Positions 1-64,000 of a stretch of DNA of 64,000 nucleotides are shown piece after piece. Origin of the DNA: Sinimarinibacterium arenosum (GTDB lineage: Bacteria; Pseudomonadota; Gammaproteobacteria; Nevskiales; Nevskiaceae); the NCBI RefSeq assembly GCF_005047655.1, contig NZ_SUKF01000010.1, forward strand, positions 62,001-126,000, written 5' to 3'. Positions within the stretch are counted from its first letter, which is position 1. Each line of letters begins with the position of its first letter. Under the pieces are notes generated by a model that worked only from the letters and a program-made list of their open reading frames with translations, was not told where the DNA came from and made no database searches. A program made the position numbers and the translations under genes.

Positions 1-246
1 ATCTCCGCTGGCGCGGAATCGTTCGATCAGAATGCGGGCAACCTCCGCCGCCGTCGCCGGCGGCAGGGCCCGGTCGGTTCCGCCCGGCACGCGGGGAACC
101 GACGCCGGAAGTGACGCCAGAATCATGGCGTCGTCCTGCGGTCGGTACGGTGCCGCGGCGACCACCGCCGCATTCAGTATCGACGCGACGCCGAGCAACA
201 AAAACCCCCGCGCACGGCGGGGGTACCTGGAACGGTTACTCGGCAT
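1..246 (-). CDS. Exported protein of unknown function, N-terminal 82 residues only
   Basis: This minus-strand reading frame begins at 246 and runs off the left edge, so only its first 82 codons are visible. The start ATG lies 3 bp after the stop of the lipoprotein gene, so it is probably the third gene of the DUF4331 operon. The N-terminus has arginines, then a hydrophobic stretch (about residues 14-33) ending in Ala-rich residues, which looks like a signal peptide. The mature part starts APYRPQDDA and contains no family motif I recognise. Such operons often carry a repeat protein here, but that is inference. A terminator-like hairpin lies inside the signal-peptide codons (197-223). Confidence 0.7.
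   Translation of the reverse strand, partial: MPSNRSRYPRRARGFLLLGVASILNAAVVAAAPYRPQDDAMILASLPASVPRVPGGTDRALPPATAAEVARILIERFRASGD
197..223 (-). terminator. Intrinsic-terminator-like hairpin inside a coding region
   Basis: Read on the minus strand, CCCCCGC, a 5-nt loop and GCGGGGG form a perfect 7-bp GC stem followed at once by TTTTTGTT. It lies within codons 8-16 or so of the 1-246 gene and 27-49 bases past its start. It could end transcription after the lipoprotein gene or act as an attenuator for the downstream gene. Shape is clear; function is inferred. Confidence 0.5.
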
Positions 247-249
247 GCT

Positions 250-501
250 TTAGCGCGACACCGGCAGCGGATCGGTGGTGTCGTCGGTGTCGTTGAACGC
301 AAATGCCCCGTCGTTGATCGGAAACGGCTCGGCGTCCTCAGGACTCGACTGCGCCAGTCCCGCAACAGCCGCAGTCGTCGAGGATGACGGAGGCGGCGTA
401 TTGCCGCCTCCGGAACCGTTGTCGTCATTGCCGCAGGCCGACAGCAGCAACACGCAAACCGATACCGCCGCAGCGCTGATCCAGCTCTTTGGTTCCGGCA
501 T
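250..501 (-). CDS. Small lipoprotein, 83 aa
   Basis: The protein has a short N-terminus, a hydrophobic run and a lipobox LLLSAC with the lipidated cysteine at residue 23, so it should be anchored in the outer or inner membrane. The remaining 60 residues are low complexity (Gly, Pro, Ser, Thr) followed by an acidic tail, with no recognisable domain. The start lies 3 bp downstream of the DUF4331 stop and its own stop is 3 bp before the next start, so the three genes are tightly packed and probably one operon. No function can be assigned. Confidence 0.75.
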   Translation of the reverse strand: MPEPKSWISAAAVSVCVLLLSACGNDDNGSGGGNTPPPSSSTTAAVAGLAQSSPEDAEPFPINDGAFAFNDTDDTTDPLPVSR

Positions 502-504
502 GAC

Positions 505-2037
505 CTAGCTCCGGCTGGCGACAGGCTGCGTGCTCGGCGAGCCGGGCAGCGGATTGTTCAAGTACGGAAATGCCGTCAGATAGTCGTCCGGATTCGGCCG
601 CGCGCCGTCGGTGTACTTGAGCTGGCGTGAGGCCGCGGAATCCGGATCGACGTCCGCAGGAATCAGCACACCCATCGCTGCGCGCAGCGCAATGTCCACG
701 ACATCGTCGATCGGTCGACGTCCATTGGGGAACCCGGCCAGGTCCCCGGCGAGCACACCGAGATCCTGCTGATTCTCCACCGTCGTCGGTGCGATCGAGG
801 TATTCAGACGCAGCATCTCCGAGGGCACTGAGTTGGAATCATCAGTCTTGGTCAAGCCGTCGACGCCGGTCAGAAACACCGCGATCAGGTCCGTACGCGG
901 AAAAACGTCCGGCGCCTTCACTCCCGCGCCGCCGAACAGGATTTCGAGCAGCTCCGGCAGTGTCGGATTGAACACGTAGTCTGCAAAGCGTGCAGCGTCA
1001 TCCTTGGGTTCGGTCGCATTGAACAGATCCTTGTCGGGCAGACCGATCACCACTTCGTTGACCAGCGGCGAGCCCAGACGCGACACCTGGGTCCAGGCGC
1101 CGCCCTCGAGCACTGCGCCAGTATTGGTGGCAGGGGCATCCTGCGTTCGACGCTGCGGCATCGGATTGACGACACGCGCCTGACGCAGACTGGCCGTAGT
1201 CCACCCACCGATAATCGGACTGTTATCATCCCGCGTCAGACAGCTGATCGGCACCTCCAGCGCCAGCGAGGTGACGTTCTTGTCGGCAATGGTGTTCTGC
1301 TCGGCACTGCGCGCCACTTCACCGCCCCCCAGTTCCTCGACCGGGGCTGCGATGTTGACCAGATCGAAGGTCTCCCCCAGGTTCACGACAAAACCTTCGC
1401 GCCGCTGACCGACGAACACGCGCGCATCACCGCAGTTCGGAATCGAGACGGTGTGCACAAAGCTGGATGCGTAGGCGGGATAGTCGGCAATCGACTTGTT
1501 GCCGATGTTGTCGATGGGCTTGGACAGACTGCGCGTACCGTCCATCTTGTCGCTGACCGGCATTCGCATGCCGGTACGGCGGTCGCCGTAGACCACATCG
1601 ACGGTGTAGCTCTCGAGCACGTTCTGCGCCGAATTGTCCGCTGCGCTGATGACGCCGATATTGGCCAGCGGCACCGGGACCAGCTTGTCACCCGCCATCA
1701 CGGCGAGCCCGCGTGTGACCGTGTTGAAGCGAAACTGGAAGGTGACGTCCTCGACACCATCGCCGCTGTTGTCGATCAGAATCTCGTACAGCGCGTTCGG
1801 ATCCAGCGAGAAGTAATTCGGACCACCGTAGGCATCCTGCAGCGGCAGATAGTTGGCGATCAGGGTCACCGTATCGGACTTGCCGCTTTCGTAACTGCGA
1901 AACATGTAGAAATCGGTGCCATCGACTTTCGGCGCCGTGGTGATGAATGGGGCTTCACGATGACTCGACGCGTGCGCAAGGCCGGCGCTAAGCGCAAGGA
2001 CCAACGCGGTTGACACACTCAAACTGAGTTGTTGCAT
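505..2037 (-). CDS. DUF4331 family secreted protein
   Basis: 510 aa. A signal peptide (residues 1 to about 23) precedes the hallmark SSHREAP motif that starts the mature part of DUF4331 proteins; the KVDGTDFYMFRSYE segment following it is also typical. The family is widespread in proteobacteria and has no established biochemical role; it is usually periplasmic or extracellular. The start is supported by GGGGAGAG a few bases upstream of the ATG. It heads a minus-strand cluster with a small lipoprotein and another exported protein. Family membership is confident; function is unknown. Confidence 0.9.
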   Translation of the reverse strand: MQQLSLSVSTALVLALSAGLAHASSHREAPFITTAPKVDGTDFYMFRSYESGKSDTVTLIANYLPLQDAYGGPNYFSLDPNALYEILIDNSGDGVEDVTFQFRFNTVTRGLAVMAGDKLVPVPLANIGVISAADNSAQNVLESYTVDVVYGDRRTGMRMPVSDKMDGTRSLSKPIDNIGNKSIADYPAYASSFVHTVSIPNCGDARVFVGQRREGFVVNLGETFDLVNIAAPVEELGGGEVARSAEQNTIADKNVTSLALEVPISCLTRDDNSPIIGGWTTASLRQARVVNPMPQRRTQDAPATNTGAVLEGGAWTQVSRLGSPLVNEVVIGLPDKDLFNATEPKDDAARFADYVFNPTLPELLEILFGGAGVKAPDVFPRTDLIAVFLTGVDGLTKTDDSNSVPSEMLRLNTSIAPTTVENQQDLGVLAGDLAGFPNGRRPIDDVVDIALRAAMGVLIPADVDPDSAASRQLKYTDGARPNPDDYLTAFPYLNNPLPGSPSTQPVASRS

Positions 2038-2191
2038 GAATCTCTCCCCGCGGCCACGCCGCTTTTCACTGGCTGAGTCGGGGTATACGGACGAATTCGC
2101 TCATTGGATTCAGCAAACCAGTCCAATGGCTGGGCCAAGGCAATTCGAACCCAGTTAGAATCGAAATTCCCGTTCATCCTCAGGAATGCCC

Positions 2192-3379
2192 ATGTCCACA
2201 AACGATCCGATCGTCGTTACCGCCGCCACCCGCACGCCGATGGGCGGCATGCTCGGAATGCTGTCGCCTCTTTCCGGCGCACAGCTGGGCGCATTCGCGA
2301 TCAAGGCTGCGATCGAGCGCAGTGGCCTGGCAGCTGATGCCGTCGACGAAGCGATCATGGGCTGCTGCCTTCCGGCTGGACAGGGTCAGGCTCCGGCGCG
2401 GCAGGCGGTACGCGGCGCCGGACTCGCTGACGCCACGGGCGCCACCACGATCAACAAAATGTGCGGCTCCGGCCTCAAGGCGGTGATGCTGGCACACGAT
2501 CTGATCAAGGCCGGCAGTGCTGGCATTGTCGTCGCCGGCGGCATGGAGAGCATGACCAATGCGCCGTATCTGATGCTCAAGGGCCGCTCGGGATATCGGT
2601 ACGGCCACAGTGAGCTGCTCGACCACCTGGCGCTGGACGGGTTGGAGGACGCCTACGAGAAGCGCACCCCGATGGGGGTATTCGCCGAACGCACCGCCGA
2701 GCAGTTCGGCTTCAGCCGAGAGCAGCAGGACGAATTTGCGATCGCATCGCTGGCGCGCGCAAAGCGGGCCAATGAGGACGGCAGTTTCGCGTTCGAGATG
2801 GCGCCGGTGGAGATCGCCGGTCGCGATGGCGTCGAGCGCATCGAACGCGACGAACAGCCGTTCAAGGGCCGGCCGGACAAGATTCCCACGCTCAAGCCCG
2901 CGTTCAAAAAGGACGGCACCATTACTGCGGCGAATGCCAGCTCGATCTCTGACGGTGGCGCTGCACTGACGGTCATGTCGGCGTCGCGCGCTGACAAGCT
3001 GGGCGCGCGGCCGCTCGCACGCATCGTCGCGCATGCGACCCACGCGCGCCTGCCCGCAGAGTTTTCCATCGCGCCGGTCTACGCGATCAGCGACGTCCTC
3101 GCCAAAGCCGGCTGGAGCGTCGGCGATGTGGATCTGTGGGAGATCAACGAAGCCTTCGCCGTTGTCACGATGGCGGCGATGAAAGAACACGGCCTGGCGC
3201 ATGACACCGTCAACATCCATGGCGGCGCCTGCGCGCTGGGCCACCCGATCGGCGCCAGCGGCGCACGCATCGCTGCGACGCTGCTGGGCGCGCTGAAGAA
3301 AACCGGCGGCAAACGCGGCATTGCGAGCCTGTGCATCGGCGGCGGCGAAGCCGTCGCAGTCGCATTCGAGATGCTGTGA
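2192..3379 (+). CDS. Thiolase (acetyl-CoA C-acyltransferase)
   Basis: 395 aa. It makes or cleaves the carbon-carbon bond of 3-ketoacyl-CoA in fatty-acid or related beta-oxidation, or condenses acetyl-CoA. The active-site set is visible: nucleophilic Cys91 in NKMCGSGLK, His351 in the GHPIGASG block and Cys381 in SLCIGGGEA. Length matches the family. An in-frame ATG at 2186 sits directly on the AGGA motif; the ATG at 2192 has AGGA at a 6-nt spacing, so it is preferred. The stop overlaps the start of the next gene by 4 bp, implying translational coupling to an exported lipoprotein. Confidence 0.93.
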   Translation: MSTNDPIVVTAATRTPMGGMLGMLSPLSGAQLGAFAIKAAIERSGLAADAVDEAIMGCCLPAGQGQAPARQAVRGAGLADATGATTINKMCGSGLKAVMLAHDLIKAGSAGIVVAGGMESMTNAPYLMLKGRSGYRYGHSELLDHLALDGLEDAYEKRTPMGVFAERTAEQFGFSREQQDEFAIASLARAKRANEDGSFAFEMAPVEIAGRDGVERIERDEQPFKGRPDKIPTLKPAFKKDGTITAANASSISDGGAALTVMSASRADKLGARPLARIVAHATHARLPAEFSIAPVYAISDVLAKAGWSVGDVDLWEINEAFAVVTMAAMKEHGLAHDTVNIHGGACALGHPIGASGARIAATLLGALKKTGGKRGIASLCIGGGEAVAVAFEML

Positions 3380-4353
3380 TCCATCCCAGGGGGCCGAAAC
3401 TCGCCGCGCTGGCAGCGCTTGCGCTGCTGACCGCGGCGTGCGGCCCGGAGCAGCACGACCATGCGGGCGCCGCAGCGGTTGATCCCGCCACGCTGTGTGT
3501 CAGCAGCGACTGCGGCAGCGTGGTCGAACAGCTGACCATTCCGGACGCCGAAAACATCCTGTTCAGTGACGATGGTCGCCTGTTCGTCTCGGGCGGCCTG
3601 AACGTTTACGAGATCACCCGCGATGACGGCGGCCTTGTCGCGAATGCGCTGTATCAGGGCAGCTGCAATTTCACCGGCCTGGCCATCATCGGCGACGTGC
3701 TCTACGCCAATTGTTTCGACGGCCGCTTGTACGCGGCACGCCTGACTGCCGCTCCGGCATTGCAGCCGATCCATGCACTGGGGCTGGCCGCACCCAACGG
3801 TCTGGTCGCCGGGCCGGACCATGACCTGTATCTGGTCAACGGCCCGCTCGCGACAACGGCGTTGCCCGATCCGAAAATCGTACGGCTCACGCTCGACCCG
3901 GCCGATCCGTTCACCGTACAGGAGCAGACAGACTGGTTCAGTGCCGGCCTGCTTGGCCCCAACGGACTGCAGCGGAGCGGACGTACCCTGTATGTGAGCA
4001 ATACCGGCCTGGGTGGCCTCGGCGAAATTCGGACCGTCACGATCAACGCCGACAATACTGCCGGTGCCTCGACCCAGCTCGCGAGCTTCCTCAGCGTGCC
4101 CGACGACTTCAGTCTGATCGACAACTACATCCTCAGCAGCTGGTATCTGAGCGGCCAGATCGCCTTGATCGATCCACAGGGTTCAGTCATCGCCAATACC
4201 GACATCGGCAGCTTCAGCTTTCCATCCCAGGTGCGCGTGGGCCGGCCACCGCTTTTCCCGCCCGAGGATCTGCTGATCACCGAAAAAGGCCTGATCGGAG
4301 ATACCGGATCGTCGATCGGCAACGTCCTGTCGGTGTTCCGCCGCAACGGTTGA
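3376..4353 (+). CDS. Lipoprotein with SMP-30/NHL-like propeller features
   Basis: 325 aa from a GTG start that overlaps the thiolase stop (GTGA). Longer ATG frames exist from 3331, but the GTG gives a clean lipoprotein signal: short Arg/Lys start, hydrophobic run and lipobox LTAAC with Cys22. The mature part has recurring short strands and phrases such as NGLVAGPDHDLYLVNG and GPNGLQRSGRTLYVSN that resemble beta-propeller blades of the gluconolactonase/NHL type. No catalytic metal ligands can be assigned with confidence. Coupling to a cytosolic thiolase is unusual and suggests a shared substrate pathway, which is inference. Confidence 0.75.
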   Translation: MIHPRGPKLAALAALALLTAACGPEQHDHAGAAAVDPATLCVSSDCGSVVEQLTIPDAENILFSDDGRLFVSGGLNVYEITRDDGGLVANALYQGSCNFTGLAIIGDVLYANCFDGRLYAARLTAAPALQPIHALGLAAPNGLVAGPDHDLYLVNGPLATTALPDPKIVRLTLDPADPFTVQEQTDWFSAGLLGPNGLQRSGRTLYVSNTGLGGLGEIRTVTINADNTAGASTQLASFLSVPDDFSLIDNYILSSWYLSGQIALIDPQGSVIANTDIGSFSFPSQVRVGRPPLFPPEDLLITEKGLIGDTGSSIGNVLSVFRRNG

Positions 4354-4429
4354 GTCAACTACGGGTTAGCGTGCAGGCAATCGCGGGCCGCGCGCTCCCA
4401 TCGCCCAGCGCTTCCCAATGCCTCCGGGA

Positions 4430-6511
4430 TCAGTCGTGCGTCATTTCCTGGACGAGACTTTCGGCGTGATACACCTTCGTCAGCACTTCGGCGATGGCCG
4501 CACTGTGCACGGCGACGCTGCGACTCCGCGCCTCATCGAACCAGAACTTTCCACTCAGCGAATGGATGTTGCCGTCGAATGCCAGACCAACCACTTCGGC
4601 TTCGCGATTGATCACCGGACCACTGGTGTTGTCTCCGAAGACATCGTTGGTCGTGACGAAATTGAATCGCGTATCCAGGTCGAGCGTGGTTCTGGCTGCC
4701 AGCCAGCCATCCGGCAAACGAAACGGGTCGAACCCGGTCGCGCGGTCGAAAATCTCTTTCAACGTGGTGAAAGGCTCCACCGCCTGCCCCTTCTCGATCC
4801 AGCCGCGCACCTCTCCGTAGGACAGGCGCAATGTAGACGTCGCATCCGGATATGCCGAGGTCCCGAACTGCGCGAGACGCAGTTGCTCGATGGTTGCCGC
4901 GTTGTGGGCTTCAACTGCCTCGACCTCCGACTCGTAGCGTGAACGCAGATCACGCGAGATCGTATCGACCGCGCGCGCCAGCTGGATGAATGGATCCTTC
5001 GACTTCGCTATGGCTTCAACGCCTTCGGCCCAGAGGCGCTGTCGCACGGCGACCTCGCCCAGCTGCGTGCCGTCGACCAGATGCTCCGACACCACTTCGG
5101 GCGACTCACGCGCCAGCACCAGCTTGACCACCGGATCGTCAGCGCCGAGTTGCGTGCGCATGGTGTCCAGCGACCACGCCAGCTTGGTTTTCTCGTAGTC
5201 CGGATAGATCGGCGTAGTGCTGAACAGGATCTGCTGCAAGCGCGGCAGCGACGCGTCCTGATATTCCGGCAACCGCTCTGCGTTCGGCTTCGCGCGCTCC
5301 TCGGCCGCGCGAACCAGATGACGCGCGATCGTGAAATAGCGGGAATACAGCCCGCGCCGGCCTTCCAGCAGCCGGTACGGCGCCTCAATCTCACGGTAAC
5401 GCCGCTGCGCGTTCGCAATCGCAATCCAGGGATCGTTGTCCGCGGTTCCTTTGTAGGCTGAGCGGAGCGCCTCTTCCTGCGCGCGTTTCTGTTCCAGCAG
5501 CGCCGGATCGAGCAAGGCATCCAGCTCGCCGCGAAACTCCTTCAGATGACTTTCGGCATGGGCCAGATCGGCCTGCGCCTGCCGTGCTGCCTCGGCACTG
5601 CCGCGGCTGTACTGCCACAACAGCCCGCGCTGCTCGGAGTAATACGCGAGATACTCGGTCAGATCGACGTCGCGCATGCGCAGCAGCTGGGCCACCGTCA
5701 GCTGGCGCTCGCCATCTCCGGGGTGACCCGTGATCATCGTCAGCTCGCCCGGCTGCGCGCCGGCCGGATTCAGCTTGAGGTGGTGAGCAACCGACGCTGG
5801 TTTTCCGTTCTCATAGGCGCGCAGAAGCCCTATGTCGAAGGTGTAGCGCGGGAAATTGAAATGATCGGGGTCGCCACCAAAGAAGCCGGCGCGGTATTCG
5901 GGCGAAAACACCAGACGCACGTCCCGGAGCCGGTAATAGCGGTACAGGGCATAGCGTCCGCCGTTATACAACTCGACCACGTCGCAATGGACCGTCGCAG
6001 ACTCCGCTCCGACGCAAGTCGATTCAAGATCGGCAATTTGCGTATTGCGCGCTTCGACAAACGCCCGCCCTTCCAGTCCCTCAGTGGCGGCATTGATGCT
6101 CGCAGTGACGTCGGTGATGGCATCCAGCCGATTGACCTCTGCCGATGGACAGGCCAGTTCCTGATCCCGCTTGTGCGCGACAAAGCCGTTATTGACGACA
6201 TCGCGCTTGCCTCCTGAAAGCTCCCGCGCGCAGTCGAGTACGCAGTGCGCGTTGGTCAACACCAGGCCATCGGCGGACACAAACGCGCCAGAGCAGCCGC
6301 TGGCCAGCCGCACCGTGGACTGCATCACGCGTTCGGTCCACCCCGCGTCCGGCTCAAATCCGTACTTCGCTTTGATCTGCGCAACTGGCAGATTGTCCAG
6401 GGTCCATAGCCCTTCCGCGGCCCGCGCAGTGGTGCCAAACCCGCAGATCCATACGAGCGTGCCCAACACCAGCGGTGCGTACCAGCCCGCGGGCTGTTGA
6501 TGAATCTGCAT
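4430..6511 (-). CDS. S46 family dipeptidyl-peptidase-like protein
   Basis: 693 aa with a signal peptide (about 1-31, cut near TARA|AEG). S46 enzymes (DPP7/DPP11) are periplasmic chymotrypsin-fold exopeptidases. The catalytic His is in LTNAHC (His89) and the GDPDHFNFPRYTFD block carries the conserved Asp. The usual GNSGSP serine motif instead reads DNTSGP, so the expected Ser position is Thr629 with Ser630 beside it. Twenty-five residues further on is Gly654, the position that in DPP7 is Gly (hydrophobic P1) and in DPP11 is Arg. An upstream ATG at 6595 is rejected because AGGGGGTG precedes the ATG at 6511. Family sure; activity uncertain. Confidence 0.88.
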   Translation of the reverse strand: MQIHQQPAGWYAPLVLGTLVWICGFGTTARAAEGLWTLDNLPVAQIKAKYGFEPDAGWTERVMQSTVRLASGCSGAFVSADGLVLTNAHCVLDCARELSGGKRDVVNNGFVAHKRDQELACPSAEVNRLDAITDVTASINAATEGLEGRAFVEARNTQIADLESTCVGAESATVHCDVVELYNGGRYALYRYYRLRDVRLVFSPEYRAGFFGGDPDHFNFPRYTFDIGLLRAYENGKPASVAHHLKLNPAGAQPGELTMITGHPGDGERQLTVAQLLRMRDVDLTEYLAYYSEQRGLLWQYSRGSAEAARQAQADLAHAESHLKEFRGELDALLDPALLEQKRAQEEALRSAYKGTADNDPWIAIANAQRRYREIEAPYRLLEGRRGLYSRYFTIARHLVRAAEERAKPNAERLPEYQDASLPRLQQILFSTTPIYPDYEKTKLAWSLDTMRTQLGADDPVVKLVLARESPEVVSEHLVDGTQLGEVAVRQRLWAEGVEAIAKSKDPFIQLARAVDTISRDLRSRYESEVEAVEAHNAATIEQLRLAQFGTSAYPDATSTLRLSYGEVRGWIEKGQAVEPFTTLKEIFDRATGFDPFRLPDGWLAARTTLDLDTRFNFVTTNDVFGDNTSGPVINREAEVVGLAFDGNIHSLSGKFWFDEARSRSVAVHSAAIAEVLTKVYHAESLVQEMTHD

Positions 6512-6831
6512 GATCACCCCCTGCATCCTGAGGTCCGGAACCGTGCCCCAGTAACGGACAGCATACCGCGGCCAGCCCGAACACCATCGCTGCACCGTGC
6601 GTCACACGCGCCACCGCAGACTCACCAGTGTTCGCATGCGTCGGAAGTGAAGCAAGCTTTTACAGCATCCAGCAGTTGCGCCTGCAGGTCCGGCGACTGC
6701 TGCGGGCAATTCCCGTACTGATGGACTGAAAGCCCGGATCGGCGTCGAAGTGACCGTTACGCCGAAAAATATATCGTCAAGCGGGCTGTGTGCGCCCACT
6801 GAGACGCTGCCCTATCCCGCTTGCCCGGCAT
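6512..6831. other. 320-bp gap between the acyl-CoA-binding protein gene and the S46 gene
   Basis: I find no convincing gene. The part near 6511-6530 carries the S46 ribosome-binding site and presumably its promoter. An AT-rich patch (AAAAATATAT near 6765) is the only promoter-like sequence. One minus-strand frame (about 6625-6735) reads like protein for some 36 codons but has no start codon. Confidence 0.4.
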
Positions 6832-7113
6832 TCAGCCGTAGCGCTGTTCCACCGACTCAACCTCCGCGATGTAGCGCTGCATTGCCGCGTCCCGCGAGGT
6901 GCCCTTGAGCTTGGCCCAGGCGTCGTACTTGAATCGACCGATCACATCCAGCATGCCCGGCCGCTTGCCGCTGACATCGCCGTCGGTCGCCTGCCGGAAC
7001 AGCGCGTACATCCGCAGCTTGTAGTCGGTATCCGGCTTGAATGCACCGTCTGCCGGTGCGGTACGGACTTTCTCGACCGCGGCCTGGAACCGCGTTTGCA
7101 GTGAATCAGTCAT
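6832..7113 (-). CDS. Acyl-CoA-binding protein (ACBP)
   Basis: 93 aa, the normal size for a free ACBP, a small four-helix cytosolic protein that binds medium- and long-chain acyl-CoA esters and shuttles or buffers them. Diagnostic motifs are YKLRMYALFRQATDGD (residues 31-46) and KYDAWAKLKG (62-71), which hold the ligand-binding Tyr and Lys residues. The longer frame upstream is rejected because the family starts close to MTDSLQTRFQ. It sits 40 bp downstream of an SRPBCC gene on the same strand, so the two are likely co-transcribed and both probably handle hydrophobic ligands. Confidence 0.93.
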   Translation of the reverse strand: MTDSLQTRFQAAVEKVRTAPADGAFKPDTDYKLRMYALFRQATDGDVSGKRPGMLDVIGRFKYDAWAKLKGTSRDAAMQRYIAEVESVEQRYG

Positions 7114-7153
7114 GACTTCGATACTCTTTAGCGTGAATGTCGTAGCGCTGCAT

Positions 7154-7624
7154 TCAGCCGGTGCGCCCGCCCAGGGTCTCGCACAAACGGCTGATATAGG
7201 TGTCCACGCTACGGGTGAACTCCGCCGTGACGAACGGTTCAGCCACGGAACGCAGCAAGCGCGGAACCGGCACGTCCAGAGCCCCATGGGTGTGAAACGC
7301 GATGGCGGTACCCGCCGCAATCGGCGTCAGCGTCCACTGCCCCTGAATGCGACCGTTGCCGACCTTGGGCACTGGCGTCCAGACCACGCTGCGTTGCTGA
7401 GCATCCGGTTGATAGCGGCAGGCATACACCACCTGGTGCGAAATGCCCGCAGTACCCATCGGCTCCATTTCCCAACGGTACGCGTTGTCTCCGAGCTCGA
7501 CCAGCTGCTTCAGCTTGGGGAAATGCCCGACCGACCGCGGGACATCCGCCAACAAGTCGAAAGCGTGCTCGGCGGGCACGCCCACCTGAAATTTCCGTCT
7601 CAGCTCGATTGCAATCTCGGCCAT
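7154..7624 (-). CDS. SRPBCC (START-like) ligand-binding protein
   Basis: 156 aa. The pattern of alternating strands with a final helix (PFVTAEFTRSVDTYIS) is that of the SRPBCC/polyketide-cyclase fold, which encloses a hydrophobic cavity for lipids or aromatic molecules. A paralogue lies at 40766-41230: both share the HFPKL/RFPKLR segment, a WEM-P-G stretch, HQV-YA-RYQ-D and a VPVPLxxR segment in the same order. It precedes the ACBP gene by 40 bp in the same direction, which supports a role around acyl-CoA or lipid handling. No catalytic residues are evident. Confidence 0.85.
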   Translation of the reverse strand: MAEIAIELRRKFQVGVPAEHAFDLLADVPRSVGHFPKLKQLVELGDNAYRWEMEPMGTAGISHQVVYACRYQPDAQQRSVVWTPVPKVGNGRIQGQWTLTPIAAGTAIAFHTHGALDVPVPRLLRSVAEPFVTAEFTRSVDTYISRLCETLGGRTG

Positions 7625-7791
7625 CGATTGGATCTCCTCACCTGGATTGACTTCGCCTGCTTCGCCATGGCCGCGCTACACTCAAGGCCTGCGTACTGGC
7701 AGGCGAAGAATTGCGTGTTCGCATTCCGGCGCGCATTGGCTGAACTGACACGCCACGCTGTTGACCGAAGCTTATGGATCGGGAGATGCGC

Positions 7792-8976
7792 ATGACCGCC
7801 GGGTTGAATCGACGTCGTCTCACCGCGGGCGAGGTGCTGTTTCAGACCGGGGACAGCGGCCAGGAGGCCTATCTCATTGAGTCTGGCGCCATCGAAATCT
7901 TTCAGCAGCGCGACGGTAGCGAAATCTCGATCGCTCGCCTCGGTCGTGACGACCTCTTTGGCGAGATGGCATTGGTCGGCGACCACACGCGTACAGCCAG
8001 CGCGCGCGCCGACATACCCACCGAACTGCTGGTCATCACCCATGAACTGCTCAGCGATCAGATGCGCCGTGCCCCACCGGTGCTGCGCCATCTGCTGCGG
8101 GTCACAATGGCACGCAGCCGTGACTCGCTACGCCAGCTCGACGGCGGCCCGACTCGCACCGAGACGCCGACGCCTGAGTTCGAGCACATCGATCGCGATC
8201 TGGCGGTCCGTCGGCTGCGCACCGAACACAATCTGCGTGACGCGCTGCGTGACCAGGCGCTCGAATTGCATTACCAGCCCATTGTCGAGATCAACAGCAC
8301 GCGCATTGCCGGCTTCGAAAGCCTGATCCGCTGGCGTAGCAACGACGGCCAGCTGATTCCGCCATCGGAATTCGTCGATGTCGCGGAGGATTCCGACCTG
8401 ATCGTCGAAATCGGACACTGGATCATCGACACGGCCGCTGCGGCTTTGCAGCGCATGAATCAGCTGCCGCTGCCGGAGCGACCGTTCTGCTCGATCAACC
8501 TGTCGCCGCGACAATTCAGCGATCCACTGCTGTTTCCGGCCATCCGCGACGCGCTGCAGCGCTACCAGCTGGTTCCATCGCAACTGCGCCTGGAAATCAC
8601 CGAGTCGATGGTACTGGGGGATATGGCCGCAACGCAGGCGCTGCTGCATCAGTGCCGCGCTCTGGGATGCCCACTGTTGGTGGACGACTTCGGCACCGGC
8701 TACAGCTCGCTGTCCTACTTGCACCAGCTGCCGGTCGATGCGATCAAGCTTGACCGCAGCTTCATTACCGAAATCACGGAAAACGCGCGCGCTACGGTGA
8801 TCGTGCGAGCGCTCGCACTTCTTGCAACCGACCTGGGCATGTATACCGTGGTCGAAGGCATCGAATCGGAGGAGCAGGCGCAGATCTGTGGCGCCCAGGG
8901 CATCCGCTACGCACAGGGATATCACTTCGCGCGGCCGATGCCGCTGGATCAGGCGCTGGACAAACTGAGAACCTGA
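7792..8976 (+). CDS. Cyclic-nucleotide-binding domain fused to EAL phosphodiesterase
   Basis: 394-395 aa. Residues about 5-110 form a Crp-type cNMP-binding domain with a recognisable phosphate-binding cassette (LFGEMAL followed by HTRTASARA, Glu58 and Arg67). Residues about 140-390 form an EAL domain that hydrolyses c-di-GMP. The metal and catalytic residues look intact: ESL in place of EAL (Glu176), INLSPRQF, LEITES, LVDDFGTGYSSLSYL, IKLDRSFI and VEGIE. There is no GGDEF domain. Three in-frame ATGs compete; the one at 7792 has GGGAG at 6 nt. The N-domain may let cAMP or cGMP tune c-di-GMP breakdown; that is inference. Confidence 0.9.
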   Translation: MTAGLNRRRLTAGEVLFQTGDSGQEAYLIESGAIEIFQQRDGSEISIARLGRDDLFGEMALVGDHTRTASARADIPTELLVITHELLSDQMRRAPPVLRHLLRVTMARSRDSLRQLDGGPTRTETPTPEFEHIDRDLAVRRLRTEHNLRDALRDQALELHYQPIVEINSTRIAGFESLIRWRSNDGQLIPPSEFVDVAEDSDLIVEIGHWIIDTAAAALQRMNQLPLPERPFCSINLSPRQFSDPLLFPAIRDALQRYQLVPSQLRLEITESMVLGDMAATQALLHQCRALGCPLLVDDFGTGYSSLSYLHQLPVDAIKLDRSFITEITENARATVIVRALALLATDLGMYTVVEGIESEEQAQICGAQGIRYAQGYHFARPMPLDQALDKLRT

Positions 8977-9079
8977 GTGTGTCTCCTACGCGCCGTGCAC
9001 GAGGATCAATGCTGCGCTGGTCGTGGTTATCAGATCCGGAGCTTTCGCAACCGCCGATACGAAACCGGCCGTGCAGCAA

Positions 9080-9328
9080 TCAGGAGCGCGAGGTTCCGGC
9101 ACGCTGCGCGCCCAACATGCGCCAGCCCAGCGTGAACAATCCGACGCTGGCCGCCATTGCTGTAACCGCCGCCTCACGCACCCGGCTGCCGAGTGGCAAA
9201 TGCATCAGCATCCACATCAGCACGCCGACCAGACCCAGCAATGCATAAACCGACTGCATCGGCAGTTGGCGGATTCGCTCGCCAATCGACAAATGCCGTG
9301 AATGCCGAGTGTCTGTCTGCTGTGCCAT
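9080..9328 (-). CDS. Small membrane protein, 82 aa
   Basis: The protein has a basic, polar N-terminus and two predicted membrane helices, about residues 26-45 (VYALLGLVGVLMWMLMHL) and 52-71, with a short basic tail. No known family is recognisable. It stands alone between the converging EAL gene and the alpha/beta hydrolase gene on the same strand 230 bp upstream. The coding call rests on the clean hydrophobic pattern and on the absence of a better frame on either strand. Confidence 0.6.
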   Translation of the reverse strand: MAQQTDTRHSRHLSIGERIRQLPMQSVYALLGLVGVLMWMLMHLPLGSRVREAAVTAMAASVGLFTLGWRMLGAQRAGTSRS

Positions 9329-9559
9329 GACCCATCTCCTCGCTGCCCACTGTGCAACGGACGTATCGTTTGTCCGTTACTCAAGTTGACGGCAAAACAG
9401 GCTAGAGATGGTGTCCGCCGAAGCAGCGGAAAACGCCGTCTGTCGGGGCACTCCCGACAGCGGTAGGAATCGACCGATCAGCGGTCACCGCGCGCCTCGC
9501 GCTTCCCCCTTGACCCTGCCTCTGCGCTCCGCACACTCACCGGTGCGTGCGCGCTCGGC

Positions 9560-10432
9560 TCACGGCTTGCGCCGTGACCGGGACGTCGTCGTCGCAGCGG
9601 CCGTCGGTCCTGAGGCACCGCGCACTTCATCAAGGAAGCTTTCGATCCGAGGCCACAGACGCTCCGGACGCAGACGCAGTTCGACAATCGAACGGGCATT
9701 GAGCAAGCGCGCATTCGGCATCTGCTGTGCCAGCGCTGCGGCGTCGCGATTGTGGTGCAGCTTGTCGCGTGCGTGACCGATGATCAGAGCAGGCATCTGC
9801 AAGGCACGGCGCGCCGCCACGGGCGGTGCGATGGGCCCGACCAGTACGCCATGCAGAATCGCGGTGATGGTCTTTGGATTGTTCGACAGAGCGTTCATCA
9901 GACTCGCCAGTGGAGCCAACGCCGGACGCGGGCGCCGCGACAGCCAGCGCGCGAACGGCGTGTACGCCACGCGGCCGTAGCGGGTCATCAGCAGGATCGG
10001 CCCCAGAATCACCGCCGCCCACGGCGCGGACCACTCCATCACCGGCATCTCCAGATACAGACCAAGGATGCGATCCGGCGCCTGCGTCGCCGCAGTCAGC
10101 GCCGTGATACAGCCGAGCGAGACACCGCCCACCAGCGCACGCTCCCACCCCAGATGATCCATCAGCGCCAGCATCTGCTGTGCATAGAAATCAACCCGAT
10201 GCTCCTTGGGATCCGTGCATTTGTCGCTGCGGCCATGGCCGAGCAGATCCAGCAGTGCCACCTGATAGCCGGCGGCGGCGAAGCGCGCGGCCAGATCCCG
10301 GTTCAGCAGCGAATCGAACAACACACCGTGCATCAGCACGCAGGGAACACCCGAATCACCGTAAACCTCATACGCCAGCTTGTGGCCGGCGACCTTGAAA
10401 CTGCCGCTGCGAACGGAAACCGGTGTCGTCAC
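9560..10432 (-). CDS. Alpha/beta hydrolase
   Basis: 290 aa. The fold is shown by the HGVLFDS oxyanion region, the LDLLGHGRSD strand-turn and the nucleophile elbow GGVSLGC with Ser105. An acidic candidate is in GHARDKLHH. The C-terminal histidine that completes the triad is not obvious: where a His is expected the sequence reads ARSIVELRLRPE. The last 20 residues are Ala/Thr/Ser/Arg rich and probably disordered. The start is GTG with a strong AGGAGG 6 bp upstream. It diverges from the thioesterase gene at 10600. Substrate unknown. Confidence 0.85.
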   Translation of the reverse strand: MTTPVSVRSGSFKVAGHKLAYEVYGDSGVPCVLMHGVLFDSLLNRDLAARFAAAGYQVALLDLLGHGRSDKCTDPKEHRVDFYAQQMLALMDHLGWERALVGGVSLGCITALTAATQAPDRILGLYLEMPVMEWSAPWAAVILGPILLMTRYGRVAYTPFARWLSRRPRPALAPLASLMNALSNNPKTITAILHGVLVGPIAPPVAARRALQMPALIIGHARDKLHHNRDAAALAQQMPNARLLNARSIVELRLRPERLWPRIESFLDEVRGASGPTAAATTTSRSRRKP

Positions 10433-10599
10433 GAGCGCCTCCTGTCAGGATCGATGGCCCAGCATAGCGCCGCAGGTCACGCATCTCCGCACTCCAAGCG
10501 AAGCTTGACAGGCGTCAGGCCTTGCTGTCCGCGCAGCCAATGTCTGCACACGGCGTGACGCCTAGGCTGCTCTCCACTTGCTCTGGGGAGATGCATTGA

Positions 10600-11136
10600 A
10601 TGATCGCGTTCTGGCGTAGCGCATGGATCTGGCTGACCTATCGCCGTCGCGGTCGGCTGGATCTGTTCGAGCACAGCCGCCTGCGTCTGCGGGTGTGGCC
10701 GGGCGATCTGGACCTCAACTTCCACATGAACAACGGCCGCTACTTCACGATCGCCGACCTTGGCCGTCTCGACTGGGGTCTGCGCAGCAACGTCTGGCGC
10801 AGCGCCCTTCGACGTGGCTGGCGCCCGATGGCCGGCGACTCCAACGCGCGCTACAGCCGCTCGCTGCAGCCGTTCGAACGCTACACCCTGAATTCGACCT
10901 TGCTGGGCTGGGATGACAAATGGTTCTTTTGCGAGCACCGCTATGAAAGCCGCGGCCGTGTCTGCGCCACTGTCCTGGTGCGCTACTTATTCGTCAGCAA
11001 GCGCGGCAAGGTACCCACCCGCAAAGTACTGGAACTCGCGGGCCACGACTACGCATCACCCGCGTTGCCTGAGTATCTAGAACGCTGGCATCAGGCGCAG
11101 GATCTGCTGTCTGCCGAACTCAAGGCCGGCAGCTGA
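10600..11136 (+). CDS. Hotdog-fold acyl-CoA thioesterase-like protein (THEM6/4HBT type)
   Basis: 178 aa. After a basic amphipathic start, the motif DLDLNFHMNNGRYF (residues 36-49) is the active-site region of 4HBT-like thioesterases, in which Asp/Asn and His line the acyl-thioester pocket. Bacterial members of this subgroup are about this size. Predicted role: hydrolysis of acyl-CoA or acyl-ACP thioesters in the cytosol. It lies among lipid genes and converges with the crotonase gene, whose stop is 9 bp away. Reaction type is fairly sure, substrate is not. Confidence 0.85.
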   Translation: MIAFWRSAWIWLTYRRRGRLDLFEHSRLRLRVWPGDLDLNFHMNNGRYFTIADLGRLDWGLRSNVWRSALRRGWRPMAGDSNARYSRSLQPFERYTLNSTLLGWDDKWFFCEHRYESRGRVCATVLVRYLFVSKRGKVPTRKVLELAGHDYASPALPEYLERWHQAQDLLSAELKAGS

Positions 11137-11144
11137 TGGCTGAA

Positions 11145-14149
<3,005 letters not shown>

Positions 14150-14239
14150 TCGGCGCAGCCTACCCAACCGGGTCGGCCCCATCGACACGGCGCGGCGCAG
14201 AATCCAGATTAGCGATATGAATGACTCGAGGAGACCCGC

Positions 14240-14872
14240 ATGAAACTCTATGACTACGGCGCCGCACCCAGTCCACGGCGCGTACGCATCTTTCTCGCCG
14301 AAAAGGGACTGGAGATCGAACGCATCGAGGTGGATCTGCGCACCGGTCAGCATCTGAAACCCGAGTTCCGCGCACTCAATCCGCGCGGCGTTGTGCCGGT
14401 TCTGCAGCTTGACGATGGCACCTGCATCGACGAGAGCATCGCAATCTGCCGCTACTTCGAGGAACTCCAGCCGGAACCGCCCCTGATGGGCACTGACGCC
14501 AAGAGCAAGGCGATGGTTGACTCCTGGGTACGCCATGCGGATTTCGATGGCTTTCTCGCGGTCGCCGACGCGTTTCGCAATTCGACGCCGGCATTCGCCA
14601 AGGCGGGACTGCCGGGCGCCGACGAGCCGGTGCCCGCCATCGAAGCCCTGGTGGATCGCGGCCACGCCAGCATCACACGCTACTTCAATCGTCTGAATCA
14701 GCGCTTGGCGGAATCGTCCTATCTGGCAGGTGACAGCTACACGGCGGCTGACATCAGTGCGCTATGCGTGGTCGATTTCGCCAAATGGGTCAAACGCACA
14801 GTGCCGGATACCCATACCGACCTGTTGCGCTGGTACGCCGAAGTGTCTGCACGTCCAAGCGCTTCAGCCTGA
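14240..14872 (+). CDS. Glutathione S-transferase
   Basis: 210 aa. The N-terminal thioredoxin-like domain (about 1-80) includes the start KLYDYGAAPSPRRVRIF, cis-Pro in the GVVPVL segment and the ESIAICRY loop that binds the glutathione gamma-glutamyl group. The C-terminal half is the usual all-helical domain, with the N-capping region YTAADISALCVVDF. Typical role: conjugation of glutathione to electrophiles or peroxide detoxification. An ideal GGAG precedes the ATG. It follows fadH in the same direction after a 90-bp gap; co-transcription is possible. Confidence 0.92.
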   Translation: MKLYDYGAAPSPRRVRIFLAEKGLEIERIEVDLRTGQHLKPEFRALNPRGVVPVLQLDDGTCIDESIAICRYFEELQPEPPLMGTDAKSKAMVDSWVRHADFDGFLAVADAFRNSTPAFAKAGLPGADEPVPAIEALVDRGHASITRYFNRLNQRLAESSYLAGDSYTAADISALCVVDFAKWVKRTVPDTHTDLLRWYAEVSARPSASA

Positions 14873-15013
14873 CGCACAAAAGGGTGTCAGCGCTCCCCTG
14901 CCGCTGATCGGCTCGGCGCACAACCCTGTCACCGAGGCGGCAATTCAGTGCCAATGGCTCGTCAAAGCTGGCGTAGACTCGGAGAAGCCTCGCCTTTCTC
15001 CAAGGATGGACCC

Positions 15014-16735
15014 GTGCCCGGACAGAACCCTCTGCGTGAACTCGCCACCCTGCTGACATTGGGTGCCGCTCTGGTACTGGGCGGCTGCGGCGGCGGCGGT
15101 GGCGGAACCGAGCCGCCCGCCCCGCAGGTGCTTGCGTTCAACGCGACACCGCAGTCGATCAGCGCCGGCGCCAGTGCCACGCTGAGCTGGAGCACGAGCG
15201 ACGCCACCAGCGTCAGCATCGATGGTGGTATCGGTGCGCGTGAAGCGAACGGCAGTGTCGTCATTGCACCTTCTTCGACCACGACCTATCACCTGATCGC
15301 TACGGGCCGCGGGGGCAACAGCACCGCGCAAACCACTGTCACCGTGGTTACGCCAACACCCACGCCGAGCCCGACACCCAGTCCGACCCCAACACCGACG
15401 CCGACGGCGGTTCCGACACCGACACCCACGCCAACACCGTCTCCGACACCCTCGCCAACCCCAACGCCGACGCCCACTCCGACATCTACACCGACACCGA
15501 CGCCAACGCCGACACCCCCATCGGTATCGTTCACGATCGATGCCACAGCGATCCTCGCAGGGGAATCGACCAACCTGCGCTGGACCACGCAGAACGCAAC
15601 TAGCGTCAGCATCGACAATGGCATCGGCGGTCAATCGCTCAACGGTTCGGTGTCCGTATCGCCGGCGGTATCAACCGACTACAAGATCACTGCCACAGGT
15701 GCAGGCGGCAGCATTAACGCCTCTGTCTCTCTGGCCGTGATCAGTTATGACTGGACCGCGCTGCAATCCACGCTGGACAGCTTTCTCAATAGCAACGGCG
15801 GCCCCGAAAGTGGCTATCGCTTCGCCGTCAATGTAGCCGGCCGCACAGTATTCCAGCGCGCCGCGGGAGACCTCGACAACAACACTGTGGTTGCACTTGC
15901 CTCAGCCACCAAGGCCGCCTCAGCCAGCGCCATTCTGAGTCTGGTCAATTCCGGTCTGATCGACCTCGACACGCCAGTATCCACCTACATCGGAAGTAGC
16001 GTGACCTGGCCAGCGGACAAGGCGACGATCACCACGCGCATGCTGCTGAACAATACGTCCGGCCTGCCGTTTGATTCGAGCTGCCTGAGCGACAACGCAA
16101 CCACGCTCAGCGCCTGCGTTCAGGAAATCGCGAACCTCAGTCTGAATTTCACACCGGGCACCCGCTTCGGCTATAGCGGTGCTGGCTATCAGGTGCTCGG
16201 CCTGATCGCTGAAGTTGTCAGCGGACAAAACTGGAACACACTGTTCCAGACACGTATTGCCACACCGCTGGGCATGAATCTGTTCAGCTACGGGACCACG
16301 CAAAATCCCCGCATCGGCGGCGGCGCATACACCATTGCCCCGACCGACTACCTCAAGCTGCTGCAGCTATTCCTCGACGACGGGCGAGCCAACGGACACC
16401 AAGTGCTCAGCGCGAACCTGGCCAGCAGCGTACGCAGCAACCAGATTGCCGGACTGCCAAAATACTACTCGCCGACGCCCGCAGGCAGCGGCCTGAATGG
16501 CTACAGCTTCGGCTGGTGGATCTCCGATGCGGCAAACCACCCTGGCAGCATCGGCCCCGAATTGAGCGATCCGGGGCTATTCGGCAGCGTACCGTGGATG
16601 GATTTCGACCGCCGCTATGCCGCCATCCTGCTGATCAATGCGGACATGGATCGCGGCATCACGATCTGGAATGCCGCGCGCCCGAAGATCATTGAACAGA
16701 TCAACACCCGCGGGCTGCCGTCCGAATCACCCTGA
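15014..16735 (+). CDS. Serine hydrolase (class C beta-lactamase-like) lipoprotein with repeated N-domains
   Basis: 573 aa from GTG at 15014, supported by AAGGA at 7 nt; this start gives a lipoprotein signal with the lipobox LGGC (Cys25), while upstream ATGs do not. Two similar Ig-like units (about residues 35-112 and 170-245) share the phrases TSVSIDxGIG and STxYxxxATGxGG. They are joined by a Thr-Pro repeat linker (about 113-168). The C-terminal domain has the SxxK motif (Ser297, Lys300) and a Tyr387-Ser-Gly motif of penicillin-binding/beta-lactamase-like hydrolases. Likely a surface- or periplasm-facing esterase or peptidase tethered on a stalk. Confidence 0.85.
15350..15519 (+). repeat. 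Low-complexity Thr-Pro codon repeat
   Basis: About 170 bp of ACxCCx-type hexamer units with slight changes encode (TP)n with occasional Ser, Ala and Val inside the serine-hydrolase lipoprotein gene. Such tracts are prone to length change by slippage, so linker length may vary between strains. Confidence 0.85.
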
Positions 16736-16789
16736 ACCGCATCCACTACGGCCAGCGCCCCGTAACTGACTGTAGGATCATTAACAAGC

Positions 16790-16815
16790 CATTCATGTTG
16801 AATTCAGTATGAATG
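16790..16815. promoter_or_regulatory. Inverted repeat upstream of the Slp gene
   Basis: CATTCAT and ATGAATG flank a 12-bp AT-rich centre about 90 bp before the Slp start. The size and symmetry suit a dimeric repressor or activator site. No regulator is identified. Confidence 0.35.
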
Positions 16816-16904
16816 AAGCCTGTGCTGCCCCACTCCGATCAGAATGCGCCGGTTGAGACGATCGGATCTGAACTGAAATCGGCCGGCGAAGGTTGAGGAA
16901 TACC

Positions 16905-17564
16905 ATGTTGACACGACGACTACCCATCCTGCTGACAGGTCTGATCCTGTCAGCCTGCGCCACTCCCGAAGCGCTGCGCGGGGACTTTCCGGACACCACA
17001 CCGGCTCAGATCTCGAGCCAGGCAACATCACCCGATGCTGGCAGCAAGGTACGCTGGGGCGGAACCATCCTGTCGATGGAAAATGCGGCAGACGGCAGCT
17101 GCTTTGAGATCCTCAGCCGTCCGCTCGACAGTAGCGGCAAGCCGAAGTCGACCGACGAGGAACTGGGTCGCTTCCTGACCTGCGCCAGCGATTTCAAGGA
17201 CCCGGAGATTTACAAGCCGGGCCGCATCGTCACCGTGATCGGTACGGTGACCGGCACCGAGAAACGCAAGGTCGGTGAATTCGAGTACACCTATCCGAAA
17301 CTCGCTGCGGAATACATCCATTTATGGAAGAAGGAAAGCGACACGCCGCGAACCTACATCGTTGATCCGTTCTGGCCGCCGTATGGGTTCTATCCGTACT
17401 ACTACCGCGTCTACTACGTGAGCCCGCCTCCCGGCACCGATCCGCAAGCCCCGGTGGCGGCGCAGTCCGGTGCGGCGATCTCGCAACCGACCAAACGCCT
17501 GCAGATGCCCAGTGGCGGAGTAAACCTGCCGGCACGCCCATTGGGCGGACTGGGCGGGCGTTAA
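16905..17564 (+). CDS. Slp family outer-membrane lipoprotein
   Basis: 219 aa. The signal peptide ends in lipobox LSAC (Cys18). The next 130 residues match the Slp pattern: KVRWGGTIL near 45-55, an FEILSRPLDSSGKP segment and a GRIVTVIGTVTG strand. In enterobacteria Slp is a stationary-phase or starvation lipoprotein of the outer membrane. The C-terminal part carries a Tyr/Pro-rich tract (PPYGFYPYYYR) and a Gln/Ala-rich tail that are extra to the core. GAGGA 5 bp before the ATG supports the start; a TTG at 16893 is rejected. Family call is good, function only by analogy. Confidence 0.85.
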   Translation: MLTRRLPILLTGLILSACATPEALRGDFPDTTPAQISSQATSPDAGSKVRWGGTILSMENAADGSCFEILSRPLDSSGKPKSTDEELGRFLTCASDFKDPEIYKPGRIVTVIGTVTGTEKRKVGEFEYTYPKLAAEYIHLWKKESDTPRTYIVDPFWPPYGFYPYYYRVYYVSPPPGTDPQAPVAAQSGAAISQPTKRLQMPSGGVNLPARPLGGLGGR

Positions 17565-17636
17565 GAGAAACCTCGACTCCACTCGCGGCAGGATGTTCAC
17601 AGCCGTCAGGATCCGCGCTGGATTCTGGCGGTTTTG

Positions 17637-17666
17637 TTTACTATTTATTAACATTTTGATTTTATA
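17637..17666 (+). promoter_or_regulatory. Candidate promoter for the sialidase-fold protein gene
   Basis: A markedly AT-rich island in GC-rich DNA holds TTTACT and TTTATA separated by 18 bp, about 95 bp before the start at 17761. This is a reasonable sigma-70-type match, judged by eye only. Confidence 0.4.
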
Positions 17667-17760
17667 GGTAAATTTCCCGATTGCTCCACGGCAGCCAAGG
17701 CTGCACCATTCCCGGACTAAAGCGACGTGCCATTGGACCGTCGCAATCGAGGAATTGACC

Positions 17761-20700
17761 ATGAGCATCAAGACCGTATCCCCCTGGGGACTTTTCATCG
17801 CATTGTCGGCATTACCCGCCGTCGTCTTCGCGGCCGACCCGTCCAGCGGCACCCTGTCACCGACGACGTCGGAACTGAGCTACACCTCCGGGCCGTTCAT
17901 CGTTTCCAATCCGGTGGGGGTCACCGCCAACGGGGCGCCCGACTGCATTGATCCGGCCCTGCCGTGTGACGACTTCGCCCTGAACGTCGCGCTGCCCGAC
18001 GACTACGATCAGACCAACCCAGGAGCCGTCATTCGTGTGGCGGTGGGCTGGGATGCACCGGCAGACGACTTCGACATCTTCTTGTACGACGGCGACTCGA
18101 TCATTGCGCAGTCGGCCAGCAGCGCCAACCCGGAAGTCATGACCATCAGCGCCGGGGCCGGCGCGCGGGCACTGACGGTCCGCATCGTCCCCTACACGGT
18201 GACCGGCAGCAGCACCAGCACCTTGATCACGCTGGAGGCCGGCGCCGCTGACGGCGGAGCCTCGGCGCTCCCTCCTGAGGCCAGCGGCATCGCCCCACGC
18301 TTTGCCTACCACCAGTCTCCCAATGGATTGGCCGACGGCGCGGGCGAACCCACCATCGGCTTCAACCCGCTTACCGGTCGCGCGATGTTCATTGCCGCGC
18401 TGGAAACCGATCGCGTGACCTTTGCCGAGAATTCCGGCGAGCTGGACGCAGCCGGCAACCCGCTGCCCGACAGCTGCGACGCCACCTGGGAAGATGTGTC
18501 GTACCCGCTGGCGGTCAATACACTGGATCCGATCCTGGAAACCAACCAGGACAGCGGTCGTACGTTCTCGTCTCAGCTGACAGGCGCCAACAGTCTCTTT
18601 GCCTACACCGATGACGACGGCGAAACCTGGACACCTGGCCAGATTGGTCCGCCCAATGGCGGCGTTGATCACCAGACCGTCGGCACGGGGCCCTACTCCG
18701 AAGAGTTCGTCGGCCTGCGGAATCCGGACGGCTATGCGGTCTACTACTGCTCGCAGTCCACCGCGGTGGCGTTCTGCGCACGCAGCGACGATGGCGGCCA
18801 GACCTTCGGCCCCGGCGTACCGATTTTCGAACCCGCGCTGGACTGCGAAGGCGGCACCATCGGCGCGCTGCATGGGCACGTGCAGGTCGCCCCGGATGGA
18901 ACCGTGTATGTCCCATTCGGCTCCTGCGGCGGCACGCAGGCCGTCACCGTTTCGAGCGACAGCGGCGTCACCTGGACCGTCCGACAGATTCCGCAATCCG
19001 AACCCGGCGATGACCCTGGCGTCGGCATCGCCGCCGACGGCACCGCATACTTCTGCTACATCAATGGCACCGGAAGTCCGCACGTCACGATTTCGCACGA
19101 CAAGGGCGAGACCTGGGTCAACGACTATGACATCGGTGCCCGTGTCGGCATCAAGCACGCGGTATTCCCGACCGCCACCGCAGGGGACGCCGACCGCGCC
19201 GCCTGCGCCTTCATCGGCACCCGCGACGAGGGCAATCCGGAGTCGCTCGACTTCGAAGGCGTGTGGTATCCCTACGTGGCAACCACCTACGACAGCGGCC
19301 AGTCCTGGCACACGGTCAACGTGTCGCCCACCGATCCGGTGCAGGGCGCGGGTGGCATCTGCCTGTCCGGCACCACCTGCGGTTCCAACCGCAACCTGCT
19401 CGACTTCAACGACATCATCAAGGATGACCACGGCCGCGTGCTGTTCGGGTTTTCCGACGGATGCATCGGCGCCTGCATCCTGGATCCGAGCAAGAACTCG
19501 TTCACCGATGACGGCGTGATCGTCCGTCAGCAGGGCGGACGCAGTCTGTTTGCCGCCTTCGACCCCGTCGAACCCGCAGCGCCGGGTGGCGCCTGCCTGT
19601 CCGGCGAACGCACCGGCGCGTCGGTGTTGCTGAACTGGAGAGCGCCGGACGACGGCGGCAGCGCGATTACCGGCTATGACGTCTACCGCGGGACCACAGC
19701 CGGCGATGTCAGCACCCTGATCGGTTCGACGGCAGGCAAGGCCGCATTCGAGGATACGACCGCCGATCCCGCCGTTGAACATTACTTCTATCGGGTGGTC
19801 GCGAAGAACTCCAACGGCAGCGCAGCAGGCAATGTGCTGGATCTGCCGATTGGTGTGGCGCCGCTGCCGGAAACCAGCTGCGCTCTGCCCGGCATTACAG
19901 TGAGCGAAGGCGAGGCCGGCAACTGCAGCGCGGATGGCTGCACCCCACAGACCGATCTGATCAAGGTCAGCGTTGCCGAACTGTCGTCACTTCCAGATCA
20001 GCTGGTATTCGATGTCCAGGTCGACAGCCTCGATCCGGTTCCCCTGCCCGGCAATTACTGGTTGGTGCTGACCAGCACAGATGCCGGCGAGAACCTGTAC
20101 CTGTCGATGGACACGTCAACCGGCACACCGGCCTACAGCTATGGCACCTATGTCGCGGGCACTGCCGGACTGCTGACATTCACCTATGTCGGCGATCTGC
20201 ACGAAGCCAGCACCTACAACACCGACGGCCATATCTATCTGGTTGCAGACAAGACCCTGTTCGGCGATCTGCAACCCGGCGATGCGATATCTCCGATTGA
20301 CGTGCGCACCCGCTCTGGTGCTGATGTCGTGCCAAGTCGCGACACCCTTGCAGTTGGCGACTACGTTGTCCGTGGCACTTCCGCCTGTATTGTCGGCAAT
20401 GCACCGACCGCGCTGCTGGGCGCGGACAAGCAGAGCGGAAGCGCACCGCTGAGCGTCAATTTCACCGTCACCGGCGGCGTCAACGAACCGGGGCTGAGCC
20501 TGCAGAGCTACGCCCTCAGCTTCGGCGACGGCCAAACCAGCGAAGGCAACTTCGATGGCGCCGGCGCACTGACAATCGGTCATAGCTACAGCGACGACGG
20601 CGCGTATCCGGCACGACTGAGCGTGACCGACAGCGCAGGCAACACCAGCATCAACCGGGCCGAACGCGTGATCCAGGTGGGTCAGGCCACGGGCGGTGGT

Positions 20701-20832
20701 GATGACGGTGGCGGCGACAATGGTGGTGGCAACTCCGGCGGCAGGGACTCCAGCCGTTTCGGCGGCACTACTGCCCCCATGCTGCTGCTGCCGATGCTGC
20801 TGGTAGCACTGCTGCGACGGCAGCGGCGCTGA
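17761..20832 (+). CDS. Large secreted sialidase/BNR-fold protein with FN3, PKD and C-terminal sorting tail
   Basis: 1023 aa with a signal peptide (1 to about 24). The N-terminal part (about 30-165) looks like a pre-peptidase beta-sandwich. Residues about 180-600 form a BNR/sialidase-like propeller with repeated Asp-box-like phrases (YTDDDGETWTPG, ARSDDGGQTFG, HDKGETWVND, TYDSGQSWHT). An FN3 domain (about 605-700) and a PKD domain (about 880-975, SFGDGQTSE) follow. The end is a Gly/Asp-rich spacer, a hydrophobic helix and RRQRR, which fits a GlyGly-CTERM-type sorting signal processed by rhombosortase. No sialidase catalytic set is proved. GAGGAA upstream supports ATG 17761. Confidence 0.85.
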   Translation: MSIKTVSPWGLFIALSALPAVVFAADPSSGTLSPTTSELSYTSGPFIVSNPVGVTANGAPDCIDPALPCDDFALNVALPDDYDQTNPGAVIRVAVGWDAPADDFDIFLYDGDSIIAQSASSANPEVMTISAGAGARALTVRIVPYTVTGSSTSTLITLEAGAADGGASALPPEASGIAPRFAYHQSPNGLADGAGEPTIGFNPLTGRAMFIAALETDRVTFAENSGELDAAGNPLPDSCDATWEDVSYPLAVNTLDPILETNQDSGRTFSSQLTGANSLFAYTDDDGETWTPGQIGPPNGGVDHQTVGTGPYSEEFVGLRNPDGYAVYYCSQSTAVAFCARSDDGGQTFGPGVPIFEPALDCEGGTIGALHGHVQVAPDGTVYVPFGSCGGTQAVTVSSDSGVTWTVRQIPQSEPGDDPGVGIAADGTAYFCYINGTGSPHVTISHDKGETWVNDYDIGARVGIKHAVFPTATAGDADRAACAFIGTRDEGNPESLDFEGVWYPYVATTYDSGQSWHTVNVSPTDPVQGAGGICLSGTTCGSNRNLLDFNDIIKDDHGRVLFGFSDGCIGACILDPSKNSFTDDGVIVRQQGGRSLFAAFDPVEPAAPGGACLSGERTGASVLLNWRAPDDGGSAITGYDVYRGTTAGDVSTLIGSTAGKAAFEDTTADPAVEHYFYRVVAKNSNGSAAGNVLDLPIGVAPLPETSCALPGITVSEGEAGNCSADGCTPQTDLIKVSVAELSSLPDQLVFDVQVDSLDPVPLPGNYWLVLTSTDAGENLYLSMDTSTGTPAYSYGTYVAGTAGLLTFTYVGDLHEASTYNTDGHIYLVADKTLFGDLQPGDAISPIDVRTRSGADVVPSRDTLAVGDYVVRGTSACIVGNAPTALLGADKQSGSAPLSVNFTVTGGVNEPGLSLQSYALSFGDGQTSEGNFDGAGALTIGHSYSDDGAYPARLSVTDSAGNTSINRAERVIQVGQATGGGDDGGGDNGGGNSGGRDSSRFGGTTAPMLLLPMLLVALLRRQRR

Positions 20833-20856
20833 AGACCCGAGTTTCCTCAGCGACAC

Positions 20857-20892
20857 AAACAACAAGGGCGCCGACCGGCGCCCTTGTTGTTT
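20857..20892. terminator. Bidirectional intrinsic terminator
   Basis: A perfect 16-bp inverted repeat with a GACC loop (AAACAACAAGGGCGCC and its complement) lies between two converging genes. Each strand ends in a T-containing arm (TTGTTGTTT), so it can stop transcription from both sides. Confidence 0.9.
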
Positions 20893-20913
20893 GGCCAATG
20901 GCCAGTGCGTCGC

Positions 20914-22731
20914 TTACTCGAAGATGAAACTGTCGATCGGCAGCTTGGTCAACGACTTGCTCGGCTTCAGCATTGAAGTCGCATGACCCTTGGTCCGCGG
21001 CAGGATGTGATCGAAGTAGAACCGCGCCGTGGCGATCTTGGCTTTGTAGAACTCCGGACTCTCGGCGCCGCCTTCGGCCAGACGCTTGCTGGCCACGGCA
21101 GCCTGCAGCGCCCAGAAGTACGCCATCGTCACGTAACCCGAGAACATCAGGAAGTGATGGCTAGCGGCGCTGACCTGCTCGCGGTCCTTGCGCGCGATCA
21201 GCATGATGCGCATCGTCAGCACGTTCCACTCTGCAGCCAGACCGGCCAGTGATGCCGCGTAGCGGCGCAGTTTGGGATCGGACATGTGCTCCATCGCAAA
21301 CTTGGCGATCATGCCGGTGAACTCGCGCACGGCCTTGCCGCGGGTCATCACCAGCACCTTGCGGCCCAGCAGATCCAGCGCCTGGATGCCGGTGGTGCCT
21401 TCGTACAGGGTCGCAATGCGCGCGTCACGCGCGATCTGCTCCATGCCGTGTTCCTTGATGTAGCCGTGACCACCGAACACCTGGATGCCCTGGTTTGCCG
21501 CCTCCAGACCCATTTCCGTCAGAAAACCCTTCAGGATCGGGGTGAAGAAGCCGAGCTTATCGTCCCAGTACTTGTACTTCTTGGCGTCGCCTTCAGTGAC
21601 GCCATTGGTCATGTGATCGGCGTACTGCGCGGCAAAATAGATCATCGCGCGGCCGCCCTCGGCGAAGGCCTTCTGCGTCAGCAGCATGCGACGCACGTCG
21701 GCGTGATGGATCAGCGCGTCCGCGACCTTGTCCGGCTCCTGCTTGCCACGCAGGGCGCGCATCGAGCGGCGATCCTTGGCATACGCCACGGCGCCCTGGA
21801 ACGAGGCTTCGGCGTGGCACACCCCCTGGATCGCGGTGCCAATGCGCGCGGTGTTCATGAACGTGAACATCGCTTCGAGGCCCTTGTTGGGCTCCGCGAT
21901 CATGATGCCTTCGGCGCCATCAAAGTTGATCACGCAGGTGGCCGACGCCTTGATGCCCATCTTGTGTTCGATGGCGCTGCAGACAACCTCGTTGCGCTCA
22001 CCCAGGCTGCCGTCGGCGTTGACCCTGATCTTGGGCACGATGAACAGCGAGATGCCACGGGTTCCGGGCGGTGCGTCCGGCAGACGCGCCAGCACGATGT
22101 GCACGATATTCTCGGTCAGGTCGTGTTCGCCTGCCGAGATGAAGATCTTGGTGCCCGTAATCTTGTAGGTGCCGTCCGGCTGCGGTTCAGCCTTGGTCTT
22201 GACCTGACCCAGATCGGTGCCGCACTGCGGCTCGGTCAGGCACATCGTGCCGGACCAGCGCCCTTCGCACATCGGCGGCATGTAGATCGCCTTCTGCTCA
22301 GGTGTGGCGTGCTGCATCACCGTGTTCATCGCGCCCAGCGACAGGCCCGGATACATGCTGAACGACCAGTTGGCCGTCCCCATCATCTCGGCCTTGAGCA
22401 GGCCCAGCGACATCGGCATGCCCTGACCACCGTATTCGGTCGGATGCGACAGCCCCTGCCAGCCGCCTTCGACAAACTGGGCATAGGCTTCCTTGAAGCC
22501 CTTGGGCGTGCGTACTTCGCCGTTTTCCAGGTGACAGCCTTCCTCGTCGCCCGGCAGGTTCAGCGGTGCCAGTACTTCCTCGCACAGCTTGGCGCATTCC
22601 TCGATGATCGCGCTCACCGTATCCGGATCGGCATCCTTGCCGTTGGACAGCTCGGCATAGTGTCCGGGGTAGTCGAACACTTCGTTCAGCAGAAAACGCA
22701 TATCGCGCAGCGGGGCCTTGTAAGCCGGCAT
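20914..22731 (-). CDS. Acyl-CoA dehydrogenase, long (about 600 aa) type
   Basis: 605 aa, matching the larger bacterial acyl-CoA dehydrogenases (similar in layout to Pseudomonas long FadE proteins) rather than the 380-aa class. It catalyses the FAD-dependent first step of beta-oxidation. Visible marks are the N-terminal helical domain, the FAD-contact segment MCLTEPQCGTDLGQVKT, an FGGHGYIKEHGMEQ block and the catalytic base in ATLYEGTTGIQALD (Glu444). An extra C-terminal helical region follows residue 460. The ATG has a GGTGA-type site upstream. It diverges from an isomerase gene and ends at a shared terminator. Confidence 0.94.
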   Translation of the reverse strand: MPAYKAPLRDMRFLLNEVFDYPGHYAELSNGKDADPDTVSAIIEECAKLCEEVLAPLNLPGDEEGCHLENGEVRTPKGFKEAYAQFVEGGWQGLSHPTEYGGQGMPMSLGLLKAEMMGTANWSFSMYPGLSLGAMNTVMQHATPEQKAIYMPPMCEGRWSGTMCLTEPQCGTDLGQVKTKAEPQPDGTYKITGTKIFISAGEHDLTENIVHIVLARLPDAPPGTRGISLFIVPKIRVNADGSLGERNEVVCSAIEHKMGIKASATCVINFDGAEGIMIAEPNKGLEAMFTFMNTARIGTAIQGVCHAEASFQGAVAYAKDRRSMRALRGKQEPDKVADALIHHADVRRMLLTQKAFAEGGRAMIYFAAQYADHMTNGVTEGDAKKYKYWDDKLGFFTPILKGFLTEMGLEAANQGIQVFGGHGYIKEHGMEQIARDARIATLYEGTTGIQALDLLGRKVLVMTRGKAVREFTGMIAKFAMEHMSDPKLRRYAASLAGLAAEWNVLTMRIMLIARKDREQVSAASHHFLMFSGYVTMAYFWALQAAVASKRLAEGGAESPEFYKAKIATARFYFDHILPRTKGHATSMLKPSKSLTKLPIDSFIFE

Positions 22732-22921
22732 GACGTCACCTCAGATCGGATCAAAAAACGCGCGGGAGTGTGATGGTAACCGTGAATTCCGACATTGGCC
22801 GTAGACAACGCGACGAGCGGCTGTGCGGTAAGTACCGCGCGGTGACGTCACCACAAATGCTGCAAACGGCGGCGCGCTGGGGTTCCGGCTACGCTATTCG
22901 ACCAAGCCACAGGAGCACTCC

Positions 22922-23524
22922 ATGCCCCGCGTCGTGCAGTTCTGGTTCGAATTTGCCAGCACCTATTCCTACCCCGCAGCGATGACACTGGAGGCCGCAG
23001 CCGCAGCCGCGGGTGTGTCAGTGCAGTGGCGCGCCTTTCTGCTGGGGCCGGTCTTCCGGGAACAAGGCTACGACAGCTCGCCGTTCATCCAGTTTCCCGC
23101 CAAGGGACGCTATATGTGGCGGGACATTCAGCGCCTGTGCGCTCGCATGGATCTGCCGTACCGGCAGCCGTCGTCGTTTCCACGCACCAGCGTGAGCGCG
23201 GCACGGATCGTCGCCGCGTACGGCGACGCGCCGTGGATCGGCGATTTCGTGCGCGCGGTGTATACCGCAAACTTTGCCAACGATCAGGACATTGCTGATG
23301 ACGGCGTCATCCAGACCTGCCTGGTCTCGATCGGCCAGGACGCCGACACGCTGCTGGCATCCGTCGCGCAGTCGCCCTTGAAGGAACGCCTGCGCCAGAA
23401 CACCGACCAGGCGCGCACGCTCGGTATTTTTGGCGCACCCAGCTATTGGGTCGACGGTGAGCTGTTCTGGGGCAACGAGCGTCAGGCTGACGCTCTGGCA
23501 TGGGCCTGCGGTGAACGCATTTGA
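22922..23524 (+). CDS. 2-hydroxychromene-2-carboxylate isomerase-like (DsbA-fold) protein
   Basis: 200 aa. The start VVQFWFEFASTYSYPAA has the Ser (Ser13) that replaces the DsbA active cysteine in the kappa-GST/HCCA isomerase group. GxFGAPSYWVDGELFWGNER near the C-terminus is the cis-Pro loop plus the usual closing strand. Members isomerise glutathione adducts, for example in naphthalene breakdown, and also occur as general GST-like enzymes. An RBS-like AGGAG precedes the ATG by 8 bp. The next gene begins shortly after its stop, so the pair may be one unit. Confidence 0.9.
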   Translation: MPRVVQFWFEFASTYSYPAAMTLEAAAAAAGVSVQWRAFLLGPVFREQGYDSSPFIQFPAKGRYMWRDIQRLCARMDLPYRQPSSFPRTSVSAARIVAAYGDAPWIGDFVRAVYTANFANDQDIADDGVIQTCLVSIGQDADTLLASVAQSPLKERLRQNTDQARTLGIFGAPSYWVDGELFWGNERQADALAWACGERI

Positions 23525-23546
23525 AGCCATTGCGCGGCCCGCTTCG

Positions 23547-24002
23547 ATGATGGCGCGCTGTCCGCTACTGATTTATGGCAGCCTGCTGCATCCAGACATT
23601 CGACACGCCCTGCTCGGACGTCCGGTCCCCGCGAGTCCGGCGTGGCTCTATGGTTATCGCCGAATCGCCCTGCGCAGCGAGGCCTTTCCCGCCGTGGTGC
23701 CCGCGATGCCGGCTGCTTTGCCACGCACCGCTGTGCAGCTGAAAGAAATCCCCGGCGCTCTTATCCGGATCAGCCCACGCGAACTGCGCGTTCTGGACGC
23801 CTATGAAAACGATTTATACGTTCGGAGACGGGTACACGTCCGTGACGAAACCGACAACGCACGCTGGGCCTGGTGCTATCTGCTGAAACCCCAGTGCCGA
23901 CGCGCAGCCAGTAACCGTGCATGGTCGCTGTCGCGCTTCGAACGTCGACATGCGGCGCGCTCGATCATCGAAGCACGGAGATTTCGTGTTTCGCGTGGCT
24001 GA
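23547..24002 (+). CDS. Gamma-glutamylcyclotransferase / AIG2-like protein
   Basis: About 151 aa. The beginning CPLLIYGSLLHPDIRHALLG is the YGSL nucleotide-like loop of the GGCT/AIG2 fold, and LDAYENDLYVRR carries the acidic residue expected for catalysis. Family members release pyroglutamate from gamma-glutamyl amines or amino acids. The start is uncertain: two adjacent ATGs (23547, 23550) fit the family N-terminus but no clear ribosome site is seen, and a GTG at 23511 that overlaps the preceding gene is possible. The C-terminus is Arg-rich and not part of the usual fold. Confidence 0.75.
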   Translation: MMARCPLLIYGSLLHPDIRHALLGRPVPASPAWLYGYRRIALRSEAFPAVVPAMPAALPRTAVQLKEIPGALIRISPRELRVLDAYENDLYVRRRVHVRDETDNARWAWCYLLKPQCRRAASNRAWSLSRFERRHAARSIIEARRFRVSRG

Positions 24003-24008
24003 GACGGA

Positions 24009-24428
24009 TCACTCGCGCGGGCGCGGCTTGCCGCTCCCGCCGAGCAGCCCCTTCCAGAACTGGATCCGCGGCAGACCGCTGGCGATGTCTCCGGTATGAC
24101 CCGCCATCTCGCTGACATTCACCGCCAGCCTGAACACCACCATCAGGAATTCAAGTCCGATCCGGCACAGCGTCACCAGCACCACGAAGCCCACAGGGGC
24201 AACCAGCAGCAGACGAAACAGGCCTACCGCCAGCGATTGCGTGAATCCTCCAATCGCGTAGGTCAGCATTCCATATGCGCTGGCAGCAATCGCCAGCATG
24301 TACAGCGTCGGCAGCATGCGCGGCGTGATCAGTTGCTCAAAACGCAGATCGAGCAGGCTGCGCAGAAAATCGCGCGCGCTGTCCAGCAGCGCAGACACGG
24401 TCAACCGTGTGGGGTCTTCAGGGGACAT
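24009..24428 (-). CDS. DUF4282 family small membrane protein
   Basis: 139 aa. An N-terminal cytosolic helix (SALLDSARDFLRSLLDLRFEQLITPR) is followed by two membrane helices, about residues 41-61 and 72-98, then an amphipathic region and a Gly/Lys/Arg tail. This order is the DUF4282 pattern; the family has no known function. It is 39 bp downstream of the DUF445 gene on the same strand, so both membrane proteins may come from one transcript. The stop lies 6 bp from the converging AIG2-like gene. Confidence 0.8.
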   Translation of the reverse strand: MSPEDPTRLTVSALLDSARDFLRSLLDLRFEQLITPRMLPTLYMLAIAASAYGMLTYAIGGFTQSLAVGLFRLLLVAPVGFVVLVTLCRIGLEFLMVVFRLAVNVSEMAGHTGDIASGLPRIQFWKGLLGGSGKPRPRE

Positions 24429-24467
24429 CGCAGGAGATTCAGGCGTTAGAGAAACTTCAAGGACAGA

Positions 24468-25703
24468 CTAGAGCGCAAAGACCAGCACCAGCTGTGCCAT
24501 CCCTGCCGCTGCTCCCAACGCGGCACCCACCAGGATCAGTTTCAGCTCGTCCTCCTGGAAGCACGGACGTAACAGATCCTGAAACTCTTCCGGTGGCAGC
24601 TTTTCCATGCGCGACTGGATCACCTGCTGCATCAGCTGACCGCGCTCCCGCAGAAAATCACGATCCTCGAACGGCAGGCCGGCCTCGGCTTCGGCCTTGG
24701 CCGCAACCGAATCCTTGATCTGGGCGAAACCGGCAGGGCCCAGCGTGGTCTGCACCGCCAGTTTGGTCATACCGCCGAGCCCGCCGGCGACACGATCCAC
24801 CAGCGGTTTGACGTGCCGCCGCAACAAGGCACGCGACCGATCCTGGTACGGTCCGTTCAACATCGCGTCGATCAGCAGCGGCAAGGTCACGATCTCTTCA
24901 ATGACAATGCGGCAGAACGACTCCGAAACCGCCTTCTGCCGCTTCAGAAACAGACCCTGAATCGAGAACGGCCCCAGCTTGATCGGATTCAGCGGCCGGA
25001 AGATCAGATTCAGTGCAATCCAGTTGGTGGCATAGCCCACAATCAGTCCCGCCAGTGGCAAGGTCCACCAGACCGGATAGAAGTACCACTGGACCGCCTG
25101 GATCAAGCCGAACGCGCCGCCAAAGTACCAGCCGGAGCGGACCAGGAAGCGGAACTCCACCTCGCCGCACTCCAGAAAAACGCGGTTCAAAAGGACCTTG
25201 TTGCGCTCCAGCTGATCCTCGACCATCGGCTTCATGTCGAGCAGATGATCGATATTGAGCGTCACATCCTTCATCAATGCGTCGACCTGCTGCGGCATCT
25301 GCGAGCGTACTCGCGCGTAGATCTGACGACGGACGAACATCGGAAGATTGGCCCACAGCACCGGATAGTGCTCATTCATCAGCTCGTCGACCCACGGCTC
25401 CAGCATCGGATCGACGCCAACCACGATCTGATCGGCAATTTTCTTCGGATCCAGCACCTCGATCAGCTCGTGCAGCGTGATCAGCTTGGACAGAATCGAC
25501 TGCACCGCAAGACCCGCCATGCGCCGCGCCTTGGACGGGATGATGCCCTGCCAGCCCAGATACGGTGGTTTGACGCCAACGAATTCCAGCGGGTGGAATG
25601 TCATCCACACCGCCAGCCAGTTGGTCACGCCGCCGACTGCGGCGGCAACCAGCGGAATGCTGAGCGTCTTCCAGATCGACTGTTCCGCTGCAATTTCAAA
25701 CAT
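24468..25703 (-). CDS. DUF445 family membrane protein
   Basis: 411 aa. The start FEIAAEQSIWKTLSIPLVAAAVGGVTNWLAVWM and the internal copy LIVGYATNWIALNLIFRPL are the paired glycine-rich N-terminal and mid-protein membrane segments of DUF445, separated by a long helical region, with a last membrane helix at the C-terminus (LILVGAALGAAAGMAQLVLVF). Function is not established. The long frame from 26039 is rejected since GGAG lies upstream of ATG 25703. It diverges from the AraC-type regulator, with 268 bp between them. Confidence 0.87.
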   Translation of the reverse strand: MFEIAAEQSIWKTLSIPLVAAAVGGVTNWLAVWMTFHPLEFVGVKPPYLGWQGIIPSKARRMAGLAVQSILSKLITLHELIEVLDPKKIADQIVVGVDPMLEPWVDELMNEHYPVLWANLPMFVRRQIYARVRSQMPQQVDALMKDVTLNIDHLLDMKPMVEDQLERNKVLLNRVFLECGEVEFRFLVRSGWYFGGAFGLIQAVQWYFYPVWWTLPLAGLIVGYATNWIALNLIFRPLNPIKLGPFSIQGLFLKRQKAVSESFCRIVIEEIVTLPLLIDAMLNGPYQDRSRALLRRHVKPLVDRVAGGLGGMTKLAVQTTLGPAGFAQIKDSVAAKAEAEAGLPFEDRDFLRERGQLMQQVIQSRMEKLPPEEFQDLLRPCFQEDELKLILVGAALGAAAGMAQLVLVFAL

Positions 25704-25971
25704 GGCAACTCCGCGGCCGGCGCGCTGCGCCAGCGGCCCGGCAACGTGAATGGATGGTCCCCGCAGCGCCTCGTTCAAGCTTTTAATAGTGCGCTCGGAC
25801 GTGAACTTAACACTGCGGATCACCCTCGCCAACTGACCGATGAATGACCTTCGACTGTCATTCCGGCAAACTAGCCCGGTGTCGTGAATGCGGCCGGCCG
25901 CGGAACCCGGAAGGATCGGGCTCCCGTACCGACCCCGGCGCGCACTCATAACAAGAAGGGTCAAACGGGTG

Positions 25972-26985
25972 ATGCGGGACTCCGGACAATTTCTGCTGGT
26001 TGTGCACGAGGCCATGGTCAAGGCCGGCATCGACGTCAACGCGATTTACACCCGGCTCGGTTACGACGCCGAGAAGCTGCCTCTGCGGGAACTGCGCACG
26101 CCGCACCAGCAGCAGGCACTGTTCTGGCAGGTGGTCGAGGGCGTAACCAGCGATCCCGACGTCGGCCTGCACCTGTGCCCCCACCTGCCGCTGTTCCGCG
26201 GCGAGGTGATCGAATACCTGATGTTCAGCAGTCCCACCTTCGGCGAAGGCATCCTGCGCGCGCTGAAGTACATCCGTCTGGTCAGCGACGCACTCAGCGT
26301 TCGGCTGGTCCATGACGAACAGGGCGCACGCATTGCCGTCATCGGCAGCACTCTGGACGCACCGCAGCTGCGCCATACCGAGATCTGCGTCGTTTACGAG
26401 CTGATCCAGTTTGCGCAGTCCGTCACCGAACTGCGGTATGCGCCGCTGCGGGTCAAACTGCGCTGCAGCCGCCGCAGCCCGCAAAGCGATTACGACGCGG
26501 TCTTCGGCTGTCCGGTCGAATTCGACGGGCTGGAAAGCGAGATCTGGTTCAACCCGGCGCTACTGGAATTTCGCTCACCCCGCTGGGACCCGGATCTGCT
26601 GAAGCTGCACGAGGAATTCGCGCAGAAACGCCTGTCTGACCTGCACCGACGCGACCTCGTCGAACAGATCCGCAAGGTGCTCTCGCAGCGGCTGGAACTG
26701 GAAACCTGCGACCTCGATGATGTCGCCCGCGAAGTCGGCCTGGCCCCGCGACGCCTGCGCTTCGAGCTGTCGCGTGCGGGGACCAGCTTCAGCCAGATCG
26801 TCACCGATTTCCGCTATGCGCTCGCGCGCAAGCTGCTGGCCCGCACCGAAGAGCCGATTGACAACATTGTCTATCTGACCGGCTTTTCCGAACCCAGTAC
26901 CTTCTACCGTGCCTTCAAGCGCTGGTGTGGCATGACACCGGTACAGTATCGCGAGTCACATCGCGCCCCACCCGCGGGATCCTGA
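25972..26985 (+). CDS. AraC-family transcriptional regulator
   Basis: 337 aa. Residues about 10-210 are the long N-terminal effector domain seen in OruR/VirS-type AraC proteins. Residues about 235-332 hold the two helix-turn-helix units, with the second carrying the family signature LTGFSEPSTFYRAFKRWCGMTP. Proteins of this subgroup often control lipid, sterol or amino-acid genes next to them. Here the gene immediately precedes, in the same direction, the 27131-36095 operon. A direct repeat 86 bp past its stop is a plausible binding site. The ATG at 25972 is chosen over a GTG one codon earlier and over the longer frame from 25888. Confidence 0.88.
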   Translation: MRDSGQFLLVVHEAMVKAGIDVNAIYTRLGYDAEKLPLRELRTPHQQQALFWQVVEGVTSDPDVGLHLCPHLPLFRGEVIEYLMFSSPTFGEGILRALKYIRLVSDALSVRLVHDEQGARIAVIGSTLDAPQLRHTEICVVYELIQFAQSVTELRYAPLRVKLRCSRRSPQSDYDAVFGCPVEFDGLESEIWFNPALLEFRSPRWDPDLLKLHEEFAQKRLSDLHRRDLVEQIRKVLSQRLELETCDLDDVAREVGLAPRRLRFELSRAGTSFSQIVTDFRYALARKLLARTEEPIDNIVYLTGFSEPSTFYRAFKRWCGMTPVQYRESHRAPPAGS

Positions 26986-27070
26986 GTCAGCGATTTCCGC
27001 GCGACCTTGCGGACACGCGGCGCGGCGGCAGGGTCAATGCAAGCCGGCGCGATTGCGCATACTGTGTTCG

Positions 27071-27096
27071 GGATCGACCGCACTAGACGGATCGAC
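27071..27096. promoter_or_regulatory. Direct repeat, candidate AraC-type operator
   Basis: GGATCGAC occurs at 27071-27078 and again at 27089-27096, 18 bp apart on the same face region of the helix. It is flanked by an inverted pair CATACTG (27058-27064) and CAGTATG (27102-27108). It lies between the regulator gene and the first operon gene at 27131. The assignment is inference from spacing and position. Confidence 0.45.
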
Positions 27097-27130
27097 GAAT
27101 CCAGTATGAAGGCCATTTGGAGGAGAACGA

Positions 27131-27343
27131 ATGTCCGCTGCGCACCCCCTGGCCGATGAGCTGGGCTCACAGCCGTTGCCTGCGCTCGACGCGCTGACGA
27201 CTGCCGAGATCGAACTGCTGCGCCAGAGTATCCGCGCCGCACGTGTGCACCAGAAACAACAGCTGGCCCGCGCCTTCGAGGCCGCACTCGGACACATTCC
27301 CGCACTGCTGCGCGGTCCCGTGCGCAAGATCCTCTTCCCGTAG
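27131..27343 (+). CDS. Small cytosolic protein of unknown function, 70 aa
   Basis: The ATG is preceded by a strong GGAGGAGA site, which argues for a translated gene despite the short length. The protein is soluble and helical, with a long basic amphipathic helix (about residues 24-60: Leu/Ile/Ala/Arg/Gln rich) and no signal peptide or known motif. It is the first gene after the candidate operator and its stop lies 11 bp before the next start, so it should be co-translated with the helical-repeat protein. It may be a small partner of it. Family not recognised. Confidence 0.65.
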   Translation: MSAAHPLADELGSQPLPALDALTTAEIELLRQSIRAARVHQKQQLARAFEAALGHIPALLRGPVRKILFP

Positions 27344-27354
27344 AGGCGAGCGCA

Positions 27355-28383
27355 ATGGCGACGTTGGCCCAACACGCAGAAATTCTGAAGCTGGCGCGAG
27401 TGCTCGCGACCACCCCGGGGCAGCTGGCGTATCTCGAAAAGCTGGATGCAGCATCCATTCGGCAGCTGCGCGAACGCATTACTGGCAGCCTGTTTGACGC
27501 TGACCAGCACCTGTTCCACCGCGTCGCCGCCTCCAGTCGTCTGCTGCCTGGAAAGATCACCGCCCTGATCGCGGAAAAAGCACTGGGCTCGCTGCTGTGT
27601 GCCCGCATCGCCGGCTTGCTGCCAGCGGATCGTGCGGTCGATATTGCCAAACGTCTGCACACACCCTTTCTGGCCGACGTCTGCCTGGAGATCGACCCGC
27701 GCCATATCCGCGAGCTGATCGCGGGAATGCCGCTGGACCGCGTGGTCGATGTCGCACGGGAGCTAGCCGGCCGCCGCGAACATATCGCCATGGCCCGCTT
27801 CGTCGATTGCCTGCCGGAAACCGCGATGCGCGCGATTCTGGCCGCGCTGCGCGACGACGTCGCGTTGCTGCAGATCGGTTTCTTCGTCGAGGACCCGGCC
27901 CAGCTCAGCGCAGTGATCGCGATGCTGCCGGACGCCCGGCTGCGCAACATGATCGCTTCGGCCATCGAGGGCGACGACGAGCTGTGGCCGGAAGCGATGA
28001 ATCTGATCAATGGCATCGCCACCCCGCAACGCCGTCACATGGCGGCGCTCGCCGCCGACCTGGGCGATGCCATGCTGACGCGCATGCTCGAACGCACGCA
28101 CCGCCAGTCGCTGTGGCCGGCATTGCTGCCGATCGTCGCTGAAATGGCGACGGCGCAGCATGCACATCTGGCGCGTCTGGCCGCGCTGGACAATGACGCC
28201 ATGCTGGAGTCGCTGATCCTCGCTGCGCATCAAGGCATGCTATGGCCGCAACTGCTGCCCCTGGTCGCCAACATGCCGTCACCGACCCAAAGTCGTGCGG
28301 CCAGCATCGCCGAACGTCTGGGGCCGGATGTGGTGACGCAATTGACCCAGGCCATCCGCACCGCCGCCTCACCGGCCGCTTGA
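27355..28383 (+). CDS. Alpha-helical repeat protein of unknown function
   Basis: 342 aa, cytosolic, no signal peptide and no membrane helices. The sequence is a run of short helical pairs with recurring Leu-Pro turns (AGLLPADRAVDIAKRL, AGMPLDRVVDVAREL, DCLPETAMRAILAAL), which resembles the superhelical N-domain of MgtE. Later copies contain a repeated LWPxLLPxVAxM phrase (near 275 and 310), showing internal duplication. It is translated 11 bp after a 70-aa protein and precedes the DUF1302 gene by 152 bp. A scaffold or regulatory role is possible, but nothing shows it. Confidence 0.75.
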   Translation: MATLAQHAEILKLARVLATTPGQLAYLEKLDAASIRQLRERITGSLFDADQHLFHRVAASSRLLPGKITALIAEKALGSLLCARIAGLLPADRAVDIAKRLHTPFLADVCLEIDPRHIRELIAGMPLDRVVDVARELAGRREHIAMARFVDCLPETAMRAILAALRDDVALLQIGFFVEDPAQLSAVIAMLPDARLRNMIASAIEGDDELWPEAMNLINGIATPQRRHMAALAADLGDAMLTRMLERTHRQSLWPALLPIVAEMATAQHAHLARLAALDNDAMLESLILAAHQGMLWPQLLPLVANMPSPTQSRAASIAERLGPDVVTQLTQAIRTAASPAA

Positions 28384-28451
28384 ACACAGGTCAACCAGAA
28401 CATTGACTGATGACAATGTCAGCAATCAATGGCAAAGTATCCGGCATAGTA

Positions 28452-28512
28452 CGGCTCCGACAGGAGCCGAAAAAGTTGCCGGCAAATGGAATTTCGCCGG
28501 TGAAATACCGGT
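28452..28512 (+). promoter_or_regulatory. Structured leader upstream of the DUF1302 gene
   Basis: Three inverted repeats follow each other: CGGCTCC-GACA-GGAGCCG (28452-28469), the palindrome TTGCCGGCAA (about 28475-28484) and CCGGT-GAAAT-ACCGG (about 28498-28512). None has a T-run for termination. They end about 25 bases before the start at 28536, so they could affect mRNA stability or translation. Confidence 0.4.
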
Positions 28513-28522
28513 CATCGAGTGC

Positions 28523-28532
28523 TCGGGGGAGA
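28523..28532 (+). promoter_or_regulatory. Shared leader decamer before DUF1302 gene
   Basis: TCGGGGGAGA lies 3 nt before the ATG at 28536. The same ten bases precede the genes at 32381 and 33516. It serves as the ribosome-binding site and includes a GGA core. Confidence 0.6.
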
Positions 28533-28535
28533 ACG

Positions 28536-30722
28536 ATGCGCGGATTGATTCTGGTCGGATTCGGAATGGCGGGCGTGGCTTGCTGCGGCTCAGCGACAGC
28601 ATTCGAGTTTGATTACGGCGATATCAGCGGCAGCCTGAAAACGCGAATTTCCTTGGGCGCATCGTGGCGCATCGAGAATCGCGATCCGCGCCTGATCGAC
28701 AAGAACAATCTTGACCCGACCCTCTGCGGCAGCGGTGTCAATGACGCCTGCCTCTCGTTCAACGAGAACGCCAGCCTGAATCAGAAGTTGGTCGACGCGC
28801 CAGGTTCGTTCTTTGCCCTCAACAAGGACGACGGCAATCTCAACTATGACCAGGGCGATATTGTCGCAGCAGTGTCCAAGGTGAGTTCGGAACTGACCAC
28901 CTCCTACGGTGACTGGACCTTCAAGGCCGGCGGCACGGTGTTCTTCGATCCCGTCAACTACGACTTCGACGAATTCCATCCAGACACCACCTATCAACCG
29001 CGCCGCACGCTGCGAAACGACACCGTCGAACACAATGTCGGCTACGACTACACGATCGGAAATCTGCTGGTCAGCGGCGTATTTTCTCTGTTCGATCACG
29101 AGTTCTCGGCTGCCGTCGGTTATCAGCACATCCGCTGGGGTGAATCGACCCTGATTGCGCTCAACAGCATCAGCGAACTCAACGCTCCGGACGCGCGTTA
29201 CCTGTATCAGCCGGGCACACAGATCGCAGCAGTATTCCGTACCACCCCCGCAGCCGTGTTGACCACGGCGCTGAACGACAGTGTCTCGATCGATCTGGTC
29301 TATCAACTCGCCTGGGATGGCGTTGTCGTTCCCAAGGGCGGCAGTTTCTTTGCACCGTTTGACGTCATCGGCCGCGACACCGCGCAGCTGACCCTGGGCC
29401 AGTTCCACGAAGACCCGGACGGACTGCAGCGGCTGCCCGGCATTGGCGCAGACATCTCCGACACTTCGGTGGCGGTTTCGGTATCACAGAAGGAGGGTGA
29501 ACCGCGCGATGACGGCCAGTTCGGCGGCAAGCTAACGTGGTACGCGGCCGACTTCAACGGCGGCACTGAATTCAGTTTCTATGCGCTGAATTACCACAGC
29601 CGCCTGCCGTATCTGAGCATGTATGCCGCAGACCACACCTGTATCCAGGACAGCACCACCGATGTGCTGAAGGCCACGGCCGACTGCGACGGCATGAAAC
29701 TGACTCCGAACGGCCTCGAACCTGCACCGATCGACAGCTCCCGGATCTTCCTCGACTACCCCGAGGACATCCAGATGTACGGCATCAGCTTCAACACCAC
29801 GGTCGGCAAGTGGTCGCTCGCCGGCGAGGTGTCGTATCGCCCTAATCTGCCGGTACAGATCCAGATCACCGATGTTGTCTTCACTGCATTGCAGCCGGCT
29901 CTACCGGCCAATGACATTGTGCTGGGACTGGGTTCGGTATCGCAGCTGACACTGGACGGCCTGATCTCGCTGGGACTGGAACCGGGCACTGCATTGGCGG
30001 TCCTGACGTCGCCGTCGACGCTTAACCTGCTGGGCCAGATCGCCGCCAACGCCGGCAGCGATTTTGCGCTGCCCGCTCGTGATCATGCAGTCCCAAGCTA
30101 TCTGAAGGACTACCGCGGCTGGGACACGGTGCAAGCCAACCAGCTGATTCGAGGCTATGAACGCCTGCAAGTGATGCAGATGGACATGACCGGCATCCGC
30201 ATCTTCGGCAACAGCGAGAACCCGATCGGCGCAGATCAGGTCACGCTGATCACCGAGGCCGGCTTTACCTGGGCCATGGACATGCCGGATCGCAGCAAGT
30301 TGCAGTTCGAAGGCGGCGACTACAACAACACGCACGCCAGCCCCGGCGCCGACGGCAGCGGCGGCTTGCCCGCCGATGGCTCGCCGGCAACCATGCGCCT
30401 GAACCCGAAGCAGCAGACCAGCGGCTTTGCCGACGACTTCGCCGGCGGCTATCGCATCATCGTCCGCGCCGAATACAACAACCTGTTGTTCGGCTGGACC
30501 TACAAACCGCAGATCGTCTGGTCGCACGACGTCTACGGCATTGCGATCAGTCCGTCGCAGAACTTCATCGAGGGCACGATGCTTTATCAGCTCGCCACCG
30601 ATGTCGAAATCACCAACAAGCTCGGCGCTCAGGTGTTCTACCAGGGCTGGGCCGGCGGCGGAACCGTCAACGGCTACAAGGACAAGGACTTCGCAGGATT
30701 TGCGGTGTCGTACACGTTCTGA
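28536..30722 (+). CDS. DUF1302 outer-membrane beta-barrel protein
   Basis: 728 aa. A signal peptide (about 1-24) leads to a mature start FEFDYGDISGSLKTRISLGASWR, which is typical of DUF1302. The rest alternates short amphipathic strands with Gly/Asp/Asn loops, and the C-terminus ends FAGFAVSYTF, the aromatic beta-signal of outer-membrane barrels. The family has no proven function but regularly neighbours DUF1329 and RND proteins. Likely role: the outer-membrane pore or lipid contact of the envelope system. The longer frame from 28410 is rejected because TCGGGGGAGA lies 3 bp before ATG 28536. Confidence 0.88.
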   Translation: MRGLILVGFGMAGVACCGSATAFEFDYGDISGSLKTRISLGASWRIENRDPRLIDKNNLDPTLCGSGVNDACLSFNENASLNQKLVDAPGSFFALNKDDGNLNYDQGDIVAAVSKVSSELTTSYGDWTFKAGGTVFFDPVNYDFDEFHPDTTYQPRRTLRNDTVEHNVGYDYTIGNLLVSGVFSLFDHEFSAAVGYQHIRWGESTLIALNSISELNAPDARYLYQPGTQIAAVFRTTPAAVLTTALNDSVSIDLVYQLAWDGVVVPKGGSFFAPFDVIGRDTAQLTLGQFHEDPDGLQRLPGIGADISDTSVAVSVSQKEGEPRDDGQFGGKLTWYAADFNGGTEFSFYALNYHSRLPYLSMYAADHTCIQDSTTDVLKATADCDGMKLTPNGLEPAPIDSSRIFLDYPEDIQMYGISFNTTVGKWSLAGEVSYRPNLPVQIQITDVVFTALQPALPANDIVLGLGSVSQLTLDGLISLGLEPGTALAVLTSPSTLNLLGQIAANAGSDFALPARDHAVPSYLKDYRGWDTVQANQLIRGYERLQVMQMDMTGIRIFGNSENPIGADQVTLITEAGFTWAMDMPDRSKLQFEGGDYNNTHASPGADGSGGLPADGSPATMRLNPKQQTSGFADDFAGGYRIIVRAEYNNLLFGWTYKPQIVWSHDVYGIAISPSQNFIEGTMLYQLATDVEITNKLGAQVFYQGWAGGGTVNGYKDKDFAGFAVSYTF

Positions 30723-30799
30723 GCAAGCGATACCGGGAACAGCAAGACAATCAAACGGCCACGGTCGCGCGATAACGGGTTTGGCAAGGAGAGAGGCGC

Positions 30800-32350
30800 A
30801 TGATTCAAAAAAGACATTGGTGGATACCGCTGATTGCGGCTGCGGCACTGGGTTCGACTTCGGGCGCGTTCGCCAAAGCGTCGGCTGACGAAGCCGCACG
30901 CCTCGGCAAGGATCTGACGCCGGTCGGTGCGACCCGCGCCGGTAATGCCGATGGCAGCATTCCGGAGTGGATCGGCGGCAAATATTTCGACGACACCATC
31001 CGCAAGCAGACTCCGGCCAGTCTCGAAGCACTGCGCCAGCAATTCGAGGACGTGCGCACCAAGAGCCCGCAGGACTTCGACGCGTTGCTGAAGTATCTCG
31101 ATAATTTCAAGATCGAAGACTATCCAGCGATCTCCAAGCAGATCGACGCGATCATCGCCAAGCTGCCCGCGGACCAGCAGGCCCTGGCCAAGAAGCAGCG
31201 CGAGCAGATCGGTGGCGGCGGCAAGTACGAGGCCCCGCAGTTCATCATCACCAAGGACACGATGGCGAAGTACGCCGAGCACCTGACCGAAGGTCAGAAG
31301 GCGATGTTCGCCAAGTACCCCGACTACCGGATGATCGTGTATCCGTCACTGCGCACGGCCTACTTCCCGACGGAAGTTGAGCAGGCCACGATCAAGAATG
31401 CGACAACAGCCTCACTCAAGGGCACTGACGAGGTCGAAGGTGCTGTGCTCGGCTTCCCGTTCCCGATTCCGAAGAGTGGCGCTGAAGTGTTGTGGAACCA
31501 CAAAATGCGCTTTCGCGGCAGCGCCGTGCGACGCTACAACAATCAGGCGATTGTCAAACTCGATGGCAGCTACAAGATCAGCAAGCTGGTCGAGGATGTG
31601 AAGTTCAAGTACGCCAACCTGCAGGAAGCCAATCCGGGCACCAAGATCCTGCTGTATTACCTCTCGGAAGTGCTCTCGCCGCCGCGTGTTGCCGGACAGC
31701 TGATCCTGGTGCATGAGACTTCGGGAGCCGAAGGTAGCGGCCGCGATGCCTGGATCTATAACCCGGGTCTGGGTCGCGTCAATCGCGCACCTGACGTCGG
31801 CTACGACAACCCGTACATCGGCACCGACGGCGAGCAGTTCAATGATCAGGTCGACCTGTTCAATGGCGCACTCGATCGCTACGACTGGAAGCTGGTCGGC
31901 AAGAAGGACATGTACATCCCGTACAACTCCTTCCTGATCAACGCGCCGTTGATCAAGTACAAGGACATTATCCGTCCGGGTCATATCAACCAGAACCTCG
32001 CGCGTTACGAGATGCATCGCGTCTGGATCGTCGAGGCTACGCTGCGCCAGGGCCTGCGCCATCAGTTCAAAAAGCGCCGCTTCTATGTGGATGAAGACAG
32101 CTGGGCCATCGCCGCGGTGGACTGCTACGACAACCGCGACCAGCTGTGGAAGGTCCAGGAAGGCCAGTTGATCACGGTGCCGTTCGTGCCGACAGTGACT
32201 GCGATCCCCGAAATCATCTATGACCTGCAAAGCGGGCGTTATTTCGTCACTGCCCTGCAGAACGAGGACAAGATCAGCGACTTCAAGATCGACTTCAACG
32301 ATCGCGATTTCGCGCCCAATGGTCTGGCCCGCAAGGCTCAAAGCAAATAA
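30800..32350 (+). CDS. DUF1329 periplasmic protein
   Basis: 516 aa. Signal peptide residues 1 to about 27 (cut near GAFAKA). DUF1329 marks are the mature start DEAARLGKDLTPVGATRAGNADGSIPEW, which is the most conserved part of the family, and the YTSNTx-like central strands. The fold has been compared with lipoprotein carriers of the LolB kind, so binding of a lipid-like ligand is plausible. It follows the DUF1302 gene by 77 bp and precedes the YCF48-like gene by 30 bp. AAGGAGAG lies before the ATG. Family sure, function inferred from context. Confidence 0.9.
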   Translation: MIQKRHWWIPLIAAAALGSTSGAFAKASADEAARLGKDLTPVGATRAGNADGSIPEWIGGKYFDDTIRKQTPASLEALRQQFEDVRTKSPQDFDALLKYLDNFKIEDYPAISKQIDAIIAKLPADQQALAKKQREQIGGGGKYEAPQFIITKDTMAKYAEHLTEGQKAMFAKYPDYRMIVYPSLRTAYFPTEVEQATIKNATTASLKGTDEVEGAVLGFPFPIPKSGAEVLWNHKMRFRGSAVRRYNNQAIVKLDGSYKISKLVEDVKFKYANLQEANPGTKILLYYLSEVLSPPRVAGQLILVHETSGAEGSGRDAWIYNPGLGRVNRAPDVGYDNPYIGTDGEQFNDQVDLFNGALDRYDWKLVGKKDMYIPYNSFLINAPLIKYKDIIRPGHINQNLARYEMHRVWIVEATLRQGLRHQFKKRRFYVDEDSWAIAAVDCYDNRDQLWKVQEGQLITVPFVPTVTAIPEIIYDLQSGRYFVTALQNEDKISDFKIDFNDRDFAPNGLARKAQSK

Positions 32351-32365
32351 CGCGTCTGCCGTATC

Positions 32366-32375
32366 TCGGGGGAGA
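32366..32375 (+). promoter_or_regulatory. Shared leader decamer before YCF48-like gene
   Basis: TCGGGGGAGA lies 5 nt before ATG 32381. It is identical to the decamers before the genes at 28536 and 33516 and acts at least as a strong ribosome-binding site. Confidence 0.6.
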
Positions 32376-32380
32376 AGACG

Positions 32381-33490
32381 ATGACTCAGAAGCACGAACG
32401 CAGCCGCGTCTGCCGTATTGGCGCGGCTACGCTAGGGGTCGTGAGCGTTCTGTTTGGAACGCTGGTGTGGGCTCAGGACGATGAGGTCGGGATCGACACG
32501 ACACTGGAGCCGCGCCCGGCGGTAATCGCGCCACGCTCGGAGTCATCGCTGCTGCTGGACATCACACGCGCCGGCGACCACTACGTGGTCGTCGGTCAGC
32601 GCGGAAATATCCTGCTGTCCGCCGATGGCACACAGTGGAAGCAGGTTCCTGTTCCCAACGACGCAACCCTAACCCGCGTTCGCTTCGTCGACGCGAATAC
32701 CGGCTGGGCCATCGGCTACGACGGCACGGTACTCGGCACCACTGACGGCGGCGAGCACTGGACCCTGCTGCAGCACGACGCCGCCTGGGGCAAGCCCTAC
32801 TACGACATCCATTTCTTCGACGCCAGCACCGGCCTGCTCGCAGGCGCCAACGGCGTGCTCAAGCGCAGCAGCGACGGCGGCATGTCCTGGCAGGACATCG
32901 ATACCGACGCCCTGGAAGACGGCCCCAATCTGTACAACCTGATCACGCTCGGCGACGGCAGCCTCCTGCTGGCTGGCGAACGTGGATTCCTTGCACTTTC
33001 AGGTGACCGCGGAGAGACCTGGCAGCGTCTGAAGTCGCCTTACACCGGCTCGTTCTTCGGCGCACTGCCGATCAACCCGTCGGGGGCCGTGATCTTCGGT
33101 CTGCGCGGCAACGCGTTCTACGCAGCAGATCTGGCACAAGCGGCGATCCTGACGCCGGAGGACGTCGAGGCGATGCGCGAGGCCGCGTTTGATCCCGAGG
33201 CCGCCACCGGTGCCGCCAACCCGGTCAGTACCGTCGCTGGCTGGACCGAACTGGCCAGCGATTCATTCGAGAGTTTGTTCGGCGGCACGCTCACAGCGGA
33301 CGGCACCGTGCTGCTGTTCGGCATGAACGGACACGTCATGCAGGCCGATCTGACGCAGGCCAAGCTGTCGCGCCTGCCGCTGGATGCAAACGCCAATACC
33401 GACATCAATATGAATGCCGGCCTCGTCGCCGGAGACAGCCTGATCGTCGTCGGCACGTCCGGCGTCCAGCGCCTGCACTGGTCGCACTGA
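32381..33490 (+). CDS. YCF48-like beta-propeller periplasmic protein
   Basis: 369 aa with a signal peptide (basic start, hydrophobic core, cut near VWAQ). Propeller blades show the YCF48/BNR rhythm of a Gly-Xaa-Gly turn and an (S/T)xDGGxxW box: GYDGTVLGTTDGGEHW, GANGVLKRSSDGGMSW and GERGFLALSGDRGETW. In photosystem II the YCF48 fold acts as an assembly factor; in this operon type it sits next to an RND permease and probably serves as its periplasmic partner or scaffold. The gene lies 30 bp after the DUF1329 gene and 25 bp before the permease. Confidence 0.85.
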   Translation: MTQKHERSRVCRIGAATLGVVSVLFGTLVWAQDDEVGIDTTLEPRPAVIAPRSESSLLLDITRAGDHYVVVGQRGNILLSADGTQWKQVPVPNDATLTRVRFVDANTGWAIGYDGTVLGTTDGGEHWTLLQHDAAWGKPYYDIHFFDASTGLLAGANGVLKRSSDGGMSWQDIDTDALEDGPNLYNLITLGDGSLLLAGERGFLALSGDRGETWQRLKSPYTGSFFGALPINPSGAVIFGLRGNAFYAADLAQAAILTPEDVEAMREAAFDPEAATGAANPVSTVAGWTELASDSFESLFGGTLTADGTVLLFGMNGHVMQADLTQAKLSRLPLDANANTDINMNAGLVAGDSLIVVGTSGVQRLHWSH

Positions 33491-33499
33491 CCACCTATT

Positions 33500-33509
33500 T
33501 CGGGGGAGA
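33500..33509 (+). promoter_or_regulatory. Shared leader decamer before RND permease gene
   Basis: TCGGGGGAGA lies 6 nt before ATG 33516, the third identical copy inside this operon. Confidence 0.6.
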
Positions 33510-33515
33510 TACGTC

Positions 33516-36095
33516 ATGGCAGGAGCCGCTATCAGCGGGCCGATTACCGACCGCATTCTGCGTGTGGTGGAGCCGATCATCTACGGCCGCCGTCACATCA
33601 CGCACATCATTCTGATTCTGCTAACCGCGTTCTTCGCATTCCAGACCACGCGCCTGCAACCGGATGCCGGCTGGCTCAAGTCGGTGCCGCTGAATCATCC
33701 TTACATGCAGAAGTTTCGCGAGTACTACCGAGACTTCGGCGGCGCCAACAGCGTGCTGTTCGCGCTGATCCAGAAGGACGGCGACATCTACAACGAACAC
33801 TTCATGGACCAGCTGCAGCAGGCAACCGATGACGTGTTCTTCACCCCCGGCGTGGACCGTGCGCGCGTGATGTCGCTGTTCACGCCCAACGTCAACTATG
33901 TCGAGAACGTCGAGGGAGGCCTCGCCGGCGCGACGGTGATTCCACCGGACTACAAACCGACACCTGAGGTGCTCGAAAAAGTCCGCTCCAATGTCGCCAA
34001 GGCGCAGGTCATCGGTCGCCTGGTCACCAACGATCAGCGCGGCGCGATGATCATGGCCGAGCTGCTGGAAGTTGATCCGCGTACCGGCGAGAAGCTCGAC
34101 TACCGCGAAGTCGGCGGCTATCTCGAGAAGCTGCGCGCGAAGTACGAGAAGGACGGCATCACGGTCCACATCATCGGCTTCGCCAAGATCGTCGATGACA
34201 TGACCAACGCGTCGCTCGAAGTCGCCGGCTTCTTCGGGCTGACATTGATCATCACCGGTCTGCTGCTGTGGGCCTACTGCGGCTCATGGAAGCTGGGCAT
34301 CATTCCGCTGGGCTCCTCCATCGTCGCCGTGATCTGGGAGATGGGTCTGCTGCGCTCGTTCGGCTATGGCCTGGATCCGTTCGCGATCCTGGTGCCGTTT
34401 CTGATCCTCGCGGTCTCGGTCAGTCACGGCGTTCAGTACGTCAATTCCTGGGTCGACGAAGTCCACGCCGGTCGCAACAGCTACGACGCCTCGCTGGAAA
34501 CCTTCCGCCGTCTGGCGATTGCCGGCACCATCGCTCTGGCCACCGATGTGGCCGGCTTTGCGACGATCTACCTGATCGAAATCCAGATCATCCGCGAGAT
34601 GTCGATCAATGCCGTGCTCGGCGGCCTTGCGATCATCATCGCCAACAAGATGTTCGTGCCGATCTGGCTGACGATGATCCGGCTCAAGGATGTCAACGCC
34701 TTCATCGAGCGCCAGAACAAACGCGACGCCGTGCTCGACAAACTCTGGTGGCGCATGTCGGGCGTAACGCGCACACCGGTTGCCGCGACCGTGCTGATCA
34801 TCTGTGCGGTCATTGCCGGTTGGGCGTTTTGGGCCAAGGAGGACCTGAAGATCGGCGATGCGCTCAAGGGCGTCCCCGAACTGCGCCCCGATTCGCGCTT
34901 CAATCAGGACTTCAACGCGATCACCGACAATTTCCAGATCGCGGTCGACATCTTCAAGGTCATCGCCGAAAGCAAGCCCAACGGCTGCATCGACTACCAG
35001 CTGATGAACCAGATCGACCGTTTCACCTGGCAGATGGAAAACACCGCAGGCGTGCAGTCGACGCTGTCGCTGCAGACCTTCGCCAAGCTGGTCTACCAGG
35101 GTCTGTCCGAAGGCCGCCTCAATGCGCTGGTGCTGCCGCGCAATCACTTCGCATTGGCACAGGCTACCGCGCTGGTCCCTACCAGTACGGGCCTGCTCAA
35201 CGATGACTGTGATGCCCTGGCGGTCTACATGTTCACCAAGGACCATCGCGCCGAAACGATCAGCCACATCGTCGACGAGGTGAAGAAATTCAACGCGGAG
35301 AACCGCGCGGACTTCTTCGCACGCGCGACCGATGTGACGCCGGAATACTGCGACACCAAGTACGACACGTTCCAGCAACTCAAACGCGCCAATGCCGAGG
35401 TGTTTGCGTTGGCCGAAGACAGCGCACAGGACCCGGAGAAACTGCGGCAGGCTCAGGAGCAGCGTAACGCGCTGCAGTCCAAGTACGACGAGATGAGCCA
35501 CGATTGCCCGGTCAACTTCGCGCTCGCCACCGGCAATGTCGGTGTCATGGCGGCAACCAACGAAGTGGTCAAGGCCGAGGAAGGCCAGATCGTGCTTTGG
35601 GTCTACGCCGTGATCCTGGTCCTGTTGTGGCTGTCGTTCCGCAACTGGCGCGCCATCGTCTGCGTCGTCCTGCCGCTGGCCCTGGTCTCGGAACTGGGTT
35701 ACGGCGTGATGGCCACGCTCGACATCGGAATGAAAGTCGCCACCCTCCCCGTGCTGGCACTGGCGGTCGGTATCGGCGTCGATTACGGCATCTACGTCTA
35801 CGGCGTCATGGCCGGCGCGCTCGATGAGGGCAAGCCCCTGCGTCAGGCCTATTACGAAACGCTGCGCGGGACCGGCAAGGCGGTCATCTTTACGGGCCTG
35901 ACTCTGGGCGCCTCGGTCCTGACCTGGCTGATGTCTGAACTGCAATTCCAGATCGACATGGGCAAGCTGCTGCTGTTCATGTTCACTGCCAACATGCTGG
36001 GCGCGATCTTCGTGCTGCCGTCCATCGCAGCGTTCCTGCATCGGACCCCGGAAGCCGGCGAAAGTCATCTGGCCCATATCCGCCCGGAACCCTGA
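33516..36095 (+). CDS. RND/MMPL-family permease
   Basis: 859 aa. Layout: one membrane helix near residues 25-42, a large periplasmic loop to about 230, five helices to about 390, one helix near 420, a second periplasmic loop to about 695, then the last five helices. GIGVDYGIYV near 755 is the family helix with the proton-relay Asp; AVSVSHGVQYV is the equivalent in the first half. The pattern is that of MMPL/HpnN-type exporters of hydrophobic compounds rather than multidrug AcrB pumps, and no membrane-fusion protein is encoded here. It is the last gene of the operon, followed by a terminator. Confidence 0.92.
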   Translation: MAGAAISGPITDRILRVVEPIIYGRRHITHIILILLTAFFAFQTTRLQPDAGWLKSVPLNHPYMQKFREYYRDFGGANSVLFALIQKDGDIYNEHFMDQLQQATDDVFFTPGVDRARVMSLFTPNVNYVENVEGGLAGATVIPPDYKPTPEVLEKVRSNVAKAQVIGRLVTNDQRGAMIMAELLEVDPRTGEKLDYREVGGYLEKLRAKYEKDGITVHIIGFAKIVDDMTNASLEVAGFFGLTLIITGLLLWAYCGSWKLGIIPLGSSIVAVIWEMGLLRSFGYGLDPFAILVPFLILAVSVSHGVQYVNSWVDEVHAGRNSYDASLETFRRLAIAGTIALATDVAGFATIYLIEIQIIREMSINAVLGGLAIIIANKMFVPIWLTMIRLKDVNAFIERQNKRDAVLDKLWWRMSGVTRTPVAATVLIICAVIAGWAFWAKEDLKIGDALKGVPELRPDSRFNQDFNAITDNFQIAVDIFKVIAESKPNGCIDYQLMNQIDRFTWQMENTAGVQSTLSLQTFAKLVYQGLSEGRLNALVLPRNHFALAQATALVPTSTGLLNDDCDALAVYMFTKDHRAETISHIVDEVKKFNAENRADFFARATDVTPEYCDTKYDTFQQLKRANAEVFALAEDSAQDPEKLRQAQEQRNALQSKYDEMSHDCPVNFALATGNVGVMAATNEVVKAEEGQIVLWVYAVILVLLWLSFRNWRAIVCVVLPLALVSELGYGVMATLDIGMKVATLPVLALAVGIGVDYGIYVYGVMAGALDEGKPLRQAYYETLRGTGKAVIFTGLTLGASVLTWLMSELQFQIDMGKLLLFMFTANMLGAIFVLPSIAAFLHRTPEAGESHLAHIRPEP

Positions 36096-36124
36096 TCAGC
36101 GATTCAGCCGGTTGAATCCCTTTC

Positions 36125-36152
36125 AATGCGGGGCGAAAGCCCCGCATTTTTT
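36125..36152 (+). terminator. Intrinsic terminator of the DUF1302-RND operon
   Basis: AATGCGGGGC-GAAA-GCCCCGCATT forms a perfect 10-bp stem with a GAAA tetraloop, followed by a T-run (TTTTTTC). It lies 30 bp beyond the permease stop and is a textbook rho-independent terminator. Confidence 0.93.
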
Positions 36153-36234
36153 CTTGCTTGCATGTTCGTGAAGCCGGACACCCTCGTGCATTCAGGCAAA
36201 GGCATCAGCGGGAGCGCCCGAGCGCTGCGCGCGA

Positions 36235-37110
36235 CTAGGCTTTCTTGCGTCCGCGGACGCGGCTGGCGTCAACCTTTTCCGGCTTCACCGTCGAGCGTTG
36301 TGACAACTGATCGAGCACTGCAGCCAAACGATCGCCCATGTGCGCCGTGGCAGCGATCTCCATCGCCCGCGCCACTTCAGAGAGCACGGCCATCTCTACC
36401 AGCGGCCGCAGCCGCCAGATGATGTCGCCGAGGCGCGCGACTTCTTCAGACGGCGGCAGGCCTTTGCCGTAACGATCGAACAAATACTTCTCGACCAGCT
36501 GCACCATGCGCTCGGAAGCCAGCTCCACGTTCGCCCGCAGGTGGCTGACGACATCCAGCATCTCGTCCAGCGGAATACCTGCCTTCACCAGTTCGGCACC
36601 GGCCTGGATCATGCGAGGACTCGGCGCACGGAAACGCGCGCCCTCGGGCACCAGGATTTTCAGATCGGAGGCCTTGACCAGCCAGCGCACATCGAAGCTG
36701 CCGCCGAACATTTTTACCAGCTCGGTCAGCGAAAACTGCTTCGGGACCTCGTCGGTCCAGGGACTGGATACCGCCGACTCGAGTCCGAACACACCGGCCA
36801 GATCGGACCCACGCTCCCACGCCTCCAGCAGTTCACCGATGCTGCTCAAGGTAAATCCGCGCGCCAGCAGCTGGCCAATGATGCGCAGCCGCGAAAGATG
36901 CGCCTCACCGTATACCGCAATGCGACCGCGGCGCTCCGGCGGCGGAATCAGGCCGCGATCCTGGTACGCGCGCACATTGCGCACCGACGTGCGTGCTGTT
37001 CGTGCCAGCTCCTCGATGCTGAACTCGATACTGCGCCGCGGATCTTCAACCGCGGCGTCCGGCTCTGCACGAGCCTTGACGGAGGCTTTTGATTTTCTTG
37101 GACTTGCCAT
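36235..37110 (-). CDS. MerR-family transcriptional regulator
   Basis: 291 aa. After a basic tail, residues about 29-95 contain the MerR winged helix (SIEELARTARTSVRNVRAYQDRGLIPPPERRG then AVYGEAHLSRLRII). The region beyond is much longer than in metal-sensing MerR proteins and is helical, with no Cys-rich metal site, so an organic or lipid effector is more likely. It diverges from the PF10118 gene at 37285; the 174-bp gap holds short direct and inverted repeats around a TTGACA element, a natural site for regulating that gene. Confidence 0.88.
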   Translation of the reverse strand: MASPRKSKASVKARAEPDAAVEDPRRSIEFSIEELARTARTSVRNVRAYQDRGLIPPPERRGRIAVYGEAHLSRLRIIGQLLARGFTLSSIGELLEAWERGSDLAGVFGLESAVSSPWTDEVPKQFSLTELVKMFGGSFDVRWLVKASDLKILVPEGARFRAPSPRMIQAGAELVKAGIPLDEMLDVVSHLRANVELASERMVQLVEKYLFDRYGKGLPPSEEVARLGDIIWRLRPLVEMAVLSEVARAMEIAATAHMGDRLAAVLDQLSQRSTVKPEKVDASRVRGRKKA

Positions 37111-37223
37111 GCCGCGATGATAGCCCGAGCGCCACCCGCTTGGCGAAACGTGTCAGTCAGCAGTGCAGCGCAACGCCTATTTGTTGCGCGACGACAGCCA
37201 AGGGAAATCAATACTTCCAAGAA

Positions 37224-37267
37224 TTGACAAAGATCGACCATATTGCCATTGTTCAATGACATTGTTC
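37224..37267. promoter_or_regulatory. Candidate MerR operator/promoter region
   Basis: TTGACA at 37224-37229 resembles a -35 element for the plus-strand gene. CATTGTTC is repeated at 37247-37254 and 37260-37267, and ATTG-TT-CAAT (37248-37257) is a short inverted repeat. The site lies 20-60 bp before the start at 37285 and between two divergent genes. Confidence 0.4.
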
Positions 37268-37284
37268 CATCAACGGAAACACAC

Positions 37285-38124
37285 ATGCTTCCGACCCGTC
37301 GTGACCTGCATTTTCGGCTCGATCCAAACCTGATCTGCACCTGGCGCAATGCCGATCGCAAAACCACCCATTTCTACAATGCGCTGTCGATTTTCTTTCC
37401 TGAGGGCGAGCGCTTCTTCATTCACAGCGTGCGCCACTACCGCGATCGCATCAGCGACCCTGAACTGCAGCAGGCGGTCACCGCCTTCATCGGCCAGGAA
37501 GCCATGCACGGCCGCGAACACACCGAGTACAACGAAGCCATGCAGGCCGCCGGACTGCCGGTTCATGCACTCGAATCCATCGTCACTGCACTTCTGGAGC
37601 GTCTGAAGCGGAAACTGCCGGCGCAGATGCAGTTATCCACGACCATCGCCCTCGAGCACCTGACCGCGATCATCGCCGATGCACTGTTGAACCACCCGCA
37701 GTGGATAGACGACGCGGATCCGAATTACCGCGCGCTTTGGCGCTGGCACGCGCTGGAAGAAACCGAACACAAGGCAGTCGCCTTCGACGTCTACGATCGC
37801 GTATTCGGTCGCGGCACCGCCGCCTATCTGCAGCGATGCACGGGCTTGATCGGCGCAACCGCACTGTTCTGGCCGCTGGTGCTGGCCTTTCATCTCAGCC
37901 TGATCCGGGCCGATCGGAAAGCGCCGCGCATACGTGGCTGGGGCGATGTGGTCTCGATGCTTTGGCATCCCAGGGAAGGCCTGTTTCCGAACATCGCGCG
38001 GCCATGGCTGGACTATTTCCGCCGCGACTTTCACCCATGGGATCACGACAACCGCGCGCAACTCGAGCGCATGGCCGAATGGGTTGCGCCGATCAAGATC
38101 TCGGAACCGGCTTTGGTGGCCTGA
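37285..38124 (+). CDS. PF10118 putative metal-dependent hydrolase / di-iron protein
   Basis: 279 aa. The family is annotated as predicted metal-dependent hydrolase, but the motifs here look ferritin-like: GQEAMHGREH, an IALEHLTAI segment and WHALEETEHKAVAFD supply the repeated Glu and His ligands of a di-metal centre. One hydrophobic segment (about 195-215) may touch the membrane. Members often sit among fatty-acid or sterol genes; a monooxygenase or desaturase-like role is possible. ATG 37285 has GGAA upstream; a TTG at 37243 would extend it by 14 residues. It diverges from the MerR gene. Confidence 0.87.
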   Translation: MLPTRRDLHFRLDPNLICTWRNADRKTTHFYNALSIFFPEGERFFIHSVRHYRDRISDPELQQAVTAFIGQEAMHGREHTEYNEAMQAAGLPVHALESIVTALLERLKRKLPAQMQLSTTIALEHLTAIIADALLNHPQWIDDADPNYRALWRWHALEETEHKAVAFDVYDRVFGRGTAAYLQRCTGLIGATALFWPLVLAFHLSLIRADRKAPRIRGWGDVVSMLWHPREGLFPNIARPWLDYFRRDFHPWDHDNRAQLERMAEWVAPIKISEPALVA

Positions 38125-38146
38125 GACCTCAGCCTGCGGGAACGAA

Positions 38147-38168
38147 AACGCCCGCTAACGCGGGCGTT
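38147..38168. terminator. Bidirectional intrinsic terminator
   Basis: AACGCCCGC-TAAC-GCGGGCGTT is a perfect 9-bp stem between converging genes. On the minus strand it is followed by TTTTCGTT, giving a good terminator for the acyl-CoA dehydrogenase operon; on the plus strand only TTCTC follows. Confidence 0.85.
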
Positions 38169-38184
38169 CTCGTGAAGTACAGCC

Positions 38185-39393
38185 TCAGTGTAATTCGCTG
38201 GAGGTCTTGCCGAGCAGACGTCGAGCCACAATCAGCAATTGGATCTGCTGCGTGCCTTCAAAGATGTCCAGAATCTTGGCGTCGCGCGCCCATTTCTCCA
38301 GCAACTCACTTTCACCATAGCCAACACTGCCACACAGTTCGACGCACTTGAGCGCGATGTCGACGCAGCTGCGTCCCGCCTTGGCCTTGGCCATGCTGGC
38401 CTGCAGTGAATTCGGCTTGCGATTGTCCGCCATCCACGCAGCCTGCAAGGTCAGCAGGCGCGCCGCCTCATAGTCCGCCTCCATTCGCAACATTTCGGCC
38501 ACCGCCGCCGACTGCACCAGCGCCGGACGATCGTAGTCCACCTCCACCCCCGCTTCACCGAGGATGCGCCGCGTCTCATCAAGGCACGCACGCGCCAGAC
38601 CCACGCCCATCGCAGCAACCAGCGGACGCGTGTTGTCGAAGGTTTGCATGACTCCCGCGAAGCCCTTCTCGACATTGATTGTCGGCTCGCCGAGCAGATT
38701 CTCCTTGGGCACCCGACAGTCACGCAGCGCAAACTGCGCGGTATCCGAAGCGCGAATGCCCAGCTTGTGCTCCAGGCGCACCAGCTCGAATCCCGGCGTG
38801 CCCTTCTCGACGACAAAGGACTTGATCGCGGCACGACCGGCGTGGCGATCCAGTGTCGCCCACACCACCACCAGATCAGCGCGCTCGCCGGACGTGACAA
38901 ATATCTTGTCGCCATTGAGCACATAGTGATCGCCGTCGAGCGTCGCCGTGGTGCGAATCGCGGCCGAGTCCGAACCACAGTGCGGCTCGGTGATGGCCAT
39001 CGCGGCCCAGCGCCCTTCGAAACGCTTGAGCTGTTCATCGCTCGCCACCGACGCGATCGCCGAATTGCCCAGTCCCTGGCGCGGCATCGTCAGCAGAAAG
39101 CCGACGTCGCCCCAGCACAGTTCCATCGCACCGAGGGCGGTCGACATATTGCTGCCGTTGCGATTGCCGTCGGAGTCGAGCTTGTCACGCCGCACGCCCG
39201 CGGCGCCGGCTCCTTCACTGCCGCCACCCGCATTCATGCCGTCGAGCAGCGCGCCGAGCATGTCGAGTTCCTTCGGATACTCGTGTTCCGCCAGATCGTA
39301 ACGACGCGAATTGGGACGGAAGATCTCACGCGCGACCTGATGCGCCTGTTCAACCAGCATGCGGAATTTCTTGGGCGTTTCGAGATTGATCAT
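38185..39393 (-). CDS. Acyl-CoA dehydrogenase (first of a tandem pair)
   Basis: 402 aa, the standard short acyl-CoA dehydrogenase size. The FAD-contact segment AITEPHCGSDSAAIRT, the QTFDNTRPLVAAMGVGLAR region and the catalytic base in ILDIFEGTQQIQLLI are all present. It oxidises an acyl-CoA to the 2-enoyl-CoA. ATG 39393 with GGAG upstream is preferred to the frame opening at 39546. It starts 11 bp after the stop of a second, more divergent acyl-CoA dehydrogenase, so a two-subunit enzyme like those of sterol side-chain breakdown is a reasonable idea. Confidence 0.93.
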   Translation of the reverse strand: MINLETPKKFRMLVEQAHQVAREIFRPNSRRYDLAEHEYPKELDMLGALLDGMNAGGGSEGAGAAGVRRDKLDSDGNRNGSNMSTALGAMELCWGDVGFLLTMPRQGLGNSAIASVASDEQLKRFEGRWAAMAITEPHCGSDSAAIRTTATLDGDHYVLNGDKIFVTSGERADLVVVWATLDRHAGRAAIKSFVVEKGTPGFELVRLEHKLGIRASDTAQFALRDCRVPKENLLGEPTINVEKGFAGVMQTFDNTRPLVAAMGVGLARACLDETRRILGEAGVEVDYDRPALVQSAAVAEMLRMEADYEAARLLTLQAAWMADNRKPNSLQASMAKAKAGRSCVDIALKCVELCGSVGYGESELLEKWARDAKILDIFEGTQQIQLLIVARRLLGKTSSELH

Positions 39394-39404
39394 GTTCGAC
39401 TCCG

Positions 39405-40721
39405 TCAGACCAGCAATACGCCTTCGACGACACCGGCCGCACGCAGATCGCGATACCAGCGTTCGACCGGATGCTCCTTGACGAAGCCGTGCCCTCCAAG
39501 CAACTGCACTGCGTCTGATCCGATCTGCACGCCTTTCTCGATACACAGTCGCCGCGCAACCGCTGTCTGCTGCGAAAACGCCAAGCCCTGCTCGGCACGG
39601 CTCGCGGCACGCAAGGTGGTCAGACGCATTCCCTCAAGCTCGATCCCGATATTGGCCACTGCAAATGCAACCGACTGGCGATGGCTGATCGGCTCACCGA
39701 ACGCGGTACGCTCATTAACGTAGGGAATCACGTAATCCAGTGCCGCCTGTGCCGTACCCACTGACAGCGCACACCAGCCAAGGCGGCCAAGATTCAGACA
39801 GTCCCGATAAACCTGAGCGTCGGCATCGGCGATCAGCGCCGTGGCCGGCAGCTGCACTCCCTGAAGATGAACGCGCGCGGTGGACGCTGCACGCAGCCCC
39901 ATTGCCGGCTCGGCTTCGATGCTGAGGCCTGCGCTCGACGACTCAACCAGAAACAGCGCCGGCCCACGGCCCTCAAGTTCAGCCGCAATGATGAATAGCT
40001 CGGCGCTTGCAGCTCGCGGCACCAGCGACTTGACGCCGTCCAGTACAAAGCCGCCGCCGACCGCGCGTGCACGCGCGCGCAGCGCCAGAGGATCGAACAA
40101 CGGCTGCGGCTCAAGAATTGCCAGTGCAGCGCCCGGCGTATGTTCACCGGCGAAGGCGGGCAGATAAGTCGCCTGCTGCTCCGGATTGCCCCACAGCACC
40201 AATGCATTGGACACCGCCGAAGGGGCCAGGCAGGCCACAGCCAGCGACAGATCGCCCTGCGCCATCGCCTCCGCGATCAGCACATTGGTCACCGCGTTGC
40301 GCTGAGCGCCCGCACCCCCCAGCGATTCGGGGATGCCGAGTTGGGCAATACCCAGTTCCGCTGCAGCGGTCAGCAGCTCATCCGGCGCCGATGTTGCGGC
40401 ATCGGCAGCTGCGGCAGCCGGGCGCAACTGCTCTTGCGCATAACTCAGTACCGCTTCGCGCAACATGACCTGATCGTCGTCCGGAGTCAGATCAAACAGA
40501 CTCCGCGATGGCGCACCTGCCAGGCGTGCCGGTTTCAATAAGGTCTGGGTCGCCTTGAAACTGCGGCCAACAGCGCCCGCGGCACGAAAGCCGACACGTG
40601 CGCCGGTGTACATGGCGCGCTCGGTAGTGCGCCGCAGACCCAGCTTGTCGACCAGCGGCAAGCCGGCGAGCCGGTTCAGCGCACGCAGCCCCAATCCCAT
40701 CGCGTTCGACGTCAGACTCAT
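39405..40721 (-). CDS. Divergent acyl-CoA dehydrogenase (second of a tandem pair)
   Basis: 438 aa. It has a 70-residue N-terminal extension rich in Ala, Leu and Arg, then the acyl-CoA dehydrogenase fold from SLFDLTPDDDQVML. The middle FAD/substrate segment is degenerate (AILEPQPLFDPLAL in place of the usual TEPxxGSD). The end LLGGHGFVKEHPVERWYRDLR is conserved, but the protein stops five residues after the expected catalytic Glu (VVEGVLLV), lacking the normal C-terminal helix. This and its coupling to the 38185 gene suggest a specialised subunit. Upstream lies the SRPBCC gene in the same direction. Confidence 0.9.
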   Translation of the reverse strand: MSLTSNAMGLGLRALNRLAGLPLVDKLGLRRTTERAMYTGARVGFRAAGAVGRSFKATQTLLKPARLAGAPSRSLFDLTPDDDQVMLREAVLSYAQEQLRPAAAAADAATSAPDELLTAAAELGIAQLGIPESLGGAGAQRNAVTNVLIAEAMAQGDLSLAVACLAPSAVSNALVLWGNPEQQATYLPAFAGEHTPGAALAILEPQPLFDPLALRARARAVGGGFVLDGVKSLVPRAASAELFIIAAELEGRGPALFLVESSSAGLSIEAEPAMGLRAASTARVHLQGVQLPATALIADADAQVYRDCLNLGRLGWCALSVGTAQAALDYVIPYVNERTAFGEPISHRQSVAFAVANIGIELEGMRLTTLRAASRAEQGLAFSQQTAVARRLCIEKGVQIGSDAVQLLGGHGFVKEHPVERWYRDLRAAGVVEGVLLV

Positions 40722-40765
40722 GTCGCTCTCCTCGGTGTATTTTCTGCGCGTGTATGACGTCCCGA

Positions 40766-41230
40766 TCAGCTCATCGCGTCGCGTGTCTGCTCGAGAAAGA
40801 CATCCACAAGTCGCGTGAATTTGCCCTGGATGAAGGGCGGCGCGACGAGACGATAGATCAGCGGCACCGGCACTTCTCGAAGCTGCCCGCGCACTTCAAA
40901 GTCGAGCCGCGTCGCCGCGCCCGCATCGACCAAACTGAATTGCCCTTCAATGTGTGCGTTGCCGTGCCCGGGCACGGGCTTCCAGCTCAGGCGCCCATTT
41001 CGCGGGTCAACCTGATAGCGGGCAGCGTAACTGACCTGGTGTGCAATGTTGGCGATCTTCGAACCGATTGGGGCCATCTCCCACAGGAATGCATCCTCTC
41101 CCAAGGGCGTCAGTTTGCGCAGCTTGGGGAAGCGTCGAATCGTCTGCTCGTAATTTTCCAGCAGGGAATTGACGCGATCGATCGGCGCAGGAACTTCGAC
41201 ACTGCGTGCAATACTGATTTCGATTTTCAT
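40766..41230 (-). CDS. SRPBCC (START-like) ligand-binding protein
   Basis: 154 aa. Same fold and motif order as the protein at 7154-7624 (RFPKLRKLTPLGEDAFLWEM, HQVSYAARYQVD, VPVPLIYRLVAPPF). Predicted to bind a hydrophobic molecule in its cavity. AAGGAG lies 5 bp before ATG 41230, so the longer frame is rejected. It is transcribed with the two acyl-CoA dehydrogenase genes (44 bp gap) and after the acyl-CoA synthetase gene (124 bp), so it probably handles the same lipid substrate. No catalytic residues are evident. Confidence 0.87.
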   Translation of the reverse strand: MKIEISIARSVEVPAPIDRVNSLLENYEQTIRRFPKLRKLTPLGEDAFLWEMAPIGSKIANIAHQVSYAARYQVDPRNGRLSWKPVPGHGNAHIEGQFSLVDAGAATRLDFEVRGQLREVPVPLIYRLVAPPFIQGKFTRLVDVFLEQTRDAMS

Positions 41231-41354
41231 GCCGCTCCTTCCTTCGGCACCATTCGAAGCTAGCGTGGCAGCTCGACCGGCGTTCAACCTTGGCCGACTG
41301 AACACGGTCACGGTCGGTGCGGCCAATCACGGCACACACCGATCGTCATGCTCG

Positions 41355-43175
41355 CTAAACGCGCACGCTGCCGTCCCGTATCCCGGCCAGCAGCGAGTCA
41401 GTCAACGGCTCGTACCCGCGAGCACGGTCGACCAGCACGTACAACGGCTCCGACACAACCGATGGATCGAAACCCTGCTGCTTCAGGTCGCTCTTGCGGA
41501 ACTTGAACGTAGCGGTGGTCTCATGCTCTTCGCGCATCCGCAGGAAAACCGGCACCGCATAAGCAGGCAGCTGTGTTTCCAGATGCGTCGCCAGCGCCTG
41601 CATCCGCTGGGGTGTCACCTCACCATCCAGCGTCAGAGCGGCCATGCCGGCACGTCCATCGGTTCCGGGAATCTGCACGCCGTAAACCACGGCATGTTCA
41701 ACCCCGGAGAACCGGTTCAATGCCGCTTCAACTTCAGTTGTCGCAACGTTCTCGCCTTTCCAGCGGAAGGTATCGCCAACCCGGTCGACGAACTGAATGT
41801 GCCGATAGCCCTGGTCGCGAACGAGGTCGCCCGTGTTGAACCAGCAGTCGCCACGCTTGAATACATTGCGCACCAGTTTGGCCTCGCTGGCGCCCGCATC
41901 GGTATACCCGTCGAACGGCGCGGCATCGCTGACTTCGGTCATCAACAGTCCGACACCGCCCCGCGCCACCTTGCGCATGAATCCCTTGGCGCCGCGTCTC
42001 GGCTTCTCCTCCTCGGCGTCGAACTCGACGATCGCAAACGCCATCGGACAATAGCCCGCGGTGCGATCGACATCGAAGCCGTTGGAAAACGCCAGGTTGC
42101 TCTCGCTGGCGCCGTAGAACTCGCAGACCCGGTCAATGCCGAACCGCGACTTGAAGTCGTCCCAGATTTCCGGACGCAGCCCGTTGCCGACGATCACGCG
42201 CACACGGTGATCGCGGTCACGCGGACTGGCCGGGCGGTTCAACAGATAGCGGCACAACTCGCCGATGTAGCAGAACGCTGTCGAGCCCGTAACCCTGACT
42301 TCATCCCAGAATTTGGACGCACTGAACTTGCGCCCCAGTGCGAACGTTGCGCCGGCACCCAGTACCGCGCCCCACGACACCGTCAGCGCATTGTTGTGAT
42401 ACAGCGGCAGGCAGCAATACAGCGTGTCATCTGCGTGCAGCCGTAACGTCATCTGGCCGAGACCAGCCATGCCGCGCAACCAGCGGTAGTGCGTCATCAC
42501 CGAGGCTTTCGGCATTCCGGTCGTCCCGGAGGTAAAGATGTAGAAGCATGGCTGGCGCATCGTCACCCGTTGCGCCTCAGGTGGATTGGCGGCCGAAGCG
42601 GTTTGAGTCAACGCATCAAGACTCTGCCAGCCTGCGGGCGACTCATCCGGATCACAGCACAGATGCACGAGACCATCGGCCTCGCCAGGCGCAAAGCCCG
42701 TACCTGCCAATGTCTCCGCTCCCTCTGCCGAAGAAACCACCACCTTGGCGCCGGTCAGACGGAGGCTGTGTGCCAGCACCTCGCCACGCTGATTGTGGTT
42801 GATCATCGCCGCAATGGCGCCCAACTTGACCACGGCAGCGGCACAAACCAGAGACTCCGGCCGATTATCCAGCAGAATCGCAACCGCGTCCCCAGCACCT
42901 ACACCCGACCGCCTCAAAACTTCCGCAACGCGGTTGGCCCAGGCGTTGAACTCTGCGTAAGTCCAGCTGCGGCCTTCGAAAACGAGCGCCGGCTGATCCG
43001 GCGTGGCGTCAGCCCAGTGTTGCAGCCGCAGGCCGATTGAACCGACTCGATCAGGCTTGGCCCGCAGCAATTGGTAAAGGCCACGGTTGATCGTCCATGA
43101 ATCCGGCAATGCGCCGGCAATGCCCCGAACCAGATCACGAAAACGGACCACGTCACGCGCTTGAACGTCGCTCAT
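41355..43175 (-). CDS. Long/very-long-chain acyl-CoA synthetase (FadD/FATP-like)
   Basis: 606 aa. It activates a free fatty or sterol-type acid to its CoA ester through an acyl-adenylate. AMP-binding motifs are YIFTSGTTGMPKAS (about residue 215), the adenine site region EFYGASESN, and the hinge/AMP motif CWFNTGDLVRDQG followed by DRVGDTFRWKGENVATTEVE. The GTTGMPKA plus TFRWKGENV combination is typical of the FATP/ACSVL subgroup that also includes sterol-acid ligases. The start at 43175 fits family length; longer frames begin at 43385. It is the first enzyme gene of the minus-strand lipid cluster. Confidence 0.93.
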   Translation of the reverse strand: MSDVQARDVVRFRDLVRGIAGALPDSWTINRGLYQLLRAKPDRVGSIGLRLQHWADATPDQPALVFEGRSWTYAEFNAWANRVAEVLRRSGVGAGDAVAILLDNRPESLVCAAAVVKLGAIAAMINHNQRGEVLAHSLRLTGAKVVVSSAEGAETLAGTGFAPGEADGLVHLCCDPDESPAGWQSLDALTQTASAANPPEAQRVTMRQPCFYIFTSGTTGMPKASVMTHYRWLRGMAGLGQMTLRLHADDTLYCCLPLYHNNALTVSWGAVLGAGATFALGRKFSASKFWDEVRVTGSTAFCYIGELCRYLLNRPASPRDRDHRVRVIVGNGLRPEIWDDFKSRFGIDRVCEFYGASESNLAFSNGFDVDRTAGYCPMAFAIVEFDAEEEKPRRGAKGFMRKVARGGVGLLMTEVSDAAPFDGYTDAGASEAKLVRNVFKRGDCWFNTGDLVRDQGYRHIQFVDRVGDTFRWKGENVATTEVEAALNRFSGVEHAVVYGVQIPGTDGRAGMAALTLDGEVTPQRMQALATHLETQLPAYAVPVFLRMREEHETTATFKFRKSDLKQQGFDPSVVSEPLYVLVDRARGYEPLTDSLLAGIRDGSVRV

Positions 43176-43324
43176 GCGCGTACACCGGCATTTGGATTCG
43201 GTGTCATTGAAAGTCTCCCCCGCACGGAATCGTTTGAATCCGTCGACTGTCGGCGTTTGCGGGGGGTGATGCAATCGCCGCGATGACAGCCCCAGCTGTC
43301 GAGACGGCGCGCCAGCCGAAAAAC

Positions 43325-43789
43325 TCAGGCTGCCTGAGCGGCCAACGGGGGCGCCACGGCAGCACTGCGACCTTGATGGAGGCAACGCTCAAGCCAGCGA
43401 TACAGCAGCTCCCGTGCCGCGTGATCCGGCTTCTGCTTGGACGTTTCGCGTTCCGCAACATCCAGAATGCGCAGCAACACCTCATGCGTCAGCGTATCAG
43501 GCTGCGACATACCCGACTGAATCAGCTCCGAGCGAATCATCAGACGGATCGGCTCCAGCAGACCGCGCAGCGGATGTCCCGGCGTCGCAAAAGTCTCCCA
43601 CGGAATTGAAGAACCCGGCATGGCCCGCAACGTCTCCAGTGCGACCGTCCAGAACACCTCGATCGCCAGCTCAAGCCGCTGTGCACCCGGCCGCATTCCT
43701 GTAGTCACTCGCAGCATGCGATTGCGCAGGCTTTCAAGGAAAGCTCGCGGTGCAAGGCCTTGGGGAATTGTGAATTCGGAAGCTGACAT
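43325..43789 (-). CDS. Protein of unknown function, 154 aa
   Basis: A soluble, mostly helical protein without signal peptide or membrane segments; Leu- and Arg-rich throughout. I recognise no domain. Its position 150 bp upstream of the acyl-CoA synthetase gene on the same strand suggests, but does not show, a link to it. Coding is supported by the codon pattern (third-position GC) and by no competing frame on the other strand. It could be a small helical regulator. A degenerate ribosome site precedes the ATG. Confidence 0.6.
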   Translation of the reverse strand: MSASEFTIPQGLAPRAFLESLRNRMLRVTTGMRPGAQRLELAIEVFWTVALETLRAMPGSSIPWETFATPGHPLRGLLEPIRLMIRSELIQSGMSQPDTLTHEVLLRILDVAERETSKQKPDHAARELLYRWLERCLHQGRSAAVAPPLAAQAA

Positions 43790-44119
43790 CGCCGGGGCAA
43801 CCCGTACCCGCTTTGTGTGGGGAAACGTATTGCATCCTGAGGCCTGTCAACGCGCCGTCACAGTCCAGCAACGACAAAGGGAAGTGCCGTACCGACCAGC
43901 GGCAAGTGGCCGCACACAACAGCCGCCACGGCCAGGAGTCTCTCTACGCGCACGCCGAACTACGAAGGACTCACCTCGCCCCAAGCGCCCCCCAATTTTT
44001 GATACGCAAACTGTAGTCCCGGATTAGACACCTCCGGAAGCGTCAGGCACAAAAAACCCCGCATTTCTGCAGGGTTATTTGTGCTTCCGGTCTGACTTGG
44101 AACACCTCGGAAGCGGTGT
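43790..44119. other. 330-bp gap between the unknown gene and tRNA-Gln
   Basis: No convincing gene. The region holds the tRNA terminator (44051-44076), the hairpin AACACC-TCGGAAGC-GGTGTT (44101-44120) directly after the tRNA 3' end and a related ACACCTCCGGAAGCG stretch near 44028. The remainder, about 43790-44020, presumably includes the promoter of the 43325 gene; I see only a weak AT-rich patch near 43995-44015. Confidence 0.4.
44051..44076 (-). terminator. Intrinsic terminator after tRNA-Gln
   Basis: On the minus strand AACCCTGCA-GAAA-TGCGGGGTT gives a 9-bp stem with one G-T pair, followed by TTTTTT. It lies 44 bp beyond the tRNA and ends the rplM-rpsI-tRNA transcript or the tRNA alone. 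Confidence 0.88.
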
Positions 44120-44193
44120 TGGCTGGGGGACTAGGATTCGAACCTAGATAGGCAGAGTCAGAGTCTGCAGTCCTACCATTAGACGATCCCCCA
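44120..44193 (-). tRNA. tRNA-Gln (anticodon CUG)
   Basis: Read on the minus strand the 74-nt sequence folds as a full cloverleaf: acceptor TGGGGGA with TCCCCCA, D-arm TCGTCTAATGGTAGGA region, anticodon stem GCAGA/TCTGC around loop CTCTGAC and T-arm CTAGG-TTCGAAT-CCTAG, with encoded CCA end. The anticodon in the loop is CTG, reading CAG. It lies 81 bp downstream of rpsI. Confidence 0.95.
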
Positions 44194-44274
44194 ATGAAGC
44201 GGCGCACGGTGACTTGTGCTGTGGGTCTGCAATTATAACCTGCAGACCCACACCGATTCGAGACCGTAACGCGA

Positions 44275-44673
44275 TTAGCGCTTGGAGTACTGAGGTCCGC
44301 GACGTGCCTTGTGCAGACCGATCTTCTTACGCTCGACCTCACGGGCGTCGCGGGTGACCAGGCCAGCATCACGCAGCGGCTTGCGCAGGTTTTCGTCGTA
44401 GTCGATCAGCGCACGGGTAATGCCGTGGCGGATCGCGCCAGCCTGGCCGTTGGGGCCGCCGCCGGCAACGGTGATCTTCAGGTCGAAGCGGTCAAGCGAT
44501 TCGGAAATCTCGAGCGGCTGGCGAACCAGCATGCGCGAGGTCTCGCGACCGAAATAGTCTTCGACGGTCTTGTTGTTGATGGTGATGTCGCCCTTGCCGG
44601 GCTTCAGGAACACACGTGCCGTTGCAGTCTTGCGGCGGCCGGTGCCGTACTTGTAGTCGACGTTCTTGGACAT
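44275..44673 (-). CDS. rpsI: 30S ribosomal protein S9
   Basis: 132 aa, about the usual length. [20 protein letters not shown] at the N-terminus and the basic C-terminus ending QYSKR (which reaches the ribosomal P site) are diagnostic. It follows rplM with a 14-bp gap in the universal rplM-rpsI operon. The tRNA-Gln gene lies 81 bp downstream in the same direction and may be read through from this operon. Confidence 0.98.
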
Positions 44674-44687
44674 TGAGCTGGACCGGA

Positions 44688-45116
44688 TCAGAAGTTGAGA
44701 ACCTGGGGCTGCTGCGCGGTGTGCGGATGCTCGGCACCGGCATAGACCTTCAGCTTGCGGAACTGCGCGTAGCCCAGCGGGCCCTTCGGCAGCATGCCCT
44801 TGACTGCTCGCTCGATCGCACGCTCGGGGTACTTCTCCAGCACCTCTTCCAGCGTTTCGCTGCGGATGCCGCCCGGGTACTCGGTGTGACGGTAGTACAC
44901 CTTGCCCTTGAGCTTGTTGCCGGTGGCTTTCACCTTCTCAGCGTTGACGACGACGATGTAATCGCCGGTGTCGCAGTTGGGGGTGTATTCGGGCTTGTGC
45001 TTGCCGCGCAGGCGGCGAGCGACTTCCGTGGCCAACCGGCCGAGTGCCTTGTCCGTTGCGTCAATCACGTACCAATCGCGCTTGACGGTTTCAGACTTCG
45101 CGAAGACAGTCTTCAT
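44688..45116 (-). CDS. rplM: 50S ribosomal protein L13
   Basis: 142 aa, normal for bacterial L13. The start [30 protein letters not shown] and the central [14 protein letters not shown] are characteristic. L13 is an early 23S rRNA binder in large-subunit assembly. It leads the two-gene operon with rpsI. A TATAAC element at 45136-45141 just upstream is the likely -10. Confidence 0.98.
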
Positions 45117-45135
45117 CGGTCCTATCCAATCGTTA

Positions 45136-45141
45136 GTTATA
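45136..45141 (-). promoter_or_regulatory. Candidate -10 element of rplM-rpsI
   Basis: TATAAC on the minus strand, 20 bp before the rplM start. No good -35 hexamer was found at standard spacing, so the call is tentative. Confidence 0.3.
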
Positions 45142-45259
45142 GTTCAGTTGTACACCGCACAGGCCGCACAACCTCGAAAAAGGGTCGCGGATTGTATCCG
45201 TCGCGTCCTCCGGGCGCAAGACGCGCCGAAAAGAACCGTTCCGGGCGCAGGAAACCAAG

Positions 45260-46729
45260 TTGAACGAAGCCATTGCCGAACCCGAGGGACTGCTGCGACG
45301 CCGCCTGGGCCTGGCCTTGGGACCGTTGCTGGCTTTGTCAGTGTACGCCGCATTGCCTGCCACCGGTGACACCGCACTGAGCGAGGCCGGCCGCGCGACC
45401 GCGGCGATCGGGGTGCTGATGGCCTGCTGGTGGCTGACCGAAGCGCTGCCACTGCCGATTACGGCGATGTTGCCGCTGGCACTGTTCCCGCTGCTGGGCG
45501 TGACGCCGATCGCAACCACCGCCCGGCCTTATGCCGACAGCGTGATTTTCCTGTTCATGGGCGGCTTCATGCTGGGACTGGCCATGGAGCGCTGGGGCCT
45601 GCACCGGCGCCTGGCCCTCTCGATCATTCTTGCCGTCGGCACCGCCCCACGCCGGCTGGTCGCGGGCTTCATGATCGCAACTGCCTTCCTGAGCATGTGG
45701 ATCTCCAATACCGCGACCACGATCATTCTGTTGCCCGTGGCACAGAGCGTTGTCACGCTGATGCTGAATCGCGACGACATCGATCCACTCTCAGCCCGGC
45801 GCTTCGCAACCTGCCTGACGCTGTCGATTGCCTACAGCGCCTCGATCGGCGGCGCTGGCACGCTGATCGGGTCCCCGCCGAATCTGGTCGTGGCGAGCTA
45901 CGCCTCGCAACAGCTGGATTGCGAGATCGGCATGCTGGACTGGATGCGCTTCGGCATCCCATCGGTCCTGCTGATGCTTCCCCTGGCGTGGCTCTATCTA
46001 ACCCGGATCGCATTTCCCTTCGACGCTCACGCCATTCCCGTCGGACGTGAACAGATCCGCTCGGCCCTGCACGCGCTGGGCCCGATGCAACGCGGCGAGA
46101 AGATTGTCGCGGCAGTGTTTTCGACGACCGCCCTCGCATGGATGCTGCGCCCGCAACTCGCCGGCTGGATCGGCATGCCGGGCCTGAGCGACACCGGCAT
46201 TGCGATCATCGCCGCCAGTCTGCTGTTTCTGATTCCGGTCCGTCGCGGCGTCGCCACGCTGGATTGGGACACCGCGGTGCGCCTGCCGTGGGGCGTGCTA
46301 CTGCTGTTTGGTGGCGGACTCAGCCTGGCAGCAGCCATCTCCGCTCATCACGTCGACCAGTTCATCGCAGGAACACTCGGCAGCCTCGGTGAGTTGCCGC
46401 CGCTGGTGTTGTTGCTGGCCATTGTCGCCCTGGTGATCAGCGTCACCGAGCTGACCAGCAATACGGCGGTGGCCACCACATTCGCCCCCATCCTGGCGGC
46501 AGTGGCGCTGGGCCTGGGCGGCTCGCCGATGCTGGCGCTACTGGCCATCGGCATTGGCGCCAATTACGCCTTCATGATGCCGGTAGCAACCCCGCCAAAT
46601 GCGATCGTCTTCGCCTCGGGGCGGGTCACGATCGGACAAATGGCGCGCACGGGCCTGGTACTGAATTTGTTTGCGATCGTCGTGGTGACCGCACTGGTCT
46701 GGTTGGCCGCACCGGGCGTGTGCGAATAG
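45260..46729 (+). CDS. DASS/SLC13-family sodium-dependent anion transporter
   Basis: 489 aa, about 11-12 membrane helices. The DASS hallmarks are the two Ser-Asn-Thr motifs, SMWISNTATTIILLP (about 148) and ELTSNTAVATTFAPI (about 400), which bind Na+ and the carboxylate of succinate-like substrates. GGAGTLIGSPPNLV is another conserved block. The start codon is TTG with AGGA 8 bp upstream. It is divergent from rplM. Exact substrate (di- or tricarboxylate, sulfate) cannot be told. Confidence 0.9.
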   Translation: MNEAIAEPEGLLRRRLGLALGPLLALSVYAALPATGDTALSEAGRATAAIGVLMACWWLTEALPLPITAMLPLALFPLLGVTPIATTARPYADSVIFLFMGGFMLGLAMERWGLHRRLALSIILAVGTAPRRLVAGFMIATAFLSMWISNTATTIILLPVAQSVVTLMLNRDDIDPLSARRFATCLTLSIAYSASIGGAGTLIGSPPNLVVASYASQQLDCEIGMLDWMRFGIPSVLLMLPLAWLYLTRIAFPFDAHAIPVGREQIRSALHALGPMQRGEKIVAAVFSTTALAWMLRPQLAGWIGMPGLSDTGIAIIAASLLFLIPVRRGVATLDWDTAVRLPWGVLLLFGGGLSLAAAISAHHVDQFIAGTLGSLGELPPLVLLLAIVALVISVTELTSNTAVATTFAPILAAVALGLGGSPMLALLAIGIGANYAFMMPVATPPNAIVFASGRVTIGQMARTGLVLNLFAIVVVTALVWLAAPGVCE

Positions 46730-46758
46730 CGCGACGCCTTCGAGCGCCGCCCCAGGTA

Positions 46759-46886
46759 GGGAATCCACCGGACGTCCCGAAGCGATCAGGGTTGGCTCGC
46801 CACGCTCGCGAATTGCCCCGGGGCACTGCCGCGCCCCCAAGAAACTCAAGGCCCCACCCCGCCGGGAAGTCCACTGGACTTCCCGA
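46759..46886. repeat. Pair of related intergenic palindromes
   Basis: CGGGAAGTCCA-C-TGGACTTCCCG (46863-46885) is an 11-bp near-perfect palindrome. A diverged copy with one deletion and two changes (GGGAATCCACCGGACGTCCCGA) lies at 46759-46780. Both fall between converging genes, with no T-run. They could be a REP-like element or protein site. Confidence 0.55.
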
Positions 46887-46898
46887 ATTGCGGGGCGT

Positions 46899-47963
46899 TC
46901 ACCCGCCGAAGTTGATCTTGGCTTCCAGGTTTGTTCGCGAATCGGCGTTGGTCAGCGCCTCGTCGATTGTGATCGTGCCCGACTTGTAGAGTTTGTATAG
47001 CGAGTTGTCGAAAGTCAGCATGCCCTTGTCCGACGACTGATTCATCGCTTCCTTGATCTCGTCGATCCGGCGCGCAAGGATCAGGTCCTGGATATACGGC
47101 GTATTCATCATGACCTCCATCGCCGCACAGCGTGTGCCATCTTTGCGTCGCACCAGACGCTGCGAAATGATCGCGCGAAGAGTCATCGACAAATCCATGT
47201 ACAGCTGGGCGCGCAGCTCTTCTGGATACAGATTGACGATACGCTGCAGCGCTTGGTAAGCGTTGTTGGCATGCAAGGTCGAGATTGCCAGATGCCCCGT
47301 ATTGGCCAGTTGAAGGCAGGCATCCATGGTCTCGCGCGTACGGATTTCACCAATCAGTATCACGTCCGGCGCTTCGCGCAGCGAACTTTTCAGCGCTCGC
47401 TCATAACTGACGGTGTCCTGCCCGACTTCGCGCTGATTGATGATGCTGCGGACATTCGGGTGCAGGAACTCAATCGGATCCTCGATCGTCAGGATATGGC
47501 CCTGCATCGTCTCGTTGCGATGATTGATCATCGCCGCCAGCGTGGTCGACTTACCGGAACCGGTAGCGCCAACCATCAGGACCATGCCGCGTTTGTTGAG
47601 GATCAATTCCTTCAGAACCGACGGCATGCCATCGATTTCGTCCAGTCGCGGCACACGCGACTTGACGTAGCGCATCACGATGCCCAGTGATCCACGCTGA
47701 TTGAAAATATTCACGCGGAAACGACCGAGGCCGCCCGCCTCGGTCGCCAGATCGATTTCAAGATGTTCGTGCAGATGCGCCTGCTGCTCCGGCGTCAGAA
47801 TGCTGAAAGCGAGCTCCTTGATGAACTCGCGCGTCAGCAGCGACTTGCCGATCGGCATCAGCTCGCCTTCGATCTTCAACTGTGCAGGCGCATTGGCGGT
47901 GAAGAACAAATCAGAGCCGTTCTTCTCGATGCACAGCTTGAGGTACGGAAGAATCTTCAGCAT
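46899..47963 (-). CDS. PilT/PilU-family pilus ATPase, third paralogue
   Basis: 354 aa. A type IV pilus retraction-type ATPase: Walker A VGATGSGKSTTLAAM, Asp box IEDPIEFLHP, Walker B VILIGEIRTRETM and His box STLHANN. The N-terminal domain differs from the other two copies (MLKILPYLKLCIEKNGSDLFFTA). Overall closer to PilU than to PilT. It starts 24 bp after the PilU stop in the same direction, so the three genes form a tight minus-strand operon. Its specific job (retraction force, direction or surface sensing) is not clear. Confidence 0.88.
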   Translation of the reverse strand: MLKILPYLKLCIEKNGSDLFFTANAPAQLKIEGELMPIGKSLLTREFIKELAFSILTPEQQAHLHEHLEIDLATEAGGLGRFRVNIFNQRGSLGIVMRYVKSRVPRLDEIDGMPSVLKELILNKRGMVLMVGATGSGKSTTLAAMINHRNETMQGHILTIEDPIEFLHPNVRSIINQREVGQDTVSYERALKSSLREAPDVILIGEIRTRETMDACLQLANTGHLAISTLHANNAYQALQRIVNLYPEELRAQLYMDLSMTLRAIISQRLVRRKDGTRCAAMEVMMNTPYIQDLILARRIDEIKEAMNQSSDKGMLTFDNSLYKLYKSGTITIDEALTNADSRTNLEAKINFGG

Positions 47964-47987
47964 GCAGGTCTCCGCGCGATCCGTTCG

Positions 47988-49154
47988 TCAGCGCCGCAGC
48001 AGATTGGCCTGATCATCATCCTTCATCTGCATCTTGCGTACACCTTCGTCTTCCAGAATGTTCTGACGCGCACGCTTCGATTCCAGTTTGACTTTGAGCC
48101 GCAGCTCATTCTGGGAGTCGGCATTGCGCACGGCTTCTTCATAGCTGATCAATCCGTCCTCGAAGAGGCCGAAGAGGAACTGATCGAAAGTGATCATGCC
48201 CTGCTCATTGGACCGCGCCATGACTTCCTTGATCGACGCCACTTCACCCTTGTCGATCAGATCCGCAATCAGCGGTGAATTGATCAGGATTTCCATCGCC
48301 GCGACACGCCCGCCGCCTTCCTTGCGGATGAGGCGTTGAGAAATGATCGCCTTCAGATTCAGCGACAGATCCATCAGCAACTGTTCGCGTTTTTCCTCTG
48401 GGAAGAAGTTGATGATGCGGTCCAGCGCCTGGTTGGCACTGTTCGCGTGCAGCGTCGCCAGCACCAGATGGCCGGTTTCGGCGAAGTTGACGGCGTACTC
48501 CATGCCCTCACGCGTACGGATCTCACCGATGAGAATGACATCGGGCGCCTGTCGCAGCGTGTTTTTCAGCGCGTTTTCCCAGTTGAACGTATCGGTTCCA
48601 ACCTCGCGCTGGGTGATCATGCATCCGATGTGCGGATGCACGTACTCGATCGGATCCTCGATGGTGATGATGTGCCCGCGGGAATTCCGGTTGCGGTAAC
48701 CCACCATCGCCGCCAGCGAAGTCGACTTTCCTGAGCCGGTGGCACCAACCATCAACACCAGACCGCGCTTCTCCATGACAATGCCCTGAAGCTGCTGCGG
48801 CAGCCCCAGCGCCTCGAAGGTCGGGATTTCAGTGTTGATCGTACGCAAGACGCCGCCAACGCGGTTCTGCTGGACAAAGGCATTGACACGAAAGCGCCCG
48901 ATACCGGGGGGTGAGATCGCGAAATTGCACTCGTTGGTCGATTCGAATTCTTTGATCTGCCGGTCGTTCATCAGCGAACGCATGATGATCGACGACGTTT
49001 CAGGCGGCAAAGGCTTATCCATTACTGGCGTCATCTGTCCATCCACCTTGATCGCCGGCGGAAATCCGGCCGTGATGAACAAGTCCGACGCGTTTTTCTG
49101 CTTCATCAACGTCAGCAGCTGTTGCACCAGCTTGACTGCCTGTTCGCGCTCCAT
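47988..49154 (-). CDS. pilU: Type IV pilus accessory retraction ATPase PilU
   Basis: 388 aa. It shares with Pseudomonas PilU the ASDLFITAGFPPAIKVDGQMTPV start, CNFAISPPGIGRFRVNAF, Walker A VGATGSGKSTSLAAM, TQREVGTDTFNWENALKNTLRQAPD and a His box. PilU works with PilT at the pilus base to pull pili in. A C-terminal tail of about 25 charged residues goes beyond the typical length. It lies between pilT and the third paralogue. Symbol given on motif similarity, not on a search. Confidence 0.9.
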   Translation of the reverse strand: MEREQAVKLVQQLLTLMKQKNASDLFITAGFPPAIKVDGQMTPVMDKPLPPETSSIIMRSLMNDRQIKEFESTNECNFAISPPGIGRFRVNAFVQQNRVGGVLRTINTEIPTFEALGLPQQLQGIVMEKRGLVLMVGATGSGKSTSLAAMVGYRNRNSRGHIITIEDPIEYVHPHIGCMITQREVGTDTFNWENALKNTLRQAPDVILIGEIRTREGMEYAVNFAETGHLVLATLHANSANQALDRIINFFPEEKREQLLMDLSLNLKAIISQRLIRKEGGGRVAAMEILINSPLIADLIDKGEVASIKEVMARSNEQGMITFDQFLFGLFEDGLISYEEAVRNADSQNELRLKVKLESKRARQNILEDEGVRKMQMKDDDQANLLRR

Positions 49155-49187
49155 CCTGTGTGTTCCTCTGTGTGGTCGGGGCCGCCG

Positions 49188-50231
49188 CTAGTTGGCAGTG
49201 AAGTTACGGGGGTCTGCCGACTTGTAGCGCGCCTCCTCGACACTGGTCATGCCTTTGCGCACCAGATCCCGCAGGCATTGATCCAGGGTCTGCATGCCTT
49301 CCTTTTGACCGGTCTGAATCGCCGAGTACATCTGCGCGATCTTGTTTTCGCGGATCAGGTTCCGGATTGCCGGCGTGCCGATCATGATTTCGTGCGCAGC
49401 CACGCGCCCGCCACCCTTCTTCTTCAGCAGCGTTTGCGCAATGACTGCGCGAAGCGACTCGGACAACATCGCACGCACCATGTCCTTCTCTGCCGCTGGG
49501 AATACGTCGACGATGCGATCCACCGTCTTGGCGGCGGACGAGGTATGCAGGGTGCCGAACACCAGATGACCGGTCTCTGCCGCGGTCAGTGCCAGACGAA
49601 TCGTTTCCAGATCGCGCATTTCGCCGACCAGGATCACGTCGGGATCTTCGCGCAGCGCTGAACGCAGTGCTTCGTTGAAACCCAAGGTATCGCGATGCAC
49701 CTCGCGCTGGTTGATCAGGCATTTCTTCGAGGGATGCACGAATTCGATCGGATCCTCAACCGTGAGGATATGCGCGAACTCGTGCTCGTTGATGTGATCC
49801 ACCATCGCCGCCAGAGTCGTCGACTTGCCCGAGCCGGTCGGCCCGGTCACCAGCACAATGCCGCGCGGATACTCGCAGATGTCCTTGAAGATCGACGGAC
49901 ACTTGAGGTCTTCCAGCGACAGAATCTTGGACGGAATCGTTCGAAACACCGCACCGGAGCCGCGCGAGTGCGTGAAAGCATTGACACGGAAACGCGCCAG
50001 TCCGGGAATCTCGAACGAAAAGTCGGTCTCCAGAAACTCATCCCAGGCCTTGCGCTGCTTGTCGTTCATGATGTCATACACCATGTCGTGGACCTGTTTG
50101 TGGTCCAGCGGCGGCAGATTGATGCGCTTGACGTCACCGTCAACGCGAATCATGGGTTCAATCCCGGCCGACAGGTGAAGGTCAGATGCCCCCTGTTTGA
50201 CACTGAAAGTCAGTAACTGCGCAATGTCCAT
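49188..50231 (-). CDS. pilT: Type IV pilus retraction ATPase PilT
   Basis: 347 aa, the normal PilT length. MDIAQLLTFSVKQGASDLHLSAGIEPMIR, Walker A TGPTGSGKSTTLAAM, VEDPIEFVHPSKKCLINQREVHRDT, Walker B VILVGEMRD, the His box FGTLHTSSA and the AIRNLIRE motif that is special to PilT are all present. It hydrolyses ATP to depolymerise pili, giving twitching and DNA uptake. It begins the three-gene operon and diverges from the yggS-type gene, the usual PilT neighbour. Confidence 0.96.
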   Translation of the reverse strand: MDIAQLLTFSVKQGASDLHLSAGIEPMIRVDGDVKRINLPPLDHKQVHDMVYDIMNDKQRKAWDEFLETDFSFEIPGLARFRVNAFTHSRGSGAVFRTIPSKILSLEDLKCPSIFKDICEYPRGIVLVTGPTGSGKSTTLAAMVDHINEHEFAHILTVEDPIEFVHPSKKCLINQREVHRDTLGFNEALRSALREDPDVILVGEMRDLETIRLALTAAETGHLVFGTLHTSSAAKTVDRIVDVFPAAEKDMVRAMLSESLRAVIAQTLLKKKGGGRVAAHEIMIGTPAIRNLIRENKIAQMYSAIQTGQKEGMQTLDQCLRDLVRKGMTSVEEARYKSADPRNFTAN

Positions 50232-50307
50232 GCGGTCTTTCCGTACTTTGTTGTCTAATGATCAGAGGCGCCAACAGACGTTAAAGGCATTTACACACCG
50301 AGGCAAC

Positions 50308-51003
50308 ATGCCGTTATCAGCAACAGAGATTGCCGCGAATCTGGAGACCGTGCGTGCGCGAATCCAGCGAGCGTGCCTGGCCGCCGGACGAACGTCGGAT
50401 GAGGTGACCTTGCTGGCGGTCAGCAAGACCTTTCCCGCCAGTGCGATCCGCGCAGCATACGCCGCCGGACAGCGCGACTTTGGAGAAAGCTATGTCCAGG
50501 ACTGGCACGAAAAGCGCGACCAGCTGACCGATCTGGCTTGCATCTGCCACTTCATTGGCCCACTGCAGTCGAACAAGACGCGGGAAGTCGCCGAAAGCTT
50601 TGACTGGGTCCACAGCGTCGACCGCCTGAAAATTGCCCGGCGGCTGTCGGACCAGCGTCCAGCAGACCTGCCGCCGCTGAATATCTGCCTGCAGGTCAAT
50701 ATTTCCGGCGAAGCCAGCAAGTCCGGCTGCACTCCGCAGGAGTTACCCGCTCTGGCGCAGGCGGTTGCATCCCTGCCGCGTCTGAAGTTACGCGGCCTGA
50801 TGGCGGTACCCGCTCCCGCGAGCGGCGGCACCGATCCACGGCTCGCATTCCGCCAGCTGCGAACGCTTCAAACCGAACTTCAGCGCACCGGTCTGGCGCT
50901 CGATACCTTGTCAGCCGGCATGTCCGACGACCTTGAGGCGGCAATTGCCGAGGGTTCGACGATTGTCCGCGTCGGCACGGCAATATTTGGCCACCGCGGC
51001 TAG
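50308..51003 (+). CDS. PLP homeostasis protein (YggS/PROSC family)
   Basis: 231 aa. The alanine-racemase-like barrel binds pyridoxal phosphate on the Lys in LLAVSKTFP (Lys40) and buffers the cofactor; enzymatic activity is not known. Other marks are FGESYVQDWHEK, HFIGPLQSNKTREV, LQVNISGEASKSGC and LSAGMSDDLEAAIAEGSTIVRVGTAIFG. The start at 50308 has GAGG 5 bp upstream, so the frame from 50197 is rejected. Divergent from pilT, as in many gammaproteobacteria. Confidence 0.94.
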   Translation: MPLSATEIAANLETVRARIQRACLAAGRTSDEVTLLAVSKTFPASAIRAAYAAGQRDFGESYVQDWHEKRDQLTDLACICHFIGPLQSNKTREVAESFDWVHSVDRLKIARRLSDQRPADLPPLNICLQVNISGEASKSGCTPQELPALAQAVASLPRLKLRGLMAVPAPASGGTDPRLAFRQLRTLQTELQRTGLALDTLSAGMSDDLEAAIAEGSTIVRVGTAIFGHRG

Positions 51004-51098
51004 AACCGAAGTCCGCAATCCCGCTCTGCCGGGTGCTGCAGCATCGGCCACAGATCGCCATACTGACGCCCCTTACCGCCTCTTCTGATTGAATCGAC

Positions 51099-51761
51099 AT
51101 GTCTCAAGACGCTGCCAAACGCAAAGCCGCCGAAGCCGCCCTCGCCTATCTTGAACCGGGCGAAGTACTCGGCGTTGGTACCGGTTCCACGGTCAACCAC
51201 TTCATCGATCTGCTGGCCGAACGGAAAAACGATATCGCCGGAGCCGTATCGTCATCGGAGGCGAGCACCGCGCGACTGAAAAAAGCGGGTATCACCGTGC
51301 TCGATCTCAATAGCGCCGGCACACTCTCGGTCTATGTCGACGGCGCCGACGAAGCCAACAAGCATCTACAGCTGATCAAGGGCGGTGGCGGCGCGCTGAC
51401 GCGCGAAAAAATCGTCGCTGCAGCCAGTCGCAAGTTTGTCTGCATCGTCGACGAATCCAAGCTGGTTGGGGTACTCGGCAAATTCCCGCTGCCGATCGAG
51501 GTCATCCCGATGGCGCGCTCGTACGTTGCACGTGAACTGGTCAAGCTCGGCGGCCGCCCGGAACTGCGCGCCGGTTTCACCACTGACAACGGCAATGTGA
51601 TCCTCGACGTCCACGGCCTGGAAATTCTCAATGCAGTCGAGCTGGAAAGCCGCATCAACGGACTGGCCGGGGTCGTCTGCGTCGGCCTGTTCGCACAACG
51701 GCCGGCTGACGTGCTGATCGTCGGCGCCGCATCCGGAACTCGCATCCAGACAGCCGCGTAG
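51099..51761 (+). CDS. rpiA: Ribose-5-phosphate isomerase A
   Basis: 220 aa, standard length. It interconverts ribose-5-phosphate and ribulose-5-phosphate in the pentose phosphate pathway. [13 protein letters not shown], the YVDGADEAN and [15 protein letters not shown] active-site segments (Asp, Lys, catalytic Glu) and [13 protein letters not shown]-like C-terminal region are visible. It follows the yggS-type gene in the same direction with 95 bp between, and ends at a terminator. Confidence 0.96.
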
Positions 51762-51774
51762 CCCATACAAGAAA

Positions 51775-51802
51775 GCCCGCCGGGATCAACATCCCGGCGG
51801 GC
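51775..51802. terminator. Intrinsic terminator between rpiA and the RRM gene
   Basis: GCCCGCCGGGAT-CAAC-ATCCCGGCGGGC forms a perfect 12-bp stem between converging genes. Minus-strand reading is followed by TTTCTTGT; plus-strand by CTTG only, so it mainly serves the minus-strand genes but may work both ways. Confidence 0.88.
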
Positions 51803-51825
51803 CTTGAATCACAAATGCGAGCGCC

Positions 51826-52101
51826 TTAGCGCCGACGGCTACCGCCGCCACGCTTGTTGTCGCGCGGCTGTTCCTCGTTGACCTTCATCGGCTTTCCACG
51901 CAGCTCCTTGCCGTTGAGTCCGGCAATGGCCGCGCGCGCTTCATGTCCCTCCATCTCCACAAAGCCGAAACCGCGGCACTTGCCGCTGAACACATCCTGC
52001 ATCAGCTTGATTGAAAACACGCGACCGAAACCGGTAAAGATCTCGGTGAGCTCGCGCTCGGTGGTGTCTTCGGGCAGGTTTCCGGCGAATATGCGCTTCA
52101 T
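51826..52101 (-). CDS. Small RRM RNA-binding protein
   Basis: 91 aa: one RNA recognition motif with RNP2 (IFAGNLP) and RNP1 (CRGFGFVEM), then a basic Gly/Arg tail (DNKRGGGSRRR). Bacterial and cyanobacterial proteins of this kind bind RNA and are often cold-inducible. It starts 33 bp after the stop of the rhlE gene on the same strand, so helicase and RNA-binding protein are probably made together and may act on the same RNAs. Confidence 0.92.
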   Translation of the reverse strand: MKRIFAGNLPEDTTERELTEIFTGFGRVFSIKLMQDVFSGKCRGFGFVEMEGHEARAAIAGLNGKELRGKPMKVNEEQPRDNKRGGGSRRR

Positions 52102-52134
52102 GATCTGGCTCCTGGTCGATCGTCTTTCATAGTG

Positions 52135-53448
52135 TTATCGGGCGGGCCGCTGGGAACGCCCACCGGGCCGCGTCTGCTTGCGATCCGGGTTCGATGTCGG
52201 CGCAGCCTTGCTGGGGCCGGACCGCCGTCCACGCCGCTTCTGCGGCGCACGCTCGGCATTGTTTCGCGGCGACGGCGCACCGTGCTCCGACGCTGCCGAA
52301 CCTGCAGGGCTGGGACGAAAGCCCTCCACTTCATAGGCTTGAATGGTGCGCTTCAGCAGTTTCTCAATCGCGCGCCATTCGTCGTACTCATCCGGGCTGA
52401 CCAGCGAAACGGCTTCGCCCTGATCGCCCGCACGTCCGGTGCGGCCGATCCGATGAACATAGTCTTCCGGCACCGACGGCAATTCAAAATTCACCACATG
52501 GGGCAGCTGGTCGATATCCAGCCCGCGCGCGGCGATATCGGTCGCTACCAGCGTCCGGATCTCGCCCGCCTTGAATTGAGCCAAGGCCTTGGTCCGCGCG
52601 TTCTGGCTCTTGTTTCCATGCAGCGCCGCAGCCGGAATGCCGTCGCGATTCAGGCGATCGGTCAGGCGGTTGGCACCGTGCTTGGTGCGGGTGAACACCA
52701 GCACCTGCCGCCAGTTGAAGTGTCCGATCATGTACGACAGCAACGCGGACTTGTTGGCCTTGTCGACGAAAATCGAACGCTGCTCGACTGATTCAGCGGC
52801 GCTGTTGCGCGGCGCAATGTCGATCGTCGCCGGATTGTGCAGCAGGCCCTGGGCCAGCTTGCGGATATCCGGCGAGAACGTCGCCGAGAACATCAGGTTC
52901 TGCCTGCGCTGTGGCAGCCGCTCGATGATCTTGCGGATGTCACGGATGAAACCCATGTCCAGCATGCGATCGGCTTCATCGAGCACAAAAAACTCGACTT
53001 TCGACAGATCGACCGTGCGCTGACCGAGGTGGTCCAGCAATCGGCCTGGCGTCGCCACAATCAGATCCGCGCCGCGGCGCAGCGCGTCAATCTGCGGATT
53101 GATGCTGACGCCGCCAAAGATCAGCACGGTTCGCAATGCCTTCAGCTGCGCACCATAAGTGCGCACGCTTTCCTCGACTTGCGCGGCCAGTTCGCGGGTC
53201 GGCACCAGAACCAGCGCCCGTACCGCACGCCGGCCATCAGCCGCGGGTGCCGCCTGCTGCAGACGGTGCAGCATCGGCAGCGTGAACGCCGCCGTCTTTC
53301 CGGTGCCGGTCTGCGCCGCAGCCAGCAGATCATGGCCCGCGAGAATCTCGGGGATGGCACGCTGCTGAATCGGCGTGGGCGTTTCGTAGCCCTGTCCGGC
53401 AACCGCGCGTAGCAGTTCCGGGGCAAGGCCCAGATCAGAAAACAACAT
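52135..53448 (-). CDS. rhlE: DEAD-box RNA helicase, RhlE-like
   Basis: 437 aa. Q motif TPIQQRAIP, Walker [17 protein letters not shown] box [26 protein letters not shown] and [10 protein letters not shown] are all present. The basic, Arg/Pro/Ser-rich tail after residue 375 is disordered and typical of RhlE. It unwinds RNA in ribosome assembly or decay, often in the cold. A 263-bp upstream gap on its 5' side contains GC-rich hairpins. Downstream it is linked with an RRM protein gene. RhlE assignment is by subgroup look and not by tree. Confidence 0.92.
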
Positions 53449-53523
53449 GAAAAACTCCTGAAAACACGCCCACTTGGACTCGAAGACCGAGGCCCAGGCC
53501 GGTTCAGGCTGGATAGATATTTA

Positions 53524-53576
53524 CGGCCTAGCGGCCGAGGGGTTTGCGGCAAGAGGCCCCGTCGAAGAACGGGGCC
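53524..53576 (-). promoter_or_regulatory. Structured leader of rhlE
   Basis: About 80-130 bases before the rhlE start two hairpins are seen: CGGCC-TAGC-GGCCG (53524-53537) and GGCCCCGT-6 nt-ACGGGGCC (53555-53576, minus-strand loop TCTTCG). No T-run follows. This fits a folded 5' leader that may respond to temperature or to the helicase itself; inference only. Confidence 0.4.
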
Positions 53577-53711
53577 GGGCGAAGAGCGCAAACCGGTGAT
53601 GCGCTGCACAAACGGCAGGCAGTATAGCGGCCCTGTGCGGATTCACCTAATCTGTCATGCTAAGGCAAGCAAGGAATGTGCCGATTTTTTGACCAAACCC
53701 AGGAGAGACCG

Positions 53712-54230
53712 ATGTCGCGATCCCCGCTGACCCTGTTCCGGTTCGCCGCCAGCACGGCGTTCTTGATTGGAACGATCACCCTCCCCGTCCACGCCGACAC
53801 CTGGAAGGACCTGAAGGACGTCGCCAAGCAGCAGGCTGCGCAGAAGGCCGAAGAATCGCTGAACCTCCCACAGGCGGCGCCGGCTGGCGCCAAGGTCTAT
53901 CTGATCAGCCCCAAAGACGGCGACATCGTCACCGGCCCTGTCCATGTCGTGTTCGGCCTCGGCGGCATGGGGGTGGCACCGGCAGGCGTCAATCAACCCA
54001 ACACCGGCCACCACCATCTGCTGATCGACAGTCCGACCGTCGATTTCGCGCAACCGTTGCCGGCAACTGACCAGATCAAGCACTTCGGCGGTGGCCAGAC
54101 CGAAACCACGCTGAATCTGGCGCCCGGCACCCATACACTGCAACTGCTGCTCGGTGACTGGAAACATCAGCCGCAAAATCCGGCCCTGATGTCCGACAAG
54201 ATCACCATCACGGTCAAGGCAGCAAAGTAG
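53712..54230 (+). CDS. DUF4399 periplasmic protein
   Basis: 172 aa. A signal peptide ends near residue 30 (PVHAD). The mature part has a short helical region (WKDLKDVAKQQAAQKAEESL) and the DUF4399 core: VYLISPKDGDIV, GHHHLLIDSP and LAPGTHTLQLLLGDW. The GHHHL stretch could bind metal. Function unknown. AGGAGAG before ATG 53712 fixes the start; an ATG at 53676 would break the signal peptide. It is upstream of rpoN in the same direction, where lptB is usually found in other proteobacteria. Confidence 0.88.
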   Translation: MSRSPLTLFRFAASTAFLIGTITLPVHADTWKDLKDVAKQQAAQKAEESLNLPQAAPAGAKVYLISPKDGDIVTGPVHVVFGLGGMGVAPAGVNQPNTGHHHLLIDSPTVDFAQPLPATDQIKHFGGGQTETTLNLAPGTHTLQLLLGDWKHQPQNPALMSDKITITVKAAK

Positions 54231-54267
54231 GCATGCCGGAATCCAAATGTTCAATGCCGCGGTCACC

Positions 54268-54302
54268 GACAGGCCCTGCCGGAATCGCCGGCACTGCCTG
54301 TC
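54268..54302 (+). terminator. Two-part hairpin after the DUF4399 gene
   Basis: GACAGGC-CC-TGCCGG-AATCG-CCGGCA-CT-GCCTGTC folds with a 7-bp and a 6-bp stem split by a 2x2 bulge. It lies 38 bp past the DUF4399 stop and 85 bp before rpoN. There is no T-run, so termination is uncertain; it may be a processing site. Confidence 0.4.
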
Positions 54303-54386
54303 GAGCCGTCGTTTGCACCGTCCTCCGGTCGGGTCAAAGTCCGACTATCAGATAAAGCTCTAGCACTTTCGGGTCGATACACCTTT

Positions 54387-55874
54387 ATGAAGTCTTCACT
54401 TGGACTGCGGCTGGGCCAGTCACTGACGATGACGCCAGCGCTGCAGCAGGCGATCCGGCTGCTACAGCTGTCCAGTCTCGATCTGCAGCAGGAAATCGAG
54501 CAGGTTCTGGATTCCAACATCCTGCTGGAACGCGACGACGACGACACCGCCGCCGATTCGGCGGACTCGGCGGCCGAAACCAACAGCCCGACGTCGTCAT
54601 CCAGCACCGAAGACACCGCATCCGGATCGGACGACACGCCCTCGCTCGAACTGCGCGAAGATGCCGAGATCCCGGCCGAGATGCCGGTCGACGCCGATTG
54701 GGAGGACGTCTACGACGACCTCCCAATCCAGCCTCGCTCGTCCGACGATGACGAGCTGCGGGATTTCCTTGAGGCCAACCTGCGCCGCTCGATGGGACTG
54801 CACGAGCACCTGATTGATCAGGCGCGGATGGCGCCTTTCACAGATCGTCAGGCGCAGATTGCCGAGTATCTGATCGATGCGATCGACGCGGACGGCTACC
54901 TGCAGAGCTGGTCCGACCTGCTCCAGCAGATCCACGCACGAAACGGCGCCAGCCCCGAGGAATGCGATGCCGTGCTCGCACTGGTACAGGATTTCGATCC
55001 GACCGGCGTCGGCGCACGCGATCTGTCCGAGTGCCTGCGCCTGCAAATCGAAGCGATGCCGGCGCGCACGCCGGGCGCGTTCGCAGCGCTGAAGATCGTC
55101 GACGATCATCTGTCGCTACTTGCCCGCGGCGATATCGAAGCACTGGCACGCGCATGCAATGAACCCGTTGCCGAGGTGCACGCCGCACTGACCTTGATTC
55201 GCACGCTGCAGCCGCACCCTGGACGTCCTTTCCAGGCCCACGAGTCGGACTACATCACGCCCGATGTTTTCGTTGCCAAGCGCAGTGGCCGCTGGGTGGT
55301 GAGCCTGAACCCGGAACACACGCCGCGGCTGAGAATCAATAGCCACTACCAGGGCCTGATCCGGCGCGCGGACAGTTCCCGCGATCAGCAGATGCTCAAG
55401 CAGCACCTGCAGGAAGCCCGCTACTTCCTGAACAGTCTCGAAGCCCGCAATGAAACTCTTCTGCGGGTTGCGCAGTCAATAGTTGAAGAACAGCGCGCTT
55501 TCCTTGACTATGGACCTGAAGCGATGCGGCCGTTGGTCCTTCGCGATATCGCAGAACAGCTTGGCATACATGAATCAACCGTTTCTCGCGCCACTGCCAA
55601 CAAGTACATGCTCACTCCGCGTGGGCTCTTCGAACTTAAATACTTCTTCTCGAGCCACGTGCAGACCACCGGCGGCGGCGTCTGCTCGGCAACTGCCATT
55701 CAGGCCATGATCAAACGCATGATCACAGCCGAAAACCCGGCGCGCCCGCTGTCCGATGCGACCCTTTCAGAATTGCTGCTGAAAGAAGGCATCCAGGTCG
55801 CGCGCCGGACTGTCGCAAAATACCGTGAAGGCCTGGGGATCCCCCCCTCGCACGAACGTAAGCCGCCGGTCTGA
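54387..55874 (+). CDS. rpoN: RNA polymerase sigma-54 factor
   Basis: 495 aa. Region I starts MKSSLGLRLGQSLTMTPALQQAIRLLQLSS and governs activator contact. Region II is the acidic, variable stretch (about 50-125). The core-binding and DNA-binding domain follow, with the HTH ending in the RpoN box ARRTVAKYRE near residue 480. Sigma-54 drives promoters with -24/-12 elements under enhancer-binding activators, for example nitrogen assimilation and pilus genes. It heads the conserved hpf-ptsN-hprK-rapZ-PTS block. The acidic region II is rather long. Confidence 0.98.
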   Translation: MKSSLGLRLGQSLTMTPALQQAIRLLQLSSLDLQQEIEQVLDSNILLERDDDDTAADSADSAAETNSPTSSSSTEDTASGSDDTPSLELREDAEIPAEMPVDADWEDVYDDLPIQPRSSDDDELRDFLEANLRRSMGLHEHLIDQARMAPFTDRQAQIAEYLIDAIDADGYLQSWSDLLQQIHARNGASPEECDAVLALVQDFDPTGVGARDLSECLRLQIEAMPARTPGAFAALKIVDDHLSLLARGDIEALARACNEPVAEVHAALTLIRTLQPHPGRPFQAHESDYITPDVFVAKRSGRWVVSLNPEHTPRLRINSHYQGLIRRADSSRDQQMLKQHLQEARYFLNSLEARNETLLRVAQSIVEEQRAFLDYGPEAMRPLVLRDIAEQLGIHESTVSRATANKYMLTPRGLFELKYFFSSHVQTTGGGVCSATAIQAMIKRMITAENPARPLSDATLSELLLKEGIQVARRTVAKYREGLGIPPSHERKPPV

Positions 55875-55905
55875 TAACCGGCATATCCCCAGTCAGGAGG
55901 TCACG

Positions 55906-56226
55906 ATGAACCTGAACATCTCCGGTCACCATGTCGACATCACTGTTCCGATGCGCGATTACGTTGTTTCCAAGCTGAAGAGGCTGGAACGGCATTTCGA
56001 CAATCTGATCAGTGCCGAGGTGGTGTTGAGCGTGGAAAAGCAGCGTCAGAAAGCCGAGGCGACGGTCCATGCCAGCGGCGCCAATCTGCACGCTGAAGCC
56101 ACCGACGGGGATCTCTACGCGGCAATCGACCTGATGACCGACAAGCTCGATCAGCAGACCCGTAAGCACAAGGAAAAAATGCGCGACCATCATCAGAAGG
56201 AAGCGCACAAGCGTATGGAGTCTTGA
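55906..56226 (+). CDS. hpf: Ribosome hibernation promoting factor, short form
   Basis: 106 aa. Short HPF/YfiA type: it binds 30S at the mRNA and tRNA channel and makes resting ribosomes inactive. MNLNISGHHVDITVPMRDYVVSKLKRLERHFDN is the first helix-strand part and HAEATDGDLYAAIDLMTDKLDQQTRKHKEK the signature helix. CAGGAGGT precedes ATG 55906 at ideal distance; the frame from 55825 is rejected. It directly follows rpoN, as in most proteobacteria. Confidence 0.96.
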   Translation: MNLNISGHHVDITVPMRDYVVSKLKRLERHFDNLISAEVVLSVEKQRQKAEATVHASGANLHAEATDGDLYAAIDLMTDKLDQQTRKHKEKMRDHHQKEAHKRMES

Positions 56227-56265
56227 CGCAGGCGCACTAAGACTTCAGTAGAATCACGCTTGCCA

Positions 56266-56296
56266 GGGCCCGGCCATTACCATGTCCGGGCCCTTT
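56266..56296 (+). terminator. GC-rich hairpin between hpf and ptsN
   Basis: GGGCCCGG-12 nt-CCGGGCCC is a perfect 8-bp stem followed by TTTAG. A TTGACG (56223-56228) and TAGAAT (56249-56254) pair with a long 20-bp spacer lies just before it. It may reduce read-through into ptsN or form the leader of a ptsN transcript. Confidence 0.45.
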
Positions 56297-56316
56297 AGCT
56301 AGCTCAGGAACCGACA

Positions 56317-56778
56317 ATGAAAATTGCTGAAATCCTCTCCCCGGATCGTGTCAGCCAGGGCCATACCTTTACCAGCAAGAAGAAGGCGCTGGAGGAACTC
56401 TCACTGCTGTTGGCTCGCGGCGTGCCCGGCGTTCTGTCCGCGGACATCCTGACCAGCCTGTCAGCGCGCGAAAAACTCGGCAGCACCGGCCTCGGCCATG
56501 GTGTCGCGATTCCCCACGGCCGCATGCCGGGCGTAACCCAGAGCGTCGGCGCCTTCATGCGCCTGAAACACCCGCTGGACTACGACGCCCACGACGGTCA
56601 GCCGGTTGATCTGGTGTTCGGCCTTCTGGTCCCTCAAGGCGCGACCGAGGCCCACCTGAAACATCTGGCCGCCATCGCCGAGATGTTTTCGGACAATGCG
56701 TTCTGCGCGCAGGCACGCGAAGCCGCCGACGAAGGTGCTTTGTTCAAGTTGCTCAGCGCCTATACGCCGGGCGGCTGA
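56317..56778 (+). CDS. ptsN: PTS IIA-like nitrogen regulatory protein PtsN
   Basis: 153 aa. The phosphorylated His is in GLGHGVAIPHGRM (His67), the typical EIIA-Ntr site. EIIA-Ntr takes a phosphate from NPr/HPr and, rather than carrying sugar, controls potassium transport, sigma-54-linked genes and others. It lies 90 bp after hpf and 16 bp before hprK, in the classic rpoN-linked cluster. Confidence 0.96.
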   Translation: MKIAEILSPDRVSQGHTFTSKKKALEELSLLLARGVPGVLSADILTSLSAREKLGSTGLGHGVAIPHGRMPGVTQSVGAFMRLKHPLDYDAHDGQPVDLVFGLLVPQGATEAHLKHLAAIAEMFSDNAFCAQAREAADEGALFKLLSAYTPGG

Positions 56779-56794
56779 CCGACAGCGCCGAGCG

Positions 56795-57364
56795 ATGCCG
56801 CGCCGCGCCGCTGATCCCTCCGCGACGCTGCATGGCGTCCTGATGCGCGTGCATGGCGTCGGCGTTCTGCTGACCGGCGCCAGCGGCGTCGGCAAAAGCG
56901 AACTGGCGCTCGAACTGCTCAGCCGCGGGCATCGTCTGATCGCGGACGACGCCGCCGAATTTTCGATCGAACGTGAAAAAGTGCGCGGGCGTTGCCCGCC
57001 ACTGTTGCGCGGCTTTCTCGAAGCCCGCAGCCTCGGCATTCTGAACATCGGTCGCCTGTACGGTCGCCGCAGCCTGCTCGACTCAGTCACGCTGGAACTG
57101 GTCATCGCCCTGGACCAGGCCGCACAACATTCAGAATCCGGGATCGAACGGCTGTCCGGCCGCAGAAGTCAGTGCCGCATTCTCGGCACCGACATCGAGC
57201 AGATCTCGATTCCGCTGCGCCTGGGCCACAATCTCGCTGTACTGGTCGAAGCTGCGTGCCGCGACTACAAGTTGCGACGCGCCGGCTACCGCGCGGACGA
57301 AGACATGACGCGCCGGCAGATGTCAGCCATCCGCCGCCAGACCCGGCGGCGCCCTGCGCCATGA
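56795..57364 (+). CDS. hprK: HPr kinase/phosphorylase, catalytic domain only
   Basis: About 189 aa against about 310 for full HprK. It phosphorylates or dephosphorylates HPr on Ser to control the PTS. The P-loop GASGVGKSELALELL (residues 28-42), ADDAAEF and the HprK signature region EARSLGILNIG are present, while the usual N-terminal domain has no room: ptsN ends 16 bp upstream. The result resembles the short HprK known in alphaproteobacteria. It overlaps rapZ by 4 bp (ATGA). The longer ORF from 56696 is rejected because it overlaps ptsN. Confidence 0.88.
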   Translation: MPRRAADPSATLHGVLMRVHGVGVLLTGASGVGKSELALELLSRGHRLIADDAAEFSIEREKVRGRCPPLLRGFLEARSLGILNIGRLYGRRSLLDSVTLELVIALDQAAQHSESGIERLSGRRSQCRILGTDIEQISIPLRLGHNLAVLVEAACRDYKLRRAGYRADEDMTRRQMSAIRRQTRRRPAP

Positions 57365-58257
57365 AGCTGGTCATCGTCAGTGGCCTGTCCGGCGCCGGCA
57401 AGACCGTCGCGCTGAAGCAGTACGAAGACATCGGCTATCACTGCATCGACAATCTGCCGCTGCTGCTGCTCGGCCCACTGTCTCGGCACGGCCTGAAGTC
57501 CGCCGATGAACGCTACGAGCGCCTCGCAATCAGTGTCGATGCGCGTGAAAGCCCCCAGCAGATCGCACGCTTCCCACGTTACCTGCAGCGTCTGCATGAT
57601 CGTGGCATCCAGACGCATGTGCTGTTCCTGCGCGCCGACACGACAGTCTTGCTGCAGCGCTATTCCGAAACACGCCGGCGCCACCCGCTGGCACATGGCG
57701 ATGTCACCCTCGCCGACGCAATCGAGCTCGAACAATCGCTGCTGTCGCCGATCGCGAATCTGGCCGATGCGACGATCGACACAACATTGAAGAATCTGCA
57801 TGGCCTGCGCGAGGAAATCCTCTCACAGGTTCCCGGCGGCGGTTCCGGCAAACTGTCGATCCAGTTCGAATCCTTCGGCTTCCGCAACGGCATCCCCACC
57901 GACGCCGATTTCGTGTTCGATGTCCGCTGCCTGCCCAATCCGCACTGGGAACCAGAGCTGCGCGCACTCAGCGGTCGCGACGCCCCGGTCGCGGCCTGGC
58001 TCGGCCGTGACCCGGCGGTTGTGCGCATGGTCGATGACATTCGCGGCTTCCTTGACCGCTGGCTGCCGGAACTGCGCAAGCAGGATCGCGCCTACCTGAC
58101 CATTGCCATCGGCTGCACGGGGGGGCAGCATCGCAGCGTGTTCGTGGTCGAGACACTCGCCGCCGATTACGCGGAACGCCTGGATCAGATCACCGTCCGG
58201 CATCGTGAACTATGGCGCGGACAACAGCGCCAGAATGATGTGGAGAAGAAAAATTGA
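57361..58257 (+). CDS. rapZ: RNase adapter / nucleotide-binding protein RapZ
   Basis: 298 aa. Walker A GLSGAGKT (residues 8-15), then CIDNLPLLLL and DARES-type motifs of the YvcJ/RapZ family; the C-terminal domain has CLPNPHWEPELR, GCTGGQHRSVFVVE and a basic tail. In E. coli it delivers the sRNA GlmZ to RNase E to tune GlcN-6-P synthase; in other bacteria its job may differ. Start overlaps the hprK stop (ATGA) and its stop overlaps the next start (TTGA), indicating coupled translation. Confidence 0.95.
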   Translation: MKLVIVSGLSGAGKTVALKQYEDIGYHCIDNLPLLLLGPLSRHGLKSADERYERLAISVDARESPQQIARFPRYLQRLHDRGIQTHVLFLRADTTVLLQRYSETRRRHPLAHGDVTLADAIELEQSLLSPIANLADATIDTTLKNLHGLREEILSQVPGGGSGKLSIQFESFGFRNGIPTDADFVFDVRCLPNPHWEPELRALSGRDAPVAAWLGRDPAVVRMVDDIRGFLDRWLPELRKQDRAYLTIAIGCTGGQHRSVFVVETLAADYAERLDQITVRHRELWRGQQRQNDVEKKN

Positions 58258-58652
58258 GCGTCGGATTGCTGCTGGTCACACACGGCAAACTCGGGCATCA
58301 CCTGCTCGACACGCTGCACGAAATGATGGGCGAACTGCCGCTGGCGGCGGACGTACTCGAAGTTCGCCGGGTCTCGGCACATGAAGTCCTGATCAGCCAG
58401 GGCCGCAAGATGCTTGAGCGACTCGATTCCGGCGACGGCGTACTGGTCCTGACTGACGCGTTTGGCTCAACCCCCAGCAACATCGCCAACAAGCTGCGCC
58501 ACGCGGGCCCGATCTCGGTCGTCGCCGGCGTCAACCTGCCGATGCTGGTGCGCATCTTCAATTACCCCAGCCTTGATCTCGCAGCGATGACCCGCAGCGC
58601 AGTCGAGGGCGGCAGTCGCGGCATCATCGTCTGTCCCGGATCCGATTCATGA
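58254..58652 (+). CDS. PTS mannose-type EIIA component
   Basis: 132 aa. The His is in LLVTHGKLGHHL (His10), the site phosphorylated by HPr. DGVLVLTDAFGSTPSNIA is the next conserved block. No matching EIIB, IIC or IID is in the window, so a regulatory role is likely. The start is TTG and overlaps the rapZ stop by 4 bp; no ATG gives a good fit. Its own stop lies 12 bp before the ptsH start. Confidence 0.92.
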   Translation: MSVGLLLVTHGKLGHHLLDTLHEMMGELPLAADVLEVRRVSAHEVLISQGRKMLERLDSGDGVLVLTDAFGSTPSNIANKLRHAGPISVVAGVNLPMLVRIFNYPSLDLAAMTRSAVEGGSRGIIVCPGSDS

Positions 58653-58663
58653 AGGAGTCAGCA

Positions 58664-58930
58664 GTGGAACGCACGGTCACCATCGTCAACCTACTCGGCC
58701 TGCATGCACGCGCCGCCGCCAAACTGGTGACCCTGGCCAGCAAATTCGAATCCGACGTCCGTGTACGCAAGGACGGTCGAGAGGTCAGTGGCAAGTCGAT
58801 CATGGGCGTGATGATGCTCGCCGCCGCCAAGGGCACGCAGATCACCCTCGTCGCCGAGGGCGATGATGCCGGGCAGGCACTGGACGAGCTTGCGCAACTG
58901 GTGGCTGCGCGATTCGGAGAAGACGAATGA
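58664..58930 (+). CDS. ptsH: Phosphocarrier protein HPr
   Basis: 88 aa. His14 in LLGLHARAAAKL is the EI/PEP phosphorylation site, and Ser in GKSIMGVMML is the HprK site. An ATG at 58649 overlaps the preceding gene, but AAGGAG sits 6 bp before the GTG at 58664, and the shorter product matches HPr length. Together with short HprK and EI it forms a PTS used for regulation. A 109-bp gap with a heptamer repeat follows before ptsI. Confidence 0.95.
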   Translation: MERTVTIVNLLGLHARAAAKLVTLASKFESDVRVRKDGREVSGKSIMGVMMLAAAKGTQITLVAEGDDAGQALDELAQLVAARFGEDE

Positions 58931-58939
58931 AATCGCGGA

Positions 58940-58960
58940 TGCCAGCTGCCAGCTGCCAGC
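58940..58960. repeat. Three tandem TGCCAGC heptamers
   Basis: TGCCAGC is repeated three times without gaps just after ptsH and 80 bp before ptsI. It may be a small variable tandem repeat; no hairpin is formed beyond local AGCT. Confidence 0.75.
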
Positions 58961-59039
58961 GTCCCGTAACAGCGCCTGCTGTCGCGTCTTCTGGAATCTG
59001 GAAACATCCGACTCGAAACTGCGCCACCGGAGTGTGCGC

Positions 59040-60782
59040 ATGAGCTTGTGGCTTTCGGGCATTGGTGTATCGCGTGGAATTGCCATCGCACGCGTGCAGA
59101 AAATGCACGGCGGTGAACTCGATATTCCCGAGTACGCGCTGGCAGCCAATGACGTCGATGGCGAAGTCGTGCGCTTCTACGGCGCACACAAGCGTGCGCA
59201 GGAGCAGTTGCGCGAGGTCCGCGCGCGGATTCCGGAAAACACGCCCAGCGATATCGCCGCATTCATCGACACGCATATCCTGATGATGGATGACCGCTCC
59301 ATCACCGATACGACGGTCGGGCACATCCGCAACGAACGCATCAACGCCGAGGCGGCGCTGCGCCGCACCCGCGACGCGCTGATTGCGGTTTTCGAGCAGA
59401 TGGATGATCCCTATCTGCGCACCCGGCGCGACGATGTCGAACACGTCTGCAGCCGCATCCTGCGCATTCTGCTGAAATCGGAAAAGCAGCTGCCGACGCG
59501 CAGTGAACACGCCGAACCCTTCATGATCGTCGCCGACGACGTGACCCCGGCCGACATCATTCTGCTGTCGCAGCAGCAGGTCGCCGCCTTTGTCACCGAG
59601 TACGGCGGACCGCTTTCGCATACCGCGATTCTGGCGCGCAGTCTCGGTATTCCGGCCGTGGTCGGTCTGCGTGATGCACGCCGGCTGATCCGCGAGAACG
59701 AATTGCTGATCATCGACGGCGAAGCCGGCCACGTGCTGGCCGATCCGGACGAGCTGGCGCTGCAGTTCTATCGCGACAAGCAGGCAGCACAGCAGCGCCA
59801 TCGCGCCGACCTGGTCAAGCTAAAGGGCCGCGACGCGATCTCGCGCGATGGCGTGCACATTCATCTGCTCGCCAATATCGAGATGCCGGAAGACGCCAAG
59901 GTCGCTGAGGAAAACGGCGCCGAGGGCGTCGGTCTGTATCGAACCGAATTTCTGTACATGAACCGGCGCGAGCTGCCGACCGAGGACGAGCAGTACGAGG
60001 CCTACTCGCGCATCGTCGCCGCGGTCAAAGGTCCGATCACGATCCGCACGTTGGATCTGGGCGCCGACAAGCAGGTCGACAGCGGGCGCTCGCACGGTCC
60101 CCTGCCAACCAATCCGGCGCTGGGACTGCGTGCGATTCGCTTGTGCCTGAAGGAGCCCGAACTGTTCCGGGTTCAGGTCCGCGCGCTGCTGCGCGCTTCT
60201 GCGCACGGCAAGATCCAGATCATGCTGCCGATGATCTCGAACCTGCAGGAATTCCGTCAGGCGCGCACACTGATTGACAGTGCACGCGATGAGCTGCTTG
60301 CCGAAGGGATTGCCTGCGACAAACATGTGCCGATCGGCGCGATGATTGAGGTTCCAGCAGCGGCCATTGCCGCACCGATTCTCGCTCGGCATGCGCGCTT
60401 CTTTTCGATCGGCACCAACGACCTGATCCAGTACACCCTGGCGATCGACCGTGTCGACGACGAGGTCAACTACCTGTACGACCCACTGCATCCGGCCGTG
60501 CTGCAGCTGATCCGCCATACCATCGATTCAGGCCGCAAAGCCGGCATCCCGGTCGCCATGTGCGGCGAAATGGCCGGCGACCCACGCTTCACGCGACTGC
60601 TGCTGGGCCTGGGCCTGACCGATTTTTCGATGCATCCGGCCAGCGTGCTGGAGGTCAAGCAGATCGTGGTCGAGTCCGACATCGGGCGCCTGCGCAGCGC
60701 CGTTGCCGAGTTGCTCGAATGCGAGGAACCACAACAGATGCGCGACCGCATCGCAGAGCTGGACCGACTGCACACACACTGA
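59040..60782 (+). CDS. ptsI: PTS enzyme I (phosphoenolpyruvate-protein phosphotransferase)
   Basis: 580 aa. Takes phosphate from PEP to its His in GGPLSHTAILARSLGIPA (His194) and hands it to HPr. The C-terminal PEP-binding barrel has ENGAEGVGLYRTEFLYM, the Arg-rich DLGADKQ loop and the GTNDLIQYTLAIDR motif. No GAF domain is present, so this is EI rather than EI-Ntr. GGAG lies 9 bp before ATG 59040; longer frame from 58863 is rejected. Next comes mgtE. Confidence 0.96.
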   Translation: MSLWLSGIGVSRGIAIARVQKMHGGELDIPEYALAANDVDGEVVRFYGAHKRAQEQLREVRARIPENTPSDIAAFIDTHILMMDDRSITDTTVGHIRNERINAEAALRRTRDALIAVFEQMDDPYLRTRRDDVEHVCSRILRILLKSEKQLPTRSEHAEPFMIVADDVTPADIILLSQQQVAAFVTEYGGPLSHTAILARSLGIPAVVGLRDARRLIRENELLIIDGEAGHVLADPDELALQFYRDKQAAQQRHRADLVKLKGRDAISRDGVHIHLLANIEMPEDAKVAEENGAEGVGLYRTEFLYMNRRELPTEDEQYEAYSRIVAAVKGPITIRTLDLGADKQVDSGRSHGPLPTNPALGLRAIRLCLKEPELFRVQVRALLRASAHGKIQIMLPMISNLQEFRQARTLIDSARDELLAEGIACDKHVPIGAMIEVPAAAIAAPILARHARFFSIGTNDLIQYTLAIDRVDDEVNYLYDPLHPAVLQLIRHTIDSGRKAGIPVAMCGEMAGDPRFTRLLLGLGLTDFSMHPASVLEVKQIVVESDIGRLRSAVAELLECEEPQQMRDRIAELDRLHTH

Positions 60783-60878
60783 GCCAACGCGCTCAGCAGA
60801 CCCGGCAAACGCCGTATCGCAGTCAGCGCAGCGAAAGCTCGCGATGCTATTCTCGTCCGGTTCCAGACCGTCCATGGC

Positions 60879-62228
60879 ATGAGCGAACGCAATCATTCAG
60901 ATGCGGCACTTAAACGTCTGCGCGAAACCCTCGCGGACGGCAAGATGCTGCCGGTCAAGCGGACGCTGCACGCGCTGAATCCCGCCGAGATTGCCAACCT
61001 GCTGGTATCGCTACCGCCGCATGAGCGCAATCTGGTCTGGGAAATGGTCAGCCCGGAGGACGACGGCGAGGTGCTGCTGCACGTCCCCGACGAGGTGCGT
61101 ACCGCACTGATTCGGCAGATGGACACGGCCGAACTGATCAAGGCCGCCGAAGAACTCGAGATCGACGATCTCGCCGACTTTCTCGAGCATTTGCCCGAGA
61201 CGGTCACACAGCAGGTACTCAAGGCGCTGGACGCGGACGATCGCGCGCGCCTGGAACAAGTGCTGGCCTACGAGCCCGACACCGCCGGCGGCCTGATGAA
61301 CACCGACACGGTGACCGTCCGCCCGGATGTGTCGCTGGATGTGGTGCAACGGTACCTGCGTCTGCGCGGCGAACTGCCGGCGCATACCGATGCCTTGTAC
61401 GTGGTCGACCGCTACGGCGCCTACCTGGGCGCGCTGTCGCTGGACAAGATCCTGACACGCGCGCCCGATGAGATCGTCGCCAACGCTATGGAGCGTGAAC
61501 CGCCTGCGGTCGCGGACACGGACACCGAACGTCAGATTGCCCGCCGCTTTGAGAGTGCGGATCTGGTGGCCGCGCCGGTCGTCAACGCCAAAGGCATCCT
61601 GGTCGGACGCATCACCATCGATGACGTCGTCGACGTGATCCGCGCCGAAGCCGAACACAACATGATGTCGATGGCCGGCCTGCACGAGGACGAGGATCTG
61701 TTCGCGCCGGTACGCGGCGCCGCGCGACGCCGTGCGGTATGGCTGGGCATCAACCTGCTGACCGCGTTCGCCGCCGCCTGGGTGGTCGGCTATTTCGAAG
61801 CGACGATCGCACAGGTTGTTGCTCTGGCCGTGCTGATGCCGGTGGTCGCCAGCATGGGTGGCATCGGCGGCAGCCAGACCCTGACGCTGATGATTCGCAG
61901 CCTCGCGATGGGTCAGGTCGATGCCGCCAACATGCGCTTTCTGCTGCGCAAGGAGCTGGCGGTCGCAGCCATCAACGGCCTGCTATGGGCGCTGGTGGTC
62001 GCACTGATCGCCGGCCTGTGGTTCCGCAGTGGGCTGCTGGCACTGGTGATTGCATTGGCGCTGGTGATCAATCAGGTCATTGCCGCCGCCGCTGGCGTCT
62101 TCATTCCGCTGCTGCTCAAACGCATCGGCATCGACCCTGCCCTCGCCGGTTCGGTGGTCCTGACCACCGTCACCGACGTGATCGGTTTCTTTGCGCTGCT
62201 GGGACTGGGAAGCCTGATCCTGACTTGA
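60879..62228 (+). CDS. mgtE: Magnesium transporter MgtE
   Basis: 449 aa. A helical N-domain (about 10-130), paired CBS domains (about 135-255) that sense Mg2+, and five membrane helices from about 285 on. ADDRARLEQVLAYEPDTAGGLMNTD and MPVVASMGGIGGSQTLTLMIRS are conserved, the latter lining the pore. It lies 96 bp after ptsI, the same order as in xanthomonads by memory, and ends near converging pmbA. Confidence 0.96.
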   Translation: MSERNHSDAALKRLRETLADGKMLPVKRTLHALNPAEIANLLVSLPPHERNLVWEMVSPEDDGEVLLHVPDEVRTALIRQMDTAELIKAAEELEIDDLADFLEHLPETVTQQVLKALDADDRARLEQVLAYEPDTAGGLMNTDTVTVRPDVSLDVVQRYLRLRGELPAHTDALYVVDRYGAYLGALSLDKILTRAPDEIVANAMEREPPAVADTDTERQIARRFESADLVAAPVVNAKGILVGRITIDDVVDVIRAEAEHNMMSMAGLHEDEDLFAPVRGAARRRAVWLGINLLTAFAAAWVVGYFEATIAQVVALAVLMPVVASMGGIGGSQTLTLMIRSLAMGQVDAANMRFLLRKELAVAAINGLLWALVVALIAGLWFRSGLLALVIALALVINQVIAAAAGVFIPLLLKRIGIDPALAGSVVLTTVTDVIGFFALLGLGSLILT

Positions 62229-62245
62229 GCGGCGCGTCGCCGGCT

Positions 62246-63592
62246 TCAGTGCCCCGCCAGCGTCATCTGCTCGATCAGCACCGATCCGGTCCGCACATTC
62301 GAAAAGGGTTCGATATCGTTGCCGATCGCGACGATGCCGCGATACATGTCAGCCAGGTTGGCCGCGATCGTGATTTCCTCGACGGGATGCACGATTTCAC
62401 CGTTCTCGACCCAGAAACCGGCAGCACCGCGCGAATAGTCGCCGGTGATCAGATTGACGCCATGGCCCAGCAACTCGCTGACGATCAGTCCGCGGTGCAT
62501 GCGGCGCACCAGCGCCTCGAAATCGTCGGTTCCCGGCGTCACCAGCAGATTGAACACGCCGCCGGCGTTGCCGGTGGTCTGCAGGCCGAGCTTGCGCGCG
62601 GAGTAGCTGCCCAGGAGCCAGCCTTTGAGCACTCCGGCATCGACCAGCGTGCGCTCGCGCGTGGCCACGCCCTCGCTGTCGAATGCAGCACTGCCGGCGC
62701 CGATCGGGATCAGCGGACGCTGTTCCAGAGTCACGCAGTCGGCACAAACCGGCTGGTCCAGCTTGTCCAGCAGAAAGCTGGCCTTGCGATACAGCGCACT
62801 GCCGGAAATTGCCTGCAGCAAATGCCCCCAGAATCCTCGTGCCAGCTCGGCCGGAAACAGCACCGGCGCCTGACAGGTTGCCATCCGCTGCGCACCCAGG
62901 CGTGCCAGCGCGCGGCGTCCGGCCTTGGCTCCCAGCGCATCCGCAGCCATCAAATCCTGCGGGCGGCGCGTGCTGCTGTACCAGTAGTCACGCTGCATGC
63001 CGTTGGCATCACTGGCGATGACGGCGCAGCTGAGACTGTGATGCGTGCCCTGACGATAGCCAACAAATCCATTGCTGTTGGCGTAGATCGAGGTGCCACG
63101 GTGGGTGTTGACGGACGCCCCCTCACTGCCGGTGATGCGCGGATCCACCGCCAGTGCGGCGGCCTCGCATTCGATGGCCAGATCAACGGCCTGATCGGCA
63201 TTGATCGTCCAAGGGTGGTCCAGATCCAGGTCCGGAAATGGGCCGCGCGCAAGCAATGACGGATCAGCCAGTCCGTTGTACGGATCCTCGCCGGTAAAGC
63301 GCGCAATCGCCATCGCGGCGTCAATCGCAGAGCGGATGCCGGCATCGCTGAGATCACCCGTGGTGGCGTTGCCTTTGCGCCGACCGACATAAACGGTCAC
63401 CCCCAGATCACGGTCCTGCTGGAATTCAAGGCTTTCGACCTCGCCCTTGCGCACACTGACGGTCAGCCCGCGGCTGGCCGATATGCTGGCCTCGGCTTCG
63501 GTGGCGCCGGCAACGCGAGCGGCGTCAAGCGCCAGGGCGACGCGGGTCTGGAGTTCGGATTCGCTGGGCAGGGCGACGGCGGAGTCGTTCAT
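62246..63592 (-). CDS. pmbA: Metalloprotease PmbA (TldE)
   Basis: 448 aa. With TldD it forms a protease that trims unfolded peptides and modified peptides such as microcins. VSVRKGEVESLEFQQDRDLGVTVYVGRRKGNATTGD, LSCAVIAS, LLDKLDQPVC and STRRPQDL-type blocks match the family, as does the C-terminal TGDYSRGAAGFWVENGEIVHPVEEITIAAN. The start used is 63592; a longer frame begins at 63628. tldD is not in the window. Converges with mgtE. Confidence 0.95.
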   Translation of the reverse strand: MNDSAVALPSESELQTRVALALDAARVAGATEAEASISASRGLTVSVRKGEVESLEFQQDRDLGVTVYVGRRKGNATTGDLSDAGIRSAIDAAMAIARFTGEDPYNGLADPSLLARGPFPDLDLDHPWTINADQAVDLAIECEAAALAVDPRITGSEGASVNTHRGTSIYANSNGFVGYRQGTHHSLSCAVIASDANGMQRDYWYSSTRRPQDLMAADALGAKAGRRALARLGAQRMATCQAPVLFPAELARGFWGHLLQAISGSALYRKASFLLDKLDQPVCADCVTLEQRPLIPIGAGSAAFDSEGVATRERTLVDAGVLKGWLLGSYSARKLGLQTTGNAGGVFNLLVTPGTDDFEALVRRMHRGLIVSELLGHGVNLITGDYSRGAAGFWVENGEIVHPVEEITIAANLADMYRGIVAIGNDIEPFSNVRTGSVLIEQMTLAGH

Positions 63593-63653
63593 GTCGGATC
63601 GTTGGCGGAGGAGCGCGCAGGTTAGCATCCTGCGCGGCAGCGCCCGCTTCGAA

Positions 63654-64000
63654 TTATGCGTTCAACGCCGCCAAACGCTGCGGTGTACCCACGTCCGACC
63701 ACGCTCCGCTGTGCAGCTCACCGCTTACCGCCCCCGCCGCAGCGGCGCAGCGCAGCAATGGCGCCAGTCCGAAGGCCCCCGCCTGGGCAGTTGCAAACAA
63801 GGTCGGCGTCAGCACCGACAATCCACTGAAGGTGTGTCGTGATGTCGCGGCATCGGCCGGCTCGACGACACGGCCATTCGACAGCACAAAGTCGCCCTGC
63901 GGGTGATGCTCCGGATTCGGCACCAGCACCAGATGCGCCTGATCGCTGGCCGACATTGTCTGTGCCCGCTCCACCAAGCGCCGCAGCGGGAAGTCGGTCC
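63654..64000 (-). CDS. Nucleotidyltransferase, MurU-like, C-terminal part
   Basis: The 3' part of a gene whose start lies beyond 64000; the frame is open to the edge, encoding TDFPLRRLVERAQTM before the first internal Met. SGLSVLTP, LAPLLR, GELHSG and WSDVGTPQRLAALN are typical for the end of NDP-sugar pyrophosphorylase-type enzymes such as MurU, which makes UDP-MurNAc in peptidoglycan recycling. MurU versus a mannose-1-phosphate guanylyltransferase cannot be separated from this part alone. Confidence 0.82.
   Translation of the reverse strand, partial: TDFPLRRLVERAQTMSASDQAHLVLVPNPEHHPQGDFVLSNGRVVEPADAATSRHTFSGLSVLTPTLFATAQAGAFGLAPLLRCAAAAGAVSGELHSGAWSDVGTPQRLAALNA

Follow-up and report, generated by a model that had tools for sequence, protein, structure and literature searches.

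An AmeABCD-type gene cassette with a companion S70-HEL pair in a Nevskiaceae genome: a candidate conduit for lipid-like molecules

What does a run of seven same-strand genes, with predicted products from the cytosol to the outer membrane, move across the envelope of a Nevskiaceae bacterium, and in which direction? The run occupies positions 25,969–36,095 (+ strand) of the window, by which we mean the whole 64,000-nucleotide stretch of Sinimarinibacterium arenosum DNA analysed, in the order AraC, S70, HEL, DUF1302, DUF1329, YCF48, RND (Table 1). All frames are open and a strong terminator hairpin follows the last of them, which bears out the first-pass annotation of a one-direction block with a terminator at its end. 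The same annotation regarded the system as unassigned and lacking an agreed function; that label must be dropped, since the four-gene cassette has already been described as AmeABCD (PMC6394551) and in PMC6449761, PMC13101534 and PMC10866462 (all papers are cited here from excerpts of their text). Our preferred reading, with a probability of roughly 0.55, is that the block encodes a four-part conduit of the AmeABCD type that takes a lipid-like molecule across the envelope, is under the control of the AraC-family protein, is extended by S70-HEL and works inward, where it would feed the neighbouring acyl-CoA genes.

Table 1. Features of the block and its downstream flank, in window positions
Feature	Position	Strand	Basis or remark
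AraC-family regulator	25969..26985	+	PF12625 5.5e-31 plus HTH_18
Shared promoter-like element GGTCAATG, 20-21 nt, TANNNT	27032..27063	+	Spacing and the -10-like part judged by eye
S70, 70 aa	27131..27343	+	No Pfam family
HEL, 342 aa, all-helical solenoid	27355..28383	+	Weak MgtE_N similarity; no hydrophobic segment
DUF1302 outer-membrane protein, AmeA-like, signal-peptide-like start	28536..30722	+	PF06980 2.6e-135; hydrophobic N-terminus
DUF1329 periplasmic LolA-like protein, AmeB-like	30800..32350	+	PF07044 6e-129; LolA_like PF17131
YCF48-like periplasmic beta-propeller, AmeC-like	32381..33490	+	PF14870 (PSII_BNR) 1e-17; PDB YCF48-like protein 4.4e-22
RND/MMPL permease, AmeD-like, HAE3-like	33516..36095	+	MMPL 7.5e-18
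Intrinsic terminator	36125..36148	+	10-pair stem, then T-run
MerR-family regulator, convergent	36235..37110	-	Same neighbour in L066, L067, L068, L072
Acyl-CoA dehydrogenase a	38185..39393	-	Same-strand cassette neighbour in L069, L070, L075
Acyl-CoA dehydrogenase b, long N-terminus, adjoins a	39405..40721	-	Pfam scan, synteny
START/polyketide-cyclase-like small protein	40766..41230	-	Pfam match slightly under family cut-off
Acyl-CoA synthetase (AMP-binding)	41355..43385	-	41,355-42,833 scanned; full extent from ORF call

The four core proteins and their known relatives

The Pfam scan covered 20 of the 57 genes called in the window, all of them among the 22 that lie from 12 to 43 kb, and statements on membrane segments and signals come from a hydropathy scan and by-eye reading. 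The DUF1302 gene probably starts at 28,536 rather than at the longest-ORF start of 28,410, because a signal-peptide-like stretch begins there. A FadL channel was considered and set aside for this protein, which has no FadL or Toluene_X match, DUF1302 being its sole Pfam match at E ≤ 0.01. The DUF1329 protein matches LolA_like at 5.2e-11 (43 bits against a 30-bit cut-off); a phmmer search against PDB sequences returned no match at E ≤ 0.1.

The nearest solved permeases to the window RND protein are the RND transporter 5khn, MmpL5 and HpnN, at ∼1e-13 to 1e-12. HpnN and the MmpL proteins share its superfamily and have lipids as substrates, whereas HpnN is far from it in sequence and works without periplasmic or outer-membrane partners (PMC6394551). 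Membership of HAE3 (TIGR00921) was rejected, at 157.2 bits against a curated cut-off of 351.9. An HAE1 tripartite pump was likewise set aside: neither HlyD nor OEP families occur among the 20 scanned window genes, in keeping with the earlier view that a block without membrane-fusion protein or TolC is not a normal tripartite pump, although partners elsewhere in the genome could serve. Nor was the window permease found paired with a different outer-membrane partner, an outcome that the first-pass annotation had counted against its grouping. One permease paralogue in this genome does sit behind a full OEP-HlyD-AcrB pump. In a quick tree of 105 rows, built without the Castellaniella AmeD and with some long branches, the window permease groups with Nevskiaceae sequences, in a clade nested within a larger lineage whose members mostly carry the quartet.

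The quartet recurs widely, as the first reading had stated. We surveyed the best 80 of 555 confirmed loci, picked by permease similarity alone, and left out 17 with less than 7 kb upstream of the permease. All four core genes are present in 45 of the remaining 63 loci and at least one is missing in 18; the window order DUF1302-DUF1329-YCF48-RND, meaning consecutive among recognised genes, occurs in 43. These counts were made on six-frame translations, with low-GC genomes included, and related genomes within them are not independent. Quartets were found in Pseudomonadota, Verrucomicrobiota (L115, L124, L130), Nitrospirota (L100) and Myxococcota (L103).

By content and order, the four-gene core appears to be the AmeABCD-type cassette already described, and its S70-HEL companions are the addition here. 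AmeABCD of Castellaniella defragrans was presented in 2018 as a tetrapartite RND system with a proposed role in monoterpene export (PMC6394551). Like the window block, it comprises DUF1302, DUF1329/LolA-like, COG4447/YCF48 and RND proteins (the last assigned to HAE3) in the same order, and it lies within a lipophile catabolic island. Unlike the window block, it is betaproteobacterial rather than gammaproteobacterial and has a monoterpene substrate; the likeness is one of families and order, and the excerpted account mentions no S70-HEL pair. The same four kinds of protein (porin-like or DUF1302, DUF1329, YCF48/COG4447 and an MMPL/COG1033 permease) make up an AphR/S/T-regulated operon (PMC6449761) and part of a ‘Nanopod’ cluster in the benzene degrader ORM2a (PMC13101534, which also cites a DUF1329 deletion from the nanopod literature). 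Both differ from the window in their aromatic-compound setting, ORM2a further includes a universal stress protein, and S70-HEL is not mentioned in the excerpts of either account.

In Pseudomonas putida similar parts are spread over two loci: PP_0765 (DUF1302) with PP_0766 (DUF1329), and PP_2018 (periplasmic) with PP_2019 (efflux transporter). They are hypothesised to form a novel transport system, tied together by a shared requirement for growth on Tween 20 and by predicted contacts, which are strong for PP_2018-PP_2019 and weak for PP_0766 with both membrane partners (PMC10866462). A P. putida strain in our survey (L165) has a YCF48-RND pair after an aminopeptidase gene, with no DUF1302 or DUF1329 nearby, and this pair would correspond to PP_2018/PP_2019.

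S70, HEL and the start of the operon

The first-pass annotation placed all genes from araC to the permease in one operon. The shared strand stands, and the start at araC is doubtful: the transport operon probably begins at S70, because a 145-bp gap follows araC and holds an element shared with three relatives. This element, GGTCAATG, lies at 27,032, upstream of S70, and is common to four genomes (the window, L066, L067 and L068); we found no earlier report of it in the literature. A simple sigma-70 scan listed no site in the gap. AraC orthologues adjoin the cassettes of L066, L067, L068, L072 and L075, and the AraC-family protein is probably an activator of the operon.

S70 is probably a cytosolic helical-hairpin protein (model pLDDT 91); the alignment-based search gave it nothing better than 0.025. 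HEL has a single Pfam match, to MgtE_N (4.3e-6, residues 84–140). A MgtE magnesium channel, which would need a membrane domain as well, was rejected, since only those residues match and HEL has no hydrophobic segment. A search of the genome contigs with HEL alone returned no relative. In all 30 loci checked (the 30 best-scoring of 63 HEL-bearing genomes), S70 directly precedes HEL. We found no earlier report of this pairing, or of its retention in the cassette.

Is the pair tied to transport, or is it an unrelated pair parked by chance in the cassette? The latter seems the less likely to us, with evidence on both sides. A quartet gene lies inside the 1.5-kb flanks of S70-HEL in 18 of the 30 loci and in none of the other 12, and HEL is present in eight genomes of genus g21 without a DUF1329 match at E ≤ 1e-40 (S70 stands beside HEL in the one checked, L085). 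Given these genomes, HEL cannot be part of this transporter alone. Beyond the order, HEL was sought in a draw from the class. Against chance, 13 of the 16 permeases that are 75% or more identical to the window protein have HEL within 5.2 kb, on the same contig, and the pair is kept there despite two positions, upstream of DUF1302 in six and behind RND in seven. In G058 and G059 (L081, L036, L041), the pair is found behind a more remote paralogue of the permease. In two of the 12 pairs without a quartet gene in 1.5 kb (G031, G032), a DUF1302 gene stands two genes upstream.

Lipases, acyl-CoA genes and the direction of transport

That the block handles lipids or other hydrophobes, as first proposed, is still the best reading of the LolA-like DUF1329 match, the acyl-CoA synteny and, in some relatives, the VolA-type lipase gene that adjoins DUF1302. 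In L075, from another genus, one strand carries the acyl-CoA synthetase, the START-like gene, both acyl-CoA dehydrogenases, a 263-aa gene, S70, HEL and the quartet, and parts of this block are present in L069–L071. Steroid-type heteromeric acyl-CoA dehydrogenases were considered; PDB sequence searches had only general acyl-CoA dehydrogenases among the matches listed and did not narrow the substrate.

In the inward conduit that we favour, the DUF1302 barrel would pass a hydrophobic compound across the outer membrane and the LolA-like DUF1329 protein would be its carrier in the periplasm. Docking of DUF1329 onto the RND permease may be the task of the YCF48 propeller; the permease would move the compound between its periplasmic side and the inner membrane, driven by the proton gradient. 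In the cytosol, S70-HEL may serve as a helical scaffold that links the compound's arrival at the inner membrane with the enzymes encoded next door, the acyl-CoA synthetase for activation and the acyl-CoA dehydrogenases for oxidation, with the lipid serving as a carbon source. Copies within this genome fit the conduit unevenly, several DUF1302 or DUF1329 genes standing by themselves, and the 18 surveyed loci with an incomplete core also speak against it.

The lipase genes bear on direction. We counted them in 45 DUF1302-RND loci defined separately from the quartet count (DUF1302 ahead of RND on the same strand, 2.5 kb or more of sequence preceding DUF1302, all four genes not required). In 12 of these, all of which hold the four core genes, DUF1302 directly adjoins a lipase gene of the VolA type (PF12262); the gap between open frames is -142 to +16 nt, and changes on the tree force at least two lineages. 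Such a gene is missing beside the window locus itself, and 33 of the 45 loci do not have it. Elsewhere in the window's own genome, a GlpD-like gene, a VolA-type lipase gene and a DUF1302 gene stand once in succession. This adjacency, of which we found no earlier report, favours uptake of lipid over export. It resembles the VolA-FadL system of Vibrio cholerae, in which a surface lipase frees acyl chains that an outer-membrane barrel takes up (PMC12208996), with the differences that DUF1302 is not FadL, that the model as excerpted has no RND, YCF48 or DUF1329 component, and that the window locus has no lipase.

RND permeases of known direction are mostly exporters, and solvent or hydrophobe efflux, as published for AmeABCD, is a possible but clearly less probable account of the window. 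Here RND would collect hydrophobic compounds at the inner membrane, DUF1302 would be their exit, and YCF48 with DUF1329 would stand in for a membrane-fusion protein; the acyl-CoA genes would mark life on toxic lipophiles. The permease's relatedness in sequence to the HpnN and MmpL transporters agrees with this, as does the role in coping with aromatic toxicity proposed for the AphR/S/T-regulated quartet (PMC6449761). Deletion of AmeABCD lowered monoterpene tolerance and slightly raised Nile Red in de-energised cells, which the authors read as export; however, the two strains hardly differed in real-time Nile Red efflux, and the reduced growth on monoterpenes after ameB insertion fits either direction (PMC6394551). 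The Tween-20 growth defect of the P. putida mutants (PMC10866462) and the lipase adjacency are both easier to understand as uptake.

A third account, which we consider improbable, is outer-membrane lipid homeostasis: the cassette would shift endogenous lipids from one membrane to another in the manner of HpnN (hopanoids, wax esters or fatty acids, for instance), and its catabolic neighbours would be coincidental. The LolA-like periplasmic part and the nearest solved permeases fit such a role, as does a WS/DGAT gene that this genome has next to two DUF1302 genes. Against it, those genes beside the cassette that the window clade shares, and that could be named, belong to acyl-CoA catabolism or regulation. 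Moreover, the genome has 14 DUF1302 and 15 DUF1329 matches (one of the latter weak), and so many copies per genome suggest substrate-specific use rather than housekeeping.

Implications for lipid uptake

The inward reading can be carried further. We conjecture, with low confidence, that the quartet is a proton-driven RND importer for general lipid uptake parallel to FadL, taking in acyl chains freed by a surface lipase through an inward LolA-like shuttle, and that in Nevskiales S70-HEL receives them in the cytosol and connects their entry with acyl-CoA activation. The lipase linkage turns import versus export into a directly testable question, and S70-HEL, which has no family name, is an accessory that can be tracked. 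Separate papers have given the quartet different names and different roles, and the Pfam label ‘unknown function’ persists for two of the four core families though they are common and often multicopy. Lipid import by the quartet, if true, would give RND permeases a role in energised uptake and would offer degraders of hydrocarbons, sterols and terpenes a candidate entry route.

Core genes and their described relatives

The window set is a known kind of system. It is accompanied by an accessory pair specific to its lineage, and some related loci show an association with a lipase gene. The window (G000:C2:62001-126000, where G000 denotes its own 4.54 Mb genome, that of a gammaproteobacterium of the family Nevskiaceae) carries seven consecutive genes on one strand. 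The first-pass annotation had described such a block ending in a terminator, and its observation is confirmed: the ORFs and Pfam families are as it stated, and a 10-pair terminator lies downstream. From araC onward, through the S70 gene (70 aa), the HEL gene (helical-repeat protein, 342 aa), DUF1302, DUF1329, YCF48 and the RND/MMPL permease, the intergenic gaps are 145, 11, 152 (taking 28,536 as the likely start of DUF1302), 77, 30 and 25 bp. Signal-peptide-like N-termini are visible by eye on DUF1302, DUF1329 and YCF48, two of which are also marked by a hydropathy scan. The same scan assigns 11 membrane segments to the permease and none to S70 or HEL, so that a cytosolic location is most likely for the latter two.

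The core quartet is already known, from published accounts that differ on its function and direction. AmeABCD of Castellaniella defragrans matches the window in both its four families and their order; its authors report AmeD-lineage relatives in the same cassettes and propose monoterpene export (PMC6394551). A study of aromatic regulons finds this quartet in operons and suggests that it helps cells withstand solvent stress and toxic aromatic compounds (PMC6449761). In a benzene degrader, a comparable set is termed a ‘Nanopod’ cluster and given a putative role in the transport of benzene (PMC13101534). In Pseudomonas putida, four such genes are reported, split between two loci, with a common Tween-20 growth phenotype and predicted contacts that are weak for DUF1329 (PMC10866462). 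In the literature on DUF1302/DUF1329 systems that we consulted, we found no description of the lipase association or the S70-HEL pair.

The annotation had also stated that the quartet recurs in proteobacteria, and a neighborhood survey bears this out. A permease-alignment search of named genomes returned at least 555 relatives among at least 596 pattern hits. In six-frame translations of the best 80 of these relatives’ loci, all four core genes occur in 51 and are consecutive in canonical order in 49. Among the 63 of these 80 with at least 7 kb upstream of the permease, the full core is present in 45, 43 of them in canonical consecutive order, and one or more genes are missing in 18. Loci lacking the full core include three from Pseudomonas, which have just YCF48-RND, and a Nevskiaceae/Solimonas subclade in which the permease stands without the other three genes. 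DUF1329 is expanded in much of the order Nevskiales: each of the 11 genomes from the window’s genus has 10–19 copies, and counts elsewhere reach at least 20.

The window permease has no close relative among solved structures. Its matches to the RND transporter 5khn and MmpL5 (both about 1e-13) and to HpnN (6wu0; 6.7e-13) run through its second half, and its 157 bits fall below the 352-bit cut-off of the NCBI HAE3 model. Across 14 aligned copies, D756-Y757 near TM10 and H304 at the matching place in TM4 (matched by eye) are invariant. Because one half carries Asp-Tyr and the other His, the halves are not equivalent, which would make the relay asymmetric.

Coordinates of features at the window locus, at other loci of its genome (L055–L057, L059) and at loci of relatives
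Locus	Coordinates	Strand	Feature
Window	25,969-36,095	+	Seven-gene block
Window	27131-27343	+	S70
Window	27355-28383	+	HEL
Window	24009-24404	-	DUF4282 gene
L055 (G000:C1, about 254.2-262.7 kb)	3176-11671		AmeD-like permease gene immediately following a complete OEP-HlyD-AcrB tripartite pump
L138 (Sinimarinibacterium)			Order similar to L055, judged from gene length alone
L056 (G000:C1)	6038-11766		Wax ester synthase/DGAT gene divergent from two DUF1302 genes
L057 (G000:C1, about 468.8-474.7 kb)	4848-10670	one strand	DAO/DAO_C (GlpD-like) dehydrogenase, VolA-type lipase and DUF1302, consecutive
L059 (G000:C22)	7300-15427		YCF48-RND, DUF1302/DUF1329 not alongside; then cytochrome-D1-domain protein and TonB receptor
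L071	8702-11239		HEL relative, 845 aa, differing in repeat number
L073	9939-11633		HEL relative, differing in repeat number
L079	11564-13147		HEL relative, differing in repeat number
L073	9416-9730		DUF4282 gene, four-base overlap with S70

The S70-HEL pair and the araC-S70 gap

Of 85 genomes from the order, 63 contain HEL (E ≤ 1e-3). It was also found in six of 369 genomes drawn from the class (E ≤ 1e-10): the window’s own, two more from the order, and three from elsewhere in the class, where the matches are only partial. Only two of the best 80 of at least 555 named permease loci contain it, both from Nevskiaceae. In the best-scoring 30 of the 63 HEL genomes, S70 lies immediately upstream of HEL at every locus (30/30), and 18 of these short loci include a quartet gene (eight DUF1302, eight RND, one YCF48, one DUF1329). 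Among 16 matches with at least 75% identity to the window permease, HEL lies within 5.2 kb of the permease on the same contig in 13 (before DUF1302 in six, after RND in seven) and on a separate contig in three. In two of these three genomes (G024 and G029; L069 and L070) a contig end interrupts the cassette beside S70-HEL; the third is G014. DUF1329 was not found at E ≤ 1e-40 in any of 14 genomes of one genus of the order, g21; eight g21 genomes lacking it at this threshold carry HEL, which argues against its being exclusive to the cassette.

HEL is predicted to fold as an all-helical solenoid (pLDDT 89), with relatives of 306 to 845 aa, and S70 as a helical hairpin (pLDDT 91). Two HEL relatives have, by eye, a hydrophobic C-terminal tail that is probably a membrane anchor. 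We infer that S70-HEL may be a scaffold on the membrane’s inner face. Several loci also have a DUF4282 gene in the neighborhood of the pair.

The araC-S70 gap contains GGTCAATG, common to the window and three relatives’ loci (L066, L067, L068), with a TANNNT box 20 or 21 nt after it (by eye); L071 has the same arrangement upstream of DUF1302. Because this position is common to several loci, the simplest reading is an AraC-activated promoter upstream of S70. Against this, a simple sigma-70 scan of the gap listed no site, and in other loci the motif also occurs upstream of unrelated genes. In L059 it lies 79 nt upstream of the cytochrome-D1-domain gene. GGTCAATGC has two copies in the window, the second within the acyl-CoA synthetase frame, and two copies are not rare per se (17 of 100 shuffles reach two).

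Lipase and acyl-CoA neighbors

The gene immediately upstream of DUF1302 belongs to PF12262, which we take to be the N-terminal family of VolA-type lipases, in all five loci tested with Pfam. Using an HMM built from these five proteins, we found such a lipase gene abutting DUF1302 in 12 of the 45 loci with DUF1302 before RND on one strand and at least 2.5 kb in front; none was found in the other 33, or next to DUF1302 at the window locus, and the link is therefore a clue rather than a rule. Thirteen lipase frames, the thirteenth from L057 in the window’s own genome, include 11 with a simple lipobox pattern and 12 with a GxSLG motif. On the permease tree, the lipase loci map to one large gammaproteobacterial group and, apart from it, to a Nitrospirota locus. 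The L057 trio is a possible lipid-scavenging unit. In Vibrio cholerae, acyl chains released by VolA are described as taken up via FadL (PMC12208996); by analogy, the lipase association points to DUF1302 as a candidate acceptor of lipase-released acyl chains.

At 38–43 kb in the window, the strand opposite to the block encodes two acyl-CoA dehydrogenases, an acyl-CoA synthetase and a START-like protein. The counterparts of these four genes in L075, a locus of a different genus, lie upstream of S70-HEL-DUF1302-DUF1329-YCF48-RND on the same strand, with one 263-aa gene before S70; portions of this block occur in L069, L070 and L071. Pfam gives no match for the L075 START-like protein, which was identified from its similarity to that of the window. 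Recurrence of the same partners in differing arrangements supports a pathway shared by the acyl-CoA genes and the cassette. As to direction and substrate, we lean toward the window system importing lipid-like carbon sources.
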